A stretch of DNA of 64,000 nt from a bacterium (lineage in GTDB: Bacteria > Electryoneota > RPQS01 > DYHQ01). Shown here one piece after another: positions 1 to 64,000 of this stretch. Positions within the stretch are counted from its first letter, which is position 1. Each line of letters opens with the position of its first letter. The stretch covers positions 1 through 64,000 of the forward strand of contig JAUXGA010000013.1 in NCBI GenBank assembly GCA_030622545.1. Reading direction: 5' to 3'. The notes beneath the pieces are model-generated. The model worked only from the letters and a program-made list of their open reading frames with translations. It ran no database searches and was not told the DNA's origin. The position numbers were made by a program, and so were the translations under genes.

Positions 1-165
1 CCGCACGACGACATCCGGAAGAAAAACCAAATCTTCCGTTTCATCAGCTCCATACTTCTCGAAATCATCATGCCCCTGCACCAACACCTGCGCTGGCGTC
101 ACGATGGATTCAAGATTTGGAATAACACGCTCAAATTTCTGTCGTACTGTCGTATGAATTTCCAT
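1..165 (-). CDS. FAD-binding oxidase, GlcD-like (N-terminus only)
   Basis: The first 55 codons of a gene that continues past the left edge of the window. It starts with ATG at 165. The peptide begins MEIHTTVRQKFERVIPNL and reaches a GADETEDLVFLPDVVVR-type segment. In glycolate-oxidase/D-lactate-dehydrogenase flavoproteins (FAD_binding_4 family) a similar stretch leads into the P-x-x-x-x-E-V strand at the start of the FAD-binding fold. The family oxidises 2-hydroxyacids. Only the pre-domain region is visible, so substrate and exact subfamily cannot be judged. It lies 20 bp downstream of the 186-785 gene on the same strand. Confidence 0.55.
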   Translation of the reverse strand, partial: MEIHTTVRQKFERVIPNLESIVTPAQVLVQGHDDFEKYGADETEDLVFLPDVVVR

Positions 166-185
166 TTTCAATAATTACCGAAAGT

Positions 186-785
186 TCACTTCTTCAATAG
201 ACAATCTAATTCTTTCTTCTTGCTAAGAAACCTCTCTTTTATTCTTTCTATTACTTCAGGGCAAAGAAATGAAATGTCACCTACTTGTTCGTATATCACG
301 TGAGGAGTTCTAGTTTTGCGATCACTATCTCTCTCTATGCGAAGTCTAATATGATCCTCAAAAAAACGCAATAATATATCAATATCACTTGGATCAATAA
401 GAGCATAATTGCTATCGAGGATCTCTTGAATCTTGATATTGTTCTGTTCAACAACGTGAATATATTCATTTTGAATATCTATTGTTACCTTGGTCTCCTT
501 ATCAAGAGTTTTCCTTACAAACTCGGCTGAACTCCATTCCTTCTTAACGAACTCTTCATCATAAGCTTTTCCGAATCTATCAGTGATCTCAAATAGTTTC
601 TCACTTTGAGAAACATAATAGTGAAGGGGCCCATACAAATTTCTTATCTGATCATTCAGAAACCTTATCCTACGTTCCTTTCTATCAGCACTTTGCACAC
701 GAGCCCAGTTTATTAAGGCACTTATAACACCTCCCCCAATGAAACTAACTACCAGAGCGACTACATTGAAATACGTTTGGCTCAT
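186..785 (-). CDS. Membrane-anchored protein of unknown function
   Basis: A 199-residue protein I do not recognise. One hydrophobic segment lies at about residues 7-27, followed by a basic stretch (ADRKERRIR). The remainder is charged, helix-rich and probably cytoplasmic, ending in KKKELDCLLKK. The ATG at 785 has a good ribosome site (AGAGGA, 8 bases away). A promoter candidate lies at 907-936. The gene is clearly more AT-rich than its neighbours and shows no link to the flanking metabolic genes, which suggests an accessory or recently acquired gene. Its layout (TM anchor plus helical domain) resembles many small anchored proteins of unknown function. Confidence 0.75.
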   Translation of the reverse strand: MSQTYFNVVALVVSFIGGGVISALINWARVQSADRKERRIRFLNDQIRNLYGPLHYYVSQSEKLFEITDRFGKAYDEEFVKKEWSSAEFVRKTLDKETKVTIDIQNEYIHVVEQNNIKIQEILDSNYALIDPSDIDILLRFFEDHIRLRIERDSDRKTRTPHVIYEQVGDISFLCPEVIERIKERFLSKKKELDCLLKK

Positions 786-906
786 GACGCGTTCCTCTGA
801 GTTCAGTAACTTCCCATTCCCATGTGGTTATTCTCTTTGTAGGAAAGCTCTAAGATAACGTGTTGAATAAATTCATCAGCTTTGAATTTATACTTCCGAA
901 GCTAAT

Positions 907-936
907 GTAATATGTGCAATATTTACACCAAGTCAA
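907..936 (-). promoter_or_regulatory. Sigma-70-type promoter for the 186-785 gene
   Basis: Minus strand: -35 TTGACT (931-936), an 18-bp spacer and -10 TATTAC (907-912). It would start a transcript near 900 with a leader of about 115 nt. It lies just beyond the stop of the lipoprotein gene at 969, in a 183-bp AT-rich gap with no other visible feature. Confidence 0.45.
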
Positions 937-968
937 CTACTCGCTAAAATATTCTTTCAGGTGTTCTG

Positions 969-1490
969 CTATTTCAGTGGCGCTTTTGAAAGTCGAACAT
1001 CATCAATCCATACAGTGCCTTTTCCATCGACAACGAGATTGAGTTTTATATTGTCAGGATTCTCACCCTTCTGAAGGAAAAACGGTGTTTCTTCCGTCGT
1101 CCAGTCTGTCGTTCCACTTAGAGGATTTTGAAGTCCTCGCGAAAAGAAATCTCCTTTTCCCGGAAAATGGCACAGCATTTCCAGATAGACTTTACCTTCA
1201 ATGTTTTCGGTGCGAAGGTGAGCCTGATAAATCAGGCGAGCTTCCTCGATATCAACATCGCCGAGTTCAAACAATCTTATCGTGGCGGCTTCTTCAACAG
1301 AAATCCGCAAGGAGCCATTGCCATCACTGGATACCGCCGGATCAATCTCGACGCCGGTTTGGGTGATGATACTTTCCATGTTGTCGATGGGAAAGTGCAG
1401 CAATTCTGTCACTTGCTCGGATGATTTTGAACAACTGAGAAAACAGAATGTGGCAATGCACATTCCCAGAAGAACAAAAAGATTTCTCAT
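969..1490 (-). CDS. Lipoprotein with carbohydrate-binding-like beta-sandwich
   Basis: A 173-residue lipoprotein. A type II signal peptide ends in the lipobox FLSC, making Cys20 the lipidated residue. The mature part runs from a segment like FPIDNMESI to the ending GTVWIDDVRLSKAPLK. The terminal WIDDV strand, together with ARLIYQAHLRTENI and PGKGDFFSRG, is typical of CBM4/9/22-like jelly-roll modules. It therefore probably binds a glycan or sits in an envelope complex, which is inference from fold only. The ATG at 1490 is preceded by AGAGGAG. acyP is 32 bp upstream on the same strand, so the two are probably co-transcribed. Confidence 0.75.
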   Translation of the reverse strand: MRNLFVLLGMCIATFCFLSCSKSSEQVTELLHFPIDNMESIITQTGVEIDPAVSSDGNGSLRISVEEAATIRLFELGDVDIEEARLIYQAHLRTENIEGKVYLEMLCHFPGKGDFFSRGLQNPLSGTTDWTTEETPFFLQKGENPDNIKLNLVVDGKGTVWIDDVRLSKAPLK

Positions 1491-1522
1491 TTCCGATACT
1501 CCTCTGTGTTTAGTTCTATAAA

Positions 1523-1807
1523 TTAATAACGAACGTGAAATCCGCTCGCATCTCCAATAGGTTCGAGCCAGTTAATTTTAAGGTCCTTGACATGGGCGGC
1601 GCGCGGACCGACCTTCATCGCTTTAATGAGTGCTTCAACTGCTGAGCGATTGCCTTCGACTTCCGCTTCTACATCTCCTGTAGGCAGATTGCGAACCCAT
1701 CCCGCGAGTCCGAGTCGTTCGGCCTGCTCGGATGTGAAATAGCGATAGCAGACTCCCTGCACCAAGCCTGAAGCGACAATATGTGCGCGAACCGTTGACT
1801 CACTCAT
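1523..1807 (-). CDS. acyP: Acylphosphatase
   Basis: A 94-residue enzyme that hydrolyses acyl-phosphates such as acetyl-phosphate and carbamoyl-phosphate. The family signature is complete: GLVQGVCYRYFT contains the phosphate-binding Arg22, and GWVRNLPTGDVEAEVEG contains the catalytic Asn40. The length is standard and the protein is cytosolic. It is probably co-transcribed with the lipoprotein gene at 969. It is separated from asnS by a 177-bp gap that holds an interspersed repeat. The presence of acetate kinase elsewhere in the window makes acetyl-phosphate a plausible substrate. Confidence 0.95.
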   Translation of the reverse strand: MSESTVRAHIVASGLVQGVCYRYFTSEQAERLGLAGWVRNLPTGDVEAEVEGNRSAVEALIKAMKVGPRAAHVKDLKINWLEPIGDASGFHVRY

Positions 1808-1850
1808 GTGATAACCAATTCAATCATAGAACGTATTTCAAAAACATCAC

Positions 1851-1979
1851 ATTCCGGCCGGGTTACGCGCGATAACATAGCGAGACGTAGGGGCGTACCC
1901 AAGTGTGCGCCCGTTTTTATCAATCAAATAATCTTGCGGGCAGACACGTGGGTCAGCCCCTACACCCGGTTCGGCGGGA
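1851..1979 (+). repeat. 73-bp structured repeat family, copy A (expanded, interrupted)
   Basis: The left end ATTCCGGCCGGGTTACG is identical to copies B, C and D. The right end ACCCGGTTCGGCGGGA matches their right end with small changes. The usual interior is replaced by a palindromic insert (1887-1963), giving 129 bp instead of 73. The outer stem pairs GCCGGGT with ACCCGGT, where the outermost pair is a G-T wobble on the plus strand. It lies between asnS and acyP, in the same orientation as the other copies. Confidence 0.75.
1887..1963. repeat. Palindromic insert nested in repeat copy A
   Basis: Two 27-nt arms, 1887-1913 and 1937-1963, form an imperfect inverted repeat (22 of 27 positions match). 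The left arm starts GTAGGGGCGTACCC and the right arm, reverse complemented, starts GTAGGGGCTGACCC. The 23-nt AT-rich loop lies at 1914-1936. It looks like a short palindromic intergenic unit or MITE-like element that landed inside the 73-bp repeat. The left arm follows GCGAGAC directly, and the right arm abuts the ACCCGG of the outer repeat. Confidence 0.75.
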
Positions 1980-1984
1980 AGCTC

Positions 1985-3274
1985 TTAGGGTTTCATACGA
2001 TGCAGCATTCGCGGGAAGGGGATTGTTTCCCGGACATGCGGCAATCCGCATATCCATCCCACGGTGCGCTCGAGCCCCAACCCAAAACCGGCATGCGGGA
2101 CGGTGCCGTACTTTCGCAAATCAAGATACCAATTGAAGGCTTCGAGCGGCAGATTGTGCGCTTTGATTTTTTTCACCAGCGTATCGTAATCGTCTTCACG
2201 CTGTCCGCCGCCAATAATCTCGCCTTTCCCTTCCGGCGCGAGCATATCGAAACCGAGCGCCAGTCGTTCATCCTCCGGATCACTCTTCATGTAGAACGCC
2301 TTGATTTCCGCAGGGAAACGATGCACCATGACCGGAGCATCAAACTGCGATGAAACGACCGTCTCTTCATCTCCCCCAAAATCATCACCCCATTCAATAG
2401 GATGACCGGCTTTCTTAATGATGTCAACACACTCCGTATAAGTGATGCGAGGAAAAGGTTTTTTTATTTTTTCCAACGGAGCGGTGTCGCGCTCGATTGT
2501 TTTTAATTCCTCTTGTCGATTTTCAAGCACGCGCTCGATGATATAGGAAATGAAATCTTCCGCAAGCTCCATATCTCCTTCCAAATCAAGATAGGCCACT
2601 TCCGGTTCGACCATCCAGAATTCAATCAGGTGGCGGCGCGTTTTGCTTTTTTCCGCGCGGAATGTCGGGCCGAAACAGTACACCTTCCCCAACGCCATCG
2701 CTCCGGACTCGGCGTAGAGTTGACCGGATTGAGCAAGATAAGCTTTTTCGCCGAAATATTCGGTTTCAAAAAGTGTTGACGTACCTTCACACGCAGATGG
2801 CGTAAAAATCGGTGTATCGTACAACGTGAATCCGCGGTTATCGAAAAAATCCCGTATCGCCCGAATAATTTCGTGCCGCAGGCGCAGAATGGCAACTTGC
2901 CGGCGACTGCGAACCCATAGATGCCGATTCTCCATCAGGAATGCCGTCCCATGCTCCTTGAGCGAAATCGGATACTCATCCGCGCGCCCGATTAATTCAA
3001 GATGTTTCACGTCCAATTCAAAACCACCCGGAGCGCGCTTGTCCGCTCTTGCCACTCCGGTGACAACAATGGAGGATTCCTGCGTAAGAGTGTCAATCAA
3101 TTCAAAGGTCTCCTCGCCGACATCCGCTCGTGACGCCACGCATTGAATCGTTCCCGTCCCGTCGCGCAGCAGTAGAAAGCGTATTTTGCCGCCGGAGCGA
3201 GCGTTATAAAGCCAGCCCTTAAGTGTGACAGTTTCACCATCATGGGCAGCAATTTCAGAAATCATGGTTTGCAT
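1985..3274 (-). CDS. asnS: Asparaginyl-tRNA synthetase
   Basis: A class IIb synthetase of 429 residues that charges tRNA-Asn. The N-terminal OB-fold anticodon-binding domain covers about 1-105 ([29 protein letters not shown]). The catalytic domain carries motif 2 ([15 protein letters not shown], then [10 protein letters not shown]) and motif 3 ([16 protein letters not shown]). The ending [14 protein letters not shown] and the FWMVEPE segment fit AsnRS better than the archaeal-type AspRS, which is the main alternative. The ATG at 3274 has AGGA 8 bases upstream. The gene is the fourth in purM-plsY-gpsA-asnS, 17 bp after gpsA. Confidence 0.93.
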
Positions 3275-3291
3275 GTACTACATCCTGACTG

Positions 3292-4284
3292 TTAATCTTC
3301 CACTTTTAATTTGCGCAGCATCAATTCTTCGACAGCCTGACGCGGCACTTTTCCTTCGAACAAAACCTGACATATTGCCTTCGTAATCGGCATGGCAATG
3401 CCGTGGCGCTGAGCTAATTCGAGAGCCGCTTGTGCTGTCGGGACTCCCTCAGCAGTCATTACCATTTCACGCAGAATCTCGTCCAATTTCCAACCTTTTG
3501 CCAGCACTTCTCCGACACGATGATTTCGGCTGAGAGGACTGGTGCAGGTTGTAATCAAATCTCCCATGCCCGAGAGACCCGCGAACGTGACGCGCTTCCC
3601 GCCAAGAGTTTCTCCCAACTTGGAGATTTCAACCAGTCCGCGGGTAATCAACGCTCCTTTTATATTCATGCCGAGTTCCAGACCGTCGCAAATTCCGGCA
3701 GCCAGAGCGATAATATTTTTCAAGGCTCCCGCCAGTTCAACTCCAACCACATCTTCGCTGGCATAAACGCGAAAGAATGCTGTGGAAAAAGTTTCCTGCA
3801 TCTCCCGCGCATTTTCGAGATGCTGTGAAGCAATGACGACAGAAGCCGGGAGCTTCTGCGCCACTTCGTTCGCGAGACTGGGGCCGGATAAAACACCATA
3901 ACTTATTTCAGCAGGCAATTCTTCCGCGACAATCTGCGAAACGCGCTTTAAGGATTTCAGTTCGATTCCTTTCACCGCGCTGACAAGGAAACGCGCACGC
4001 AGGGGATGCGCCGCGACCTGACGGCAGACAGAACGCGCAACCTGACAGGGAACGACAAGGAGAAGCATGTCGGCGTCTTGGAGAGCTTCGTCCAACCGAT
4101 GCGTTACCATGATGGAGTCCGGCAAACGCACGCCGGGAAGATAAAGACGATTTTCTCGTTGCTTCGCTAGTTCCTCCGCCAAATCTTTGCGATATTCCCA
4201 GAGACGAACGGAGAACCGCTTTTGCGCAAGCAGGATTGTTAGCGTCGTTCCCCAATTCCCTGCACCTAAGCAAGCGATGTTCAT
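3292..4284 (-). CDS. gpsA: NAD(P)+-dependent glycerol-3-phosphate dehydrogenase
   Basis: A 330-residue cytosolic enzyme that reduces dihydroxyacetone phosphate to sn-glycerol-3-phosphate, the backbone of phospholipids. The Rossmann motif GAGNWGTTL sits at residues 8-16. SAVKGIE, YGVLSGPSLANEVA, GALKNIIALAAGICDGLELG and LSGMGDLITTCTS are family blocks covering substrate-binding and catalytic Lys regions. The length is typical. Its start overlaps the plsY stop by four bases (ATGA). Together the two genes supply and then acylate glycerol-3-phosphate. Confidence 0.97.
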   Translation of the reverse strand: MNIACLGAGNWGTTLTILLAQKRFSVRLWEYRKDLAEELAKQRENRLYLPGVRLPDSIMVTHRLDEALQDADMLLLVVPCQVARSVCRQVAAHPLRARFLVSAVKGIELKSLKRVSQIVAEELPAEISYGVLSGPSLANEVAQKLPASVVIASQHLENAREMQETFSTAFFRVYASEDVVGVELAGALKNIIALAAGICDGLELGMNIKGALITRGLVEISKLGETLGGKRVTFAGLSGMGDLITTCTSPLSRNHRVGEVLAKGWKLDEILREMVMTAEGVPTAQAALELAQRHGIAMPITKAICQVLFEGKVPRQAVEELMLRKLKVED

Positions 4285-4892
4285 GGAGTCTCTCTGTCAA
4301 ATGGCGAGAATTCGTTTCCCGCAAAAAGCCGAGTAATATTGGTTCGATGCGTATAAATCAGAAAAAGAGCGAAGACGATGCTTGCGATTTTCAACTCTAT
4401 GGAGTGCCCACCTGAGAGCCAGATCAACATAGGGAAAGCAATCGCGCCGCTCATGGATGCAATCGAAACAATGCGAAAAGCGATGAAGATTACGAGCCAG
4501 ATTCCCATACAAATCAAGACGCTCGACCAATCCAGAGCTAACAGCACACCCGCGGCTGTCCCGACACCTTTGCCGCCGCGAAAACCGGCGAAGATTGTCC
4601 ATACATGTCCACTGACCGCTGCTGCGCCAATTAGTACCCTTCCAAGTTCAAACTGTTCCGGCGCAAACATGGCAGGTGCAAGCAACACGACCGGCAAGTA
4701 GCCCTTCAAAATATCGATGAGGAGTACAAACACACCCCATTTGTACCCCAAAACGCGCGCGACATTCGTCGCTCCCATGCTTTTGGAGCCGATTTTTCGC
4801 GGGTCGGTTCTTTTGAGAATGCGACAGAAAAGTATGCCGGTCGGAATCGCTCCTATGAAGTAGCTGATGATTATTGCGACGATAAAAATCAT
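4281..4892 (-). CDS. plsY: Acyl-phosphate:glycerol-3-phosphate acyltransferase
   Basis: A 203-residue inner-membrane enzyme with about five membrane segments. It transfers an acyl chain from acyl-phosphate to glycerol-3-phosphate, the first committed step of phospholipid synthesis. The conserved loops are present: GSKSMGATNVARVLG, GHVWTIFAGFRGGKGVGTAAG and the C-terminal THRTNITRLFAGNE. The gene overlaps purM upstream and gpsA downstream by four bases each, so the three are translationally coupled. Confidence 0.96.
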   Translation of the reverse strand: MIFIVAIIISYFIGAIPTGILFCRILKRTDPRKIGSKSMGATNVARVLGYKWGVFVLLIDILKGYLPVVLLAPAMFAPEQFELGRVLIGAAAVSGHVWTIFAGFRGGKGVGTAAGVLLALDWSSVLICMGIWLVIFIAFRIVSIASMSGAIAFPMLIWLSGGHSIELKIASIVFALFLIYTHRTNITRLFAGNEFSPFDRETP

Positions 4893-5884
4893 GCGACCAC
4901 CCGACCTATGGAGAAAGCTTCTTCACCCTGAGCAAGCAATTGCTGCAACACTGTTTTTCCCGCGTCCGGACGAATAATCAGAATGTAACCGATGCCCAAA
5001 TTGAAAACGCGGCGCATTTCTTCTTCTGCAACCTTTCCTTCCGATGTAATTTTTTCAAAGATAGGCAACCGTGGCCACGAGTTCCAGTCAATCTCAACAC
5101 GCAATCCCTTCGGGATAACACGGGAAACATTTCCGATGATACCGCCGCCTGTGATATGAGCCATCGCATGGAGGAAATCCTGCTCTAAAAACGGTCGGAC
5201 AAGTTCGAGGTAAGAGCGATGAGGTTTCAACAATGCATCTGCCGTTGACTCGCCAAGCGCCGAATCCGTCTGACTCAGTTCTTTCGTTTCGAAAATTTTC
5301 CGCACCAGACTGTAGCCATTCGTATGTAAACCGTTCGAAGGCAATCCGAGCAGGATGTCTCCGGCCTCTACGCGCCTTCCATCGATAATCGCATCTTCCC
5401 CCACCCAGCCGATAATCGTTCCCGCAAGGTCGAAGTCCGACTTTCGATACAGGTCGGGCATCTCAGCCGTCTCACCTCCGATAAGACTGACGCCGCTTGC
5501 CCGGCAGGCGCGCGCTAATCCTTCAGCGATGGCTTCGACTTTTTTGACATCCAGACTGCCGAATGCCATATAGTCTAAAAAGAAGAGCGGCAAAGCGCCA
5601 CAACATAGAATGTCATTGATGCAATGATTGACGAGGTCCTCGCCTATACTACTCAGGCGGTTCAGTTTATTCGCGAGGATTAGCTTTGTACCGACACCGT
5701 CGGTGCTGGCTACGAGGACAGATTTGGCAGGCCCCGAGTCCGGGAGCCGAAAAAAACCTCCGAAGTGGCCAAGTCCCCGCAGAACGGAAGGAGTGAACGT
5801 CGTTTTAGCTAATGCGGCGATGGCTTTCGCAGCCGCATCTCCTCTTTCGATGTCCACGCCGGCTTTGCGGTAGTCAATTGTCAT
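4889..5884 (-). CDS. purM: Phosphoribosylformylglycinamidine cyclo-ligase (AIR synthetase)
   Basis: A 331-residue enzyme that makes 5-aminoimidazole ribonucleotide from FGAM and ATP in purine synthesis. The N-terminal DYRKAGVDIERGD segment, VASTDGVGTKLILA, MNDI-like NHCINDILCCGA, LIGGETAEMPDLY and HITGGGIIGN are all family blocks. The length is standard. A consensus promoter ends only five bases before the ATG, and no ribosome site is visible, so the message is probably leaderless. It is the first gene of purM-plsY-gpsA-asnS. Confidence 0.97.
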   Translation of the reverse strand: MTIDYRKAGVDIERGDAAAKAIAALAKTTFTPSVLRGLGHFGGFFRLPDSGPAKSVLVASTDGVGTKLILANKLNRLSSIGEDLVNHCINDILCCGALPLFFLDYMAFGSLDVKKVEAIAEGLARACRASGVSLIGGETAEMPDLYRKSDFDLAGTIIGWVGEDAIIDGRRVEAGDILLGLPSNGLHTNGYSLVRKIFETKELSQTDSALGESTADALLKPHRSYLELVRPFLEQDFLHAMAHITGGGIIGNVSRVIPKGLRVEIDWNSWPRLPIFEKITSEGKVAEEEMRRVFNLGIGYILIIRPDAGKTVLQQLLAQGEEAFSIGRVVA

Positions 5885-5889
5885 ATCTA

Positions 5890-5918
5890 ATTTTACGAAT
5901 TTCGCGTTCCATTGTCAA
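5890..5918 (-). promoter_or_regulatory. Strong promoter of purM, predicting a leaderless transcript
   Basis: Minus strand: -35 TTGACA (5913-5918), a 17-bp spacer and -10 TAAAAT (5890-5895). The purM ATG begins at 5884, so transcription would start at or within a base or two of the A of the ATG. The ten bases before the ATG contain no Shine-Dalgarno-like sequence. The -10 context TTCGTAAAATTA is shared with the porU promoter. Confidence 0.75.
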
Positions 5919-5976
5919 GGAAAAAGAATAATGCCTTGAATTTGAGCAAAAATCTGTTATATTGCAATGGTCTCAG

Positions 5977-6049
5977 ATTCCGGCCGGGTTACGCACAATA
6001 AGTTCGTCGCTTGGCGCAAAAGAAACAGTGCTGAACCCGGCTCGGCGGA
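5977..6049 (+). repeat. 73-bp structured repeat family, copy B
   Basis: Starts ATTCCGGCCGGGTTACG and ends GAACCCGGCTCGGCGGA. The outer stem GCCGGGTT/AACCCGGC is perfect. The inner stem GCAC/GTGC and a small CGC-TTG-GCG hairpin follow. It is 89% identical to copy C, and all eight differences are transitions. It lies between the purM promoter and the tRNA-Leu terminator. Confidence 0.85.
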
Positions 6050-6077
6050 GATATCTGCTATCTCTACTACAGGCATG

Positions 6078-6104
6078 AAAAAGCCCCGCAGGAATTTGCG
6101 GGGC
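6078..6104 (-). terminator. Rho-independent terminator of tRNA-Leu
   Basis: On the minus strand a perfect 8-bp stem, GCCCCGCA/TGCGGGGC, has a six-base loop and a run of five T. It starts 10 bases after the tRNA 3' end. Confidence 0.9.
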
Positions 6105-6113
6105 GAGCACAGG

Positions 6114-6198
6114 TGCCGAGGGCCGGACTCGAACCGGCATGGGGCCAAGCCCCGGGAGATTTTGAGTCTCCTGCGTCTACCAATTTCACCACCCCGGC
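6114..6198 (-). tRNA. tRNA-Leu (anticodon CAA)
   Basis: An 85-nt class II tRNA. The acceptor stem GCCGGGG pairs with CCTCGGC (one G-T). The anticodon stem GGAGA/TCTCC encloses the loop CTCAAAA, so the anticodon is CAA and it reads UUG. The variable arm is long (GGGGC-TT-GCCCC type), and the T arm is GCCGG-TTCGAGT-CCGGC. The discriminator is A. The 3' CCA is not encoded (ACCT follows), so a CCA-adding enzyme is needed. It has its own promoter (6306-6334), about 100 nt of leader and a terminator. Confidence 0.95.
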
Positions 6199-6210
6199 GA
6201 TACCGAAAAA

Positions 6211-6281
6211 AACCACCGGTGAAAACGGAGCTTGATAATCGTGGGGGGCCAATTATCGAAGCAAACGCAACTCCGGTGGTT
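6211..6281. repeat. Nested inverted repeat in the tRNA-Leu leader
   Basis: Outer perfect 9-bp arms AACCACCGG (6211-6219) and CCGGTGGTT (6273-6281) enclose a second pair, GATAAT/ATTATC, around a G-rich loop. TTGATAAT occurs twice as a direct repeat. It lies between the promoter and the mature tRNA, so it would fold in the precursor and may guide 5' processing. It could also be an operator. Confidence 0.6.
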
Positions 6282-6305
6282 GATAATCTGTCTTTTGCAT
6301 CGTTA

Positions 6306-6334
6306 AATATACAACCTTAAAAAGAAAAAATCAA
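6306..6334 (-). promoter_or_regulatory. Promoter of tRNA-Leu
   Basis: Minus strand: -35 TTGATT (6329-6334), exactly 17 bp of spacer, then -10 TATATT (6306-6311). The predicted start near 6299 gives a leader of about 100 nt before the tRNA. Confidence 0.7.
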
Positions 6335-6384
6335 GCGCTTTCTTTGGAAAGTCCTTCAGAATTCGCTTTTCGCCATTTTAGAGA

Positions 6385-6492
6385 GATTCTAATAGAATCC
6401 CGCTAATTCGCTATTGCGATAGATGCGCCCTAATCTATTGATTAATATAACATTATATAGTCTTGCGGCTTTTCAGTCTTTTAGAATTCTAA
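6385..6492. promoter_or_regulatory. Operator-like palindromes upstream of nfi
   Basis: The 228-bp AT-rich gap between the tRNA promoter and nfi holds two perfect or near-perfect palindromes with a shared core. One is GATTCTAATAGAATC (6385-6399, seven-base arms). The other is TTAGAATTCTAA (6481-6492). Both contain AGAAT/ATTCT. A weaker one, CTATTGCGATAG, lies between them. I found no convincing plus-strand promoter here. They may bind a repressor controlling nfi-thyX, or be chance in AT-rich DNA. Confidence 0.35.
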
Positions 6493-6562
6493 CACATTGC
6501 ATTCCATAATCCGCCATATTCAAAATCTTTCTTCATGAATCCAAATATCGAACAAGAAAAGA

Positions 6563-7270
6563 ATGCCTAACTCTAACATACTTCAGCACAAAGAGGATTC
6601 CGATTATCCCATATATGCCTCTTCACCCGCGGAAGCCAAACAACTGCAAAGGACTTTAAGACAACGTGTCAAAATTGCTCCTCTCCCATCACAAATCAAG
6701 ACGATTGCCGGGGCGGATGTATCGTTTAACCTGAAATCCAACTGGGGTGTTGGCGGTGTCGTCGTGTGTGATGCGGAGACATTTGATGTTCTTGATTCTG
6801 CTACGTTCCAGAGTGTTCTTTCGTTCCCCTATATTCCCGGTTTTCTCAGTTTTCGTGAGCTTCCTCTGATACTACCCGCGTTCAAGAAGCTGTCACGACA
6901 GCCGGATTTAGTCCTGTGCGATGGGCAAGGATTTGCTCATCCTCGAAGATTCGGACTTGCTTGCCATTTAGGAGTTGCGCTAAATTGCCCTTCTATCGGC
7001 TGTGCGAAGAGTCGTTTAATCGGCGAGCATGCAGAACCCGAGCGGATACGAGGTTCGCGAGTACCGCTGACCTTTGAAGAAGAGGAAATCGGCGTCGTAT
7101 TACGCACGCGTACAGGCGTCGCACCGCTTTATATTTCTATCGGTCACAAAATCACGTTGCCTGAGGCAATCGATTGGACACTGCGAACGACCGGGCGCTA
7201 TCGCTTGCCGGAGCCGATTCGCGCCGCTCATAAACTCGTCAATAAAATTCGTCAACAAATAAGTGAATAA
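6563..7270 (+). CDS. nfi: Endonuclease V
   Basis: A 235-residue repair nuclease that cuts the second phosphodiester bond 3' to hypoxanthine (deaminated adenine). The catalytic set is visible: Asp52 in GADVSFN, the wedge segment PYIPGFLSFRELP with Glu99, Asp120 in CDGQGFAHPR, and His126. Spacing agrees with known family members. The N-terminus is about ten residues longer than usual. The ATG at 6563 is preceded by a purine stretch, AAGAAAAGA. The stop is three bases before thyX, so the two are co-transcribed, a DNA-repair/dTMP pair. Confidence 0.93.
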   Translation: MPNSNILQHKEDSDYPIYASSPAEAKQLQRTLRQRVKIAPLPSQIKTIAGADVSFNLKSNWGVGGVVVCDAETFDVLDSATFQSVLSFPYIPGFLSFRELPLILPAFKKLSRQPDLVLCDGQGFAHPRRFGLACHLGVALNCPSIGCAKSRLIGEHAEPERIRGSRVPLTFEEEEIGVVLRTRTGVAPLYISIGHKITLPEAIDWTLRTTGRYRLPEPIRAAHKLVNKIRQQISE

Positions 7271-7273
7271 TCC

Positions 7274-8806
7274 ATGCCGCTCCGTGTGCACCTTGCCGGT
7301 CATAATATCGATGTAAATGCTCTGGGCGAAATTCAAGAGATACTGAATTCCGTCCTGCGGGAAGCAGGCTCTGCCGAGCATTGGAGCGACGTTGAGTTGC
7401 GCCGTTTCATTGCCGAGCTTTACAGGGCTTCCGAAGAATCTATCTCCAAGCAAGCCCTGACGCCTGAAATACTGTCCGCAGCTTACGCTCGGATCAGTCG
7501 CGATCCAAAGTCCATTCCCGAACTTCGCCGAGCCGCTCGAGAAGGCATTTCACGCGCTCGTAAGAGCAATGAGATGATTATTTTCGGACTTGGCCACGCG
7601 TCGGTCTCGGAACATGCCGCTTTAAACTTTGACATCCTCGATCTCTCCCGTCTGGCCGCTGAAGAGCTTCAGTCGCACCGCCTACTTTCGTTCACTGAGA
7701 AATCTCAGCGATACATCACAGCTTCCGATGATTTCATTCTTCCTGAAGAGTTGAAGGAGACGAAATGGGAAACGCGGCTTCCGTCCGAGATTAAAGCTCG
7801 GTTTGAGAACTACCGCGAATTTTTCAAGATTCTGCTTGAAAAAATCGTCGCAGAAGAAGGTGAAGCTCCCGACAAAAAAACTCGCACGGAACAGGAAACC
7901 CGCGCGAAGGAAGACGCGCGCTATCTTCTACCGCTGGCAACGACGACGCAAATGGGCATGAGTTTGAACGCGCGCAGTCTTGAATATGTTCTGAGAGATT
8001 GCGCGGGACATGAATTGACAGAGATGCGACAGCTTGGAAAAAAACTTTGCGAAGTCGCACGCTCCCTCGCTCCTTCGCTTATCAAATACATTGAAGCACG
8101 CAGTTTTCCGAGACAAAACCGCTCTCACATTGCGCAAGATTATCCCGAGCACGTACGCTCGGAACCTGCACAAATGATGACAGCTCCGCAGGTGAGCTTT
8201 ATCAACGCAACGGAGCAGGGCGAGCAGGTTGTCGCTGACGCCATCGCGTTTCACACGGGCGCTCAGTTGGAAGCGAAAGATGTATCTCCACCGTTCTGGC
8301 GGGAAGTATTTCGAGGGATGACAGAACACGATGCAGCTCCGCGAGAATTCGAGCTAGCAACCTTGCAGTTTCAGGTAAAGGTGTCCGCGTGCTGCTATGG
8401 TCAACTCAAGCGGCATCGAATGGCGACGCTTCTGCCTGCTCCTTATCATCCTGATGATGGATTCATGCTTCCTCCCTCTTTCGCTGAGGCTGGTCTTGCC
8501 GAAAAATTTGAACAAGCGGCGCGGCAAGCTGCCAACGCCAGTCGAGACCTTGCCAAGGAAGTTCCGACAATCGCGCCGTATCTTCTGACAAATGCGCATA
8601 TCCGTCGCATACAACTTCAGGTCAATGCCCGCGAACTTTATCATATCGCGCGGCTGCGGCAAGACAAACACGCTCAATGGGAAATCCGGCAAGTGGCTGA
8701 TTTGATGGTGGCTCACGCTCGCCGCCTGTGGCCGAACCTGATGGCTCTGGCGTGCGGGAAAGATACGTTTGAAGAGCGTTATAACCAGCTCTTTCGGAGC
8801 GAATAA
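7274..8806 (+). CDS. thyX: Tandem-domain ThyX-like protein (flavin-dependent thymidylate synthase family)
   Basis: A 510-residue protein, about twice the length of normal ThyX, built from two ThyX-like halves. In half 1 a motif-like segment lies at 133-147 (QSHRLLSFTEKSQRY, compared with the family RHR-x7-S), followed by LNARSLEYVLR. In half 2, RHR lies at 380-382 (LKRHRMATLLPAPYH), followed by VNARELYHIARL and DKHAQWEIRQVA, a classic ThyX ending. Neither half has a complete motif, so the active site may be shared or partly lost. ThyX converts dUMP to dTMP using FAD and methylene-tetrahydrofolate. No ThyA is present in the window. It is co-transcribed with nfi and ends before a bidirectional terminator. 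Confidence 0.85.
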   Translation: MPLRVHLAGHNIDVNALGEIQEILNSVLREAGSAEHWSDVELRRFIAELYRASEESISKQALTPEILSAAYARISRDPKSIPELRRAAREGISRARKSNEMIIFGLGHASVSEHAALNFDILDLSRLAAEELQSHRLLSFTEKSQRYITASDDFILPEELKETKWETRLPSEIKARFENYREFFKILLEKIVAEEGEAPDKKTRTEQETRAKEDARYLLPLATTTQMGMSLNARSLEYVLRDCAGHELTEMRQLGKKLCEVARSLAPSLIKYIEARSFPRQNRSHIAQDYPEHVRSEPAQMMTAPQVSFINATEQGEQVVADAIAFHTGAQLEAKDVSPPFWREVFRGMTEHDAAPREFELATLQFQVKVSACCYGQLKRHRMATLLPAPYHPDDGFMLPPSFAEAGLAEKFEQAARQAANASRDLAKEVPTIAPYLLTNAHIRRIQLQVNARELYHIARLRQDKHAQWEIRQVADLMVAHARRLWPNLMALACGKDTFEERYNQLFRSE

Positions 8807-8807
8807 C

Positions 8808-8841
8808 ATTCCGGGCAGATCAGGGGATTTGCCTCGGCGAG
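8808..8841 (+). repeat. Possible deleted remnant of the 73-bp repeat
   Basis: ATTCCGGGC followed 16 bases later by CCTCGGCGAG resembles the left and right tips of the 73-bp family (copy D ends CTCGGCGAG) with the interior removed. It is short, so chance cannot be excluded. Confidence 0.25.
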
Positions 8842-8862
8842 GATACGCGACGTTATTAATGA

Positions 8863-8890
8863 AAAACCCACCGAAAAGGTGGGTTTTCTA
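8863..8890. terminator. Bidirectional terminator between thyX and the barrel gene
   Basis: AAAACCCACC pairs perfectly with GGTGGGTTTT around a five-base loop, with A and T tracts on both sides. It serves the convergent thyX (+) and poly-gamma-glutamate operon (-). Confidence 0.9.
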
Positions 8891-8910
8891 TTGGACAACA
8901 TTAATAAATG

Positions 8911-10014
8911 TTATGGGAGTTCGTACTCAAAAGCGATATACGCTTCTCGAACGCGGAAGTCTTTTATCTCTTCCACTCTCGCCACATCGCTCGTGGTTGT
9001 TCTCTCCTCGTAGCCAGCGCCAAGCGTGATGTTGACAGTCGGTGTCACAGCAGCGGTGATGGACGGCGTGATTTTCCAACGAACGTCGAGGCGGCCTCGA
9101 TGGAAAGGATCGTTTTCGAGAGAGTTATCGGTCGTGTAGATGCGCCGGCGAAGTTGCGCGTTGATGTTACCGCGAATCGGGATAGAAAAAAGATGGGTGA
9201 GATGTCCTGTTCCCCGGATGAAAAATTCATCCTCATCGAAAGTGGCGTCTCCGTATTCCGTATCAGAACCAAGCGGATCCAAAGAATTCCAATTCGCTCC
9301 ATCTGTGCTACTGTGCCCAATATTATCGGAGTGATTCCGCAGATACATCAGCGAGAAGTTAAAGGGCTTCAAACCATTATAATCCCCTCCCAACCCCACG
9401 GAAATCATTTCACCGTCATATTCGGTGAACTTCGTGTTATAATATAAGGTCTCAAACTCCGCTTGGAATTTTATCCACAGTGGTTTCCAGAACCGGAAAC
9501 GAGGCGCGATGCGGTATTGCCAATTTTGGAAACGCGCCGCATGAAAGGCTCCAGTATCCCGGTCGTAGTGGTTGCGAAGATAATAGGACGGAATGGTGAA
9601 GGCACGAAAATTTACCAACCACCAGCGCTTAAGAGACATCGGTCGAAAATAAAGATTGAGCGTGTGGGTTTGATAATTCAGGAAGGGGTTGTTTGCGAAC
9701 TCCGCCATCTTAAAAGAATAAACCGCAATCAACCGATGTCTTTGAGGAAGCCGCAGTCTCAATGTCGGCTTCAGAACAAGCTCGTTCTTCCAGTCATCAT
9801 ACGCCTTCAGAGGTGTCTCGAAAGGTTGAGGACTGTTCTGGAAACGATCTATGTCGGCTTCGGAGAGCCGAATCGCGTTATCCACGTAACGCCCGCCGAA
9901 TTGAAGGGATAACGAGACATCTGATAGAAACGATTTTCTCGCCGTTGCCTGAGTCGGCAACGCAAAACTCCCGAGTAAAACCGTTAGAAGAATTCCTCGA
10001 ATCAGCCGTGTCAT
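8911..10014 (-). CDS. Predicted outer-membrane beta-barrel in the PGA operon
   Basis: A 367-residue protein with a signal peptide (about 1-25, ending in TQATA). It then has many alternating amphipathic strands rich in Tyr, Trp and Phe, for example WWLVNFRAF, NFSLMYLRN and VREAYIAFEYELP. The end on an aromatic/aliphatic strand is typical of barrels inserted by the Bam complex. I cannot place it in a named family. It overlaps the previous gene by four bases and is the last gene of the pgsB-pgsC-pgsW operon. From position I infer a role in moving or anchoring poly-gamma-glutamate at the outer membrane. A general porin-like role is possible. Confidence 0.75.
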   Translation of the reverse strand: MTRLIRGILLTVLLGSFALPTQATARKSFLSDVSLSLQFGGRYVDNAIRLSEADIDRFQNSPQPFETPLKAYDDWKNELVLKPTLRLRLPQRHRLIAVYSFKMAEFANNPFLNYQTHTLNLYFRPMSLKRWWLVNFRAFTIPSYYLRNHYDRDTGAFHAARFQNWQYRIAPRFRFWKPLWIKFQAEFETLYYNTKFTEYDGEMISVGLGGDYNGLKPFNFSLMYLRNHSDNIGHSSTDGANWNSLDPLGSDTEYGDATFDEDEFFIRGTGHLTHLFSIPIRGNINAQLRRRIYTTDNSLENDPFHRGRLDVRWKITPSITAAVTPTVNITLGAGYEERTTTSDVARVEEIKDFRVREAYIAFEYELP

Positions 10015-10925
10015 GGCTCACCAGCGAGATCTTTTTTCGGCAACAGGAATTTAATCAGAATGGTTCGGTGATTTTCGGGAAGCACAAACTGATACGCGTG
10101 TTCTCCCGCAGGAATATCCAACAACAATTTCTCCGCCTTGCTGGGGACAAGGCCTAACGGTTCTCTATATCGACAAACATCCGATTTCTTGGAACTCAAT
10201 GAATACGTACTCTTGATGGAATCATCCTCGAAGACCTGCAAGCGGAAGTTTTGCTGACCTCGCATAGTCGAATTATATTCGAGTCGTGCTAAAATTTTTA
10301 AGGAAGCCGGTCCGATGAGAGTCAAGTTTACCGAATTGTCCTTCAGCAGGCGATAATAGGTCGTAATCTCCTCACCCACGATAAGCTCTACAGATTCACT
10401 TGAATCCTGAGGAGTTATCGCCACCGTTTTTATGGGAGCGCCCATATCGCCTTTGCGCAGATGAAAACGTAAAAACGCGCGACGCGACGATTTTTTAGGG
10501 AGTCGGAAAACATAAGTATGAGTACCCGCCGGTATCTCAAAAATACGTTCCTTACTGTTTGAAATCTTTTCAGAATCATTCTGTTTCAGGTGGACATGAG
10601 TGGCAACGTCATCACGCTGAGAATATTTAATCCACTCGCCGTCATCTCGGCGAAGCATATAGGAATAGCGCTGTTCATCTTTTGATGATGGAATTCGTAC
10701 TCGCGAAATCACTCTTAATTTCGTCGGCCCGGAAAGGTGCAGTTCAATTTCAGAGTCCTTGCGAAGCTCAAAATATGTGCGATTCTTTTCTGAAATCCGC
10801 AAGGTGACTTTTTTGTTATACTTCTGTGGAGTTATTCGCGTCCATTGAGTTTTCGCCCACAAACTCATCGTCATGCCTGCCACGAGACAGAGGACGAGCG
10901 CTTCTCGGATTCGATATCTTTTCAT
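10011..10925 (-). CDS. Periplasmic protein with two homologous domains, PGA operon
   Basis: A 304-residue exported protein with a signal peptide ending near residue 24 (SLWA-KTQ). It contains an internal duplication: residues 51-157 and 190-297 align end to end. Matching pieces are YFELRKDSEIELHLSGPTKL with YYRLLKDNSVNLTLIGPASL, and IPAGTHTYVFRLP with IPAGEHAYQFVLP. Each unit looks like a beta-sandwich of roughly 105 residues. I recognise no family. It sits between pgsW and the outer-membrane barrel and overlaps the barrel start (ATGA). A periplasmic adaptor or polymer-binding role is plausible but unproven. Confidence 0.75.
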   Translation of the reverse strand: MKRYRIREALVLCLVAGMTMSLWAKTQWTRITPQKYNKKVTLRISEKNRTYFELRKDSEIELHLSGPTKLRVISRVRIPSSKDEQRYSYMLRRDDGEWIKYSQRDDVATHVHLKQNDSEKISNSKERIFEIPAGTHTYVFRLPKKSSRRAFLRFHLRKGDMGAPIKTVAITPQDSSESVELIVGEEITTYYRLLKDNSVNLTLIGPASLKILARLEYNSTMRGQQNFRLQVFEDDSIKSTYSLSSKKSDVCRYREPLGLVPSKAEKLLLDIPAGEHAYQFVLPENHRTILIKFLLPKKDLAGEP

Positions 10926-10940
10926 GATTCTGTTCTCACA

Positions 10941-12056
10941 TTACATCAACGTATCCGGGTCAACCCCTTCTTCTTTCAGACGGAATAAACGCGCATCCAG
11001 TTTAACTAAAACTATCAACAGGAGAAAGATTACGACTGTCGCCATGCCTGCCAAACGCAAATCATAACGTTCCTCTTCGAAAACGGCACCCGTTCCCGTC
11101 ACCGGCAGCGGCACTCGCGCCGGACCCAAGCCATATTGTCGAGCCACATTCGTGATATTTGATAGATGAATAATGTGAACTCCTCGCTGAGCAAAGTGAT
11201 GAATCACACCTCGCGCCGGATAATTCCGAAGCGGGAGATGCCGATGGTATCCGCTGGAAATGAGTTGTCCATTCTCCGCGTGTCCCAGACTTGCGAGACC
11301 TCCGCCAATATTCACATACGCTTTAATCGGTTCCCCGCCAGCCGCTTGCTCATATATCTCAATACGTTTTTGAATGGACGCTGCCAGACTTTTTTCAATC
11401 AGAGGAATAGCATTTCGCTCTGCGGCGAGTCGCATCATACCCTTTCCGATATTGGAAAGACTCCTCGCGCGGTCTTCCCCGCCGCCCAGCGAAGCCGCCA
11501 ACGAATGGAAATGAATCAGCCCTTCGCGCTCGATAACAGCTTCCATGTCGAGCCACGTGAAATCCGGATCGTTTGCTCCCCACCAGGAACTCCCGATAGA
11601 CGTGATAATCAGAGGCCGCAAACCCAGCACCTCTGTCGCTGCATAGACCGCCAGATTGACTCCCGGGTTGGAACCCGTGCAGCCTATGGCGACCACATCT
11701 CCTGACTTGAGACCCGCTTGCCTAAAAAGATCGATTGTGACGGCGGCGAAATTTGGATTTGCTCCCATAACCTTCGCTTCAAAAACACCATAGTCAGTCG
11801 TAATCTGAGAGAATTGCTGTCCAATAATCGCCGCAAAACGCGGATCCTCATATTCATGTAAAAAAACGCCCTTTTCGAGCTGCTCCTGTTGAAAAGCCTT
11901 CAAACCTTCCACGGCAAGTTCCGTGGCCTGAATCTTTTCGTTATACCAAGGCTGTCTGCTAAGAACTCGGAAAAAATCTACGACTTGGAAAAGACCAAAA
12001 CTAACAACGGCTAGAAAGAGCAGCGTCCAGATGGAACGCATTGATGGTCTAAACAT
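10941..12056 (-). CDS. pgsW: Poly-gamma-glutamate system protein PgsW
   Basis: A 371-residue protein with one membrane segment near the N-terminus (about 9-26) and another near the C-terminus (about 337-355). The large domain between them probably lies outside the cytoplasm. Blocks such as VVAIGCTGSNPGVNLAVYAA, IGSSWWGANDPDFTWLDME and AYVNIGGGLASLGH fit the PgsW family, found next to pgsB and pgsC in Gram-negative poly-gamma-glutamate loci. Its biochemical role is not established. It overlaps pgsC by eight bases. No CapA/PgsA gene is present in the operon, so PgsW may take that place. Confidence 0.82.
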   Translation of the reverse strand: MFRPSMRSIWTLLFLAVVSFGLFQVVDFFRVLSRQPWYNEKIQATELAVEGLKAFQQEQLEKGVFLHEYEDPRFAAIIGQQFSQITTDYGVFEAKVMGANPNFAAVTIDLFRQAGLKSGDVVAIGCTGSNPGVNLAVYAATEVLGLRPLIITSIGSSWWGANDPDFTWLDMEAVIEREGLIHFHSLAASLGGGEDRARSLSNIGKGMMRLAAERNAIPLIEKSLAASIQKRIEIYEQAAGGEPIKAYVNIGGGLASLGHAENGQLISSGYHRHLPLRNYPARGVIHHFAQRGVHIIHLSNITNVARQYGLGPARVPLPVTGTGAVFEEERYDLRLAGMATVVIFLLLIVLVKLDARLFRLKEEGVDPDTLM

Positions 12057-12504
12057 TGGCGAATATCCTTCCTCCGGTCAGCAGAATCACCAGCAACCGA
12101 ACAAAAGAAGCCGCAATCAGCATCGCCGCGAGAGTTTTCACAACTCCCTGCCGTTCAAACCAATTCGCAATCAGCCCCGGAATAATAAATCCGATAGCCT
12201 GCAGCCGGACATCCATGGAAAACATCTCATAAAAGATAAATTGCCGACTGATGTAACCGAAAACGAAACCTAATAAAATCGCAAGCACCAGACGGCGTCG
12301 GCCATAAATAAAGATGAAGCGAGACAGGAGCCGGATGGTCAGAAATGTCACAAAGCTGACGGCAAATGTTCCCAGAAGCCTCAAAGGTTCATGGAGATGC
12401 AGGGCGATGTAGCCGGGCACCACGATACCGCCAGCCGCCGCTCCGAAAACCTCATTAAAAACCAGACTGAATACGACTCCAAGACCGATCGAAAGTTCTA
12501 TCAT
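12049..12504 (-). CDS. pgsC: Poly-gamma-glutamate biosynthesis protein PgsC/CapC
   Basis: A 151-residue integral membrane protein with about four segments. The start IELSIGLGVVFSLVFNE and the segment AAGGIVVPGYIALHLHEP are characteristic of CapC. It forms the synthase with PgsB at the inner membrane and is thought to help polymer export. It overlaps pgsB by four bases (ATGA) and pgsW by eight bases, so all three are translationally coupled. Confidence 0.9.
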   Translation of the reverse strand: MIELSIGLGVVFSLVFNEVFGAAAGGIVVPGYIALHLHEPLRLLGTFAVSFVTFLTIRLLSRFIFIYGRRRLVLAILLGFVFGYISRQFIFYEMFSMDVRLQAIGFIIPGLIANWFERQGVVKTLAAMLIAASFVRLLVILLTGGRIFANV

Positions 12505-13700
12505 GTAATTTCCTTTGCGTCCTCCAAAATATCCGTTCGCCGTTCACGAAAATATTGCACGATATTTAAGCCCCCCGCGCCAACGTTGCCGATACTGAAA
12601 AGGGTTCCCTTGGACGCGACACGCTCAAGGACTTCATGATAAATGTGTTCCGGTGTCGCGTGAGCCAAGTTCAATGCTTTTTTCTGGTCCAATCCATAGC
12701 GCGGCAACGCCGCGAAAACGCTGGCGGTTTTTTCTCCGGTTAAGAAAAGATAGTGATGTTCGTCCGCCATATCCTGTCCAATCATCTCCAAGAGCTGCAG
12801 CGCTCTATCGTAGCGGTCGGCGCGAGTATGAAGCAACACCGTCACAACGCCTAAATCTTTGATATGGTTTTTCGTCTTCTCCCAGATAGCGATAGTTGAT
12901 TCCGGATCATTGGCCGCCATCGCATGAACAAAATGAATAATGCGACTATCCTGAACAACCTGAAAGACTCTCAGCGCTCCCACATCGGGATGGCTACGGT
13001 ACATACCTTCAAGAGCCACCGCACGAGGGACGCCGAGTTTGTCGCAAGTCGCCAGAGCTAACGATACATTATCCGCATGCTCGATATGATCGAAACCTCT
13101 CATTTCTTCAGCGGTGACTTTTGATGGGTCAATTTTATGTAATTGGCATCCAATTTTACGCGCTTGTCTTTGCATCAGCCAATACATTTTCCGTTCACTG
13201 GTATAACTCACGCCCCCTCGCGGGAGCGTGTTGCAAATCGAACGGGTAATATTCTCAATCGTCGGACCCATTTCCCGGACATGGTCGAGACGCGTATTCG
13301 TAATCAAGCCAATCGTTGAGTGAAGAAATCGGTTTTCGCTAATCCATTGATACTCCGGCTGCACGGCCATGCACTCCATCACAACGGCTTCAGGTTTCCG
13401 GCGAGCCATATACCGGATGACTTTGATTTGCTCGATAATATTCGCATTATGGGGTCGGACAACCGAGACTTCCAACCCCTTTTCGTCGATAATACGCGGG
13501 AGTGTCCCAGTAGTCTTCGCCATCGTTTTAATGCCGCCGGCTCGTAAGCCTGCCGCGACAAGGCGGGTCACAGATGATTTTCCTCGCGTGCCGTTGACAT
13601 GGATTCTAATCGGAATGGAATAGACCCATCGCTGATGAGCGCGGAACTCCAATATCCAATAAACAATTAAAGAAACAAGGACTAAAATAAGAAAAAACAT
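12501..13700 (-). CDS. pgsB: Poly-gamma-glutamate synthase PgsB/CapB
   Basis: A 399-residue ATP-dependent amide ligase of the Mur ligase superfamily that polymerises glutamate through the gamma-carboxyl. An N-terminal membrane anchor lies at about 2-18. The P-loop NGTRGKS is at 36-42, followed by KTTGTLPRII and the CapB-type block VVRPHNANIIEQ. VMECMAVQPEYQWISE and TNTRLDHVREMGPT also fit CapB. FolC and MurC were considered, but the anchor and the partner genes pgsC and pgsW decide for PgsB. It is the first gene of a five-gene operon with its own promoter (13730-13758). Confidence 0.93.
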   Translation of the reverse strand: MFFLILVLVSLIVYWILEFRAHQRWVYSIPIRIHVNGTRGKSSVTRLVAAGLRAGGIKTMAKTTGTLPRIIDEKGLEVSVVRPHNANIIEQIKVIRYMARRKPEAVVMECMAVQPEYQWISENRFLHSTIGLITNTRLDHVREMGPTIENITRSICNTLPRGGVSYTSERKMYWLMQRQARKIGCQLHKIDPSKVTAEEMRGFDHIEHADNVSLALATCDKLGVPRAVALEGMYRSHPDVGALRVFQVVQDSRIIHFVHAMAANDPESTIAIWEKTKNHIKDLGVVTVLLHTRADRYDRALQLLEMIGQDMADEHHYLFLTGEKTASVFAALPRYGLDQKKALNLAHATPEHIYHEVLERVASKGTLFSIGNVGAGGLNIVQYFRERRTDILEDAKEIT

Positions 13701-13729
13701 AATCGTTCTTGGAGTTATTTCAATCGTTA

Positions 13730-13758
13730 AAGATAAGAATATTTCTTGCCAAAGTCAA
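13730..13758 (-). promoter_or_regulatory. Promoter of the poly-gamma-glutamate operon
   Basis: Minus strand: -35 TTGACT (13753-13758), a 17-bp spacer and -10 TATCTT (13730-13735). It gives a start near 13723 and a leader of about 23 nt before pgsB. No strong ribosome site is visible before the pgsB ATG. Confidence 0.65.
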
Positions 13759-13823
13759 TGAATTTCACACCATACGAATCGTTTCTGCGTGCGGGAAAAA
13801 TTCAAGGAGAGGATAGGTACCAG

Positions 13824-13896
13824 ATTCCGGCCGGGTTACGTACGATAAGTTCGTCGTTTGGTGTAAAGGAAACAGTGTTGAACCCGGCTCGGCGGA
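13824..13896 (+). repeat. 73-bp structured repeat family, copy C
   Basis: The same ends as copy B and the same length. Relative to B, the inner stem is GTAC/GTGT instead of GCAC/GTGC. Two pairs have therefore become G-U/U-G wobbles on the plus strand while the stem is kept. The small hairpin is CGT-TTG-GTG, again kept by wobbles. It lies between the pgs promoter and the end of the rodZ-like gene. Confidence 0.85.
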
Positions 13897-13937
13897 AACG
13901 GCCTGGATTCTCTAATGATATTCTTGGTAGATGCCAA

Positions 13938-14771
13938 TCACCAACGCTGCACGGTTACATCAAACGTATCACGACTGGCTGTTTCGGAGCTAATGGGCGG
14001 CACCGCTTTCCCCAAAAGAAAAAGCCCGGCTTGCATCGCGGGCTCTACGATTAGAAAAAGGCGTTTTTCAACCGAGATACGCAGTGTGTCAAACGGTTGA
14101 AGGCGGCGCCGATATTCCGTTTCATCACTCTGGCGGGCTCGCACAAGACAAGGGCCGGTTGCGATGAGATCGAATGTGTTTTTTCTCCGCGCCGTTTGTT
14201 CTGATTCCAGAGCGATAAACTCAATCGGCCCGTGAGAGACATTTCGTGCATGACGCAAGGCTTTATCAAAAGGCGCTTCGGCAATGGATTCTCTGGGAGA
14301 GCGTCGAGCGGAGAACAAGACCATTAGAAAAACCGCCATAAGTGCGATGAACAGAATCAGCGTTACGCGACGACTTGCCGCCAGCCATCCGAGCATGATT
14401 TTCGCTCGCGTCACGCCGACCGCCTCCGGCTTGGGAAGCAATTCTGCTGTGTCATCGAACATCGCGCCCCCATGCTCCGATTGACGTTCGCCAAGCTTCC
14501 GGAATCGGCGCAGTACATCATCGGCATTCAAACCAACGGCTTCAGCATAACCGTGGAGATACCGTTTCAGATAGGGAGCTTCAATCTCTCCCCAGCGACC
14601 GTTTTCCAGCGCTTCAAGTGTTTTCGAAGGACTGTGAATTTTCTCGGCGACCGCTTCGAGAGTCAATCTGGAAGAAACCCGCGCATCGCGCAAATCCCTA
14701 CAAAAACCGGCAATCTCCCCAGTTTTGTCGGAGGCAGTCTTCCAAGAGTTCCAGTGGAAGTCCGACGACAT
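13938..14771 (-). CDS. RodZ-like HTH/transmembrane protein
   Basis: A 277-residue protein with a cytoplasmic helix-turn-helix domain (about 22-90), including LTLEAVAEKIHSPSKTLEA and APYLKRYLHGYAEAVGL. One transmembrane helix lies at about 133-152 (VTLILFIALMAVFLMVLF), followed by an extracytoplasmic C-terminal domain of DUF4115 type (CLVRARQSDETEYRRRL, LFLIVEPAMQAGLFL). This is the RodZ layout, a cell-shape factor that couples MreB to the wall machinery. The start chosen is the ATG at 14771, which has AAGGGAG 8 bases upstream, so the gene overlaps maf by 74 bases. It is the last gene of the long envelope operon. Confidence 0.8.
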   Translation of the reverse strand: MSSDFHWNSWKTASDKTGEIAGFCRDLRDARVSSRLTLEAVAEKIHSPSKTLEALENGRWGEIEAPYLKRYLHGYAEAVGLNADDVLRRFRKLGERQSEHGGAMFDDTAELLPKPEAVGVTRAKIMLGWLAASRRVTLILFIALMAVFLMVLFSARRSPRESIAEAPFDKALRHARNVSHGPIEFIALESEQTARRKNTFDLIATGPCLVRARQSDETEYRRRLQPFDTLRISVEKRLFLIVEPAMQAGLFLLGKAVPPISSETASRDTFDVTVQRW

Positions 14772-15291
14772 TCGAAAAACTCCCTTCAATCTTCACAATA
14801 AGAGCGCTTCCCTTCCCCTGAATCGCGTACGCTCCCGCTTTTCCCATCCATTCCTTCGAGTTCAGATAGTCACGGATGTCCTTTTTCGACAACGTACGAA
14901 AGAACACGTCAGTTTCATCGCTAAGGGTGATTATTTTTCCCAACGGCTCTTCCGCCAGAGCGAAACTTGTTACCACTTGATGGCGCTGCCCTGAAAGTAG
15001 AGACAACATTCGAGCGGCGGCATCCGGTCCGATAGGTTTGCCGAGAACATGGTTTCCTATTTGAATAACAGTATCCGCAGCAAGGAAGAGACGGCGCTGA
15101 GTATCTTGGGGCTGACATGCTCGAAGTTTGCGAATCGCATTCTCTTCGGCGATATCGCGCGCATGACATCCGTTCCATCTCTCGGATATGTTCGAAACCG
15201 TGACATCAAAGGGAAATTTCAGGCGAGTCAGAAGCTTCAAGCGGCGGGGAGAAGCCGAGACTAACGTTAATCGAATCAAAGATGACTTCAC
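14698..15291 (-). CDS. maf: Maf-like nucleotide pyrophosphatase
   Basis: A 197-residue member of the Maf/HAM1 fold family, which hydrolyses non-canonical or excess NTPs (dTTP, UTP and modified bases) to monophosphates. Family blocks are LVSASPRRLKLL near the start, FLAADTVIQIG with the catalytic Asp, LGKPIGPDAAARML, and KEWMGKAGAYAIQGKGSALI. It starts with GTG, which overlaps the stop of the UbiA-like gene (GTGA). It overlaps the rodZ-like gene at its 3' end. Confidence 0.92.
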   Translation of the reverse strand: MKSSLIRLTLVSASPRRLKLLTRLKFPFDVTVSNISERWNGCHARDIAEENAIRKLRACQPQDTQRRLFLAADTVIQIGNHVLGKPIGPDAAARMLSLLSGQRHQVVTSFALAEEPLGKIITLSDETDVFFRTLSKKDIRDYLNSKEWMGKAGAYAIQGKGSALIVKIEGSFSNVVGLPLELLEDCLRQNWGDCRFL

Positions 15292-16178
15292 GCAAAAAGA
15301 AGAGCTATAAGAACGATAAAAATGAGCCAGCGGGCCATGTGATTAAACCTTGCGATAGCTGCCGTCGAAAGTTCCTTGTCCCGACCGCGCAGCTTCCCCC
15401 ACATCCAAAGCAGTGGTAAATCAACCGCAAGAATCACAATCCAGAAATAGACTTTGCTGTATAGGTTGTTCAGGAACGGCCAGGTCGTAATAATTCCAAA
15501 TAGAAAGAAGAGAATACCCCCAATAGCCAGAGTTGCTCTCGGCCCGAGCAATGTTGCGATGGTGACGCGTCTGCGCTTTGCGTCAACACGGCTGGTTTCC
15601 ACAGCACGAGTCGTCTGCCATGCGCAAAAGAAAAAGAAAGCAAACGCTGCAGGGTAAGCAGCAAGAGAGAACTTGTCAAAAGCCAGCGCTGTACCCAAGA
15701 AAAGAGATGCCGTTAGAAGCGCCAGGAGTAGATGCTGAAGCACGGCCAAACGCTGTGGAATAGAACAATAAAACCATATAAAGAGTGCTGTTGCGAGAGT
15801 CCATAAACCAAAAGATATCCCCGCGAAAAACCCAACAACACCTCCAATCAGAAGCAGAATATAACTCGATTTTACACTCTTAGCGTTCGTCGAATTATCT
15901 TCGAGAGATTCCGAAGCTGCTCTGAATCGAAACAGCGTCATCCCCCCGAAAATTAGAGTGACGCTGGAGATTAGCACTACAATTACCGGCAGGATTTCGA
16001 CAGGAGCGGAATGAAAACACAGACGAGTTTGCACCACAACACCCATCACTCCCCAGAGAACCGGCAAAAGCCAGATTGGGAGATGGAGATTCGACTGAGA
16101 TTCAGGAGCGTGGCTCGAAGGGGATTTCGAGCTGGAGCCGGGTTCGGAGGAGTTCGAGAGCACTCTGAAGGACCTCAT
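15288..16178 (-). CDS. UbiA-prenyltransferase-like polytopic membrane protein (degenerate)
   Basis: A 296-residue integral membrane protein with about eight or nine segments. The segment TTRAVETSRVDAKRRRVTIATLLGPRATLAIG has the shape of the second UbiA motif region (D-x-E-x-D-x-x-x-x-x-x-T-L-x-x-x-x-G). The expected acidic residues are mostly missing, and no Asp-rich first motif is visible. UbiA enzymes prenylate aromatic acceptors or glycerol-phosphate. This one may be inactive or altered. The ATG at 16178 lies 77 bases inside the kinase gene, so the real start may be somewhat later. Confidence 0.55.
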   Translation of the reverse strand: MRSFRVLSNSSEPGSSSKSPSSHAPESQSNLHLPIWLLPVLWGVMGVVVQTRLCFHSAPVEILPVIVVLISSVTLIFGGMTLFRFRAASESLEDNSTNAKSVKSSYILLLIGGVVGFFAGISFGLWTLATALFIWFYCSIPQRLAVLQHLLLALLTASLFLGTALAFDKFSLAAYPAAFAFFFFCAWQTTRAVETSRVDAKRRRVTIATLLGPRATLAIGGILFFLFGIITTWPFLNNLYSKVYFWIVILAVDLPLLWMWGKLRGRDKELSTAAIARFNHMARWLIFIVLIALLFA

Positions 16179-16761
16179 CTTTGTTAATGTCTTGACGACT
16201 TCCCGTATCGAGGATGGCGAAGCGCGTCATAGATTGGGCGCGTCTTGCCCAATCTTCATAGGCTTCATTGAGTTCCTCAAGATAGGATTCGGTAATCGAT
16301 TTTTCGGATTCTCTTCCGCGAAGACGGATACGCTCTATAAGCGTCGGGACATCGCAGCGCAGGTAGAGAATCAAATCAGGCGGTTTTAAAAAGGATGTCA
16401 TCGCTTTGAAAAGGTCATGATAATTTTCCCAGTCCCGCTGGTTTATATGACCTCTTTTATGAAGCGTCGTCGCGAAAACCTCGACATCTTCATAGATGGT
16501 TCTATCCTGAATGCATGAGATGTCTTCAGTGAGAATCGAGCGTTGACTTTCGAATCTCTTCGACAAAAAGTAAACTTGGAGATGGAACGCCCACCGCGAC
16601 ATGTCGGCGTAAAAATCATCCAGATAAGGATTATTTATCACCGGTTCAAAATAGGTACGCCATCCAAGCTGTCGGGCCAGCGCTTTCGTCAGCGTCGTTT
16701 TGCCGACTCCGATATTCCCTGCAATGGAGACAAAATAGCTTCGACCGCCAAGTTCATCCAC
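16102..16761 (-). CDS. Deoxynucleoside kinase (dGK/dAK family)
   Basis: A 219-residue cytosolic kinase that phosphorylates deoxynucleosides for salvage. The P-loop GNIGVGKTT lies at 15-23. It also has the substrate-side FEPVINNPYLDDFY, QDRTIYEDVEVFA and a lid-like RIRLRGRESEKS. The length fits bacterial dGK/dAK. The exact base preference cannot be read from the sequence. The start is a GTG at 16761, with no better start nearby. It follows the DUF296 gene after six bases. Confidence 0.88.
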   Translation of the reverse strand: MDELGGRSYFVSIAGNIGVGKTTLTKALARQLGWRTYFEPVINNPYLDDFYADMSRWAFHLQVYFLSKRFESQRSILTEDISCIQDRTIYEDVEVFATTLHKRGHINQRDWENYHDLFKAMTSFLKPPDLILYLRCDVPTLIERIRLRGRESEKSITESYLEELNEAYEDWARRAQSMTRFAILDTGSRQDINKDEVLQSALELLRTRLQLEIPFEPRS

Positions 16762-16767
16762 GGCGAA

Positions 16768-17208
16768 TCACACCCACGTTTCTGGTGAATGAAGATTCAG
16801 GAGCTTCAACCCTGTCTGCTGATCAAGGATTCGTTGAACAGGGCCTGTGGCTCGCGTCAGCCAGAATTCGCCGGTCACGGCAATCGTTGCGCTGACCAGA
16901 TGCCCTCCAAACACGCGGCAGTCTCCGTCGCCGATGAGCGCGTGAATATGCCAGAAAGGCTCTCCGTCAACCATCGCCAAATTCCCCGAACAACTTATCA
17001 GCTCGTAGGCTCCTTTGAATTTCTTATGAAGATATTCCTTTGACTCACGATTGAAATAAGCGAGTTCCACTTCCTCAACGCCACCGATTCCCTGGAGCCA
17101 ACCCGCCGTCCAGCGTTCACGCCGAGCGAACTCAATCAGCGCTTCCGGGATGCGTTCGCCGATGGAGAGCCGCAGGAGTGTTCCCGTTTGAAGATCGCGA
17201 TAAATCAA
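16768..17208 (-). CDS. DUF296/PPC-domain protein
   Basis: A 146-residue single-domain protein of the PPC/DUF296 family. The segments AGWLQGIGGVEEVELAYF, LISCSGNLA, GEPFWHIHALIGDGDCRVFGGHL and GEFWLTRA define it, including the conserved His pair in HIHA. In plants this fold forms trimers with DNA-binding AT-hooks. Free-standing bacterial versions have no settled function. The start is TTG at 17208, strongly supported by GGAGG 9 bases upstream. The ribosome site overlaps the end of the previous gene. Confidence 0.82.
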   Translation of the reverse strand: MIYRDLQTGTLLRLSIGERIPEALIEFARRERWTAGWLQGIGGVEEVELAYFNRESKEYLHKKFKGAYELISCSGNLAMVDGEPFWHIHALIGDGDCRVFGGHLVSATIAVTGEFWLTRATGPVQRILDQQTGLKLLNLHSPETWV

Positions 17209-17211
17209 AGC

Positions 17212-18090
17212 TCATGTCCTCCGGTTGTCTTCGGCAAATTCTTTTTCGACCGTTTGAACTTGTAGCTCCGGCATCTCAATTTCCCGCCGTCCAATACCGA
17301 AAGAATTATCATGCGGAAAAAGAGCGGCATGCTGGTGGGAACGATATGAATTCTCTTCAATCGCTTCTTCGGGGATACCGGCTGCTCTGCATAAGGCGCG
17401 CCCCAGTTCAGCCCGGCTTAATCGCTGCGGGCCCCCGAGATGAAGGACGCCGACGGCATTCTTGGCTATTAACCGCGTGACAACCGAAATGACTGAACGG
17501 ACATGAATCGGAGAACGGAATTGGTCTGTAAAAAGTTGAACCTTGCCCTGCTTCCGAATATCCGATAGAATTCTTTCCGAGAAACTCGCACCAAAACCGC
17601 GGCTTGCTCCCACAACGGAGTTCAAGCGGACAACTAAATTCTGAGGATTTGTATCAAGAACGATTTTTTCCGCGCGGAGTTTTGTTCTTCCGTACACGTT
17701 GATAGGAGAGGGCGTATCCTGCTCGGTATAATTTCCCTTCTGCCCCGAAAACACCATGTCGCTGGAAAAGAAAATCATCTTTGCACCGCGCGACGCCGCT
17801 TCTTCAGTTAGTGTTCTCGTAGCAATTACATTTATCTCTTCCGCTTTTTTCGGATATGCTTCGCATTCTAAAATGCGAGACAGAGCTGCACTATGGATAA
17901 TCATATCCGCTGCGAATTCTCTGAGCAAATCGCGGGTTGCTCTCTGGTCTGTCAGGTTCGCTCGCTGAACGGAAAATCCGGGCGAACGCGGATTCTCTCC
18001 CGCAATTCCCAAGATGTCATGGTTTGTATTGAGCGCTGCGCCCAGATGCGCTCCAATAAATCCGGTCGCACCTGTCAGAAGAATTCGCAT
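17212..18090 (-). CDS. RmlD-like NAD(P)-dependent sugar-nucleotide reductase
   Basis: A 292-residue short-chain dehydrogenase of the extended/atypical RmlD type. The nucleotide-binding motif GATGFIGAHL is near the start. DMIIHSAALSRILECE matches the RmlD substrate-binding strand, and the catalytic YGRTK follows SPINV. RmlD reduces dTDP-4-keto-rhamnose. The surroundings are envelope genes, so a sugar-nucleotide substrate is plausible, but other rml genes are not in the window. It directly follows the DUF5683-like gene. Confidence 0.78.
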   Translation of the reverse strand: MRILLTGATGFIGAHLGAALNTNHDILGIAGENPRSPGFSVQRANLTDQRATRDLLREFAADMIIHSAALSRILECEAYPKKAEEINVIATRTLTEEAASRGAKMIFFSSDMVFSGQKGNYTEQDTPSPINVYGRTKLRAEKIVLDTNPQNLVVRLNSVVGASRGFGASFSERILSDIRKQGKVQLFTDQFRSPIHVRSVISVVTRLIAKNAVGVLHLGGPQRLSRAELGRALCRAAGIPEEAIEENSYRSHQHAALFPHDNSFGIGRREIEMPELQVQTVEKEFAEDNRRT

Positions 18091-18732
18091 TTAAAAAGCG
18101 TAGTTCAGGTGAACCGAAAGTCCCTGACTGCGCGCGAGTGGTGTGAAGCCGAGGTGCCAGTCGCGAGAAGATGTCGCCTGCGTTTTTCCTTTCGATGTCA
18201 CTCGACCGGCATGAATGGCGCTGGCAATATGATTCAGGACAATCCCCCCAATCAGGTAATAGACGGAGTTAAAAGATTTGTCGGATTGAATACGGATTTT
18301 CTCCATTTGAATTCTGGATTCTTGAGAATCCCATTCCCAGGAGTCCAACGTACTGGTGTAGAGGCGATCAAATTCACGATCTTGGAGACGCTGTTCGTTG
18401 TAATCATCCACATTGTCCCAGTTCCCGATATCAACATAGAAATCGTGGGAATGCTCTCCGACGACGCCAGCGTGCATTGTAGCAAGAGCTTTGTAGTCGT
18501 CTCGTTTGGCTGAGCCATGAGCGCGAAAGGCGACCATTCCACCTATAATAGCAAACTCCGAGAGAGCAAAGAAGACGGCCGATTTCCTATGGCCGCTGTC
18601 GTATTGTCCCCATCCCGGAAGGACGAGCGATTTCAGGAAAGCGTCTCCCCGCTCTCTGGATATTTTGGAAGCTCCGATTGCCGGGGACACCAGTAGTCCG
18701 ACGGAAAGAATGATAATGAGAATTCTGTGCAT
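18091..18732 (-). CDS. DUF5683-like envelope protein 1
   Basis: A 213-residue protein with a signal peptide (1-20). The hallmark LKSLVLPGWGQYDSGHRKSA is followed by two hydrophobic segments, near FFALSEFAIIGGMVAF and SVYYLIGGIVLNHIASAI. The region between them is acidic and Tyr-rich. This PGxGQ-type signature occurs in small envelope proteins (DUF5683) of the FCB group with no known role. It is separated by a single base from its paralogue at 18734-19567. The pair sits between an Omp85-containing gene and nucleotide/sugar genes. Confidence 0.7.
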   Translation of the reverse strand: MHRILIIILSVGLLVSPAIGASKISRERGDAFLKSLVLPGWGQYDSGHRKSAVFFALSEFAIIGGMVAFRAHGSAKRDDYKALATMHAGVVGEHSHDFYVDIGNWDNVDDYNEQRLQDREFDRLYTSTLDSWEWDSQESRIQMEKIRIQSDKSFNSVYYLIGGIVLNHIASAIHAGRVTSKGKTQATSSRDWHLGFTPLARSQGLSVHLNYAF

Positions 18733-18733
18733 C

Positions 18734-19567
18734 TTACTTCAGAGGAATTCGCAGCGTCAACATGCGCGTATCCGCTCCATTAATCTGTTTGCGTTCGTAA
18801 AACAGATGATGACCCAAATCCGACGCGCTTTCGATACGTTTGTTATGCTGCCGCACTAAGAAAACCGCTTCCAAAGCCGAAATAATATGATTCACCATAA
18901 CGACTTCCATACCGATATTCGCCGTATTAAGCAAATCGTTCGCTTCACCGCGCATGTCGGCGTAATTATAGAAGTTGGCTGTTGTTCCATCGAAAAAGAG
19001 AGTCGGACCATCCGGATCGTCATTCACGGCATCATCCCAACCATAACCGAATTGCAAGAGATATTTTCCAATCATCTCATAGTACTGCTGCGTATTGTTT
19101 GGAGGCAATTCATGGGTGAAATTGTCGGGAAGCACTCCACCGTTCAGATCTTTGATAGAATCCTCTGCAGCTTGATAACGCGATCGACTGAAGTGCACGT
19201 CCGCGAAGCCCTCAAATTCGTCGGTCTTATCGTTTCCCTTTTTGTTATAGGTTGCAAAGACTCCCCAACCCACAGCTTCGATAGCCACCCAAGGCAATGC
19301 GCGCCACCAGGGCCCGGCATAGAGTTGGCCAGCTCCCGGCAGAACGATTGAGAACATCAGAGCGCGACCTATGTTCTTCTTGCCTAAGACCTCCGCGGTT
19401 CCTGTCTCTTCGACATCGAGATCGGATTCTGCATCTGCTTCCAACCGACTCAGCAGATCCATCCGGGTTGGTGAAAATTCCCACTCCGCTGCGACACTTA
19501 TCTCCGGCGCGACGAGCGCCAGAAGAAATGTTAGTGCAACGAACGTTGTTATCGCCCGAGTGCGCAT
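18734..19567 (-). CDS. DUF5683-like envelope protein 2
   Basis: A 277-residue paralogue of the next gene. It has a signal peptide (about 1-27), an acidic linker, then the hallmark MFSIVLPGAGQLYAGPWWRA and a hydrophobic segment, WVAIEAVGWGVFATY. The C-terminal half has NIGMEVVMVNHIISALEAVF, equivalent to LNHIASAIHAG in the partner. It is longer by an Asp/Glu-rich insert around residues 35-55. The function is unknown. Co-transcription and the shared plan suggest the two act together at the inner membrane. Confidence 0.7.
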   Translation of the reverse strand: MRTRAITTFVALTFLLALVAPEISVAAEWEFSPTRMDLLSRLEADAESDLDVEETGTAEVLGKKNIGRALMFSIVLPGAGQLYAGPWWRALPWVAIEAVGWGVFATYNKKGNDKTDEFEGFADVHFSRSRYQAAEDSIKDLNGGVLPDNFTHELPPNNTQQYYEMIGKYLLQFGYGWDDAVNDDPDGPTLFFDGTTANFYNYADMRGEANDLLNTANIGMEVVMVNHIISALEAVFLVRQHNKRIESASDLGHHLFYERKQINGADTRMLTLRIPLK

Positions 19568-19639
19568 TATACCGTCCTCCTCACTCTTTCTATTATTATT
19601 CTTTTATTTCGCAAGCTTGGCTGTTCTACAGTTCTTGTC

Positions 19640-22600
19640 TCAATGATTGCTGAGAAAAGGAGTGTAGAAATCAAACAGCACTGTCAGATAGTAACGAAAC
19701 TCCTTACCGTACGTTGCCTCGAAATCTTCTTCTACATGAGTAAAACGGTCGAAACCGTACGCGACATCAAAGGCAAGCGCGGTTGGATACATATAAAAGG
19801 AATGCATTTGAATTCTCAGCCCCGCACCGACGTCTTTTTTTACTTGGTCAGTCTCCAAGTCGCCCACCCAAGCATCTCCGACATCACAGAATAAATTTCC
19901 ATAAATGCGATTGATGGATACAGGAAACAAACTCCAATCCACCTGCTTCACGATAGGAAAACGATAGGTTGCGGTGGCAACCGCAGTGCGTTCTCCGCCG
20001 AGGCTGTAGAACGAATAGCCGCGCATTCCCGGCAGTCCTCCACCGTAAATATGGAAAAAGGGATCCACCGTTTTGTCAATATACCCACCCTGAAAACGAA
20101 GCGCAAACGCGTGAGAACCGATTGGCAACGGGAAATATTTCTCGAAGCCTGCTTCCAACAGGTTGTAGTTGTACGGCTCGTACACTTCGACCAAAATGAA
20201 TTTATCGGCATCAATTCGGAAACCGGTAAAGAATTTCTGATTAGCACGAGTATATTTCAAGAAGCCGTAGTAGCCACGGGAAGGATTAACTCTGCTGTCA
20301 ATTCCCGGAGCGACTTTATTTGTGAAATAGCCGAGCTGCGCAGACCAGCCTTTGAAATAGTTCAAAGCAATCGCCGTTCCGTCGTCGAATCGGTTATGAG
20401 CGGTATAGCGGTCATAGACACCCATCAATTTCAGATGCGACGAGCGGCTGAGCGGCCATTTCAAGCCACCGTCAATTTCAGCTAAATCGTAACGGTACCG
20501 AATGCGGTATCTGTCAAAAATTGGGACACCATCTTTCTCGCCGATGATGACTTGCGGATCATCGAAATGCTGAGTCAGCCGCCTCTGAATGCTGAAAACC
20601 TCTGCGAAAATCGTCGGGTGAAAAACGCGATATTCCACCTGTCCGTAAAGATCGAAATCTTGATTTTTGTTGATGGCAAAACCACCAAAGAAATTCAGCT
20701 TATCGAGAATATCTCCCAGCCAGACATAGCTTCCGAGCTTCACGGTTTCGTAATCGACCATCACTCGCGGATACCAATAGAGATTATCAAAACGTGGCTT
20801 GTACGAGCTCGCTTCGGCAATCGTATAGTGATTGTCATAGGTCGGCGCCGGGACTTTCGAAGCATAGGTTTCTTCATCAAGATGACTGGGGGGAATTTTT
20901 ATAGGTTCGGGATTTTGAACCAGACAAACTTTGAAGCCTTCCCCTGTGAAATCACAGAAGGTGAGTTTGCCATCGCGTAAATCCGGATAATATGCACCGC
21001 CGATAACAGATGTCAATTGTTCGCGGTTGCCGTTTTCAAGATTGATACGATAGATATTGGAGATTCCGCTTTCATCGTAAGCGGCAACAATATGCTGTCC
21101 ATCTTCGCAGAAACTGGGATCCCGCATTTCCATGTTTTGACCAGAAATGGTCTCTTTTAGCCAGAGAGAATCGCGCTCGGGAGACACACGGAAAATCTCG
21201 ATATTCCGCCCTTCGTTTAAACTCGAAGCCGCGACCAACTGTGAACCATCCGGACTCCATCGCGGGTAATAATATTGAAACAGGTCTCCCCCTCTGTGCC
21301 GATAGATTACATCATCCATCGTAAGCGGCTTGAATTTCTTGGATGTGAAATTCTCCGGCATGGGCATTAATGCCAAGTCACGATGGCCGGCTTCGTTGAC
21401 TGTCAACGCGAGAGTTCGCCCATCGGAAGAAAGGTCCACGCCTTCCGCTCGCAGTCCTCTCGTCAAGCGAATGGACTTCTTTTTTTCGACGAGATAAACA
21501 AACACATCATACTGCAATGAACCTGTTCGGGGACTGCGCAACCTGCGAGAAAAAAGAATTCCGGAGGTATCCGGCAGCCAGCAAGTCGCTCCTTGGACGC
21601 TTCCCGCGACAATTTCGACTTCATCCGATTCGATGTCATAGAGACACAGGTTGGATTGACTCCAGTAATCCCGCCCCTGATTCGAGATAAAAGTAATCTT
21701 TTTTCCATCAGGGGAAAGGCGCGGGAAAAGATTGACGAAACCTTCCGTAGGAATTGTATCGGTGGGCACGACCGTCGGCGCGATAGCGTTTTGCACGGCG
21801 GTGTATTCCTGCTCAAGCTGAGCCTTCCATGCGCGATACCAAGCCCTGCCGGATTTGCCGGTTGTTTTTTTCAAAGCGCGACTCAGCGTTATCGGATAGG
21901 GAGCCTGCATTGCATCGCTGATTTTTTCCAGAACTTCCGGGCCTCCGGAGTTGTCCGAAATGTATTTCGTCAGAGAGAAACCTTGATTGTAAACCATCTC
22001 CGAACCGAGAGACGTCTTTCCGAAATAGCCCATCTCTTCCAACGAGAGCAAATTATCAGATAAAACCGCCATGCGCAATAGCATATCACGGTGGCTGTCC
22101 CAGAAATCATAACCGTCGCCCGTAAACTGGAATTGCGCTGTTCCTTCCGCAAACCAGCCCGGGATTGTCACCGCGGGATACGGATAGCTCGCGACGCGAT
22201 TGGGGAAGCCGTACAAGACATCGGGTCGGCGTTCCGGCTCATAGCCCATCCACTGGATATAGGCAGCGGGAAATCGTCGCGACCATTTGCGTGATGCGCC
22301 GAGCTGAATCATATGCGTATATTCGTGCGTGACGACGTTGCGCAGCCAGTGATGTGTTCCGCGCAGCTCCCAAGCCATCGCCGTTGACCAGAAGGAAATC
22401 TTATTGTTCATGAAATAGCTGGACGCGTTGGCGATATCATCGTTATCCTGAAAAATCAGCGAGACTTTCGTATCCGGGCGATAATCGTAAAGCTCACAGA
22501 GCGGTTCGTGGATTTCCTCGGCGATTTTAGCGGCAAGATTTGCGATGTTGCTGAGGCCATCTGCGTAGTAAATTATAAAATTCTCGGTCTCGAAACTATT

Positions 22601-22723
22601 CCATTTTACTTCAGGATGATTGTACAAACTCTGGGCATGCGCAGGAGAAATCGCAACTCCACATAGGCTGAGCAGCAACAGAATCCATCCTGTCAGAAAA
22701 TATTTTCTCATGAATAGTCTCAT
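19640..22723 (-). CDS. Fusion: gluzincin-like protease, TolB-type propeller, Omp85-like barrel
   Basis: A 1027-residue outer-membrane protein. The signal peptide ends near residue 30. An N-terminal peptidase-MA-like domain carries HEYTH at 133-137 and a third zinc-ligand candidate, Glu193, in WFAEGTAQF. This is an intact gluzincin pattern. Residues of roughly 320-650 form a PD40/TolB-like beta-propeller (FPRLSPDGKKITFIS, YYPRWSPDGSQLVAAS, DLSSDGRTLALTV). The C-terminal third ends like a BamA/D15 surface-antigen barrel (GLPGMRGYSFYSLGGERT, LFCDVGDAWVGDL, RYYLTVLFDFYTPF). It should place a protease and propeller at the outer membrane. It overlaps the M6-like gene by four bases, in the porU operon. 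Confidence 0.82.
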   Translation of the reverse strand: MRLFMRKYFLTGWILLLLSLCGVAISPAHAQSLYNHPEVKWNSFETENFIIYYADGLSNIANLAAKIAEEIHEPLCELYDYRPDTKVSLIFQDNDDIANASSYFMNNKISFWSTAMAWELRGTHHWLRNVVTHEYTHMIQLGASRKWSRRFPAAYIQWMGYEPERRPDVLYGFPNRVASYPYPAVTIPGWFAEGTAQFQFTGDGYDFWDSHRDMLLRMAVLSDNLLSLEEMGYFGKTSLGSEMVYNQGFSLTKYISDNSGGPEVLEKISDAMQAPYPITLSRALKKTTGKSGRAWYRAWKAQLEQEYTAVQNAIAPTVVPTDTIPTEGFVNLFPRLSPDGKKITFISNQGRDYWSQSNLCLYDIESDEVEIVAGSVQGATCWLPDTSGILFSRRLRSPRTGSLQYDVFVYLVEKKKSIRLTRGLRAEGVDLSSDGRTLALTVNEAGHRDLALMPMPENFTSKKFKPLTMDDVIYRHRGGDLFQYYYPRWSPDGSQLVAASSLNEGRNIEIFRVSPERDSLWLKETISGQNMEMRDPSFCEDGQHIVAAYDESGISNIYRINLENGNREQLTSVIGGAYYPDLRDGKLTFCDFTGEGFKVCLVQNPEPIKIPPSHLDEETYASKVPAPTYDNHYTIAEASSYKPRFDNLYWYPRVMVDYETVKLGSYVWLGDILDKLNFFGGFAINKNQDFDLYGQVEYRVFHPTIFAEVFSIQRRLTQHFDDPQVIIGEKDGVPIFDRYRIRYRYDLAEIDGGLKWPLSRSSHLKLMGVYDRYTAHNRFDDGTAIALNYFKGWSAQLGYFTNKVAPGIDSRVNPSRGYYGFLKYTRANQKFFTGFRIDADKFILVEVYEPYNYNLLEAGFEKYFPLPIGSHAFALRFQGGYIDKTVDPFFHIYGGGLPGMRGYSFYSLGGERTAVATATYRFPIVKQVDWSLFPVSINRIYGNLFCDVGDAWVGDLETDQVKKDVGAGLRIQMHSFYMYPTALAFDVAYGFDRFTHVEEDFEATYGKEFRYYLTVLFDFYTPFLSNH

Positions 22724-25700
22724 TTTGCTACGGCAATTTTAATTTGCGCTCGCTCGTGTTTTCCGCCGCCTTCCACTTCAACAATACCGATGTACACACC
22801 GGAAGCAACGTTCGACACATTCCACGGCAAATCAAAGGGTCCCGCGCCGCTTGAATTGGCAGTAAGCTCATCGACCAAGTGACCTGCAATGTCAAAAAGC
22901 CGTACATGAATTCGAGCACTATAAGGCAATGTTATACGAATCTGACTTACATCATTCGTCGGATTCGGCCATGGGTAAATCCAATCACTACGAGCATAAA
23001 CCGCGGCTCCTTCACCCGGTTCAATGGCGAAAAAGTTAGTCGGATTCGGATCATGGGAAGCATCAGGATAGGCTCCGAAGATTTTGCGCGAACCCGGAGC
23101 GCCGCCGGACATGATGTGACGCAAATCCAGCCATTGCATTTCACTCGAAAAATAGTCCGGCGAAAACAGCGTCGGTATTTCGACAGACTCGTCTGTTTCC
23201 CAGTGAAAAATGAATCGGTAGCTCCCAAGCTTCGCCATGGGAAAGCCGCGCGGCTCATGAAAACTATGCCGGTAATATCGCCAGTTTCCATCGTCGCCGA
23301 AAAGACCCGGTTGTCCATCTCCGTCGAAATCGGCCGTCATAATATCCCGGACAGAATGTCTCAAAGGAAATCCTTCAACAGGAAAACCGGATTGCAGATG
23401 ACACGCTCCGGTTTCGCTGATAACTTCAGGCGCACCATCGCCGTCCCAGTCGAGAATTTGATGATGAAACGAACAGGCGACATCGCTGAGTGTTGCACCT
23501 GTGAGTCGATTCAACCACCCCTGCTCGCACCACAACAATGTATCCGCTTCCGTTGCTATGCAAGCCAGAGGTTGTAAATCCACTTCTTCCCGCTGCCATA
23601 ATATCGAAATCTCATCGGAGAGTGCTACAGCAACTAAAATGTCAGCATACCCCTCTGCTTTATAACCAATCGCCCAAAGATGACTCGGAGGAGGCTCCAG
23701 CGCGATGATATTGCTGACGTGCCAAATCGTATCACCGGGGAAGTTCAATGTATCCACCAGTTCCGCAATATTATTAAAGAGAGCTAAACTGAAAGCAAAT
23801 TTATTGTTAGATTCATCGCTAAAATATCTCTCTCGCACAGCTAATATTCGAGCTAACCCGTCGACAGTGACTCCTGCATTTAGATAATTATAAACATCCG
23901 TTTTAGGCAAATCTTGGGATGAATCAATAAGCGGATACTCTCCCATTAGATTCTTCACAATGTGAAACCGATTCCCGCCTAAGAGTAACTCATCCTGTCC
24001 ATCCTGATCAATATCAGCAACACGAAAATTGTCCCAAGCAGGCAACTCAACAGGCCGAGCGATTGCGGTTGAATCAATAATGTAAACTGTGCTGTTCTGA
24101 CCTGTCAATATCAGTTCAGAGGCTCCGTCTCCGTTAAAGTCGCCCGGAAATATATTCATAGAATCATCTGATATAAATGTCAGTTCGATTGGAAAACCGG
24201 GTGCGCGAGAGCGATTAATCATCGAAAAACTCATCACCGCTTGAATGGGAGAGAAATCGGAAAGTTCATACCAACTGTACGCTCCATCATGCGTTCGAGC
24301 CGCGGGAAACGTTGTGTTAGTGAAGTTGACATACAGAACATCGCCGTTGGCTTGCTTGTTGAAATCGTTTTCGTCCCACCACGCATCTTCCGGCGCACCG
24401 AGTTCCGTTCCCCCTCCGGAAAAGCCGAAGCCGTATTCTTCTCCGATATCCTGAGCAGCGTCGGCTTCCACCAAGTCAACGCCGCGATGTTCGGGATCTA
24501 CGTTGACACGGTTATTCGCAAGGCCTTCCTGAATCTTCGTCTCGTCGATATGCCAGATAAGAAGTCCGGCTCCCGGAATACCGAAATCGTAGTTGTCTGC
24601 CTCTGTCATAACACCGAAATCGCTGCCAAAGATTGTGATTTCACCGTCGAGCGTTATTTGCATTCGTCGCCCTTGACGGTCACGACATTCGACATAGCCG
24701 CGTTCCTCAGGATCGTCCGAACGATTTTGGATTAAGTAATACTCGGTTTCCGTTATGGGAAGCAAAAGTATTTCCGGAGAATCTTCCGCGCCGTCGAATC
24801 GTTTTACATGCAGCGTTTCAAGTTCCGTATTCGCCCAGACAATCGTCGGCTCTTCCCATCCCATATAGACGCGCGACCAAGCTTCCGGACGTGCCGGAAC
24901 AAGACCAAAGACATTGCCGCTCCCCTGATCCATCATTCCCCACCGTCCGATTCCGGAGCGTCCTCCTTGAGTATCGAAAAGATCCGGCAATCCGAGCCAA
25001 TTTCCAAAGAGCTTTATCATGATGCCGTTTAAGCCCAGTTCAAAACCCGCCTGACTTTCTCCTTCCGGAAGTATCAATCCCTGATGTACAATCACGCCAT
25101 CATTGGTTTGGAATCCGTTCACATGATCCGGCAAGTAGGTCTGAAAATCGGCGGGAGTAATAAAAGCGGAAGGAAGGTCAAACGGCGTTTCGTCATAGCC
25201 GATGTTGAAATCTTTTCCGACACCGGCATGAAAAATAATCACCGCATCGTAGTCCGCGAAATTCACGTCAGTATCCGCAAGCTGCAGCGCCTCAACGAAA
25301 AGTTCCGCCAGTCTCTGGTTCAGAAGGTCATTGTTCAAATTATAGTTATAGTGCCACATCGGATGAGCGACGCGATAGACATTATCCGATGCTTCCGGAT
25401 AAACATCCAGTCTTCCAAACGGAACACAGCCTTTTGAAACGGTTCGATAATAGTGTTCGAGAAACGTGAGGTGATCTTCGAAGTAGGCTTTATCGTGCGG
25501 TAAAGGGTCAATAATCAACGAATCCGAAAAAGCCGATTCCATCGTCCCATCGCCCGAGGTGCCATTGAGACTGTCGGGTACGAAATCGATACGAATAGCG
25601 CAGACGTCCACCGTATCCCCGACCGGCCAACGCTGCCCCGTCGCCTGAACATTCTCCAGCATCGGCACCGACGTCAACTCGTGAGCCAGTCCGGCACAAG

Positions 25701-25749
25701 TTCCGAAAAACAACGCGCTGATAAATCCCAGCCGTAAAACAGCCTTCAA
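22720..25749 (-). CDS. M6-like T9SS cargo protein, predicted catalytically dead
   Basis: A 1009-residue secreted protein: signal peptide, M6/immune-inhibitor-A-like domain, integrin-like FG-GAP repeats (GDFNGDGASELILTG, DIDQDGQDELLLGG, DWDGDGAPEVISE), and a C-terminal type A sorting domain (YPWPNPTNDVSQIRI to SGVYIGIVEVEGG). Where active M6 enzymes have HEFGH before LGLPDLYD, this one has KLFGN (246-250) before WLGLPDLFD. Both His ligands and the Glu base are gone, so zinc catalysis is not expected. It probably works as a structural or binding cargo. The start is a TTG at 25749 with AAGGA 7 bases upstream. It lies 15 bases after porV. Confidence 0.85.
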   Translation of the reverse strand: MKAVLRLGFISALFFGTCAGLAHELTSVPMLENVQATGQRWPVGDTVDVCAIRIDFVPDSLNGTSGDGTMESAFSDSLIIDPLPHDKAYFEDHLTFLEHYYRTVSKGCVPFGRLDVYPEASDNVYRVAHPMWHYNYNLNNDLLNQRLAELFVEALQLADTDVNFADYDAVIIFHAGVGKDFNIGYDETPFDLPSAFITPADFQTYLPDHVNGFQTNDGVIVHQGLILPEGESQAGFELGLNGIMIKLFGNWLGLPDLFDTQGGRSGIGRWGMMDQGSGNVFGLVPARPEAWSRVYMGWEEPTIVWANTELETLHVKRFDGAEDSPEILLLPITETEYYLIQNRSDDPEERGYVECRDRQGRRMQITLDGEITIFGSDFGVMTEADNYDFGIPGAGLLIWHIDETKIQEGLANNRVNVDPEHRGVDLVEADAAQDIGEEYGFGFSGGGTELGAPEDAWWDENDFNKQANGDVLYVNFTNTTFPAARTHDGAYSWYELSDFSPIQAVMSFSMINRSRAPGFPIELTFISDDSMNIFPGDFNGDGASELILTGQNSTVYIIDSTAIARPVELPAWDNFRVADIDQDGQDELLLGGNRFHIVKNLMGEYPLIDSSQDLPKTDVYNYLNAGVTVDGLARILAVRERYFSDESNNKFAFSLALFNNIAELVDTLNFPGDTIWHVSNIIALEPPPSHLWAIGYKAEGYADILVAVALSDEISILWQREEVDLQPLACIATEADTLLWCEQGWLNRLTGATLSDVACSFHHQILDWDGDGAPEVISETGACHLQSGFPVEGFPLRHSVRDIMTADFDGDGQPGLFGDDGNWRYYRHSFHEPRGFPMAKLGSYRFIFHWETDESVEIPTLFSPDYFSSEMQWLDLRHIMSGGAPGSRKIFGAYPDASHDPNPTNFFAIEPGEGAAVYARSDWIYPWPNPTNDVSQIRITLPYSARIHVRLFDIAGHLVDELTANSSGAGPFDLPWNVSNVASGVYIGIVEVEGGGKHERAQIKIAVAK

Positions 25750-25764
25750 TTTTATTTCCTTCTA

Positions 25765-26811
25765 TCAGAAGTTCACGGACAAAGAATAGCGCATCGTATC
25801 GGATAACGGATGATTCTCACCGGCGTTCAAGTAGCTGAAGTCGAAGCGATAGGCACTGTATCTGAGTGAAACACCGAACGTTATCGGAAAAACCTTGCCC
25901 AAATCATCGTTCCAGTATCCCACACGCAAACCGACAAGAGTGCTGTACCAATATTCCATACCGACATTCCAGATGATGGAGCGAATTAAATCCCCATCTC
26001 CCCACGCCGTGGCAATCGCCTCGTAGAATTCGTCCGAAGTTCCATCGTCATTTCGAACGACAAGTTCTTTGTTGATATCGGTTGCGATGGTAAGCCGGTT
26101 GTATTCCTGATCGATGACGTTGTAGGCTAAACCGAATTTCAAATTGGTCGGCAACGGATCCGCTTGAGCGCGGTCGATATAGGCTGCCTTGGGACCCATG
26201 TTGGAAAGATTTGCGCCTGCGGAAAGCCCACGCAGGAACGTTGCTCGATACAGCAACCCGATATCTGCGGCAACGGCGGTGGCTGAGCCGGTTCCTTTTT
26301 CAGCGCCTGCTCCCTGCGGAGAGAGACTCGAGTAGATAATCTTCAGGCCAATGCCCATGGAAAGATTATCACTAATCAAAGCTCCGTAGGCTCCCGAGAC
26401 GGCAACTTCAAAACTTGAGAAAGTTCCCATAGGATTATTGTTTTCGTCTCGTCTTTCGGTTTCGCCCAGATTCAGGAAGATAATGTTCCCTCCAAACGTG
26501 CCCCATTCGTCGACATCGTGGATATACGCCAGGTAGCTGTAATAGAGGTCGGAAAGTTTAAATTGCGGCAACCACCGGGCGTACATTGCGGTAAACTGCC
26601 GTTTCTGCTGAAATCCCAAACCTGCGGGGTTCCACCAGACTGCTGTTGCATCATCCGCCAGGGCGACGAAGGCTTCTCCCATTCCGGTCGGCCGAGCGCC
26701 AGGCGCAATCTTTAGAAAGAGCATGGTCGCTTGGCTCACCCCGGCCGCTTGCGCGGGAAACACGGAGAACGCCAGCGCTATTACGAGAATGACACACCCA
26801 AATCGTTTCAT
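25765..26811 (-). CDS. porV: Type IX secretion system protein PorV
   Basis: A 348-residue outer-membrane barrel of the PorV (LptO) family. It shuttles cargo from the T9SS translocon to the PorU sortase. It has a signal peptide (KRFGCVILVIALAFSVFPAQA), then FLKIAPGARPTGMGEAFVA and DDATAVWWNPAGL, the family signature. The start is the ATG at 26811, which has GGAGGAGC just upstream. A longer in-frame reading would run into a repeat element and is not believed. It follows porU and precedes a T9SS cargo gene, a textbook attachment-complex arrangement. Confidence 0.9.
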   Translation of the reverse strand: MKRFGCVILVIALAFSVFPAQAAGVSQATMLFLKIAPGARPTGMGEAFVALADDATAVWWNPAGLGFQQKRQFTAMYARWLPQFKLSDLYYSYLAYIHDVDEWGTFGGNIIFLNLGETERRDENNNPMGTFSSFEVAVSGAYGALISDNLSMGIGLKIIYSSLSPQGAGAEKGTGSATAVAADIGLLYRATFLRGLSAGANLSNMGPKAAYIDRAQADPLPTNLKFGLAYNVIDQEYNRLTIATDINKELVVRNDDGTSDEFYEAIATAWGDGDLIRSIIWNVGMEYWYSTLVGLRVGYWNDDLGKVFPITFGVSLRYSAYRFDFSYLNAGENHPLSDTMRYSLSVNF

Positions 26812-26876
26812 TTGCTCCTCCGAGCTTTTTTTATTTTTGATTCTTTTATTCGTTAGAACATATCCTAAAATGTTAA

Positions 26877-26949
26877 ATTCCGGCCGGGTTACGCGTGCCA
26901 GTTGCATCGTTTGGCCTACCGGAATCTGCGCTGAAACCGGCTCGGCGAG
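26877..26949 (+). repeat. 73-bp structured repeat family, copy D
   Basis: The left end is identical to B and C, and the length is exactly 73. The right end is AAACCGGCTCGGCGAG. The interior is diverged, but the inner stem is kept as GCGT/GCGC. An A-U pair has become G-C, and the fourth pair a U-G wobble. It lies between the porU stop and the porV ribosome site, so a readthrough porU-porV message would carry its complement. Confidence 0.8.
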
Positions 26950-26956
26950 TGAAAAT

Positions 26957-29900
26957 TCATCTCAAGATGACAAGCTTACCGACTTTTTCCGAACGTGCTC
27001 CGGCGGCAGATTTAGCGATAACTTTGAAAAAATAAACACCGTTCGCCAGCTCATGCCCCATCGCATCGCGGCCATCCCAGGAGCGGGTCTTGTTGCTTCG
27101 GAACCCGTAGCCGGTATCCAGCCCCTCCATGGAAAACACCTGCTTTCCGGTCAAAGTGAATAGCTTTAAATGAACCTTGGCTGCCGGCTGGGTCAAGAAA
27201 TAGGTGAAATAGGTATGGTCCTTCATCGGATTCGGCCAGTTCAGCACGTCACGTAATTCGAAGCCCGCCGGACCTTCTTCGCCGACGAAAAATGAGAGCG
27301 ATTGCTGGTTCAGATTATTAAAGCTGTCCCACGCTTCAATCACGAGGTGATGTTCACCTTGAGAAAATGGCCCCAGTCTTTTCTCCAGAGTTCCGCTCGT
27401 ATAGCTGTCCAAATCATAATTGAAAAACGGCGTTAAATCTTCAGATAAGGATTCATCCACCCTGACGACAATCTTATGCCCGACTTCACCGCTTAAATTG
27501 ATGCCGGAGGAATCGGTTATCATCACCGAAAGTAGAGGCGATGAACTCACCGGATCTCCGAGTTGGAAACTTTCTGTTTCGAGCCAAGCTGTAATGACGG
27601 GCGGTAGGCTGTCCGTTTCGGTTCCTACGGTGGAAGCAATCGGAATATGCTCCTGCACGCCGATGCCATCCGCGGAATCACCCGATGCATTCCTTCCGTA
27701 AAAATAGAGACTGATTTTCGCATCAAGCCCTCCAAACGTCACATCCTTCGGAACGCGGAAAGTTGCGGAGAATTGGCCATTATGGACTCCGGCTGTTCCG
27801 CGAAAGATGGCATTTCCGGGAAGCCGATACTCAAACGGGTAGTTTTCGTTTCCACACCAGTAGTAAATCGCCGTTTCCTCGTTATCAAATACTCGCGCTT
27901 CGACGATACCCTCGAAATCCTCCCAGACGTTCACCGTATCCCACAGCACTTCACCGGTAATCGTGAAGAGAGACAGCGCCTGCAAAGAATCGGATGAAAG
28001 ATTCGTGACACGCGCCCGGTATTCGGGTGTGGCCAGACGCAAAGCCGGGTCTCCGAAAAGATGGTAGCGTTCGGCATTCACCTGCGAAACACTCTTTGAT
28101 AGCAAGAGCGCTTCTCCCAGCGATGTGCGCGGCAGCCGCTGCTGAAATGTCTCCGTATAGAACCGAACGAGAAAAGCTTTATTACTGATAGGAGTCGTAA
28201 AGCGAGTCGCCGCCAAGCAGCCAATCGCTCCCGCATTCGGTCTCGTCAACAGGACTTCGGGATGACATCTCAGAAGAGGCGTATCAAACTGACCCCAACT
28301 GCAGGTCGCCGCCACGAAAAGCGGCAGCATGCGTCCATTTTCCAGAAGTGGTGTATCTCGATTCGAAACAAAAACCTGTTCGTCCGTCCAGACTTCCGGG
28401 TTGCCATGACCCATGTAATTGACAATGAGCGTTCCTCGATTGATACATTCAATCAGATCCCGTGTAGCATCCGGTTTGAATCCACCCGTCGGACTGGAGC
28501 GAAATGGATAGAATATCTCGTATATCTTTTTAAAACTGAAATACGGCGGGAGAACCGAATTAATGATATCTTCGGAATCTATCGTATGATCGTTCTCTCC
28601 AATTTTGCAGCCCTTCTTGTATTCATCATCGGCCACAAATGTCGCCGTGTTCTTCCACGGGCCGTAAAGAGGATTGCCGCCGTAGCCGGTAATTTTGTCG
28701 AGTACAACCTGCAGCTCATACGCTGTCTGCACGGGCAAACGTCCTGTAAACATATACGGAAGAAATCCGCCGAATTCCGTGTAGTAATCATCCGTGCAGG
28801 TGGAGTGCCATTCCCACGGGGGAAAGACGTTCCGGTCAGAGGTCGCTAAATTCCCTCGATAATCGTAGTTTCCATCTCCCACAAGCAGCAGATAGCGCGG
28901 AGCTTGTTCCGCTCCACTGGGACCGCGCCAGTTATTATGCGCATAGTAGAGAAAATCACGAATAGCGACAGGGTCCGTATTCCCCCAGCCGAACTCGTCA
29001 TAGACATCGCTGAGCTTTACCCGCATCACCGACAACGGCTCTTCAATGTCGGTTTCATGAAACCTTTTCAAGGGTTCCATCATATCGAACCACTCGTCCG
29101 GCGTCAGGATAATCATGTCCGCCTGCAAATCACTTCGACGTAAAAGTTCATAGTCTTCAGTCCCGCGAACATCTTTTCCTATCCACTGCGGTGTTCGAAG
29201 AGCTTCAGATGTGCAGGCGAAATACCGACTCTGAGCGTCCGCCCGTGAACTGTCTACAAAAACGCTGCCCCATCCCATTCGCGGGTGAAGTGGGTCGGAA
29301 ACATCGGCGACATACGCATTGGTCAGGTTAAGCAGTTCGTATCGATACAAACCCGTCGCTTCCGCAGGTGCCTCGATAAATAGCTCTCCCCCACTTGATG
29401 TCAAATCACGCGCGTAATCATACACGATATAATTGAGCAGCGTGGATTGTGTTCCATAATTCTCAATCGTCAGCGTGTTCGGGCCGGGAAACAACGCGCC
29501 TGAAGAGAGCGGGATATCAAAAGGTTGATCCGTATAAAAGCTCTCCAGAATTACGGAATTATTCAGGGAAATCGTCAGTAACGGATTTCCGCCTCCTTGC
29601 CTTTTGAAATCGAGTCGAATATATCCGGAACCATCGCTGACACCCGGCAACGACGTCACGAATGAGCGTGCCTCTCCCGACGCCACGGTCGCCATGTACC
29701 AGAACAAACCCGATTCCGAAAACGCCGACGATTCGAAGATAAAGAAATCTTCATCACGAACAACGTGGCCGCGTGTTCCCGTCACAAGCTGGCCACCAGC
29801 GCCGTTCATCGGGAGCGCATCCATTCTCAGACCGGCAGGTCCGTCCGAATCTACATGGATGAAATAGGTGTTATCCCGCGAAAACGGACTATGATGTGCC

Positions 29901-30817
29901 GCATCATAGAGATAGGAATCTTCGTCAATATAATCATAGCCCTTAAGCGCTTTTCCGAAGAAAAGAAAAAAGTCATCGGTATCAAAAGTTCCATCTCCAC
30001 CGTCGTCGATATAAATCGCATTCTCAAGAAGGACGGTATCTCTGGGAGTATCCACGACCCGAGGCAACAACCGTCCACCATTTCCCAGAAGATGAATATC
30101 CCTCGATGCGCGCCCGATAATATCCAGTCCATGAGACTGCAGCCATGATCCAGTCACCTTGTACAAGCCGGTTTCGCGCACCGATAGCTTGTAAATATCC
30201 CCGTCCGGCCAGGTTGAAACCGTCCGAACTCGCGGAGGCGCTTCCCACCACGCAGCACCGACATCTCCATTCAATGCCAGACGCGAAATAATACTGACAT
30301 CCTTCGGTGTTCTTGCACCGGTTCGGACACCTTCAAATCGAATATGGCAATGAACATAATCTAAAAAAACCGCCTCACCGGCTGCTTCTCGCACCGGGTA
30401 GAGTTCCAAATGCGCGAGCCGAAAATCCCTCCAGCGGAAAACACCGGCCAGCTTGACGAATGCTTCGGGTGTCTCCGACGTCTCCACAATTCGCCATTCG
30501 GGAGCGGGCAGAGCGAGCCCTCCGGACTCTGTGTGCGTCCGTAACCCTTGGACATCTAAAACCGGCGTCGTCCCAGGAGGCACAACAATATAAACATGGC
30601 GTACGGGTTGGCGCAGCCCGCCCGCAATCTTCTCGTCTGTATCCACCCAACCCCGAACAAACGCTCCCGTACGAATCGTATCCGAACGCATAACTGTCGG
30701 CGGGCCGGGCTTATAGACAAACTGACACCCGTCAGAATTTGAAATCCCCAGATCGAGGCTGCTCGCTGTCAGAGTCACAGGAAAGCTGATAAGGAAGAGT
30801 AGCCAGAAGCAAATCAT
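26957..30817 (-). CDS. porU: Type IX secretion system sortase PorU
   Basis: A 1286-residue C25 (gingipain-family) cysteine protease that removes sorting domains and attaches cargo at the cell surface. The signal peptide covers 1-19. The C25 domain contains APRYLLLVGDGNYDYRGN. It carries the catalytic His804 in NYMGHGNPEVW and Cys839 in AATCSWGQFD. The C-terminus has its own sorting-like domain (LNWPNPMKDHTYFTYF to NGVYFFKV). It is followed 145 bp later by porV. It has its own promoter (31027-31055) and a leader of about 200 nt containing a possible attenuator. Confidence 0.93.
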   Translation of the reverse strand: MICFWLLFLISFPVTLTASSLDLGISNSDGCQFVYKPGPPTVMRSDTIRTGAFVRGWVDTDEKIAGGLRQPVRHVYIVVPPGTTPVLDVQGLRTHTESGGLALPAPEWRIVETSETPEAFVKLAGVFRWRDFRLAHLELYPVREAAGEAVFLDYVHCHIRFEGVRTGARTPKDVSIISRLALNGDVGAAWWEAPPRVRTVSTWPDGDIYKLSVRETGLYKVTGSWLQSHGLDIIGRASRDIHLLGNGGRLLPRVVDTPRDTVLLENAIYIDDGGDGTFDTDDFFLFFGKALKGYDYIDEDSYLYDAAHHSPFSRDNTYFIHVDSDGPAGLRMDALPMNGAGGQLVTGTRGHVVRDEDFFIFESSAFSESGLFWYMATVASGEARSFVTSLPGVSDGSGYIRLDFKRQGGGNPLLTISLNNSVILESFYTDQPFDIPLSSGALFPGPNTLTIENYGTQSTLLNYIVYDYARDLTSSGGELFIEAPAEATGLYRYELLNLTNAYVADVSDPLHPRMGWGSVFVDSSRADAQSRYFACTSEALRTPQWIGKDVRGTEDYELLRRSDLQADMIILTPDEWFDMMEPLKRFHETDIEEPLSVMRVKLSDVYDEFGWGNTDPVAIRDFLYYAHNNWRGPSGAEQAPRYLLLVGDGNYDYRGNLATSDRNVFPPWEWHSTCTDDYYTEFGGFLPYMFTGRLPVQTAYELQVVLDKITGYGGNPLYGPWKNTATFVADDEYKKGCKIGENDHTIDSEDIINSVLPPYFSFKKIYEIFYPFRSSPTGGFKPDATRDLIECINRGTLIVNYMGHGNPEVWTDEQVFVSNRDTPLLENGRMLPLFVAATCSWGQFDTPLLRCHPEVLLTRPNAGAIGCLAATRFTTPISNKAFLVRFYTETFQQRLPRTSLGEALLLSKSVSQVNAERYHLFGDPALRLATPEYRARVTNLSSDSLQALSLFTITGEVLWDTVNVWEDFEGIVEARVFDNEETAIYYWCGNENYPFEYRLPGNAIFRGTAGVHNGQFSATFRVPKDVTFGGLDAKISLYFYGRNASGDSADGIGVQEHIPIASTVGTETDSLPPVITAWLETESFQLGDPVSSSPLLSVMITDSSGINLSGEVGHKIVVRVDESLSEDLTPFFNYDLDSYTSGTLEKRLGPFSQGEHHLVIEAWDSFNNLNQQSLSFFVGEEGPAGFELRDVLNWPNPMKDHTYFTYFLTQPAAKVHLKLFTLTGKQVFSMEGLDTGYGFRSNKTRSWDGRDAMGHELANGVYFFKVIAKSAAGARSEKVGKLVILR

Positions 30818-30846
30818 AGATCAATGAGCTCCACGATAACTAAAAA

Positions 30847-30882
30847 CAAAAAAACCGAACATTCGTCACCAGAAACATTCGG
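30847..30882 (-). terminator. Terminator or attenuator in the porU leader
   Basis: Minus strand: CCGAATG pairs with TGTTCGG (five Watson-Crick pairs plus two G-U), followed by seven T. It ends about 30 bases before the porU start and downstream of the porU promoter. It would stop readthrough from the HD-GYP operon, or act as a regulated attenuator for porU. The stem is modest. Confidence 0.45.
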
Positions 30883-31026
30883 CTGCAGAAAAACTCTTTT
30901 CAGAGATGATTCCCGCATGAACAGAGGCGACGAAGATGAATTTATCCCAAACATAAAAAAGGGCGACGTCAGTAAACCTCTATCAAACGGGCATTTATCT
31001 CCATTGGTTCATCATTCAACTTTGTA

Positions 31027-31055
31027 ATTTTACGAAAATATGTGGTGAAAGTCAA
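31027..31055 (-). promoter_or_regulatory. Promoter of the porU operon
   Basis: Minus strand: -35 TTGACT (31050-31055), a 17-bp spacer and -10 TAAAAT (31027-31032) in the context TTCGTAAAATTA, as at purM. It would drive the operon running from porU to the rodZ-like gene. Confidence 0.75.
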
Positions 31056-31150
31056 GCTCTTTATGGGAAAGTAACTTCTATTTTATACGCCGCATTCTGT
31101 TTACAAGTTCACTGTACCAATATAATTTTACGTATAACTATAATTATCAG

Positions 31151-32374
31151 TTATTTAGGGTTACTACTTTTTCTTTCTTTTTTAGAAGGTGGGGATGATG
31201 GGGATAGAAACAAGAAATCCGTTAGAGGGTGATTCTCTTCCTGATGACCTTCTCCTTCCTGTTCCAAACTCAAAGACAACGCAGAAACACTAAGGGGACA
31301 GAATTGCTTGCCTGCCCCTGCTTTCAACTGAGCCAAAGCCGCCCGTTTGGTGAGTGCTTTCCGGTAAGGACGACGAGAGCGCATGGCATCATAGGCATCC
31401 GCCACAGCCAGAATTCGCGCCTCGATAGAAATATCATCGCCTTTCAGGCCGTCCGGATAACCCTTCCCATCATGTCGCTCGTGGTGGTGGAGGACAATTT
31501 GGCGGGTTTTATCTAAGAAAGGAAGCGGGGCCAAAATTGTTTCTGCTAATTTCGGATGTTCTTGTATTACATGCATTTCTGAGTCAGTCAGAGGCGATTC
31601 CTTCCCCAGAATCTTATCGGGAATCCCGATTTTGCCAATATCGTGAAGGATACTTGCCAGTTTCAGCGCTTCAAAGCTTGTCTTTTTGAGCCCCAGACGC
31701 CGCCCGATGAGTTTGCAGTAATGGTAAACACGGTCACTATGACCACGCGTGTACCGGTCTTTTGCCTCGATAGCCGCACAAAGAGAGGTCACAGTTCGCA
31801 GATAAGCCGATTGGATTTCGGTGTAGAGCGTCTCAATTTGCTTCTTCTGCCAGCGCATTTTCTGAGTATGTTTGCGGATTTTCGTTTGCGCGGATTCAAG
31901 GCTCTGCTGCTGCACCTCGCTCTGGTGCCGGAGGAGCTGATTGTGACGAAGAACTTCCATCGCCAGATGTCTTTTTTCAATGAGCAAAGCGTGATATTCC
32001 GCGGCTCGCCGGATGGTCTGTTTCAAGAAAATTAGATCCAGCGGCTTTTTGACGAATTTATAGACTTTGCCTCGGTTGATAGCTTCCAACGCCGTGTCCA
32101 AATCAGCGTAGCCGGTCATTAGAATTGAAATCACGTCAACGCCGGTCCCCGAGAGTTCTACCAGAAAATCAATTCCTTTGCCGTCGGGGAGATTTTGGTC
32201 AGAAAGAACAACATGCACTTCTTGCCGAGCCAGACATTTGCGCGCCTCTTTAAGATTTGAGGCAATGTAAACGATATATCCTTCCGCCTCAAAACTATCT
32301 TTGAGGAACGTCAGGATTTCATGGTCGTCATCGATGATTAACAGCTTGAAACTATCAGAACGGGAGTGTGGCAT
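31151..32374 (-). CDS. HD-GYP response regulator (cyclic-di-GMP phosphodiesterase)
   Basis: A 407-residue two-domain regulator. The receiver domain (about 10-125) has LLIIDDDHEILTF, the phospho-acceptor region VVLSDQNLPDGKG and the FVKKPLD lysine. A coiled-coil linker follows (about 130-200). The HD-GYP domain then has RGHSDRVYHY, ASILHDIGKIGIPD, VLHHHERHDGKGYPDGL and ILAVADAYDAM, all needed for cyclic-di-GMP hydrolysis. The tail after AGAGKQF is a low-complexity Ser/Glu/Lys-rich segment instead of the usual ending. The start is ATG at 32374 with AGGAAGAAG upstream. It is the last gene of the ecfT-to-HD-GYP run. Confidence 0.9.
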   Translation of the reverse strand: MPHSRSDSFKLLIIDDDHEILTFLKDSFEAEGYIVYIASNLKEARKCLARQEVHVVLSDQNLPDGKGIDFLVELSGTGVDVISILMTGYADLDTALEAINRGKVYKFVKKPLDLIFLKQTIRRAAEYHALLIEKRHLAMEVLRHNQLLRHQSEVQQQSLESAQTKIRKHTQKMRWQKKQIETLYTEIQSAYLRTVTSLCAAIEAKDRYTRGHSDRVYHYCKLIGRRLGLKKTSFEALKLASILHDIGKIGIPDKILGKESPLTDSEMHVIQEHPKLAETILAPLPFLDKTRQIVLHHHERHDGKGYPDGLKGDDISIEARILAVADAYDAMRSRRPYRKALTKRAALAQLKAGAGKQFCPLSVSALSLSLEQEGEGHQEENHPLTDFLFLSPSSPPSKKERKSSNPK

Positions 32375-32487
32375 CTTTTCTTCTTCCTGTAGATGATTTC
32401 GCTTTTCTGCTATAGCGCCTGTAAACCTTCGCCGGTTTATCAATGGTTCTACAGGCAAAACAGATGCCACGTTCGGTTGCTGAAACG

Positions 32488-33240
32488 CTACACGCCTACT
32501 CCCTTTGCAATTTGCAAGAATATCTCCTCAAGATCATCTGTTTGAAACTGCTGATAGAGCTCGGATAAGGTCCCTGCTTCCTGGATGCGTCCTTCATAAA
32601 GGATCGCAATTCGGTCACACAATTTCTCCGCTTCCCGCATGATATGCGTGGATAAAAGAACACAGCGGCCTTCGCTTCGCGCTTGGCGGACAAACCGAAC
32701 GATTTCCGCCGCCGCCAGAACATCTAATCCAGTCGTTGGTTCATCTAAAATTAAAACCGGAGGATTATGAATAATCGTCCGGCCAATCGAGACTTTCTGT
32801 TTTTGTCCGCTCGAGAGACGCTCACATCGGCTGTCGAGGAATTCTCCCATGTCAAATTGCGAACTGATATCCTCTATGCGGGTCTCGATCGTCTCGGCAG
32901 ACATTCCATAGAGCCTGCCGAAGTAACTCATCATTTCACGCGCCGTCAGACGTCCATAGACACCGGTGTCGCTGGAAAGGAAACCGATGCGTTCACGCAC
33001 GGCTTGAGGATTTTCCGTAATTTCAAAACCAGCCACCCACGCTTGACCTGACGTCGGTTGCAATACCGTAGAGAGCATTCGTAAAGTCGTCGTTTTTCCG
33101 GCGCCGTTCGTTCCCAAAAGACCAAAGACCTGACCGCCAAAGCACTCCATGGAAACATCCGCCGCGGCATGGATTTCACCGCGGCGGCTGTCGTAGTAGG
33201 TTTTCGAGAGCTTATCGGTATGGATTAGCAGATCGCTCAT
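32488..33240 (-). CDS. ABC transporter ATP-binding protein (NatA-like)
   Basis: A 250-residue ATPase subunit of an ABC-2/NatA-type exporter. Walker A is GTNGAGKTTT, the signature is LSSGQKQKVSIGR, Walker B is VLILDEPTTGLD and the H-loop is LLSTHIMREAE. FLSSDTGVYGRLTAREMM is typical of the Na+-efflux NatA group. No permease partner is present in the operon: the neighbours are a GWxTD protein (four-base overlap) and HD-GYP. The membrane half must lie elsewhere, or the ATPase works with the GWxTD protein in some other way. Confidence 0.88.
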   Translation of the reverse strand: MSDLLIHTDKLSKTYYDSRRGEIHAAADVSMECFGGQVFGLLGTNGAGKTTTLRMLSTVLQPTSGQAWVAGFEITENPQAVRERIGFLSSDTGVYGRLTAREMMSYFGRLYGMSAETIETRIEDISSQFDMGEFLDSRCERLSSGQKQKVSIGRTIIHNPPVLILDEPTTGLDVLAAAEIVRFVRQARSEGRCVLLSTHIMREAEKLCDRIAILYEGRIQEAGTLSELYQQFQTDDLEEIFLQIAKGVGV

Positions 33241-34649
33241 CGAATGCGCTCCGCTTCATGCAGAGGTTTCCGAGCTAATTTTTCCAGCCACTTCGAATCA
33301 TAAATCTCGCCGCGCTTTGTCGAATGCAGGAGATCAAGGTCTCCATAACCGGATTTGTCCCCGAATACAAAGTGGACACCTCCTTCGATCTTATCATAAT
33401 ACCAGATCTCATGATCCGGTATCTGCGGGTTCGCTGTTTCGTAATCGATTAAATCCGGAGGGCCTAATTGCACATACACACGCCCACGATCCGTTTTCCA
33501 GCCGTCTTCCTTCGAATAGAAAATGGAGAATCGTTGGTTTGCGTGTTTGACAAGCGAGAAATAATTCCACCGAGCCATTTCCGGTGTTATACCTTCTTGC
33601 AGAGCTTTTCGACTCCAAAACTCTCGTAAAAATTGAACTTTTCCATCTAAAGTCAATCGTCTAACTCGAGAGAGCTCTTTAGACGTGAGAACATATCGCA
33701 TCTGCTCAAGGGCGATCTCTGCATTCTCCTCTTCCATCCCCGGCAGGGCAAACTCCGCTATACGCCCGACGAAAGCGGTGTCCGCCGGGAATTCACGTCC
33801 CGCCTCAAAATCCTCCGGCCGATACATCCAGAATTTTTTCTGCTTCCATGCGATGCGATTATCATACAAATCCGTAACTTTAATTTGGAAAAGATAGGTT
33901 CCCGTTCGCAAAACCGAAATCGGAAATCCATCCGCTTCCACAGCGGTCGTTCCGACCTTCTGCTTTTTTCGAGGCGGGAACGAACGGGTAATCTCGCCGG
34001 TTTCCGCAGAACGAATTTGTCGCTCGACGAGGAAACTATCTGGGGCTTCCGCTGAGAAATGAAAATTGTATAATTCGCAGTAGTAATAGAAAAGCGGGAG
34101 TTGAGTTCCGTAGAATTTGACCGGATTCGGCAAGACCAGCATACCGTTTTTCCAGAAACGCGTCGTTTCAGCCGTCATTTCGATGTGACAGGCCAGCTCA
34201 ATATCAGAAATCGACAGGGAATCTTCGGGAATGAAAACTACATTTAGGGGAAGAGTCATTCGTTCGATTAGAGCGCCGGTTTCATCTTTCAGAGTCGCTC
34301 GCGCTTCATAGCTTCCCGGTTTCATATAAAAAGCGAAAAGATGTGGAAAGAATTGACCCGGTTTCAGTGTGCTCGTATCGGTGAATGCATCGAAACCATG
34401 AAGCGTATCCGACGCAATCGTTTCGTTGTGATGCACGAGTTCAAGGATTAATTGAAACTCCGCGACGAGAGCCGTATCCGTCTCCACATAGGGAAGCTGT
34501 GAACACTGAACCGACGCAAATATCTCAACATACATGAGCGAATCCCGCCCGCGATAGCAGGCGTGATCCAGATCAATTGCCAATCCGGCAAACAGTTGCT
34601 GTGCCGACCACAACAGGATAAGAAGAGTCGAAGCTTTGACGTAGCGCAT
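33237..34649 (-). CDS. GWxTD domain-containing secreted protein
   Basis: A 470-residue exported protein with a signal peptide of about 21 residues (STLLILLWSAQQLFA). The N-terminal two-thirds is beta-rich, including strands about PGSYEARATLKDETG. The C-terminal GWxTD domain reads KVQFLREFWSRK, then EDGWKTDRGRVYVQLGPPD, IWYYD and VHFVFGD. The function of this domain is unknown. It is common in Bacteroidetes and Acidobacteria. The start is ATG at 34649 with AAGGGAG upstream. Its stop overlaps the ABC ATPase start. Confidence 0.85.
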   Translation of the reverse strand: MRYVKASTLLILLWSAQQLFAGLAIDLDHACYRGRDSLMYVEIFASVQCSQLPYVETDTALVAEFQLILELVHHNETIASDTLHGFDAFTDTSTLKPGQFFPHLFAFYMKPGSYEARATLKDETGALIERMTLPLNVVFIPEDSLSISDIELACHIEMTAETTRFWKNGMLVLPNPVKFYGTQLPLFYYYCELYNFHFSAEAPDSFLVERQIRSAETGEITRSFPPRKKQKVGTTAVEADGFPISVLRTGTYLFQIKVTDLYDNRIAWKQKKFWMYRPEDFEAGREFPADTAFVGRIAEFALPGMEEENAEIALEQMRYVLTSKELSRVRRLTLDGKVQFLREFWSRKALQEGITPEMARWNYFSLVKHANQRFSIFYSKEDGWKTDRGRVYVQLGPPDLIDYETANPQIPDHEIWYYDKIEGGVHFVFGDKSGYGDLDLLHSTKRGEIYDSKWLEKLARKPLHEAERIR

Positions 34650-34679
34650 GACAATACTCCCTTCATCCAAAACCGATTT

Positions 34680-37600
34680 CTACGTGACGAAACGTACAGA
34701 AACGACTTTCGAAATTCCCTCTTCCTCCATCGTCACTCCCCAAAGAGTTTCCGCCGCTTCCATCGTTCGCTTATTATGAGTAATCAGAATAAATTGTGTT
34801 TCAGGAGCGTGTTTCTTGATCATCTCATTGAAACGGACAATATTCGAATCATCGAGCGGTGCGTCCACTTCATCCAAAATGCAAAACGGAGATGGTTTGA
34901 CCTGATAGAGTGCGAACAGCAGCGCGATAGCTGTCATCGCTTTCTCACCTCCCGACATAAGCGAGAGTGATTTCAAGCGCTTGCCTGAAGGATTCGCCCA
35001 TAGTGTCACATCGGCTTCGAGAAGGTCCGTACCGCTGAGAATAAGATCCGCCTCCCCCGAACCGAAAAATTCACGGAAGAGTACTTGAAAGTTCGCGCGG
35101 ACTTTCCGGAAAGTTTCCAGAAATTTCTCTTGAGCGGTTTCGTTTATTTTCGCAATGGTCTCTTCGAGAGTCGCTTTGGCTTTGAGTAAATCATCCCGAT
35201 TGGCCTGCATGGATTGCAGCCGTTCGTTCTCCTGTTCATACTCTTCTATCGCAAGAAGATTCACCGGTCCCAGATGTTCAATCTTATTCCGGAGCTCAGC
35301 GACAAGTTCTTCATTCGTTTCCGCTTCAATAACGTCGGGATGCTCTTCGGCAAATATCTCATCAGAAAGATCCAGCCCGTGTTTAGTGCGCACTCCGGCA
35401 AGCAGCGCTTCGCGTTCAGCCTGCAAGCGAGCGATTTCTCTTTCGAGCCGACGCTCGCCATCCAATTCATCCTCACGTTCACTGCGAAGACTGCGCAGTT
35501 TCTCTTCCTTCAACCTGACGTTCTCTCGAGCTTCATCCAATTCGGTATTCCGCCTATCCACGTCGAGAGCTGCTTCATCTCTACTCCGGAATTTTTCAAG
35601 AAGCTGACCTTCGATTTCCTTTTTGCGATTCGAAAGCACACTCTCTTCTTTTTCCGCATCAACCGCGCGTTTTTCACTCGACTGGATTTCCGCCGTGATT
35701 TCCTCGGCAGTGGCAATCATCCTCTGCAACTCGATTTGCGCGAGTTCCAACTGATGCTTTGCTGCATCACACTTGCGTTCACTGCGATGGAGTTGTTCTT
35801 TGGATGCGGTTGCTTCTTGCCGCGCCTCACTAAGCTCCCGTTCTAAATCCGTGCTTGAAAGCGATCCCTTATCCAGCTTCTCCTGCGCACCGTCTAAAGC
35901 AGCCGAGTCATCCTGCTCTTCTACGCGAGCGGTTTGAATTTTCTCGGCCAACTCTGTCAGTTCCTTCTCCACAATGGTAAGTCGCGTCTGGTGATGTTCG
36001 AGCAGCATGCTCTTTTGTTGTCGTTTTTCGCGCAGGCGATTATATTCACTCTCGACGGATTGGACGCGCTTTTGTGTTTGCGTGAGTTCTTCAAGAATGG
36101 CGGCGCGCTGTTGAGCGCATGTCTCTTTTTCTTCATTGACCGCTTCTAAATTCGTTCGCGCTTGTTGAAGCTCTTCTTCGAGCTGAGCATGCTGCTTTTT
36201 CAAGCCGAAATCAGCAGGGGTTTTCGTGGTCGCGGCTCCTCCACAAACAGCACCTTGAGGCGTAATCCATTCTCCCTGCAGGGTAACCAGTGTCAGCTCA
36301 TTTTCTCGTCCCCATTGCTTCAGCGCGCAAGCCGCTTCCCAATCCTGTACAATCACCACTTTCCCAAGGAAATGAGACGCGACCGGCTCCGAAAGTTTAC
36401 CGTTTACAAAATCAATCGCGCGTCCGACGGTTCCTTCCGGCAGCGGCGACTGAGATACTTGTTCTGATTTCAACTCGCTGACAGGAATAAAAACAGCTCT
36501 TCCAGCGTTAGCGTCTTTCAAAGCACTCACAGCGCTAAAAGCCGTTTCCATCGACTCGACCAGATAATAATAAGCCGCCGGGCCCAAGATCGCGGCGAAA
36601 GCGCGCGAATACGGCTCCTGCACTTCGACAGCATCACTTAATAAATCAATCAAACCGGCAACCGGCTTTTCCTGAAGGAATTTCAAGGCGGGGTCTGAAC
36701 GAGGCCCTTTTTCGGAAAGCGTTTTCAGCAGTTCGAGTTTGCTTTCCGTTAAATCCAAAATCCGCTGGGATTCGCGCAGTTTCCCTTCGAGCTGTTGCTT
36801 ATCTTCTTCACAAGTTTGCAGTTTTTGCTGAAACTCAGTTTCTTCACGCTTTAATTCGTGAAGCGGTTTTTCCATTTCCGCTTCCTGCTCGGCAATTCGG
36901 CTTTGCTCGAGTTCCAGCTCTTTTTTCTGCCCGAGAATTTGTTCCCGCTCCTGCTCATAGGCATCCCGGCGCCCTTCAAATCCAGAGAGAGCAGCTTTTT
37001 TCTCTGCGAGCTGTCGTCCCTTCGCCGCGACATCTGCGCGAAGATCCGCTAAATATTTATCATGGTGCCGAGTCCGGTAAAGAACCTCTTCGAGAACTTT
37101 TTCGAGCTTGTGATAAGCTTCCTTTACCTCGGTATGCTTTGCCTCGGCCGCTTCGAAAGCTTTGGAATATTTGCGTGTCTCGCCCTCTTGGAACTCCTGT
37201 TTCTTCGCCAGGAGTTCTTTCTTCTCTCGCAGCAGGATACGCGCTCTTTCAGCGTGGCTGATGATATCGCGGGCGGCGGCTTTACGCGCGTCCAGAGTTG
37301 CATTCTCGGTTTCCAGCGCCGCCACATCCGTGATGCATACTTCAAGATTTGCGCGAGATTTCGTGAATTCCTTTTCCTTCATCAGAGCCTGCATTCGCTG
37401 CTCTTCCAGCGTCGCTTCTTCAGCGCGAAGCAGATTGCGAGCTGCCAGAACGGAATCGGACGTCTGTTTCATTGCCTGTTCCATCGGCTTCAGTTCCGCT
37501 TGAAGTTTCACGAAGCGCTGCCATTCGAGGCCGAGTTCCAGAGTGGATAAACTCGTCTGCAGCTTCTGATAGCGTCGCGCGCGAGACATCTGCCGTTTCA

Positions 37601-38213
37601 GAGACGAAACCTGGCGCTCAACTTCACTTAGAATATCCGCAAGGCGCAGTAAATCTTCTTCAGTCTGATGGAGTTTATTTTGCGATTGGTGGCGCCGGGT
37701 TTTGTATTTCGCCACTCCCGCCACTTCCTCGAAAAGATGCCGCCGACCTTCGCCTCCTTCTCGCAGAATATCCTCCACCATGCGAAGTTCGAGAATGCTA
37801 TAGCTGTCAGGGCCGAGTCCGGTGTCCTGAATTAAATCCACCACATCTTTCAAGCGAGAAGCGATGCCATTCAAATAATATTCGCTGCCGCCGTCACGGT
37901 AAAGACGCCGTTTGATTTCCACATTGGAATACGGAGTCGGAAGAGCGCCGTCACTGTTGTCAATGACCAAACAGACTTCAGCCATACCGACAGGTTTGCG
38001 CGTCGCCGTTCCATTGAAGATGACATTGTCCATGCGGTCGGAACGCAGCACCGATGTTTTCTGTTCGCCCAAAGCCCAGCGTACAGCGTCGACGATATTC
38101 GTCTTGCCGCAGCCGTTAGGGCCGACGACAGCCGTCACACCTTCGCTGAACGTGAGCTTCGTTCCTTTCGGAAAGGATTTGAATCCGGATAGACTGATGG
38201 AAACAAGTTGCAT
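34680..38213 (-). CDS. smc: Chromosome segregation ATPase SMC
   Basis: A 1177-residue structural-maintenance-of-chromosomes protein. The N-terminal Walker A is GPNGCGKTNIVDAVRWALG. Long coiled coils flank a hinge at about 505-660 (GLIDLLSDAVEVQEPYSRAF, LGPAAYYYLVE). The C-terminal head has the signature SLMSGGEKAMTAIALLFAL and Walker B CILDEVDAPLDDSN. It compacts and segregates the chromosome with ScpA and ScpB, which are not in this window. The 125-bp gap before it holds a GC-rich imperfect hairpin region and only a weak promoter candidate. Confidence 0.97.
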   Translation of the reverse strand: MQLVSISLSGFKSFPKGTKLTFSEGVTAVVGPNGCGKTNIVDAVRWALGEQKTSVLRSDRMDNVIFNGTATRKPVGMAEVCLVIDNSDGALPTPYSNVEIKRRLYRDGGSEYYLNGIASRLKDVVDLIQDTGLGPDSYSILELRMVEDILREGGEGRRHLFEEVAGVAKYKTRRHQSQNKLHQTEEDLLRLADILSEVERQVSSLKRQMSRARRYQKLQTSLSTLELGLEWQRFVKLQAELKPMEQAMKQTSDSVLAARNLLRAEEATLEEQRMQALMKEKEFTKSRANLEVCITDVAALETENATLDARKAAARDIISHAERARILLREKKELLAKKQEFQEGETRKYSKAFEAAEAKHTEVKEAYHKLEKVLEEVLYRTRHHDKYLADLRADVAAKGRQLAEKKAALSGFEGRRDAYEQEREQILGQKKELELEQSRIAEQEAEMEKPLHELKREETEFQQKLQTCEEDKQQLEGKLRESQRILDLTESKLELLKTLSEKGPRSDPALKFLQEKPVAGLIDLLSDAVEVQEPYSRAFAAILGPAAYYYLVESMETAFSAVSALKDANAGRAVFIPVSELKSEQVSQSPLPEGTVGRAIDFVNGKLSEPVASHFLGKVVIVQDWEAACALKQWGRENELTLVTLQGEWITPQGAVCGGAATTKTPADFGLKKQHAQLEEELQQARTNLEAVNEEKETCAQQRAAILEELTQTQKRVQSVESEYNRLREKRQQKSMLLEHHQTRLTIVEKELTELAEKIQTARVEEQDDSAALDGAQEKLDKGSLSSTDLERELSEARQEATASKEQLHRSERKCDAAKHQLELAQIELQRMIATAEEITAEIQSSEKRAVDAEKEESVLSNRKKEIEGQLLEKFRSRDEAALDVDRRNTELDEARENVRLKEEKLRSLRSEREDELDGERRLEREIARLQAEREALLAGVRTKHGLDLSDEIFAEEHPDVIEAETNEELVAELRNKIEHLGPVNLLAIEEYEQENERLQSMQANRDDLLKAKATLEETIAKINETAQEKFLETFRKVRANFQVLFREFFGSGEADLILSGTDLLEADVTLWANPSGKRLKSLSLMSGGEKAMTAIALLFALYQVKPSPFCILDEVDAPLDDSNIVRFNEMIKKHAPETQFILITHNKRTMEAAETLWGVTMEEEGISKVVSVRFVT

Positions 38214-38338
38214 ATTGTTTTAAGGGTTCTTTCTTGAGAAATTATTGACTATAGAGGTATTTGGATGCAGTAAACAACCCAAGCGCACTGCCGCGCGGCA
38301 TGCCAGAAAGCAATCGTCTTAACCGCCGCGGTAACTCC

Positions 38339-38629
38339 TCAGGGTGTTTTTTCAGATGATGAGGAGGAGGGATTTTCAGATTCCTTCGATTCTTCAGAAG
38401 AGGTTTCCGAAGACGGAGGGCTGGAAGACTCAGGCTTCGTTTCCTTCGGTGGTGGCACGGCGGTTACATCGATTGTCGATTGGATTTCTTGTTTGATGTC
38501 ATTGGTTGCCCGGCGAAATTCGGTCAATCCTTTCCCGATTCCGCGAGCGAGTTCAGGCAGCTTCTTCCCTCCAAAAAGGAGAAGAACGACAATGACAATC
38601 AAAATAATTTCAGGAGCACCGAGATGCAT
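38339..38629 (-). CDS. tatA: Sec-independent translocase subunit TatA/TatB
   Basis: A 96-residue protein with one N-terminal membrane helix (about 6-19, [16 protein letters not shown]). The hinge [17 protein letters not shown] is followed by an amphipathic helix and a Pro/Ser/Glu-rich tail. This is the TatA plan, the pore-forming part of twin-arginine export. The Glu after the first Pro near the N-terminus is compatible with TatA or TatE and with some single TatA/B forms. tatC is not in the window. Confidence 0.92.
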
Positions 38630-38674
38630 CGGTTGGTTCGCCTTTAGTTTGACGATGGTTTTATTACAAAAAGT

Positions 38675-39385
38675 TTACGCGGGAATCATTTTGCGATTCG
38701 CTACAGCTTCAGCAATGGACGTGAAAACACCCGTGCCATCCGTGCGGTCGAAGCTGGCTTCGCACGCTCTTTCGGGATGCGGCATCATCCCCAACACATT
38801 GCCCTGCTCATTGATTAGGCCTGCGATAGCGCGAGCGGAACCATTCGGATTTCCATCTGGAGCGTCCGGCCTTATGGGACCGCGATAGCGAAAGACGACG
38901 CGCTTTTCACGTTCGAGCATATCCAGCGTTTCGGCATCCGCTATGTATTGGCCGTCGCTGTGAGCAATCGGCAGAAGAATTTCCTGCTCGTTTTTGTAGT
39001 TGGAGGTAAAAACAGTTGAGCGATTTTCTATGCGCAATAAGACATCACGACAGACAAATTTCAACGAGCGGTTGCGCACCAATGCACCGGGGAGCAATCC
39101 GGCTTCGCAAAGAATTTGAAAGCCATTGCAGATTCCTAAGACGATACCGCCTTCACGGGCAAACGCGGTCACCTCTTCCATAATCGGTGAAAAGCGAGCC
39201 AGCGCACCTGCGCGCAGATAATCTCCGTATGAAAATCCACCCGGCAGAACGACTGCATCGGCGGACTCCAGAGAGCCGCTGCGATGGAAAACCTTGCGTA
39301 CCGTGTAGCCCAAAACAGACTCGAGCGCCCAGATGCAATCTTGGTCGCAATTGGAGCCGGGAAATGTGATAACTGCAAAAACCAC
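38675..39385 (-). CDS. purQ: Phosphoribosylformylglycinamidine synthase subunit PurQ
   Basis: A 236-residue class I glutamine amidotransferase that supplies ammonia to PurL in the fourth step of purine synthesis. The N-terminus is ITFPGSNCDQD. The nucleophile Cys86 lies in GICNGFQIL, and MPHPERA carries the catalytic His-Glu. The start is GTG, immediately after the purS stop codon, so translation is coupled. purL is not in the window. Confidence 0.96.
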   Translation of the reverse strand: MVFAVITFPGSNCDQDCIWALESVLGYTVRKVFHRSGSLESADAVVLPGGFSYGDYLRAGALARFSPIMEEVTAFAREGGIVLGICNGFQILCEAGLLPGALVRNRSLKFVCRDVLLRIENRSTVFTSNYKNEQEILLPIAHSDGQYIADAETLDMLEREKRVVFRYRGPIRPDAPDGNPNGSARAIAGLINEQGNVLGMMPHPERACEASFDRTDGTGVFTSIAEAVANRKMIPA

Positions 39386-39622
39386 CTACGGCTCCACGCG
39401 GAAGGTCTCAATCACAGGATTGGCGAGCATTTTATCCGAAATTTCGAGAGCTTTCTTTTCGGCTTCTTCGCGCGAGGATACGTCGATATCTATCTCGATA
39501 TATTTCCCGATGCGGACGTCATGGACATCTTTGTGGCCGAGTTGCTGTAGATTTTTCAGCACGGTCTGCCCTTGCGGATCCAGCACGCCGGGTTTGTGTG
39601 TCACGATAATCTTCACGGTCAT
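39386..39622 (-). CDS. purS: Phosphoribosylformylglycinamidine synthase subunit PurS
   Basis: A 78-residue structural subunit that joins PurQ to PurL. The family signature is clear: VLDPQGQTVLKNLQQLGH near the start, then the IEIDIDV strand and the terminal NPVIETFRVE. It overlaps pssA by four bases. Confidence 0.96.
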   Translation of the reverse strand: MTVKIIVTHKPGVLDPQGQTVLKNLQQLGHKDVHDVRIGKYIEIDIDVSSREEAEKKALEISDKMLANPVIETFRVEP

Positions 39623-40383
39623 AAATCACCTCCCGGCACCGGCGCTTCGCTTTCCTGCGATCCGGCTTCATTTTCTTCATACTCGATTTCGTCACCATGA
39701 GAACTCCGCAGAGCGCCTACGATGAACGCCGCAACGGTCACCGTAACTGCGACCGGAAAAATATGACGTGAAGGATTAATCGCGATAAAGACAATCGCTC
39801 CGATGAGCACCAGCAGCTTTGTCAGGTTGTATCCGGGCTCTCGAAGCGTAATTCGCGGTAATCCCGGCAACGGTAAATGACTGATCATCAACAGCCCGAT
39901 CAAAATGACAAACCCGGCGAGTACCATATCCGAACGAACGGTTCCCCAAAGGGAAAGATTCATAATAATAAACGACGCCACCAGACACGCTTGAAAAGGC
40001 GATGATAACCCCTCATATTCGTGCGAAGCTCCCTTGCCTTTCTTCTGGTTAAACCTCGCCAATCGAATCGCCGTAAAAAGCACCGGAACGAAACTGACGA
40101 AAATTCCTAAGACTCCATGCTCCTGAAACGCGAGAAGGTAAATCAGAATTCCGGGAGCCACACCGAATGAAACGACATCCGCCAGCGAATCGAATTGGAG
40201 ACCGAAGACACTTTCGCTGCGCGTAAAACGGGCAATCTTTCCATCAAAGGCATCCAAAAGCGCCGCGCAAAAAATCAGCCACGCTGCGAGAGCGCCGTGC
40301 CCATCCAGAACCATCACGATTGAGAAGAAACCGCAAAACAGATTTCCTACTGTAAAAAGATGCGCGATTCGATGTCGCATCAT
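39619..40383 (-). CDS. pssA: CDP-diacylglycerol-serine O-phosphatidyltransferase
   Basis: A 254-residue membrane enzyme that makes phosphatidylserine from CDP-diacylglycerol and serine. The CDP-alcohol phosphatidyltransferase motif is intact: DGKIARFTRSESVFGLQFD followed by SLADVVSFG. It has about six to eight hydrophobic segments and a charged Glu-rich C-terminal tail. It overlaps psd and purS by four bases each, so purine and phospholipid genes are translationally linked. Confidence 0.95.
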   Translation of the reverse strand: MMRHRIAHLFTVGNLFCGFFSIVMVLDGHGALAAWLIFCAALLDAFDGKIARFTRSESVFGLQFDSLADVVSFGVAPGILIYLLAFQEHGVLGIFVSFVPVLFTAIRLARFNQKKGKGASHEYEGLSSPFQACLVASFIIMNLSLWGTVRSDMVLAGFVILIGLLMISHLPLPGLPRITLREPGYNLTKLLVLIGAIVFIAINPSRHIFPVAVTVTVAAFIVGALRSSHGDEIEYEENEAGSQESEAPVPGGDL

Positions 40384-41018
40384 GACATAACCTCGCCTAA
40401 AATCGTTTCCCCGGCTCTGACTTTATCTCCGGGTTTGACGTGAATACGGACTCCCGGCGGCAACAGCACTTCCAAACGGGAGCCGAAGTAGATTAAACCA
40501 AATCGCTGCCCGGCAATGACGGACTCATCCTTCTGAAGACGACAGGAAATCTTCCTCGCCAGCGCACCGGCAACCTGAATCCACGTAACATCCCCGAACT
40601 CGGTTTCGGCTCGCGTCGTCACGGATGTATTTTCCCGAATGGCTTCATCGCTTGCCGCATGATGATAACTACCCTGAGATTCGCGGATTTCACGAACGAT
40701 TCCTGACACAGGATTGCGGTTAACATGAACATTCCATACGGACATAAAAACGGCGATGCGTCCATGTTCAGTGTCTCCGGCAGCTTCACGGGCTAAAATC
40801 ACTTTGCCGTCACAGGGAGACAGTATCCATCGTTTCCCTTCCGGGATTTTCCTGTCCGGGTCCCGGAAAAACAGAAAAAGAATCAGGACGAAGACACTAC
40901 ATCCGCTCGTAATCCATTGCACAGCTTCAAGCTTGAAAAGCCAAGCCGCTATGCTCATCAGAAGCAGGATTATCAACGGCGGCAGCAGCAGTCGTATTCC
41001 TTCCGGGGCGATTTTCAA
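40380..41018 (-). CDS. psd: Phosphatidylserine decarboxylase (short, archaeal-type)
   Basis: A 212-residue enzyme that decarboxylates phosphatidylserine to phosphatidylethanolamine. Two N-terminal membrane segments precede LSPCDGKVILA, VFMSVWNVHVNRNPVSG and YHHAASDEA. The self-cleavage site lies in LIYFGSRLEVLLPPG, where the Ser becomes the pyruvoyl group. I chose the TTG start at 41018 because AGGA lies 8 bases upstream and it avoids overlap with purC. An ATG at 41117 would add 33 residues unlike the family inside purC. Confidence 0.9.
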   Translation of the reverse strand: MKIAPEGIRLLLPPLIILLLMSIAAWLFKLEAVQWITSGCSVFVLILFLFFRDPDRKIPEGKRWILSPCDGKVILAREAAGDTEHGRIAVFMSVWNVHVNRNPVSGIVREIRESQGSYHHAASDEAIRENTSVTTRAETEFGDVTWIQVAGALARKISCRLQKDESVIAGQRFGLIYFGSRLEVLLPPGVRIHVKPGDKVRAGETILGEVMS

Positions 41019-41034
41019 GTGTGAAATCCTCGAA

Positions 41035-41760
41035 TTAGGACGTGTTGGCCAGCCGGTTGCAAAGTTCCCGGTACAGCTTTTCCATTCCCTCCGGATCATT
41101 CCGCAAACGATCCACATCCAACCGGCGATTCATTTTCTTGTCCCACAGGCGGCAGGTATCTATCGAAATTTCATCTCCGACGCAGATATGATCTTCCAGT
41201 TTTCCGAATTCGATTTTGAAGCCAACAAGCAGAAATCCGCGCCGTTCAAAATAGGATTTTAGTATCGCGTTGATTTTCGAGGCGAGTCTGCTGATGGTGC
41301 GCATCTCCTCAGGTTCGGCATATCCCAGAGCAAGAGCGTGATGCTCGTTAATCATCGGATCGTTCAGCTTGTCATTCTTCAGGTAGTATTCCAGAATCGG
41401 ATAATTCAGCGAACTTCCTTCAGGAAGAGCGAACGTCTTTGCCAGCTTCGCCGTAGCGATATTATGCATCACCACTTCGATAGGAATCATGGTCAACTTG
41501 CGTATGACCATTTCTGTGGGACTGTACTGCTCGACAAAGTGAGTCGGTACGTGATAGCTTTCCAGATATTGGAAAAGAAAACAGGATATCCCGTTGTTCG
41601 ATTCCCCTTTTCCCGAAATCGCCGCCTGCACTTCGCCGTTCGTATTCAGCAGTTCGTCCCGGAACTCCTGAACAAGATAACCCTCTTTATCCGTGGCGTA
41701 CAGACGTTTTGCTTTTCCTTCGTAGATTCGTTCCCGCTTAGTCAAAGGTTTGATCCCCAT
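41035..41760 (-). CDS. purC: SAICAR synthetase
   Basis: A 241-residue enzyme that joins aspartate to CAIR in purine synthesis. It shows RIYEGKAKRLYAT, NGISCFLFQYLE, VIRKLTMIPIEVVMHNIATA and FKIEFGKLEDHICVGDEIS, all family blocks. The ATG at 41760 fits the family start (GIKPLTKRERIYEGKAK). A TTG at 41781, five bases after purB, is an alternative that would add seven residues. Neither has a clear ribosome site at normal spacing, so it may depend on coupling to purB. Confidence 0.95.
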   Translation of the reverse strand: MGIKPLTKRERIYEGKAKRLYATDKEGYLVQEFRDELLNTNGEVQAAISGKGESNNGISCFLFQYLESYHVPTHFVEQYSPTEMVIRKLTMIPIEVVMHNIATAKLAKTFALPEGSSLNYPILEYYLKNDKLNDPMINEHHALALGYAEPEEMRTISRLASKINAILKSYFERRGFLLVGFKIEFGKLEDHICVGDEISIDTCRLWDKKMNRRLDVDRLRNDPEGMEKLYRELCNRLANTS

Positions 41761-41786
41761 TCCTTGAAAATAACTGAACAAATCAC

Positions 41787-43094
41787 CTATGGTTTCCCTG
41801 TGGTCAATCCAGCTCGATTGAAAATTTCTTGTATTTTTTTGAGCGGCGGACGCACGTCAAGAAGCTGTGCAAGGCGTTCTTTGCCTAAAAGTTCCACGAT
41901 GTCCTTATCACTTGCGGCAGCTTGTTTGAAATCCGCCTGACCCTGCCAGACTTGTTTCGCCGCTTTTTGAACATGCGAGTAGGCACGTTCACGTGTCCAT
42001 CCTGCGTCCGTCAACGCCAGCAACAGAGCTTCCGAGACCGCCAAGCCTTTTGTCATCGCGAGATTGCGCGCCATCCGGTCGGTATCAACTTCCAAACCAT
42101 CCAACACACGAATCAGAACGTGCAACATATAGTCCAGCACGATTGTCGCGTCCGGAAAAATCACTCGCTCAGCCGATGAATGGGAAATATCCCGTTCATG
42201 CCAGAGTGAAACATTTTCCAGACCCACCGTGGCATAGCCGCGCAGAAGCCTTGCCATTCCACAGAGACGCTCGCAGAGAATCGGGTTGCGTTTATGCGGC
42301 ATGGCCGATGAACCCTTTTGACCCTTCCCAAACGGCTCGAAAGCTTCGGCGACTTCCGTGCGTTGAAGATGCCGAATTTCTGTTGCAATCTTTTCGATGC
42401 TGGCTCCAATCAAAGCCAAAACTTGCAGCAGTTCCGCATGCCTGTCCCGCTGAATGACCTGAGTGGTTGCCATCGCAGGCTTGAGCTGCAATCGCTTGCA
42501 CATCTGCTCTTCCAGCTCGAGCTCCGTATGGGCGAAAACACCGACAGCGCCCGAACATTTCCCCACAGCGATGCGCTCACGCGCCGCCGCCAAGCGCGTC
42601 TGATGTCTTCCGAATTCTTCATGCCAGACCAGCCAGCGCATGCCAAAGGTTGTAGCTTCGGCGTGGATGCCGTGAGTTCTGGCAATGCAGGGCGTATCAC
42701 GAAACTCGACCGCACGCTTCCGCAAGACTTGGTGAAGAGCCGCCAAATCTGTCTGTAAAAGATCAATCGCTTGGCAAAGTTGTAGCGCAAGCGCTGTATC
42801 CAGAACATCCGAGGAGGTCAGACCTCGATGAACATGACGCGATGCCGTACCGACGTGCTCAGCCACGACCGTTAAGAAAGCGACCACATCATGCTGCACG
42901 ACCTTTTCGACTTCAGCGATTTCTCCGGCAGAAAAACGCGCTTTCGAGCGAATCTCTTCCAAGTCGGATTCGGGTATGTCTCCTCGAGCGGTGCGTGCTT
43001 CGAGCACCGCCATTTCTACCCGCCACCAGGTTTTGAAGCGCTCTTCGTCCGACCAGATGGCGGCCATGTCAGGCCGTGAATACCGTGAAATCAA
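41787..43094 (-). CDS. purB: Adenylosuccinate lyase
   Basis: A 435-residue homotetrameric lyase that acts twice in purine synthesis, on SAICAR and adenylosuccinate. The N-terminus ISRYSRPDMAAIWSDEERF matches the family, which supports the TTG start at 43094. HDVVAFL, GLTSSDVLDTA, TPCIARTHGIHAEATTFG and the signature GSSAMPHKRNPI are present. It leads the purB-purC-psd-pssA-purS-purQ run and lies 27 bases after htrA. Confidence 0.96.
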   Translation of the reverse strand: MISRYSRPDMAAIWSDEERFKTWWRVEMAVLEARTARGDIPESDLEEIRSKARFSAGEIAEVEKVVQHDVVAFLTVVAEHVGTASRHVHRGLTSSDVLDTALALQLCQAIDLLQTDLAALHQVLRKRAVEFRDTPCIARTHGIHAEATTFGMRWLVWHEEFGRHQTRLAAARERIAVGKCSGAVGVFAHTELELEEQMCKRLQLKPAMATTQVIQRDRHAELLQVLALIGASIEKIATEIRHLQRTEVAEAFEPFGKGQKGSSAMPHKRNPILCERLCGMARLLRGYATVGLENVSLWHERDISHSSAERVIFPDATIVLDYMLHVLIRVLDGLEVDTDRMARNLAMTKGLAVSEALLLALTDAGWTRERAYSHVQKAAKQVWQGQADFKQAAASDKDIVELLGKERLAQLLDVRPPLKKIQEIFNRAGLTTGKP

Positions 43095-43121
43095 TTCAAC
43101 CGAAGAATCGTTTGTGAAGAT

Positions 43122-44381
43122 TTATCTGCTACGCTCCGGAAGTTCCTCGAGCGTGATGGTGATATCGAGGATTTTACCGTCGCGAAAAACTTTAAAGCTC
43201 AGGCTGTCGCCCACTCTCAAATCCGTATTGCTAAGAAGCGCGCGAGCCGCTCGCGCATTGGTGATGGGATTTCTATTAATCTCAAGAATAACATCCGCCG
43301 GTTCAATGCCTCCTTTGTCGGACGGACTCTGAGACTCCACCTCTGACACTACCGCCCCTTCCGTTGATTCCAATCCCAGAGAAATCGCCATCATACGATT
43401 CAGATCCGTCGCTACGATGCCTATCCAGTAATTCCGTTTGACACCTCCCCGCAGGAGTTCGTCAATCAAGGAACGAATCCGTGAGGCAGGAATGGCGAAA
43501 CTGATTCCCAGCGACCCTCCCCCTTCCGTGAAAATCATGGTGTTCATCCCAATCGCCTGCCCCTGAGCATTGACGAGCGGACCGCCGGAATTCCCTCGAT
43601 TGATAGATGCGTCTGTCTGGATCATGTCGCTGTAAATGCGCCCGTCTTCATTGCGATCAAAATCCCTTTGCACGGCAGAAATGACCCCTACCGTTACGGA
43701 AGGCTTATCGTTTACAGCAAAAAGTCCATAAGGATTTCCGATAGCAATGACCCATTCACCAATGACAGCCTCGTCCGAATTACCCCATTCAATATAAGGC
43801 AAGTCATACGTCTCGATTTTCAACAGGGCGACATCGAGAAGAGGGTCTGTGCCGACGATTCGAGCATTAAACCGTTTCCCGGATGTGGTTGTTACGACCA
43901 CTTCGATAGCGCCGTGAACCACATGCTCATTTGTGACAATGTATCCATCCTGAGAAATCAGAAATCCGGAACCCAGGTTTTCGACCTTTTGACGAAAAAC
44001 ACGCTGAGGCAAGCCAAAGGAAAACGTACGGAAAAAAGGATCATTATAGAAGGGGGTTCGGGCGACGACCTCGCGCACTTGAGTGACGTTAATACCTACG
44101 ACAGCATCCGCCGTCCGAGAAATGGCGCGCGTGATTGCGGTCTGGCGGGAAGTTTCGATATCATCAGACGGAGGCAATGCGCCGGGACTGAAACCATATC
44201 CCGAGACGCCGCCGCCTTCCAATGACGCTTCCTGATTCGCAATCTGGCGAACGTTCGCCGCCTGATGTCTCAAGGCTTCGATTTCACGACTCAACGCCCG
44301 GTCGCGGTGGTACACATACATACCTGCCGTACCGATAATCAAGCCAATGAAGAAATAGGAGATAATGCGCGCCATTTTCAT
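43122..44381 (-). CDS. htrA: HtrA/DegP-type periplasmic serine protease
   Basis: A 419-residue protease and chaperone for misfolded envelope proteins. It is anchored by an N-terminal helix (about 6-24) with a short coiled coil after it. The catalytic triad is intact: His in TNEHVV, Asp in LLDVALLKIE and Ser in NRGNSGGPLVN. One C-terminal PDZ domain follows (GAVVSEVESQSPSDKGGIEPADVILEIN in two blocks). A single PDZ plus a membrane anchor resembles DegS more than DegP. It sits between fsa and purB. Confidence 0.93.
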   Translation of the reverse strand: MKMARIISYFFIGLIIGTAGMYVYHRDRALSREIEALRHQAANVRQIANQEASLEGGGVSGYGFSPGALPPSDDIETSRQTAITRAISRTADAVVGINVTQVREVVARTPFYNDPFFRTFSFGLPQRVFRQKVENLGSGFLISQDGYIVTNEHVVHGAIEVVVTTTSGKRFNARIVGTDPLLDVALLKIETYDLPYIEWGNSDEAVIGEWVIAIGNPYGLFAVNDKPSVTVGVISAVQRDFDRNEDGRIYSDMIQTDASINRGNSGGPLVNAQGQAIGMNTMIFTEGGGSLGISFAIPASRIRSLIDELLRGGVKRNYWIGIVATDLNRMMAISLGLESTEGAVVSEVESQSPSDKGGIEPADVILEINRNPITNARAARALLSNTDLRVGDSLSFKVFRDGKILDITITLEELPERSR

Positions 44382-44452
44382 TTGTTAACGTCGTTTGATT
44401 TGTTGTCAGTACCGGGCACGCACGTATGCCGCGGCGATAGAGAGAGAAGGTT

Positions 44453-45109
44453 TTACCAGCCTTCCGGACGGACTTTTTTCCAATCTTCGAGGAATCGTTC
44501 GATACCAATATCCGTCAGGGGATGATGAATCAGTTTTTCCAACACGCCCCACGGAAGTGTCGCGACATGTGCTCCCGCCAAAGCGGCCTCCACGACATGA
44601 AGCGGATGCCGCAAACTGGCGGCCAGACATTGGGTTTCAAATCCATAGCGGTCGAAAATCGTGATAATCTCACGAATGAGCTCACTGCCAAAATGGCTGA
44701 TGTCATCCAAGCGACCGATAAAGGGGCTGACATAAGATGCGCCAGCTTTAGCGGCCAAGAGCGCCTGGGCTGAACTAAAGATTAACGTCATATTGACAGG
44801 AATATTTTCAGCGTTAAGCCGTTTGCAAACTTGAAGACCCGCGACAGTCATCGGAAGCTTGATGACCATATATGGGCTGATGGACGCGAGCTCCAGAGCC
44901 TGCGCATGCATCTCCTCCGGCGTCAGACCGATGACTTCTCCAGAAACCGGTCCCTCTACTAAATCGCAGATTCGTTTCAGATGTTCCTTGAAATTCGATG
45001 CCCCGGCCTTCGCCATTAACGAAGGGTTCGTCGTGACCCCATCCAGAATTCCCCAAGAAACCGCTTTCTCAATTTCGGCAATATTTGCCGTATCCAGAAA
45101 AAACTTCAT
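44453..45109 (-). CDS. fsa: Small transaldolase / fructose-6-phosphate aldolase
   Basis: A 218-residue TIM-barrel aldolase of the MipB/TalC group. [28 protein letters not shown], the Schiff-base Lys in [30 protein letters not shown] and [12 protein letters not shown] are diagnostic. It handles C3 transfer or aldol cleavage in the non-oxidative pentose phosphate pathway. Transaldolase and F6P aldolase cannot be told apart here. The start is ATG at 45109 with GAGGA upstream. An upstream in-frame ATG would add 24 atypical residues. Confidence 0.93.
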
Positions 45110-45140
45110 TGCTTCCTCAATATGAACGTCAGGTTCTTTG

Positions 45141-45887
45141 TCAGGGCAAACTCTCCCACGGTTCATAGCCGACTTTGGCAAGTACTAAACCTTGGGGGGG
45201 AGCGGAGGTTCCTGCGGACTGACTGCTTTTCGCTGCGAGAATTTTTGGAATCGAACGCCCTTCAAATCGGCCGCGTCCAATTTCGATCAAGGTGCCTAAA
45301 ATCAGTCTGACCATTCCGCGCAGGAAACGATTAGCAACGATATGGAGAATCCGCTCTGAGTTCTGTTCCTGCCAACCGGCATGATAGACTTCACAGATGG
45401 TGTTAGTTACGTTCGACCCTGAGAGCGCGAAGGAAAAGAAATCATGTCGGCCTTTCAGGTCCTGTGTGGCATTCATCACTCGCTGAAAATCATAGTCGAA
45501 ACGCGGGCACCAGCTATAACGCCGCCGGAGTGCGGAAAGCTCCGTTGCCAGAGTATAACGATAGTATCGCCAATGCGCTCGATAGCGCGCGTGAAAATCC
45601 ATAGGAACAAGTTCGATATCCTTTATATGGATGTCTATGGGAAGCTGGGCGTTCAGGGCGCGCTTTGCCATATCGAGCGGTCGGAAACAACCCGTATGGA
45701 AGTGCACCACTTGGCCTTCGGCATGCACACCCGCATCGGTTCGTCCGGCAGCGATGGCTGTGATTCGATGTTTAAAGAATCTGCCCAGCACCTCTTCGAG
45801 TTCCCCCTGAACCGTTCGTCCGGTTTTCTGGACTTGCCAGCCGTGAAAATCGGTTCCGTCATACTCGATTTCCAAACGGTATGACAT
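45141..45887 (-). CDS. truA: tRNA pseudouridine(38-40) synthase
   Basis: A 248-residue enzyme that modifies uridines 38-40 in the anticodon stem. It shows [16 protein letters not shown], the catalytic Asp in [18 protein letters not shown], and [21 protein letters not shown]. The ATG at 45887 matches the family start. A GTG at 45908 would add seven residues. No strong ribosome site is visible for either. It follows ecfT by about 40 bases. Confidence 0.95.
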
Positions 45888-45927
45888 TTGCTGTATATGT
45901 GTATTCACGGAAGCCGGTAGTTATAGC

Positions 45928-46683
45928 TCATGAAAGGGTTATCGCCAGGATTGTGGTACCCAAGACCACACCAAGTGCCAACCCATCGAGGGGCTTGAAA
46001 TATGCTACCTTATAAGAAGAGCGGGGAGCGCCCACCACAAAACCGCGAGCTTCCATCGCGACGGCAAGGGCATCTGCACGTCGGAAGGCTCCGACAAAGA
46101 GTGGAATCAGAATCGCATGCAACTGGCGCAATTTGCCTACCCAATTGACCGCCAATCCGCGTGCACGCCTGGCTAAGAGCAGACGTCCGATTTCCCGTTC
46201 AAGTATAGGAATTAGACGGAAAGCGATACCGATAACGAGTTGCATTTCCCCGACCGGCAAACGAAAACGGCGAAGTGGTGCAAAAAGGCGACCCAAAGCT
46301 CGAGCGTATTCCTCGCCTGTTCCGATATGTAAGATCAGGCGAGAGATGAAAATAAAAAATAAAAGACGCGTGGCGAAAATCGCCCCACGAGCGAGTCCGG
46401 CGGTCGTCAATGTCAGATTTCCGAAAGTGGCGATTACCTGTCCTGCTGAAGGACTCGCAAATCCATGAACAAGTACGGTCAGTATGAGCAGAGGCCAGAG
46501 CGCCAACCCCGCAACAGCGGCCAGTCGAAAAGGGAATCGCGCCAGCAGGGCTGTCAGGACAATCAACAGAGCAAACAGAGCGAGGCTCGCGGCGCTGTCA
46601 ACCAGCAGCAACCCAACAATCAGGATTCCGGCCGCTGTGAGCTTGATGCGTGAGTCAAGCTCTTGGAGAGGCGACCTTTCCAA
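45928..46683 (-). CDS. ecfT: Energy-coupling factor transporter membrane subunit EcfT
   Basis: A 251-residue integral membrane protein with about five or six segments, the scaffold of ECF vitamin/metal importers. Both coupling motifs of the Ala-Arg-Gly type are present: RRARGL and MEARGFV. The N-terminal QELDSRIKLTAAGILIV is typical. No EcfA ATPase or substrate-binding S component lies beside it, so it must work with partners encoded elsewhere. The start is TTG at 46683 with GGAG 7 bases upstream. It is the first gene after a consensus promoter. Confidence 0.88.
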   Translation of the reverse strand: MERSPLQELDSRIKLTAAGILIVGLLLVDSAASLALFALLIVLTALLARFPFRLAAVAGLALWPLLILTVLVHGFASPSAGQVIATFGNLTLTTAGLARGAIFATRLLFFIFISRLILHIGTGEEYARALGRLFAPLRRFRLPVGEMQLVIGIAFRLIPILEREIGRLLLARRARGLAVNWVGKLRQLHAILIPLFVGAFRRADALAVAMEARGFVVGAPRSSYKVAYFKPLDGLALGVVLGTTILAITLS

Positions 46684-46722
46684 GCAAGGGCTCCGATTCT
46701 ATTAGAAGTTTATAAACGTTGA

Positions 46723-46751
46723 ATTATACAGATAAAATCTTAGAGAGTCAA
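46723..46751 (-). promoter_or_regulatory. Promoter of the ecfT operon
   Basis: Minus strand: -35 TTGACT (46746-46751), a 17-bp spacer and -10 TATAAT (46723-46728), a perfect -10 box. It is the best promoter in the window and probably drives ecfT, truA and genes beyond. Confidence 0.8.
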
Positions 46752-46895
46752 GTGACCCTCTTCTGCCTTCCATCACCATTTGAAGCGAGTTTCAGGGTGC
46801 TGAAAAGCAGATTTGCACGAATCACTGAAGTCATCTAACCCTAATGAGAGCGCAAGCCTAAATTCTGAAAAAAAATGCGGATTTTAAAGTTTTTA

Positions 46896-46924
46896 CTTGA
46901 CTTTGCGACTTTCATAGTTTTAAT
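46896..46924 (+). promoter_or_regulatory. Candidate promoter of the 47106 secreted-protein gene
   Basis: Plus strand: -35 TTGACT (46896-46901), a 17-bp spacer and a weak -10 TTAATT (46919-46924). The predicted start near 46931 gives a leader of about 175 nt. Confidence 0.45.
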
Positions 46925-47105
46925 TATAGGGAATACCATAAGATAAGCACTGCCGACTTGCCAGACTTCCCTGAAAACATGAGTCGGTTTTCGTTCAAAT
47001 AAGAGTAAACATAAGATATACAACCAGTTATAACATGGCTGACTCCTAATATTGGGAGATTGAAGCCACAAGTTTCACAAGCCACCAAACATGTGGAGGT
47101 AACCC

Positions 47106-49121
47106 ATGCGCAACAGAGGAGCAATCTTCATCACACTCATCCTGGTCATCTGCCTGATGTTCGCCGTATCGGCTTGGGCAGCAGCGAATCCGAAAGCCCA
47201 CCGTGCTGACCGGGAAACAGCGTTTCGTCTGCCCTATTCCGGAAATGGGCATCTGGACCAAAACGACGTTCAGTATCGGTATAACAAGACAACAGATTAT
47301 GGTGTAACCTGGACAGACATCATGCAGGCAGGCGACCTGTCCGACCTTGAGGGTTGGAATGGCGAAATGTACGATTTCGGCTCGCTATGCGACAATGACA
47401 ACAACGTGCACTATATGGGTGTCTTGAACGCCTTCACGAATGCGGCCGACAATGGCGTTTACGACGTTCATACAACAGACGGCGGAACGACATGGGTTCG
47501 GTCGCTGATTGCGGCTGAGGGAACGAACACCTTCATTTCTGCGAGTGAAGCCAAGGATGCCGCTGGCAACCTATACTGTCTCATCGCTGGCAGCGACGCC
47601 AGCGAGAATGTCACTTTCTGGGGAACCAAGTCAACTGATCATGGCATGACTTGGAGTGCACTGCTCGTAGTCGCTGCGGCCCCCGGCGATATAGACGCGA
47701 CTGCCTGCTACCCGCACCTGGCCGAAAATGCCAGCGCTAACTACTGTTTTTTCCAGTTCCAGGAGGCGGTCGCAAACTTTGAGCAGTATGTCGGTCGTTT
47801 TCCCACTGATATGAGTGCTGGTGCCACAATTGTCTCACTGAACGACTATTCCGGCACGAATTACAGCTATTATATCGGTGCTTGCGGACCAATTGCCTAT
47901 GATCCAACAAATAACGCCCTTTTCTGCTGTTTCCGTAACGCCGACGTGTCGGCCACGGCAGTTTACTATTCCGATGATGCGGGGGCAACTTTTGACGCTG
48001 GTTCAGAAATTGCCGGTGCACAACGATACCCATCTGTAGCGTTGAATTCGGCTTCTATGATTCCTTGCGTTTTTTCCAACGTCGGTGTGCCGGGCGCTGG
48101 TGAATATCACCACGATTGGTTCGCCTACGATGATGGAGGTTACGGCGGTGGTCTTTGGACAGATCAAAACCCGATTGACTCCCTGCTTTATGACGGCTCT
48201 CGTGACTTGCTCTATGTCCATCAGGGTCACTTCTTCGATGCCACCCATGCAATCAGCATGTGCAATGTCTGGGGAGATTTCACTCCGGAAGGTCTCCTTG
48301 TAGATTATTCTACGGATGGTGGCGCAACGTGGGCCGGCGGCTGGAAACTCTGGGACATTTTCGATGACGGCTTGGTTGGCGGTTATATTGAGCAGTGTCA
48401 ATTGGACGGCGGAACCGGCGGCGTGGCCTACATCACTTTCTGCGCCAGGGAAGGCGAGACGGATCTCACTCCGCCTGTCATCACCGAACAGACACTCGTG
48501 ACTCCCGCCACTGAACTGGGCCCCTATGTGGTCAGCGCATTCTTTAGCGACAACGAATGGGTCGATTATGAAGGTTGGATCTGGGTGAACTGGATTTGCT
48601 ATTCCCACGGTGCTGAATGGAACTATGCGGAACAGGACAGCCACACCTGGACGGATCCAGAAACCGCCTCCGGAACTTACTACTTTACCGTTCCGGATAC
48701 CCATGCGGATGGCAGTCAGGTCGCAAATGGAGATACCATCTATTTCTATTGCGATGGCTACGATTACACGGGGAACTACGCCGCGTATGGGGTGGAGTAT
48801 GTTATCGCCGGCGTGGAATATGTGATAGCCGAGAGACATCCTCATCCGGTGCAGCCAACCGTCTTCACACTCTATGGGAACTACCCGAACCCGTTCAACC
48901 CGACAACTACGATTCAGTTTGATGTGGCAACGCGTGCTCGTGTTGAGCTGAAGGTCTTCAATGTTCTGGGTCAGGAAGTCGCTACGCTTTTGGATGGTGT
49001 GCATTCCGCCGGAGCGTATTCGATTCCGTTCGATGCATCCGATTTACCCAGCGGTGTTTACATCTACACTCTTTCTGCCAAGGGCTTCACCGAAAGCCAC
49101 AAGATGGTACTCTTGAAATAA
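47106..49121 (+). CDS. T9SS cargo protein with BNR/sialidase-like repeats
   Basis: A 671-residue secreted protein. The signal peptide ends near residue 26 (VSAWA-AANP). The body has Asp-box-like repeats, such as TTDGGTTWVRS, STDHGMTWSA, SDDAGATFDAG and STDGGATWAGG, which suggest a beta-propeller of sialidase type. An Ig-like stretch follows (TPPVITEQTLVTPA). The last 80 residues form a type A sorting domain (YPNPFNPTTTIQFDV, FNVLGQEVATLLDG, LPSGVYIYTL). Catalytic residues of a sialidase are not obvious, so a binding role is as likely. The ribosome site is GGAGGT. Confidence 0.85.
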   Translation: MRNRGAIFITLILVICLMFAVSAWAAANPKAHRADRETAFRLPYSGNGHLDQNDVQYRYNKTTDYGVTWTDIMQAGDLSDLEGWNGEMYDFGSLCDNDNNVHYMGVLNAFTNAADNGVYDVHTTDGGTTWVRSLIAAEGTNTFISASEAKDAAGNLYCLIAGSDASENVTFWGTKSTDHGMTWSALLVVAAAPGDIDATACYPHLAENASANYCFFQFQEAVANFEQYVGRFPTDMSAGATIVSLNDYSGTNYSYYIGACGPIAYDPTNNALFCCFRNADVSATAVYYSDDAGATFDAGSEIAGAQRYPSVALNSASMIPCVFSNVGVPGAGEYHHDWFAYDDGGYGGGLWTDQNPIDSLLYDGSRDLLYVHQGHFFDATHAISMCNVWGDFTPEGLLVDYSTDGGATWAGGWKLWDIFDDGLVGGYIEQCQLDGGTGGVAYITFCAREGETDLTPPVITEQTLVTPATELGPYVVSAFFSDNEWVDYEGWIWVNWICYSHGAEWNYAEQDSHTWTDPETASGTYYFTVPDTHADGSQVANGDTIYFYCDGYDYTGNYAAYGVEYVIAGVEYVIAERHPHPVQPTVFTLYGNYPNPFNPTTTIQFDVATRARVELKVFNVLGQEVATLLDGVHSAGAYSIPFDASDLPSGVYIYTLSAKGFTESHKMVLLK

Positions 49122-49150
49122 AAGCACTCATCTTTTTATCCAAAGCTCCA

Positions 49151-49179
49151 GCCGGGGTAGGCATCTTCCCTGCCCCGGC
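49151..49179. repeat. Strong GC-rich hairpin before the TonB receptor gene
   Basis: GCCGGGGTAGG pairs with CCTGCCCCGGC in an 11-bp stem (one G-U) around a seven-base loop. No T-run follows on either strand, so it is not a standard terminator. It may block RNA decay or slow polymerase between the 47106 gene and the receptor operon. Confidence 0.7.
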
Positions 49180-49287
49180 CGTGGGCTGTGATGAATGATG
49201 TACTTGGCACAACTCTTAAGAAGAAACGCAAGAAAACGAATTGGCTTGCAAAGGCCGGAGCAAACCTATAGCACAGGAGGTTTTGAG

Positions 49288-52200
49288 GTGAGCAGGCGAG
49301 CAATTTATCTGGTGCTCCCTATCTTCCTTTTTATACTGATTGCGCCCGCGATGGGTGCGGTCACTGGGAAGATTGCCGGTGTTGTAAAAGACAGGGCAAC
49401 CGGTGAGCCTTTGCCGGGAGTAAACATTCTTATCGTGGGAACGACCCAAGGGGCGTCAACCAATATCGACGGCGAGTACTTCATTCTGAATGTACGCCCC
49501 GGAACCTATGACCTCCGTGCCTCCGCCATCGGTTACAAGGCGATGACGCTCACGGGTGTTATAGTTGTTCAGGACCTCACTAGTGAGCAATCTTTCCGGA
49601 TGGAAGAATCGGTGCTTATTGGAGAAGAGGTCACGATTACCGCCGAACGGGATATCGTCCGCAAAGATATCACGTCATCGACACATATTGTTACCCGCGA
49701 AGAAATTGAAGCCCTTCCTGTAACGACGTACCAGCAGGCTCTCGCAACGACAGCCGGAGCGGTTGGAACCGGAACGAATATTCATATTCGAGGCGGTCGG
49801 CGCGACGAGATTCTTTATCTGGTCGATGGACTTCAAGTAAAGGATCCGCAGTTTCAGCGTCGTTCTTTGGATTTGGGATCAGGCTCTATCGCCGAAATGA
49901 TTGTTTTAACAGCAGGTTTCAATGCTGAATATGGCGACGCGCAATCCGCTGTCGTGAATCTGGTCGTCCGCGAAGGAGACCCGGAATATCACGGCCAGGC
50001 GCGCCATCTTATGGATCTGGAAGGGGATGAGCATTACCAGAACTATGACTATACGGAAGCTTCGATATCGGGTCCTGAACCCATCACGAATTATATTCTA
50101 CCGCGTTTGGGCACCCGCATTCCCGGAACCATGAGCCTTTTTGCTTCCGGCAATGTTTGGTCACGGAATTCCAATGCACGAGGGGTGCCTGTTAACACGA
50201 GTGACTGGTATCGCCATCAGGTAACTGATCTCTTTGGTTTGGATGTGCGCAAGAACTTTGCCTATTCAGCCTCGAGTATGAAACTGACGTACGTTCCAGC
50301 TCAGAAATACAAGATCGCCTTGGGATGGAATCAATCCCAGCAATGGGAAAACGACTATTGGTATCGACTTTCACGACACTTCCCCTACGACTTTTCACCG
50401 GAACAACAAAGCACAGGCATTCATAATCTTTCCGGTATCAAAGGCTACACATCCCATGCGAGGGACTTCCCCAATCTCTTCGGAATCGATGATGACGGAG
50501 ACGGTCGCATTGACGAAGAGGCTTTGAATTGGGCTGACGACGATCTGGACGGCTTGATTGACGAAGACCTTCAGCTTTATGAATACAATGCCAATGATCA
50601 CGTCCGAGGGGATCGTATTCGCGATCAACAGTTGTCCGCGAGCTGGAATCACACCATTAATCAGAAGACATTCTACACGATTAAGCTGAGTGCTTTCACG
50701 GCCAATCGCGTGGTGTCGGCTAATGGTAAATCACCGGCGGAGTATGGCGAACCCGCAGAACCTTTCACGGATCTGCCCGATGCTGAAGGTCGGTATAACA
50801 GTCGGTACGACATCGGCGAACCGTTTACGGATACCGATAGCGATGGTCTATACGATTCCGGAAATCCCGCGAACGCGACTCCATCGGTCAACGGTTTCCA
50901 TATCGCCGGTGATGGGCTTGCCGGGAATTATCAGCAATTGGTTCCAGATTGGGCGGATTTTCTTTCGACCACGTGGACAGCGAAGGTCGACGTCACGTCC
51001 CAAATGACGCTCCGGCACCTACTCAAGACAGGTCTTGAATTCAACTACTATGATGGTCAGTCGGAAGATAGACCCTATCCTTCTATCGATAATGGCGGAG
51101 CAGGCATCTACACGGATATTTACCGTACATTTCCCATTCAGGGCGCTATCTACGTTCAAGACAAAATGGAGTACAAAGACATTATTGTCAACGCCGGTCT
51201 GCGTTTGGATTACTGGAATGCCAGATGGACAAAGGAACCGACTGCCAGAACGGACGAAAGCGGAAACTACGTTGACTATGAGATACCGGCCAAAGCAGGG
51301 AAGCTCTATCTCTCGCCGCGATTGGGTGTTTCTTACAGCGTAACCGAAAAGGACGTATTCCATTTCAACTATGGCTATTTCTATCAGCGCTCACGTCTGG
51401 ATTATTATTACACGGCCGTCAATCAACTTCAAACAGGCGGTACTCCGATTGTCGGAAATCCTGATCTGGATCTGATGAAAACTATCGCCTACGAGTTAGG
51501 TGTTCGTCACCAGTTCGCTCAAGATTTCTTAATCGACATCTCGACGTACTATAAAGACATTAAGAACTGGATTCAAACTGCCTCTCAGAACCAACTCTAC
51601 TTTGACCTTTATGGCCGTGTTCTCGTCGGTTCAAATGCGGCGATTTACTACAATGCGGATTATGCGTCCGTCCAGGGTTTCGAGTTCAATGTCACGAAGC
51701 AATACGGAGCAAATCTCGCCGGGCGATTGACGTATACTCTGTCCTGGTCGAACGGCAAGAATTCGTACAACATCGGCTCGGACGTCACACGCGCCAACTA
51801 CATCGATCCGAAACGAGAGACTCCTCTCGCTTGGGATAGACGCCACGCGATCGTCGGCAATATTGGCTTCAATTTCCCTCTGAAAGGGGAACCATTTTCG
51901 ACAGAGTGGCTGCAGTCCGGATGGAACATTAACGTCCTTTCGCAAGCGCTGTCAGGTCTGCCCTACACGCCGACGAATGCCAACGGCACCGACATCGAGG
52001 GGCGCGAATTTTCCGAGCGCTCGCCTTGGACGTACACCACTGATTTGAATGCCGAACGAGATTTCAATTTTGGTAATTTGGCCTGCCATCTGCTCATCGA
52101 GGTGCGCAATCTCTTCAACGCTCGCAACGTTCTTGGATGGGATCGCAACCGGTATACGATGGATACCTACGTGGAGCACGGTGGACAAGCGGGATATGTC

Positions 52201-52308
52201 AACGACAATATTTCCCCCAATTATGGTCTGAACCCCAAAGCCGGACCGAACCCTGATGCCTGGGATGAACGTCGTCTCCTTCGGCTGGGGCTCGCGGTTG
52301 ATTTCTAA
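49288..52308 (+). CDS. TonB-dependent outer-membrane receptor (SusC/CirA-like)
   Basis: A 1006-residue receptor for TonB-powered uptake. It has a signal peptide, then a carboxypeptidase-regulatory-like domain (about 25-100, GVVKDRATGEPLPGVNILI). A TonB-box-like EEVTITAER, a plug domain (ALPVTTYQQALATTAGAVG, IRGGRRDEILYLVDGLQV) and a long barrel follow. An extracellular loop at about 400-433 carries Asp-rich repeats (DDDGDGRIDEE, DDDLDGLIDED) like those in the next gene. The start is GTG at 49288 with GGAGG 7 bases upstream. An earlier in-frame ATG would add 31 residues lacking signal character. Confidence 0.92.
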   Translation: MSRRAIYLVLPIFLFILIAPAMGAVTGKIAGVVKDRATGEPLPGVNILIVGTTQGASTNIDGEYFILNVRPGTYDLRASAIGYKAMTLTGVIVVQDLTSEQSFRMEESVLIGEEVTITAERDIVRKDITSSTHIVTREEIEALPVTTYQQALATTAGAVGTGTNIHIRGGRRDEILYLVDGLQVKDPQFQRRSLDLGSGSIAEMIVLTAGFNAEYGDAQSAVVNLVVREGDPEYHGQARHLMDLEGDEHYQNYDYTEASISGPEPITNYILPRLGTRIPGTMSLFASGNVWSRNSNARGVPVNTSDWYRHQVTDLFGLDVRKNFAYSASSMKLTYVPAQKYKIALGWNQSQQWENDYWYRLSRHFPYDFSPEQQSTGIHNLSGIKGYTSHARDFPNLFGIDDDGDGRIDEEALNWADDDLDGLIDEDLQLYEYNANDHVRGDRIRDQQLSASWNHTINQKTFYTIKLSAFTANRVVSANGKSPAEYGEPAEPFTDLPDAEGRYNSRYDIGEPFTDTDSDGLYDSGNPANATPSVNGFHIAGDGLAGNYQQLVPDWADFLSTTWTAKVDVTSQMTLRHLLKTGLEFNYYDGQSEDRPYPSIDNGGAGIYTDIYRTFPIQGAIYVQDKMEYKDIIVNAGLRLDYWNARWTKEPTARTDESGNYVDYEIPAKAGKLYLSPRLGVSYSVTEKDVFHFNYGYFYQRSRLDYYYTAVNQLQTGGTPIVGNPDLDLMKTIAYELGVRHQFAQDFLIDISTYYKDIKNWIQTASQNQLYFDLYGRVLVGSNAAIYYNADYASVQGFEFNVTKQYGANLAGRLTYTLSWSNGKNSYNIGSDVTRANYIDPKRETPLAWDRRHAIVGNIGFNFPLKGEPFSTEWLQSGWNINVLSQALSGLPYTPTNANGTDIEGREFSERSPWTYTTDLNAERDFNFGNLACHLLIEVRNLFNARNVLGWDRNRYTMDTYVEHGGQAGYVNDNISPNYGLNPKAGPNPDAWDERRLLRLGLAVDF

Positions 52309-52328
52309 GGAGAGGGGAGAACCAACTC

Positions 52329-54566
52329 ATGAGATATTTTTCCTTACGCCTTTTCATCCTTGCTCTTCTCATCATAGGCATGATAACCGCTGCTGTTGCG
52401 GTGGCACGTACTGTGGCCGATAGGAGCGGAAAGGGCGATCCAACTATTCAAGTAGCGGATCCCGAGTCACGCAAGTCAATGATCATGCACGATGTCGGAA
52501 ACGTGCGAATGGCGCTCGCGAACTGGGGAGAACAGGGAAATCCGGATGGTGTGGTGGGCTTCAAGGGATTTGAATTCCCCATCAATTCCGGCAACGATTT
52601 CCTTTTTTCCGCCGGAGTCTGGATTGGAGCCATTCTTAATGATGAACGGCTCGTTTCGACGGCAACCGACGGTGATAACGGCACCAACGAGTTTTATCCC
52701 GTGCATATTGGAACTTATCCAGCGGCAAACGCTGGAGATTTCGGAGACTGGATTGTGTCATCCACCAATTTGGAAGAACTGAGTGGTCGGTTCTATGTGA
52801 AAGGCGCCAAAGAGGTGGATGACGACGGAGACTGGACCATTGCGGATGATTTGGATGGCGACGGAAAGCCATCCTCCGACTGGGACGGAGACAGCTTAGA
52901 TGCCAATGGCGACGGCAATCCTAAGTATGACCCGGAACCTCATATTGACGAGGATCCTGCCGGCGATATCTCCAGCGACTATATCGACAACGACTTCGAC
53001 GGTCTAGTTGATATGGAAGACCCCGATTTCGACGGCGATGCCAATCCCGGAAGTCTGGATGATGACGGCGACGGCCTGTTCGATGAAGACGGCGCGTCGC
53101 GAGGTGTTCAGGAATACTTCTGCATCTATCAAGATGACATCGAGGACACCTATGTCGGCAGTCCAGACGCTGATGGACATACGCCTCTTAAAATTCAGGT
53201 TTCACAGCGAACTTACGCCTACCCGGAAGAATACGCGGCGGATTTCATCCTGTTGGATTTCACAATCCGCAACATCGGGCAATTGACATTGCATGATGTC
53301 TTTATTGCCATGTTCTCGGATCCTGATATCGGAGCGCGTGGTGAAGGCGGTGACGCTGCTTCCCTCGATGACTTCAACTACTATGACGCCGAGCGGCTCA
53401 TGATGGTCCAGTACGACGATCCGAATGACTATGACGGGGCTGGCCCGGGGGTATTCGCCATTCGCGTTGTACAAACGCCGGTGCCGTTGGAGGACCTCAA
53501 GATAACCTTTGCCAATTTCGAGCGAACTTCCGGTGGCGATCCCGACTTGAATATCGACAAATACAACCTTATCTCTTCCGGTACAATTGCACCTCCGACG
53601 GAAGAAATGGGGGACTGGCGTATGCTTCTCGGTTTCGGTCCGGCTGAAGGTGAGTTTGCAATTGCTCCAGGTGAAGAATTGCCCATCACGCTCGCCTTCA
53701 TCGCCGGAGATGACACGGCCGACGTTTCGAAAAATGCGGACTGGGCTCTGCGCTTGTTCCTTAATGATTTCCAGGGTCCATCAGCGCCGAACGCACCCTC
53801 TTTTTCGGTGACTCCGTATTCCGACCACGTCCGTATTTCGTGGCGACCTAATGCAGAAACATCCATTGATCCGATTACCCAGGAAATGGATTTCGAGGGC
53901 TACACCATCGAACGCTCGTACAATCAGCAGGACTGGCATACGCTGGCTTATTACGATTTGATCGATACGCTTGAAGGTGAGTTCGAATGGCAGAATTACA
54001 ATCTTGGGATGCCGACGGATTGCACTTGGTTTGAGGATGCTCATTTTGAATACTACTTCGATGATACGGATCTCATTCCGGGGCATACGTACTACTATGT
54101 CGTCCGAGCCTTCGATAAAGGTGTTGAGGGCGCCGGTATTCTGATTTCATCCCGCACGGGGAATTATCTCGAAGCTCAAACGGTCTTGAACGAAGAAACG
54201 GGAGCGCCTGAGGAACTGGCAGATGTTTATGTGTACCCCAATCCGTATAAAGGTGCCCATAAGGGTGAGGCCGGTGGTGAAGTCAACCCGTCAAAGGGAT
54301 TGATTGAGTATCCCCGCAAACTCTATTTCAAAAATCTCCCGGCCAACTCCATAGTGGGACAATGCAAGATTCAGATTTTCTCACTCGCCGGCGATCATCT
54401 AGCCACCCTCGATCATCACAACGGAACGGACCAGACGACGTGGAACCTCATTACAAAGAATAAACAGGAAATCGTGAGCGGCATCTATCTCTACACGGTA
54501 GAGTACAAGAAGCCCGGGAGCGGCTCGTGGGACCGCTACGTGGACAAGTTTGTCGTCATTAAGTAA
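52329..54566 (+). CDS. Asp-rich secreted protein with T9SS-type sorting domain
   Basis: A 745-residue exported protein with a signal peptide ending near residue 26. An acidic region at 163-255 consists of DxDxDG-type units (DDDGDWTIADDLDGDGK, DNDFDGLVDMED, LDDDGDGLFDEDG). These resemble calcium-binding thrombospondin-3/dockerin loops. A large beta-rich region and a fibronectin-like part follow (SVTPYSDHVRISWRPN). The end is a sorting-like domain (VYVYPNPYKGAHKG, FSLAGDHLATL, SGIYLYTVEYK). It lies 20 bp after the receptor. It occupies the SusD position but shows no SusD helices, so it may be a surface partner of the receptor. Confidence 0.8.
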   Translation: MRYFSLRLFILALLIIGMITAAVAVARTVADRSGKGDPTIQVADPESRKSMIMHDVGNVRMALANWGEQGNPDGVVGFKGFEFPINSGNDFLFSAGVWIGAILNDERLVSTATDGDNGTNEFYPVHIGTYPAANAGDFGDWIVSSTNLEELSGRFYVKGAKEVDDDGDWTIADDLDGDGKPSSDWDGDSLDANGDGNPKYDPEPHIDEDPAGDISSDYIDNDFDGLVDMEDPDFDGDANPGSLDDDGDGLFDEDGASRGVQEYFCIYQDDIEDTYVGSPDADGHTPLKIQVSQRTYAYPEEYAADFILLDFTIRNIGQLTLHDVFIAMFSDPDIGARGEGGDAASLDDFNYYDAERLMMVQYDDPNDYDGAGPGVFAIRVVQTPVPLEDLKITFANFERTSGGDPDLNIDKYNLISSGTIAPPTEEMGDWRMLLGFGPAEGEFAIAPGEELPITLAFIAGDDTADVSKNADWALRLFLNDFQGPSAPNAPSFSVTPYSDHVRISWRPNAETSIDPITQEMDFEGYTIERSYNQQDWHTLAYYDLIDTLEGEFEWQNYNLGMPTDCTWFEDAHFEYYFDDTDLIPGHTYYYVVRAFDKGVEGAGILISSRTGNYLEAQTVLNEETGAPEELADVYVYPNPYKGAHKGEAGGEVNPSKGLIEYPRKLYFKNLPANSIVGQCKIQIFSLAGDHLATLDHHNGTDQTTWNLITKNKQEIVSGIYLYTVEYKKPGSGSWDRYVDKFVVIK

Positions 54567-54617
54567 AAAGGACTTGCCGACGATGAAGCGAAAGTCCCGA
54601 TGAGAGGAGAACCTTCC

Positions 54618-55415
54618 ATGAAAACCATACACCTTATCTTTTTGATTCTTCTGACTGCGGTACTTGTATCCGGCTGTGCAGACCCCCGGACACCCCCTCC
54701 GGTTACTCCGGAGCCCACCTATACGGAAACGCTGCTGCTCTGGGATGATATCGAGTCGGGGGATGTGCCTCAAAGCGCTACCTTTACCGTAAAGCGAGAG
54801 CTTGTCTCCGCTCGCCTGACCGTTGCAGGCTACATCACACCCGACGATGATATTCTGTGGATGGAAGCCGTCATAAACGATTCCATCCCTCCGATAGCAG
54901 ACGAAATAACGGGTTATCATATTGCAATTGAAGATTTAGGACCCGAAGAAGATTGGACTATAGAAGACAGCATCACTGCCGCGGCTCTTCAAGATAGCAT
55001 ACAGTGGGCAACTGATGATACCACCGCAATGGGAGTTCGACGTGATTCCCTCACGCTTGTTGTGGACGATCGTTTCACATTGGCTCTCTGGCTGGATGAG
55101 CCTGCGGCTGATACCACAGCAAAATACCCTGAGGCCATCTACACTGATGAAGCCGGTACCTTAAGTGGACAACATTTCTATTTAAGTCCGACAGATTCAG
55201 CGTCATGGAAAAAAGCCCGCTCCTTCCAGATGCTCTTGCGGCAATGGACGGCGGCTGACCCTGCAAACGTAGGACGTCCGATTGAAGTCAACTGGCTTGC
55301 GGAGCTGTCGTCAGGAGAGCAACCGAGCGATCATACTGTTCGAGTCAAACTCACGGGAATAGATTCCCGCATTATAGGAACCATCGTGCTTGTTTATAGA
55401 GAGAGCGAAATATGA
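54618..55415 (+). CDS. Lipoprotein of unknown function
   Basis: A 265-residue lipoprotein with the lipobox LVSGC (Cys20). A Pro/Thr linker follows (DPRTPPPVTPEPTYTE). The body is acidic and beta-rich and I do not recognise it. The start is ATG at 54618, which has GAGGAGA 7 bases upstream. Its stop overlaps the start of the PorV-like gene (ATGA). The operon position suggests a subunit of the receptor/PorV-like system. Confidence 0.75.
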   Translation: MKTIHLIFLILLTAVLVSGCADPRTPPPVTPEPTYTETLLLWDDIESGDVPQSATFTVKRELVSARLTVAGYITPDDDILWMEAVINDSIPPIADEITGYHIAIEDLGPEEDWTIEDSITAAALQDSIQWATDDTTAMGVRRDSLTLVVDDRFTLALWLDEPAADTTAKYPEAIYTDEAGTLSGQHFYLSPTDSASWKKARSFQMLLRQWTAADPANVGRPIEVNWLAELSSGEQPSDHTVRVKLTGIDSRIIGTIVLVYRESEI

Positions 55416-56467
55416 GCCACTCACATTCGCACTGGAAAGGTTTTTTTGTCTTTCCAACGATGCTTATCATCCTCATCACCGCCTTTGCCCCTCCCGCACT
55501 TGCTCTGGAGAAAGTCGGAACGACCTCCATTCAGGTGTTAAAAATTCCGGTGGGTGTGCGAGGCGTCGGGATGGGGAATGCGCAAGTCGCTTCTTGTCGA
55601 GATGCGTCTTCAATTTTCTGGAATCCCGCCGGGTTGGTACACGTGGAACAGTGTGAAGCGGTTGCCGCGCAAATCAACATGCCCGCCGACATCCAGCTTA
55701 ATACGTTCGCCTTCGCTCACAACTTCGGCGCAAAAGGAGCGGTGTCCCTCCATATTGTTAACCTGTACACCGGGGACATGAAAGTTCGTACTTTTGAGCG
55801 TCCAGAGGGAACCGGCGAGTATTTTAATGCCTACGATTTCATTCTGGGAGGAAGTTATGCGCGCCGCTTGACTGACCGTTTCTCCCTCGGAGGGAATCTT
55901 CGCTATCTCAGATCCGGATTGGAAAACTCTACGTATAACGGTTTATCTGTTGATCTGGGAACTCTTTACCAGACCGGTTTGCGATCACTCGTCTTAGGAA
56001 TGTCGATCCAGAATCTGGGACCGAATGTCACCTATTCCGGCGACTACTCAGACTACCGAAATGAAACCAAGAGCGGCGGCCTCCTTGAAGTCGGCTATGA
56101 AGACGCTGCGCTTCCAACGATGTTCCGACTGGGAGTGTCGGCTGACTTCTTTGAGATGATCAACGTAGAGCCCGATGAAAAACATGCGGCGACAATCGCG
56201 GTTGAAATGAATCACCCGAATGACAATCGCGAACGTTTGAATATCGGCGGGGAATATATCTGGAATAAAATCCTCGCACTCAGGCTGGGCGGCAAGTTCG
56301 CCTATGATACAGAAAGCTTTGCGGCTGGACTGGGATTGAATATTCCCCTAAGTCCTAACAATTATTTCACGTTTGATTACGCCTACTCTCATTTCGGTGA
56401 CATCACAGACGCCGTGGACGAGTTCATGATGCAGCCGCATCGTTTTTCATTGGGATTCGCCTGGTAG
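55412..56467 (+). CDS. PorV/PorQ-family outer-membrane protein (second copy)
   Basis: A 351-residue barrel of the UPF0164/PorV-PorQ family. The signal peptide ends in ALALE. The signature is IQVLKIPVGVRGVGMGNAQVA and CRDASSIFWNPAGLVH, and the end is RFSLGFAW. It is clearly a paralogue of porV at 25765, but it sits in a receptor operon and not with porU. It may be a cargo-specific shuttle for the T9SS proteins encoded next to it, or a separate transport barrel. Confidence 0.88.
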   Translation: MSHSHSHWKGFFVFPTMLIILITAFAPPALALEKVGTTSIQVLKIPVGVRGVGMGNAQVASCRDASSIFWNPAGLVHVEQCEAVAAQINMPADIQLNTFAFAHNFGAKGAVSLHIVNLYTGDMKVRTFERPEGTGEYFNAYDFILGGSYARRLTDRFSLGGNLRYLRSGLENSTYNGLSVDLGTLYQTGLRSLVLGMSIQNLGPNVTYSGDYSDYRNETKSGGLLEVGYEDAALPTMFRLGVSADFFEMINVEPDEKHAATIAVEMNHPNDNRERLNIGGEYIWNKILALRLGGKFAYDTESFAAGLGLNIPLSPNNYFTFDYAYSHFGDITDAVDEFMMQPHRFSLGFAW

Positions 56468-56498
56468 GAGAATCATTTTTCTCAGAGGAGCCATTCAA

Positions 56499-58292
56499 AT
56501 GTTGAAAGATATTTTGCGGCTGAGCCTTTTAAGCCTCCTGCTCATCGCTTTCGCCGGGTGCGAAGTCAGTGATCCGGGAAGCGCTCTACCAAACCAGCCG
56601 CCGATAACACATCTCGTTCTCGCGCCGGTGGATTCGACGGAATTCAACCATTTTGCTCATCTGAAATGGTCCGGTACGGATCCCGATGGTGACATCAGCG
56701 GTTTTTGGATTTTAATTGACGCAGAAACGTTAATGTTTACCACAGCTTACGAGGACACGATTGCTTTCTATGCGCCGGGAGACACGACCGTGCCGCACCG
56801 GGTTCAGGTGACAGCCGTGGATAATGACGGGCTTGTCGATCCATCGCCGCCCAGTCGCTTCTTCTACGCGACGAACACGCGACCTGCATTGGCTTTCGGT
56901 TCAGAAAGTCTGGAGGACGGAGCTGAAACAGGAAGAGGGTTTGCAATTGAGCTTGAAGGGGAGGATCTTAATCCCTCCTCTCTCTACTACTCTATTGCTA
57001 TCGATGATTCTCTAACCGGATGGCAACCTTGGTCGGCGCACTCAACATTCCTGTTCTGTGACAAGAGTCTCGAGTTCCTGCCGTGCACGACTGCCACATG
57101 GCAGGATGTTCCCTGCACAGCTACGCTCATCGATAAAAATATCCTGACGCCCGGCGAACACACTATCTATGCTCGCGTGAAAGACGCGGGCGAAGCACTG
57201 GGAACCGACATGGTTTCGGTGGATTTCACGGTTGTTGAAGGTGTGCGCCCTGCCATGGACACAGTTGTTACCGGAGTTTATGGCGCAGATGATTTTTATC
57301 TCGACGGCTCTGTCTTTTATCGAACCAACCGAGAAACGCAGATTACTTTCAGCGCTACCGCTGGTGGTTCTGGACAGATTAATGCTTACCGCTACCATCT
57401 CGGCGAAGGAACCTTCACCAGCGAGGATCCGTGGCAGGAAGAAGCGGAAATCGTGCTTCTGAACGCTCCTTCGGGAGAGTATGCGTTCCAGATTATGGCT
57501 CGTGACGTCGCGGGACAGTTCAGTGACACGATTGCTTACAGCATCTATATTCTCGAACCGGAATTCACAGACAGTATTCTGATTGTTGACGAAACCCGAG
57601 ACGGAACCGGTAACCCCGGCAGTCCTGATGATGAGCAGGCAGATAACTTCTATGCGAGCATAGTGGGCAGTCGCCCCTATGGCGAGATAGACTACGCCAC
57701 TCACCAGGTGGGGGGCGTGAGCTACTTGTCACCGCTGGATGTTTATCATTTCGGCCTGATTATCTATCACACCGATGATCGAGCCAATTACAATCTTAAC
57801 GCGAACAGAGGCATTCTGGCCGAATATATGGACCGGGGAGGCAAAGTCATTTTCAGCGGCTGGAATTTACTGGAGCCCTTCGGGGTTAGCGGTCCCGATT
57901 CAGCTTATTATTCTGCAACGGGAGCAGAGCCTGCGCGATTTGCTTATAATTACTTGCGACTCTTCTACGCGAACCGAGCCAGCTGGCGCGAAGCCGAAGG
58001 TCTCACGGGCGTCGGCGGGTATCCGGATATCACGATAGACCCGGCTAAAGTCCCTTCAAGTTGGAACGGCACGATTGACAAATGCTGGACCTTCAACAAT
58101 CGAGGTGAAACCATCACTACGGGTACCTTTAACTCCGCTAATAGTGAATCCCAATTTCAGGGACGACACTGCGCCCATGTTTACCTCGGCCCCACCTACA
58201 GCGTTGCAGTTTTCGGCATTCCACTCTACTTCTGCGACGAAACGCAGGCGGGAGCCTTCATGGAGCAACTGCTGACGGAAATGAATCCGTAG
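56499..58292 (+). CDS. Lipoprotein with Ig/FnIII-like domains and a GATase-like C-terminus
   Basis: A 597-residue lipoprotein with the lipobox FAGC (Cys21). The N-terminal part (about 30-350) is beta-sandwich-like (HLKWSGTDPDGDISGFWI, GEHTIYARVKDAGEALG, GEYAFQIMARDVAGQF). The C-terminal part (about 358-597) reads DSILIVDETRDGTG, HFGLIIYHTDD, RGILAEYMDRGGKVIFSGW, VAVFGIPLYFCDE. This is an alpha/beta pattern like ThuA/GATase-1-like domains without a recognisable catalytic Cys. It closes the receptor operon and is followed by a terminator. Confidence 0.75.
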   Translation: MLKDILRLSLLSLLLIAFAGCEVSDPGSALPNQPPITHLVLAPVDSTEFNHFAHLKWSGTDPDGDISGFWILIDAETLMFTTAYEDTIAFYAPGDTTVPHRVQVTAVDNDGLVDPSPPSRFFYATNTRPALAFGSESLEDGAETGRGFAIELEGEDLNPSSLYYSIAIDDSLTGWQPWSAHSTFLFCDKSLEFLPCTTATWQDVPCTATLIDKNILTPGEHTIYARVKDAGEALGTDMVSVDFTVVEGVRPAMDTVVTGVYGADDFYLDGSVFYRTNRETQITFSATAGGSGQINAYRYHLGEGTFTSEDPWQEEAEIVLLNAPSGEYAFQIMARDVAGQFSDTIAYSIYILEPEFTDSILIVDETRDGTGNPGSPDDEQADNFYASIVGSRPYGEIDYATHQVGGVSYLSPLDVYHFGLIIYHTDDRANYNLNANRGILAEYMDRGGKVIFSGWNLLEPFGVSGPDSAYYSATGAEPARFAYNYLRLFYANRASWREAEGLTGVGGYPDITIDPAKVPSSWNGTIDKCWTFNNRGETITTGTFNSANSESQFQGRHCAHVYLGPTYSVAVFGIPLYFCDETQAGAFMEQLLTEMNP

Positions 58293-58314
58293 CTTGACGC
58301 TATCATATATGAAA

Positions 58315-58349
58315 AGAAAAGAGGTTCCGATTTTGGAACCTCTTTTTTT
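58315..58349. terminator. Bidirectional terminator between the receptor operon and nfnB
   Basis: AAAAGAGGTTCC pairs with GGAACCTCTTTT around a six-base loop, followed by a long T-run (and A-run for the other strand). It separates convergent transcription. Confidence 0.92.
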
Positions 58350-58360
58350 ATTTCTATTGC

Positions 58361-58376
58361 GACCCAGCTCGGCGGG
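58361..58376 (+). repeat. Possible right-end remnant of the 73-bp repeat
   Basis: GACCCAGCTCGGCGGG resembles the right tip GAACCCGGCTCGGCGG of copies B and C. There is no matching left end nearby. It is weak. Confidence 0.2.
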
Positions 58377-58403
58377 AATGCCGTATAGTTGAAGTTACAT
58401 ATT

Positions 58404-59855
58404 TCAGGCTTCCTGAGAAGGCCAGGACGTGTCTTCACCTGTCAGATAGGCGTGCATGGAACGCGCGGCCTGACGTCCGGCGCCCATCGCAAGAATCACT
58501 GTCGCCGCGCCTATGACAATATCTCCGCCTGCCCAAACACCTTTTTTCGATGTCTTACCGCTATCATTTTCCGCGGTGATATTCCCCCAGCGATTCGTCT
58601 TTAGTCCGGGCGTTGCCTGCGGAAGCAGTGGATTCGCTCCATTGCCAATCGAGACAATCACGGTATCACATTCGATTTCGAATTCGGTTCCGGGAATCGG
58701 AATAGGTTTACGTCGTCCGGATGCATCCGGTTCACCCAATTCATAGCGAAGACATTCCATTGCCGTTACCCACCCATCATCGTTGCCGATAATCTTCGTG
58801 GGATTGGTAAGAATTTTGAATTCGATTCCTTCTTCCTCGGCGTGATGGATTTCCTCAATACGCGCGGGCATCTCCTTATGTGAACGGCGATAAACAATGG
58901 TGACCTTCTCCGCTCCCAGCCGAAGCGCTGTGCGAGCCGCATCCATCGCAACGTTCCCGCCACCCAATACACAGACGAGTTTGGATCTCATAATCGGCGT
59001 GTCCGCTTTGGGAAACTCAAAAGCACGCATGAGATTTGAACGGGTCAGGTATTCGTTTGCCGAAAAGACGCCATTCAAATTCTCGCCGGGGATTCCCATG
59101 AAGTAAGGCAAGCCGGCTCCCGTTGCCACGAAAATGGCGTCATAGCCGTCGGCGAAAAGGTCGTCGACTGTCATCGTGCGGCCGATAACAGCGCTGGTAA
59201 TGATTTCCACACCCAAGCTGGCGACATAATCTACTTCCGCCTGAACAATAGCTTTGGGCAGACGGAACTCGGGAATTCCATACACCAGAACACCGCCGGT
59301 CTTGTGCAAGGCTTCGAAAATGGTAACGGCGTGCCCTAACTTAATCAGGTCTCCGGCGACCGTTAATCCCGCCGGGCCGGCACCCACAACCGCCACGCGT
59401 TTGCCCGTCGATGGCGCGATTTCCGGTAATTCGATTAGATTATGTTCCCTCTCCCAATCCGCGGCAAACCTCTCCAAACGACCGATAGCGACCGGCTCTC
59501 CTTTGATACCTGTAACACACACAATTTCGCATTGGTCTTCCTGAGGGCACACGCGACCGCAGATTGCAGGCAAGGCGTTGTCCTCTTTCAGTTTTCGAGC
59601 GGCAGCCGCAAATTCCCGCTCTGCGATTAACTTAATGAACGCCGGAATATCGATTTCCACCGGACACCCATCAACGCATTTAGGCTTCTTGCATTGAATA
59701 CAGCGGGTCGCCTCCACGACCGCCACATCCGGCGAATAACCATAAGGAACTTCCTGGAAGTTATACCTCCGCTCTTCCGGAGGCTGTTCAGGCATCGGCT
59801 GGCGAGGAACTTTCGGTTTCTTTGGGGGAGGTTTCGGCTTCGTGGCTTCACTCAT
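58404..59855 (-). CDS. nfnB: NADH-dependent ferredoxin:NADP+ oxidoreductase subunit NfnB / GltD-like
   Basis: A 483-residue flavoprotein with two iron-sulfur clusters. The N-terminal cluster motifs are CIQCKKPKCVDGCPV and CGRVCPQEDQCEIVCV. FAD- and NADPH-binding Rossmann motifs follow (GAGPAGLTVAGDL, VLGGGNVAMDAARTALRLG). With NfnA next to it, this is the electron-bifurcating Nfn complex: NADH plus reduced ferredoxin reduce two NADP+. Homotetrameric glutamate synthase small subunit is the sequence-similar alternative. The ATG at 59855 overlaps the nfnA stop (ATGA). Confidence 0.9.
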   Translation of the reverse strand: MSEATKPKPPPKKPKVPRQPMPEQPPEERRYNFQEVPYGYSPDVAVVEATRCIQCKKPKCVDGCPVEIDIPAFIKLIAEREFAAAARKLKEDNALPAICGRVCPQEDQCEIVCVTGIKGEPVAIGRLERFAADWEREHNLIELPEIAPSTGKRVAVVGAGPAGLTVAGDLIKLGHAVTIFEALHKTGGVLVYGIPEFRLPKAIVQAEVDYVASLGVEIITSAVIGRTMTVDDLFADGYDAIFVATGAGLPYFMGIPGENLNGVFSANEYLTRSNLMRAFEFPKADTPIMRSKLVCVLGGGNVAMDAARTALRLGAEKVTIVYRRSHKEMPARIEEIHHAEEEGIEFKILTNPTKIIGNDDGWVTAMECLRYELGEPDASGRRKPIPIPGTEFEIECDTVIVSIGNGANPLLPQATPGLKTNRWGNITAENDSGKTSKKGVWAGGDIVIGAATVILAMGAGRQAARSMHAYLTGEDTSWPSQEA

Positions 59856-60706
59856 GAGCGGCTTGCCTCCTCCAAACGACACTGATGTTCTTTCCAGTGT
59901 TCGATTGCTTCTTTTTCCATCGTATGATAAGCCTTAAGTCGCTGTGTCAGCTCATCAAAATCAACTTCGTGGCCGTCGAAATCCGGGCCGTCAACGCAGA
60001 CAAACCGCGTTTTGCCACCCACCGTTACTCGACACGCTCCGCACATCCCTGTTCCATCCACCATAATGGAATTCAGCGATACTTCTGTGGGAATAGCATA
60101 TTTCCGTGTCGCATTGCAAACAGCTCGCATCATCGGAACAGGCCCCACAGCAAACACCCTATCCAGTTTCTCGCCGCGCTCCACAAGCTGCTCCAGCAGC
60201 CCGGTGACAAGCCCATGAAAACCGAACGAGCCGTCATCGGTGGAAATGAGCAGTTCATCGGATGTCTTGCGCATTTCATCTATGACAATCAACAGTTCTT
60301 TCGTTCGAGCTCCTACAATAGAAAACACTCGATTGCCGGCTTCTTTGCAGGCTTCGGCGACCGGCAGAATTTCTCCCGTTCCGATGCCGCCTCCTATACA
60401 TACGACAGTTCCGAAATTTTCTAAATGGGTGGGTTTTCCCAGAGGTCCAACAACATCGGCCAGAGTATCCCCGACTTTGAGCTGACCCATTTCCATCGTG
60501 GTCTTTCCCACTTCCTGATAAATCAGCCGTATCGTTCCCGCTTCGGTATCCGCACCAGCAATCGTCAGAGGAATACGTTCGGAGAATTCTCCGATGCGCA
60601 CCATGACGAACTGGCCTGCTTTTCGGTTGCGAGCAATCAGCGGCGCTTCAATCAATATATCGCGCACCGCAGGAGCCAGAAGATTGTGAGAGGTTATTTT
60701 ATACAT
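59852..60706 (-). CDS. nfnA: NfnA (ferredoxin-NADP reductase-type flavoprotein subunit)
   Basis: A 284-residue subunit with FAD domain ERIPLTIAG, NAD-binding GTVVCIGGGIGTGEILPVA and a C-terminal [2Fe-2S] site (GTGMCGACRVTVGG, then FVCVDGPDFDGHEVDF). This is the dihydroorotate-dehydrogenase-electron-transfer-like fold found in NfnA/SudB. It forms a heterodimer with NfnB in the cytosol and balances NADH, NADPH and ferredoxin pools. It lies 24 bases after ackA in the same operon. Confidence 0.92.
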   Translation of the reverse strand: MYKITSHNLLAPAVRDILIEAPLIARNRKAGQFVMVRIGEFSERIPLTIAGADTEAGTIRLIYQEVGKTTMEMGQLKVGDTLADVVGPLGKPTHLENFGTVVCIGGGIGTGEILPVAEACKEAGNRVFSIVGARTKELLIVIDEMRKTSDELLISTDDGSFGFHGLVTGLLEQLVERGEKLDRVFAVGPVPMMRAVCNATRKYAIPTEVSLNSIMVDGTGMCGACRVTVGGKTRFVCVDGPDFDGHEVDFDELTQRLKAYHTMEKEAIEHWKEHQCRLEEASRS

Positions 60707-60730
60707 ATGACTGCTTGCGACTTTATATTT

Positions 60731-61945
60731 CTACACTTTTTCCTGAACGATGCGGCGCGTATCCTCGGCAATCACGAGTTCCTCATTGGTAGGAATCACC
60801 AGAACTTTCACGCGTGATTTCGATGAACTGATGTCCGTATCCCCTTGAATGGGTTGACGATTCTTCGCCTTGTCGATGTCTACGCCCAAAAAAACAAGTG
60901 TATCGAGCGATTTCTCACGAACATAGTATGCGTTTTCACCAATGCCGCCGGTAAAAACGAGAACATCCAGCCCACCCAAGACTCCGGCATACGAAGCGAT
61001 GTACTTTTTCAATCGATAGCAGAACAGGTCTATCGCTGTGCGTGCGCGTTCATTATCTTTCTCGGCCTCTTCCCATATCTCGCGCATGTCCGACGACACT
61101 CCCGACAGTCCGGCCAGACCGCTGTGCTTGTTCAGAAGAGCGTTCGCTTCGGCAAGGGTCAATTCCTCGCGACCCATGATATAGAGAATCGCGGAAGGAT
61201 CTAAATCTCCAGATCGGGTGCCCATCACCAAACCTTCGACAGGAGTGAATCCCATCGAGGTGTCCACGGAAGCTCCCTTCTGCACTGCTGCAATCGAACA
61301 CCCGTTTCCCATGTGGCAGGTGATGATTTTCAAATCTTCAACAGGTTTGCCGATGAAACGAGCCGCTTGACGCGACACGTAATAGTGAGATGTTCCATGA
61401 AAACCATAGCGCCGGATGCCGTAGCGACGGTACAGAACATGCGGTAGTCCATAGAGAAATGCATACGGAGGAATCGTATGATGAAACGCCGTATCGAAAA
61501 CAGCCACCTGCGGAACGCCCGGCAACAGGCGGCGACACGCTTCAATGCCTTTAATGTTGTGCGGATTGTGAAGCGGCGCCAGTTCGATACATTCGCGCAG
61601 CTTCTCCATGACATCGGCGTCTATCTGCACGGATTCCGTCAGCGTTTCACCGCCATGAACAACACGATGTCCCACCGCCGCAATTTCGCCATAATCACGA
61701 ATCACGCCGTGGCTTTTCGAGATAAGAATCGCCAGAATATATTCGATAGCGATTTGATGATCCAGAATCTCACCGGCGATTTTAACCCGGTCACCATCTT
61801 CGGCTCGCAGGTGATTTAGAATAGCGCCTCGAATTCCGATGCGTTCCACGGAACCCTTCGCTTTCATTTGTGGAGTCTTGTCCACGAATTCAAAAAGCTG
61901 GTATTTCACCGAGGAACTGCCACAATTTAGAACGAGGATTTTCAT
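60731..61945 (-). CDS. ackA: Acetate kinase
   Basis: A 404-residue cytosolic enzyme that interconverts acetate plus ATP with acetyl-phosphate plus ADP. It shows KILVLNCGSSSVKYQLF, HRVVHGGE, VFDTAFHHTIPPYAFLYGLP, HGTSHYYVS, ITCHMGNGCSIAA and VFTGGIGENA, all family signatures. Substrate-level ATP from acetyl-CoA fits the ferredoxin-linked enzymes around it. pta is not in the window. It overlaps hbd by four bases. Confidence 0.97.
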   Translation of the reverse strand: MKILVLNCGSSSVKYQLFEFVDKTPQMKAKGSVERIGIRGAILNHLRAEDGDRVKIAGEILDHQIAIEYILAILISKSHGVIRDYGEIAAVGHRVVHGGETLTESVQIDADVMEKLRECIELAPLHNPHNIKGIEACRRLLPGVPQVAVFDTAFHHTIPPYAFLYGLPHVLYRRYGIRRYGFHGTSHYYVSRQAARFIGKPVEDLKIITCHMGNGCSIAAVQKGASVDTSMGFTPVEGLVMGTRSGDLDPSAILYIMGREELTLAEANALLNKHSGLAGLSGVSSDMREIWEEAEKDNERARTAIDLFCYRLKKYIASYAGVLGGLDVLVFTGGIGENAYYVREKSLDTLVFLGVDIDKAKNRQPIQGDTDISSSKSRVKVLVIPTNEELVIAEDTRRIVQEKV

Positions 61946-62889
61946 TCGATTCGCCTGCCTTCGTTATCATATTTGAAGAAGCCCTCGCCGGTTTTGCGCC
62001 CCAGATGTCCCGCGCGAACGAGCTTGCGAAGCATAGGACAAGGCCGATATTTGATATCACCCAGTTCGTGAAAAAGGGCTTCCATCCAACTCATACATAT
62101 ATCCAAACCAATCATATCGGCCAGAGCCAGAGGGCCTTTTTCAAAACCGTATCCGAGTCGCATGGCCGTATCAATACCGTCCGCGCTTGCCACTCCTTCC
62201 ATGAGAGCGTACATCGCTTCATTGAGCATCGGAACGACAACGCGAGTCGTAATGTAGCCGGGAGATTCGAAGACCTCGACAACGGTCTTGTCCAGTTTCT
62301 CCGCGAACCGTTTTACCCGTGCATAGGTTTCGTCTGATGTTTTTAAAGCGCGCACGACTTCGACGAGCGGAGTTTTTGAAACCGGATTCAAGAAGTGCAT
62401 TACAATTACGCGCTCCGGACAACTCGCCGCTTCTCCCAATTCCGTTATCGACAGCGTTGATGTATTCGAGATAAAAACAACGGGCTCTTTCCATATCTCG
62501 TTAAAACGGGTGAACATCCGTATCTTCAACTGCAAATCATCGGGAAGAGCTTCGACAACAAACTGCACATCCCCGACATCATCGAGCTCTACCGTTCCAG
62601 TGATTCGCGAAAGAATCGCGCGTTTATCGCCGCGGGTAATTCCCCATCGCGCGATTTCACGATCCAAGGCTTCACCAAGCGTCGCAAGGCTCGCGTCCAA
62701 GCTCTCTTTGTTGCGCTCGACTAAAACGACTTCAATGCCTTTCTGCGCCGCGACTTCCGCAATTCCCCGACCCATGACGCCCGCTCCAATAATCGCGATG
62801 CGTGAAATCGCGCCTTCGGAAGACCGTTTCACCGATGGAGCTTCCATGCCAATGACTTCCTTGAGGGAGGTTTCCTTGTTTTCCGCCAT
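61942..62889 (-). CDS. hbd: 3-hydroxyacyl-CoA (3-hydroxybutyryl-CoA) dehydrogenase
   Basis: A 315-residue NAD(P)-dependent dehydrogenase that interconverts 3-hydroxyacyl-CoA and 3-ketoacyl-CoA. The Rossmann motif IAIIGAGVMGRGIAEVAAQ begins near residue 31, after an unusual charged extension of about 28 residues. SNTSTLSITELGEAASCPERV, HFLNPVSKTPLVEV, GYITTRVVVPMLNEA and LADMIGLDICMSWM are family blocks, and RKTGEGFFKYD is the typical end. The ribosome site AGGGGAAAGG precedes the ATG at 62889. It lies 10 bases after ndk. Confidence 0.94.
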   Translation of the reverse strand: MAENKETSLKEVIGMEAPSVKRSSEGAISRIAIIGAGVMGRGIAEVAAQKGIEVVLVERNKESLDASLATLGEALDREIARWGITRGDKRAILSRITGTVELDDVGDVQFVVEALPDDLQLKIRMFTRFNEIWKEPVVFISNTSTLSITELGEAASCPERVIVMHFLNPVSKTPLVEVVRALKTSDETYARVKRFAEKLDKTVVEVFESPGYITTRVVVPMLNEAMYALMEGVASADGIDTAMRLGYGFEKGPLALADMIGLDICMSWMEALFHELGDIKYRPCPMLRKLVRAGHLGRKTGEGFFKYDNEGRRIE

Positions 62890-62899
62890 CGCCTTTCCC

Positions 62900-63301
62900 C
62901 TATTCCTCGAAAAAGAACCGTGTTTCTATGACTCCATTCTCTACAGAATCCGAGCCGTGAACTGCATTGCTTTCGATACTTATTCCATATAAAGCGCGAA
63001 TCGTTCCGGGAGGCGCTTTTGTTGGATCGGTCGATCCGATAACTTTACGCCAATGTTCGACGGCGTTTTCCCGTTCGAGGCGACCGACGACGACCGGCCC
63101 GGATGTCATATAGCGCACCAAGCTGTCGAAAAACGGTCGTTCCTTGTGAATCGCGTAAAACTCTTCCGCCTGCTGCTGCGAGAGATGCAGATAGCGTAAA
63201 CCGGTAATGCGAAAAGACTCTTCTTCAATCCGAGTCAGGATATGCCCGATATGTCCATCTCGGACGGAATCGGGCTTAATAATCATTAACGTTTTTTCCA
63301 T
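62900..63301 (-). CDS. ndk: Nucleoside diphosphate kinase
   Basis: A 133-residue enzyme that equalises NTP pools. MIIKPDSVRDGHIGHI, RPFFDSLVRYMTSGPVVV and the active-site His in NAVHGSDSVENGVIE are diagnostic. The usual IVxAMV-type strand is less conserved here (FRITGLRYLHLSQQQAEEFY) but within the family range. The upstream korC ends 35 bases before. Confidence 0.96.
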   Translation of the reverse strand: MEKTLMIIKPDSVRDGHIGHILTRIEEESFRITGLRYLHLSQQQAEEFYAIHKERPFFDSLVRYMTSGPVVVGRLERENAVEHWRKVIGSTDPTKAPPGTIRALYGISIESNAVHGSDSVENGVIETRFFFEE

Positions 63302-63336
63302 GTGCTTTGCTGTGTTCCTGCTGTAATATTCTAACG

Positions 63337-63885
63337 TTATTCGTCTGCTTTCGCCGCTGCCGCCGCGGAAAATCCAATATCCAACGCTTTCAAATTCTGT
63401 TTCTCGGTTCCCTTGGGAGCGTGCTTCTCGACAATTTTCTGGATGGTTTCGTTCTTTACGACATGGGTCAACTCCACCATGGCTCCCAAAGCGACCACTG
63501 ATGTGTAAACTATTCGACCGAGTCCGGTATGCGTCAAATCAATAACCGGAATTCGGTACACATTCTTGTGTCCTTTGCAATCATGTACCAGATTGGGATC
63601 CACAAGAATCGTGCAACCGGGTTTTAAACCCACGCCGAACGAATCAAACGAGCGCTGCGCCAAGCTTAAGAAAAAATCAATCGCCATCGTTCGGGGATAA
63701 AGAATTTTTTCCTCACTGATGATGACATCGATTTTCGTCGGCCCGCCGCGAACCTGCGCCGTATAGGTTGGACTTTGAACGGAGAACTTCCCCTCTTCAT
63801 AAGCGGCGCGCGCCAGAAGATCTCCCGCCAAAATAACTCCCTGCCCCCCTACCGCAGAAAACCGCGCTTCAAAACGATCAGCCAT
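63337..63885 (-). CDS. korC: 2-oxoacid:ferredoxin oxidoreductase gamma subunit
   Basis: A 182-residue gamma subunit of a 2-oxoacid (probably 2-oxoglutarate) ferredoxin oxidoreductase. It shows FSAVGGQGVILAGDLLARAA, SPTYTAQVRGGPTKIDVI and NVYRIPVIDLTHTGLGRIV. The full enzyme oxidatively decarboxylates a 2-oxoacid to acyl-CoA and reduces ferredoxin. The other subunits should lie upstream, beyond the window. AAAGG precedes the ATG at 63885. The exact 2-oxoacid is not decided by this subunit. Confidence 0.92.
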   Translation of the reverse strand: MADRFEARFSAVGGQGVILAGDLLARAAYEEGKFSVQSPTYTAQVRGGPTKIDVIISEEKILYPRTMAIDFFLSLAQRSFDSFGVGLKPGCTILVDPNLVHDCKGHKNVYRIPVIDLTHTGLGRIVYTSVVALGAMVELTHVVKNETIQKIVEKHAPKGTEKQNLKALDIGFSAAAAAKADE

Positions 63886-63963
63886 TCGCAGCCTTTCTTT
63901 CTATTTCAGGCAGGTTTTAGGCCCTACCATGACATCGTTGAAAAGATTTTTCATCCGCTAATC

Positions 63964-64000
63964 TTAAACAGGCGCTTCTACTTTCTTCGTCAGCTCCTGG
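63964..64000 (-). CDS. C-terminal end of an upstream gene, probably another KOR subunit
   Basis: One frame entering from the right edge ends QELTKKVEAPV and a TAA at 63964-63966. By position it is probably the end of the beta or alpha subunit of the 2-oxoacid:ferredoxin oxidoreductase. Eleven residues are too few to confirm this. The 78-bp gap before korC holds a 17-codon frame starting at 63953 with no ribosome site, which is not called. Confidence 0.35.
   Translation of the reverse strand, partial: QELTKKVEAPV

Follow-up and report, generated by a model that had tools for sequence, protein, structure and literature searches.

Five co-oriented genes of a bacterium of the phylum Electryoneota, within the FCB group, encode a TonB-dependent receptor, a type IX secretion system (T9SS) cargo protein, a small lipoprotein (LP3), a barrel of the PorV/PorQ family and a large lipoprotein (LP5). 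They lie in a stretch of 64,000 nucleotides (positions 1 to 64,000 of contig JAUXGA010000013.1, here called the window), and their order is conserved throughout the orthologous loci of the phylum. The set may specify an outer-membrane uptake complex of SusCD-like type without SusD, in which the cargo would be retained on its own PorV-family barrel beside the receptor; we regard this reading as evenly balanced.

Layout and conservation of the locus

The five open reading frames occupy one strand (+) at 49288-58292 and are separated by junctions of +20, +33, -4 and +31 bp, and a stem with 16 pairs and a T tail closes the set, so that the operon described in the original prediction is present with its small gaps, its overlap and its terminator (Table 1). 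The receptor begins at a GTG codon with the sequence AGGAGG 7 bases upstream; the mechanical start of this reading frame is at 49195.

Table 1. Features of the locus and its upstream neighbour in the window
Feature	Position	Strand	Characteristics
BNR/Asp-box repeat protein	47106..49121	+	ordinary type A T9SS sorting domain; TIGR04183 41.7 bits, above cut-off
TonB-dependent receptor	49288..52308	+	N-terminal CarbopepD_reg_2 PF13715, Plug PF07715 and barrel PF00593, all above Pfam cut-off
T9SS cargo	52329..54566	+	signal peptide, beta-rich N-terminal region with Asp-rich insert, FnIII-like domain, PorU/PorZ-type sorting domain
Variant C-terminal sorting domain of cargo	54225..54563	+	PNPY ... 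NLP ... GDH/L ... W[ND]L ... SG.Y ... KFV.[IL][KR]; alignment A7
Small lipoprotein LP3	54600..55415	+	kept in class I loci
PorV/PorQ-family barrel	55412..56467	+	NF033709; proposed cargo anchor
Large lipoprotein LP5	56499..58292	+	about three Ig-like domains and an alpha/beta domain; also in class II and Zixibacteria modules
Intrinsic terminator	58314..58349	+	16-bp stem, then T run

Family searches agree with most of the assignments first made from the sequence. The receptor matches the Plug domain at 40.8 bits and the TonB-dependent barrel at 78.9 bits, and is not a SusC/RagA protein by TIGR04056 (70.1 bits against a cut-off of 368). The PorV/PorQ-family barrel, the second of its kind in the window as had been claimed, scores 200.3 bits on NF033709 (curated cut-off 90), stays below the equivalog cut-offs for PorV (NF033710, 83 against 250) and PorQ (NF033711, 88 against 220), and matches PorV among PDB chains (7e-14). 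The cargo, LP3 and LP5 match no Pfam or NCBIfam family above cut-off. Both lipoproteins have lipoboxes (SGC and AGC), and in most class I loci the lipobox of LP3 is followed by the motif C-x-D-[PE]-R. The AlphaFold model of LP5 (pLDDT 88) has beta-sandwich domains followed by an alpha/beta domain, and Foldseek returned only generic Ig/FnIII arrays for it; the 'GATase-like end' that had been assigned to this protein is plausible only, the model placing an alpha/beta domain there with no family match.

A canonical porU-porV pair lies at 25765-30817, about 20 kb from the locus, with PorV, the first barrel of the window, at 25765-26907; SprA is encoded on another contig, and the two together indicate that the genome has a T9SS. 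Its secretome is very large, with 104 type A matches in 2.66 Mb. A T9SS M6-like metalloprotease relative adjoins porV-porU in the window at 22720-25749 (-), with 471.9 bits against a cut-off of 600, and a TolB-propeller/Omp85-type protein is encoded at 19640-22723 (-).

Orthologues of the barrel (at least 46% identity) were collected from 39 Candidatus Electryoneota genomes by barrel similarity alone, ignoring their neighbours, which gave 18 loci with the query itself counted. The order receptor, cargo, LP3, barrel, LP5 is exact in all 18, each of them from Candidatus Electryoneota; most junctions overlap or measure up to about 30 bp, and one receptor is cut by a contig end. Absence of a conserved order had been named as the refutation of a single unit; the order found in 18/18 loci upholds that unit and rules out chance clustering of five genes. 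An orthologue of the BNR protein precedes the set in 14 of the 17 other loci (one is a fragment), and on this gene-order evidence the true unit probably comprises six genes, one more than the original prediction had recognised.

Of 36 Electryoneota genomes sampled, 33 carry receptor-cargo-barrel sets, 59 in all and of several classes, and the TonB receptor is retained in every class. Three are found in the present genome: the window locus; C20, whose receptor and cargo are separated by a beta-helix lipoprotein and followed by barrel and LP5; and C15, where a type A T9SS protein comes after receptor, cargo and barrel. Scanning 84,980 species genomes with the class II cargo alignment, which under-samples breadth beyond Electryoneota and Zixibacteria, placed contiguous receptor-cargo-barrel-LP5 modules at six loci titled Zixibacteria and one untitled near-twin (L215, L216, L228, L229, L231, L241, L244), with a further locus, L214, of uncertain taxon. 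The repeats that the original prediction had proposed to count are hence present in the genome, in its phylum and in another FCB phylum. Four records (L167, L174, L176, L214) titled Puniceispirillum, Caldithrix abyssi DSM 13497 or Acetofilamentum carry Electryoneota-like modules, and their titles look misassigned.

Cargos also occur apart from such sets. Many in Zixibacteria stand alone or in tandem arrays, and C16 in the present genome is a cargo-family gene with neither barrel nor receptor as neighbour. Strict one-to-one pairing of cargo and barrel is excluded by these orphans, because cargos of this kind are common. In L240 (Zixibacteria CP070674.1) eight genes of the cargo family, for proteins of about 450-920 aa, follow one another in tandem with no receptor or barrel.

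The cargo sorting domain and its barrel

With its signal peptide, Asp-rich stretch and C-terminal sorting domain (CTD), the latter below every library cut-off, the cargo is the T9SS-sorted Asp-rich surface protein that had been predicted. Its last 91-136 residues belong to a family, A7, with the pattern PNPY ... NLP ... GD ... W[DN]L ... SG.Y ... GKF[VA][IL][IV][KR]. A plain type A cargo was rejected, as these CTDs stay under the type A cut-offs (TIGR04183, 14.6-21.2 against 23, the window protein reaching 21.2; PF18962, 17 against 27) while that of the upstream BNR/Asp-box protein passes. The type B model TIGR04131 matched one of 23 A7 CTDs, with a best E of 0.022. The commonest NCBIfam matches of A7 members are the C-terminus of PorU (21/23) and PorZ (20/23), and in a search of the A7 profile against all PDB chains PorU (0.00026) and PorZ (0.07, weak) were the sole matches, solved type A CTDs such as that of RgpB not being among them. 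The cargo CTD thus appears akin to those of PorU and PorZ through a weak match. The cargo itself has no C25 peptidase match and, along its length, no match to the PorU or PorZ models.

This kinship bears on what may become of the cargo at the cell surface. PorU and PorZ retain their CTDs, PorU remaining docked on PorV and PorZ on PorQ (PMC10202324, PMC5562754, PMC11285876), and it has been suggested that cognate PorV-like barrels may shield such CTDs from cleavage (PMC10202324); according to PMC11285876, the determinants of CTD retention are not known.

Genes for A7 proteins and PorV-family barrels are linked well beyond this locus. In the present genome a PorV-family gene lies within 1.2 kb downstream of 7 of the 13 A7 matches and of 0 of 97 type-A-only proteins (Fisher p=5e-8). 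Since A7 was built from proteins selected for a barrel neighbour, the test that omits the three seeds of this genome weighs most, and it gives 4/10 against 0/97 (p=4e-5); the four cases are PorU, a second C25 peptidase on C7, and CTD proteins on C12 and C18. Seven other genomes contain 57 A7 matches, of which 25 have a PorV-family neighbour within 1.6 kb. At L047:6748-13190 the second C25 peptidase, with 1802 aa and a sorting domain, precedes a PorV-family barrel and a lipoprotein, an arrangement resembling a PorU2/PorV2 pair. On C18 the gene immediately behind that of a giant T9SS protein (7841-codon open frame) encodes a PorV-family barrel with an OmpA peptidoglycan-binding domain fused to its C-terminus (L048:8008-9450), which could combine in a single protein the roles of PorP and PorE and tether an adhesin to the cell wall.

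The same genomic linkage bears on the nature of the barrel. PorV is a FadL homologue (PMC12578637) and the barrel of the locus weakly matches Toluene_X in Pfam (E 5e-5), as would suit a channel for small molecules or lipids in a set that imports hydrophobic compounds. We consider such a channel very improbable, for the match to the PorV/PorQ family is far stronger and the barrel genes specifically adjoin proteins with PorU/PorZ-type CTDs, the PorU-PorV pair included.

Sequence distances in 56 complete sets associate the barrel with the CTD in particular. Of all 90-column windows along cargo and receptor, those at the C-terminus of the cargo follow barrel distance most closely (rho 0.72-0.74), and the partial rank correlation with the barrel falls from 0.52 for the CTD to 0.26 for the remainder of the cargo and 0.12 for the receptor. 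Barrels and CTDs clustered separately fall into near-identical classes (adjusted Rand 0.98). The sequence rows being related, this covariation is supportive of contact between barrel and CTD and is not proof of it.

Proposed anchoring of the cargo and its possible function

In the arrangement we propose, the cargo would exit via Sec and then the T9SS translocon, and the PorV-family barrel would capture it by binding the PorU/PorZ-type sorting domain. This domain would remain uncleaved, and the cargo would stay on the barrel as PorU does on PorV and PorZ on PorQ. Docked at the surface beside the TonB receptor, it would act as the substrate-binding partner. LP3, LP5 and the BNR protein may be accessory binding or processing proteins, the BNR protein being released or attached through ordinary type A sorting.

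The original prediction suggested that the barrel may be a dedicated shuttle that delivers the surface partner to the receptor. A dedicated partner of the cargo is favoured by our results; shuttling to the receptor appears less likely than permanent anchoring because the CTD is of the PorU/PorZ kind, which stays on PorV or PorQ. The main rival is a transient shuttle, with the barrel only extracting cargo from the translocon and passing it to PorU or the receptor, after which the CTD would be cleaved; such a route would resemble that of type B CTDs with their PorP/SprF shuttles. Cognate shuttle pairs have been shown in F. johnsoniae (PMC12618676), the barrel-CTD covariation fits a shuttle equally well, and orphan cargos could share one, as three orphan type B substrates do. 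We nevertheless think it unlikely, as the CTD is closer to the uncleaved CTDs of PorU and PorZ than to type A, and the presence of a barrel gene in every operon is more in keeping with a partner in fixed stoichiometry than with a shuttle that acts catalytically.

Anchored cargo need not imply uptake: the set could be a surface display or adhesion module with the receptor as a signalling or assembly partner. The Ig/FnIII-rich lipoprotein and cargo are in keeping with such a role, and giant adhesin-like T9SS proteins adjoin other PorV-family genes, including that of the OmpA-fused barrel. Those barrel-adhesin pairs, however, have no TonB receptor, and the receptor of the present locus, which no class lacks, has a transporter's plug and barrel, so that we find this role improbable.

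For an uptake complex retaining its cargo on the barrel, the partner would stand where SusD stands in SusCD. A profile search for SusD (PF07980) found it in 0 of 39 Electryoneota genomes, the Bacteroides control being positive, which sustains the predicted parallel with SusCD-type loci in which T9SS cargo takes the place of SusD. A SusD-like cargo was rejected, PF07980 being absent and no SusD appearing among the Foldseek matches listed. The AlphaFold model of the cargo is of moderate quality (pLDDT 71), with its Asp-rich part unstructured. Among the Foldseek matches listed PorU came first, and a second group (E about 1e-4 to 2e-6) consisted of the beta-sandwich found in glycoside phosphorylases of the GH94 type. 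This model-based match is a lead only towards glycans, and the BNR, beta-helix and glycosidase-like beta-sandwich neighbours hint at a glycan ligand. A beta-helix profile (LPhelix) that had picked up sorting domains as contaminants was left out of the evidence.

Relation to known systems

Loci that pair a TonB receptor with a partner are textbook knowledge. The combination seen here, a PorV-family barrel with a PorU/PorZ-type CTD in the place of SusD, was not found in the open-access literature searched; the earlier statement that no characterised system of this composition is known agrees with that search. In an article on Electryoneota (PMC10439189) the main text mentions neither T9SS nor TonB. 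The locus brings together TonB uptake and type IX secretion, machines that have been investigated separately. We tentatively propose a class of TonB uptake system in which SusD is replaced, in two or more FCB phyla, by T9SS cargo that a dedicated PorV-family barrel keeps hold of permanently; the PorU/PorZ-type CTD would be a general signal to stay on one's own barrel. If true, this would account for surface binding partners in phyla with TonB receptors and without SusD, explain the many PorV paralogues in such genomes (14 in this one), and suggest a reason, open to test, for the retained CTDs of PorU and PorZ, the CTD subtype marking proteins that stay on their cognate barrel. The subtype would also be a sequence handle for predicting cargo-barrel pairs.

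Dedicated barrel-cargo pairs are known from type B CTDs with PorP/SprF (PMC12618676, PMC9143113), and also from PorZ-PorQ. As in those type B sets (SprB-SprF, PG1035-PorP-PorE), a cognate barrel is encoded here beside a surface cargo, with several pairs per genome and some orphan substrates; the present barrel, however, is of the PorV/PorQ family and not PorP, the CTD family is different, and TonB receptors were not reported in those sets in the literature examined. With the PorU-PorV/PorZ-PorQ attachment complex the locus shares a PorU/PorZ-like CTD beside a PorV/PorQ-family barrel, and PorU and PorV are adjacent in the window too, whereas the cargo has neither a C25 peptidase match nor, along its length, a match to the PorU or PorZ models, and the set includes a TonB receptor. 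In BtuB-BtuG and other complexes of TonB transporters with surface lipoproteins (cited in PMC12578637) a surface partner likewise sits on the transporter, but that partner is a lipoprotein, where here it would be T9SS cargo on a barrel. The SusCD/RagAB systems of Bacteroidota also encode a CarbopepD_reg_2 TonB receptor with a surface partner and lipoproteins, in several copies per genome; the present sets differ from them in having no SusD, in a receptor below the SusC model cut-off, and in a partner that is T9SS cargo with its own PorV-family barrel.
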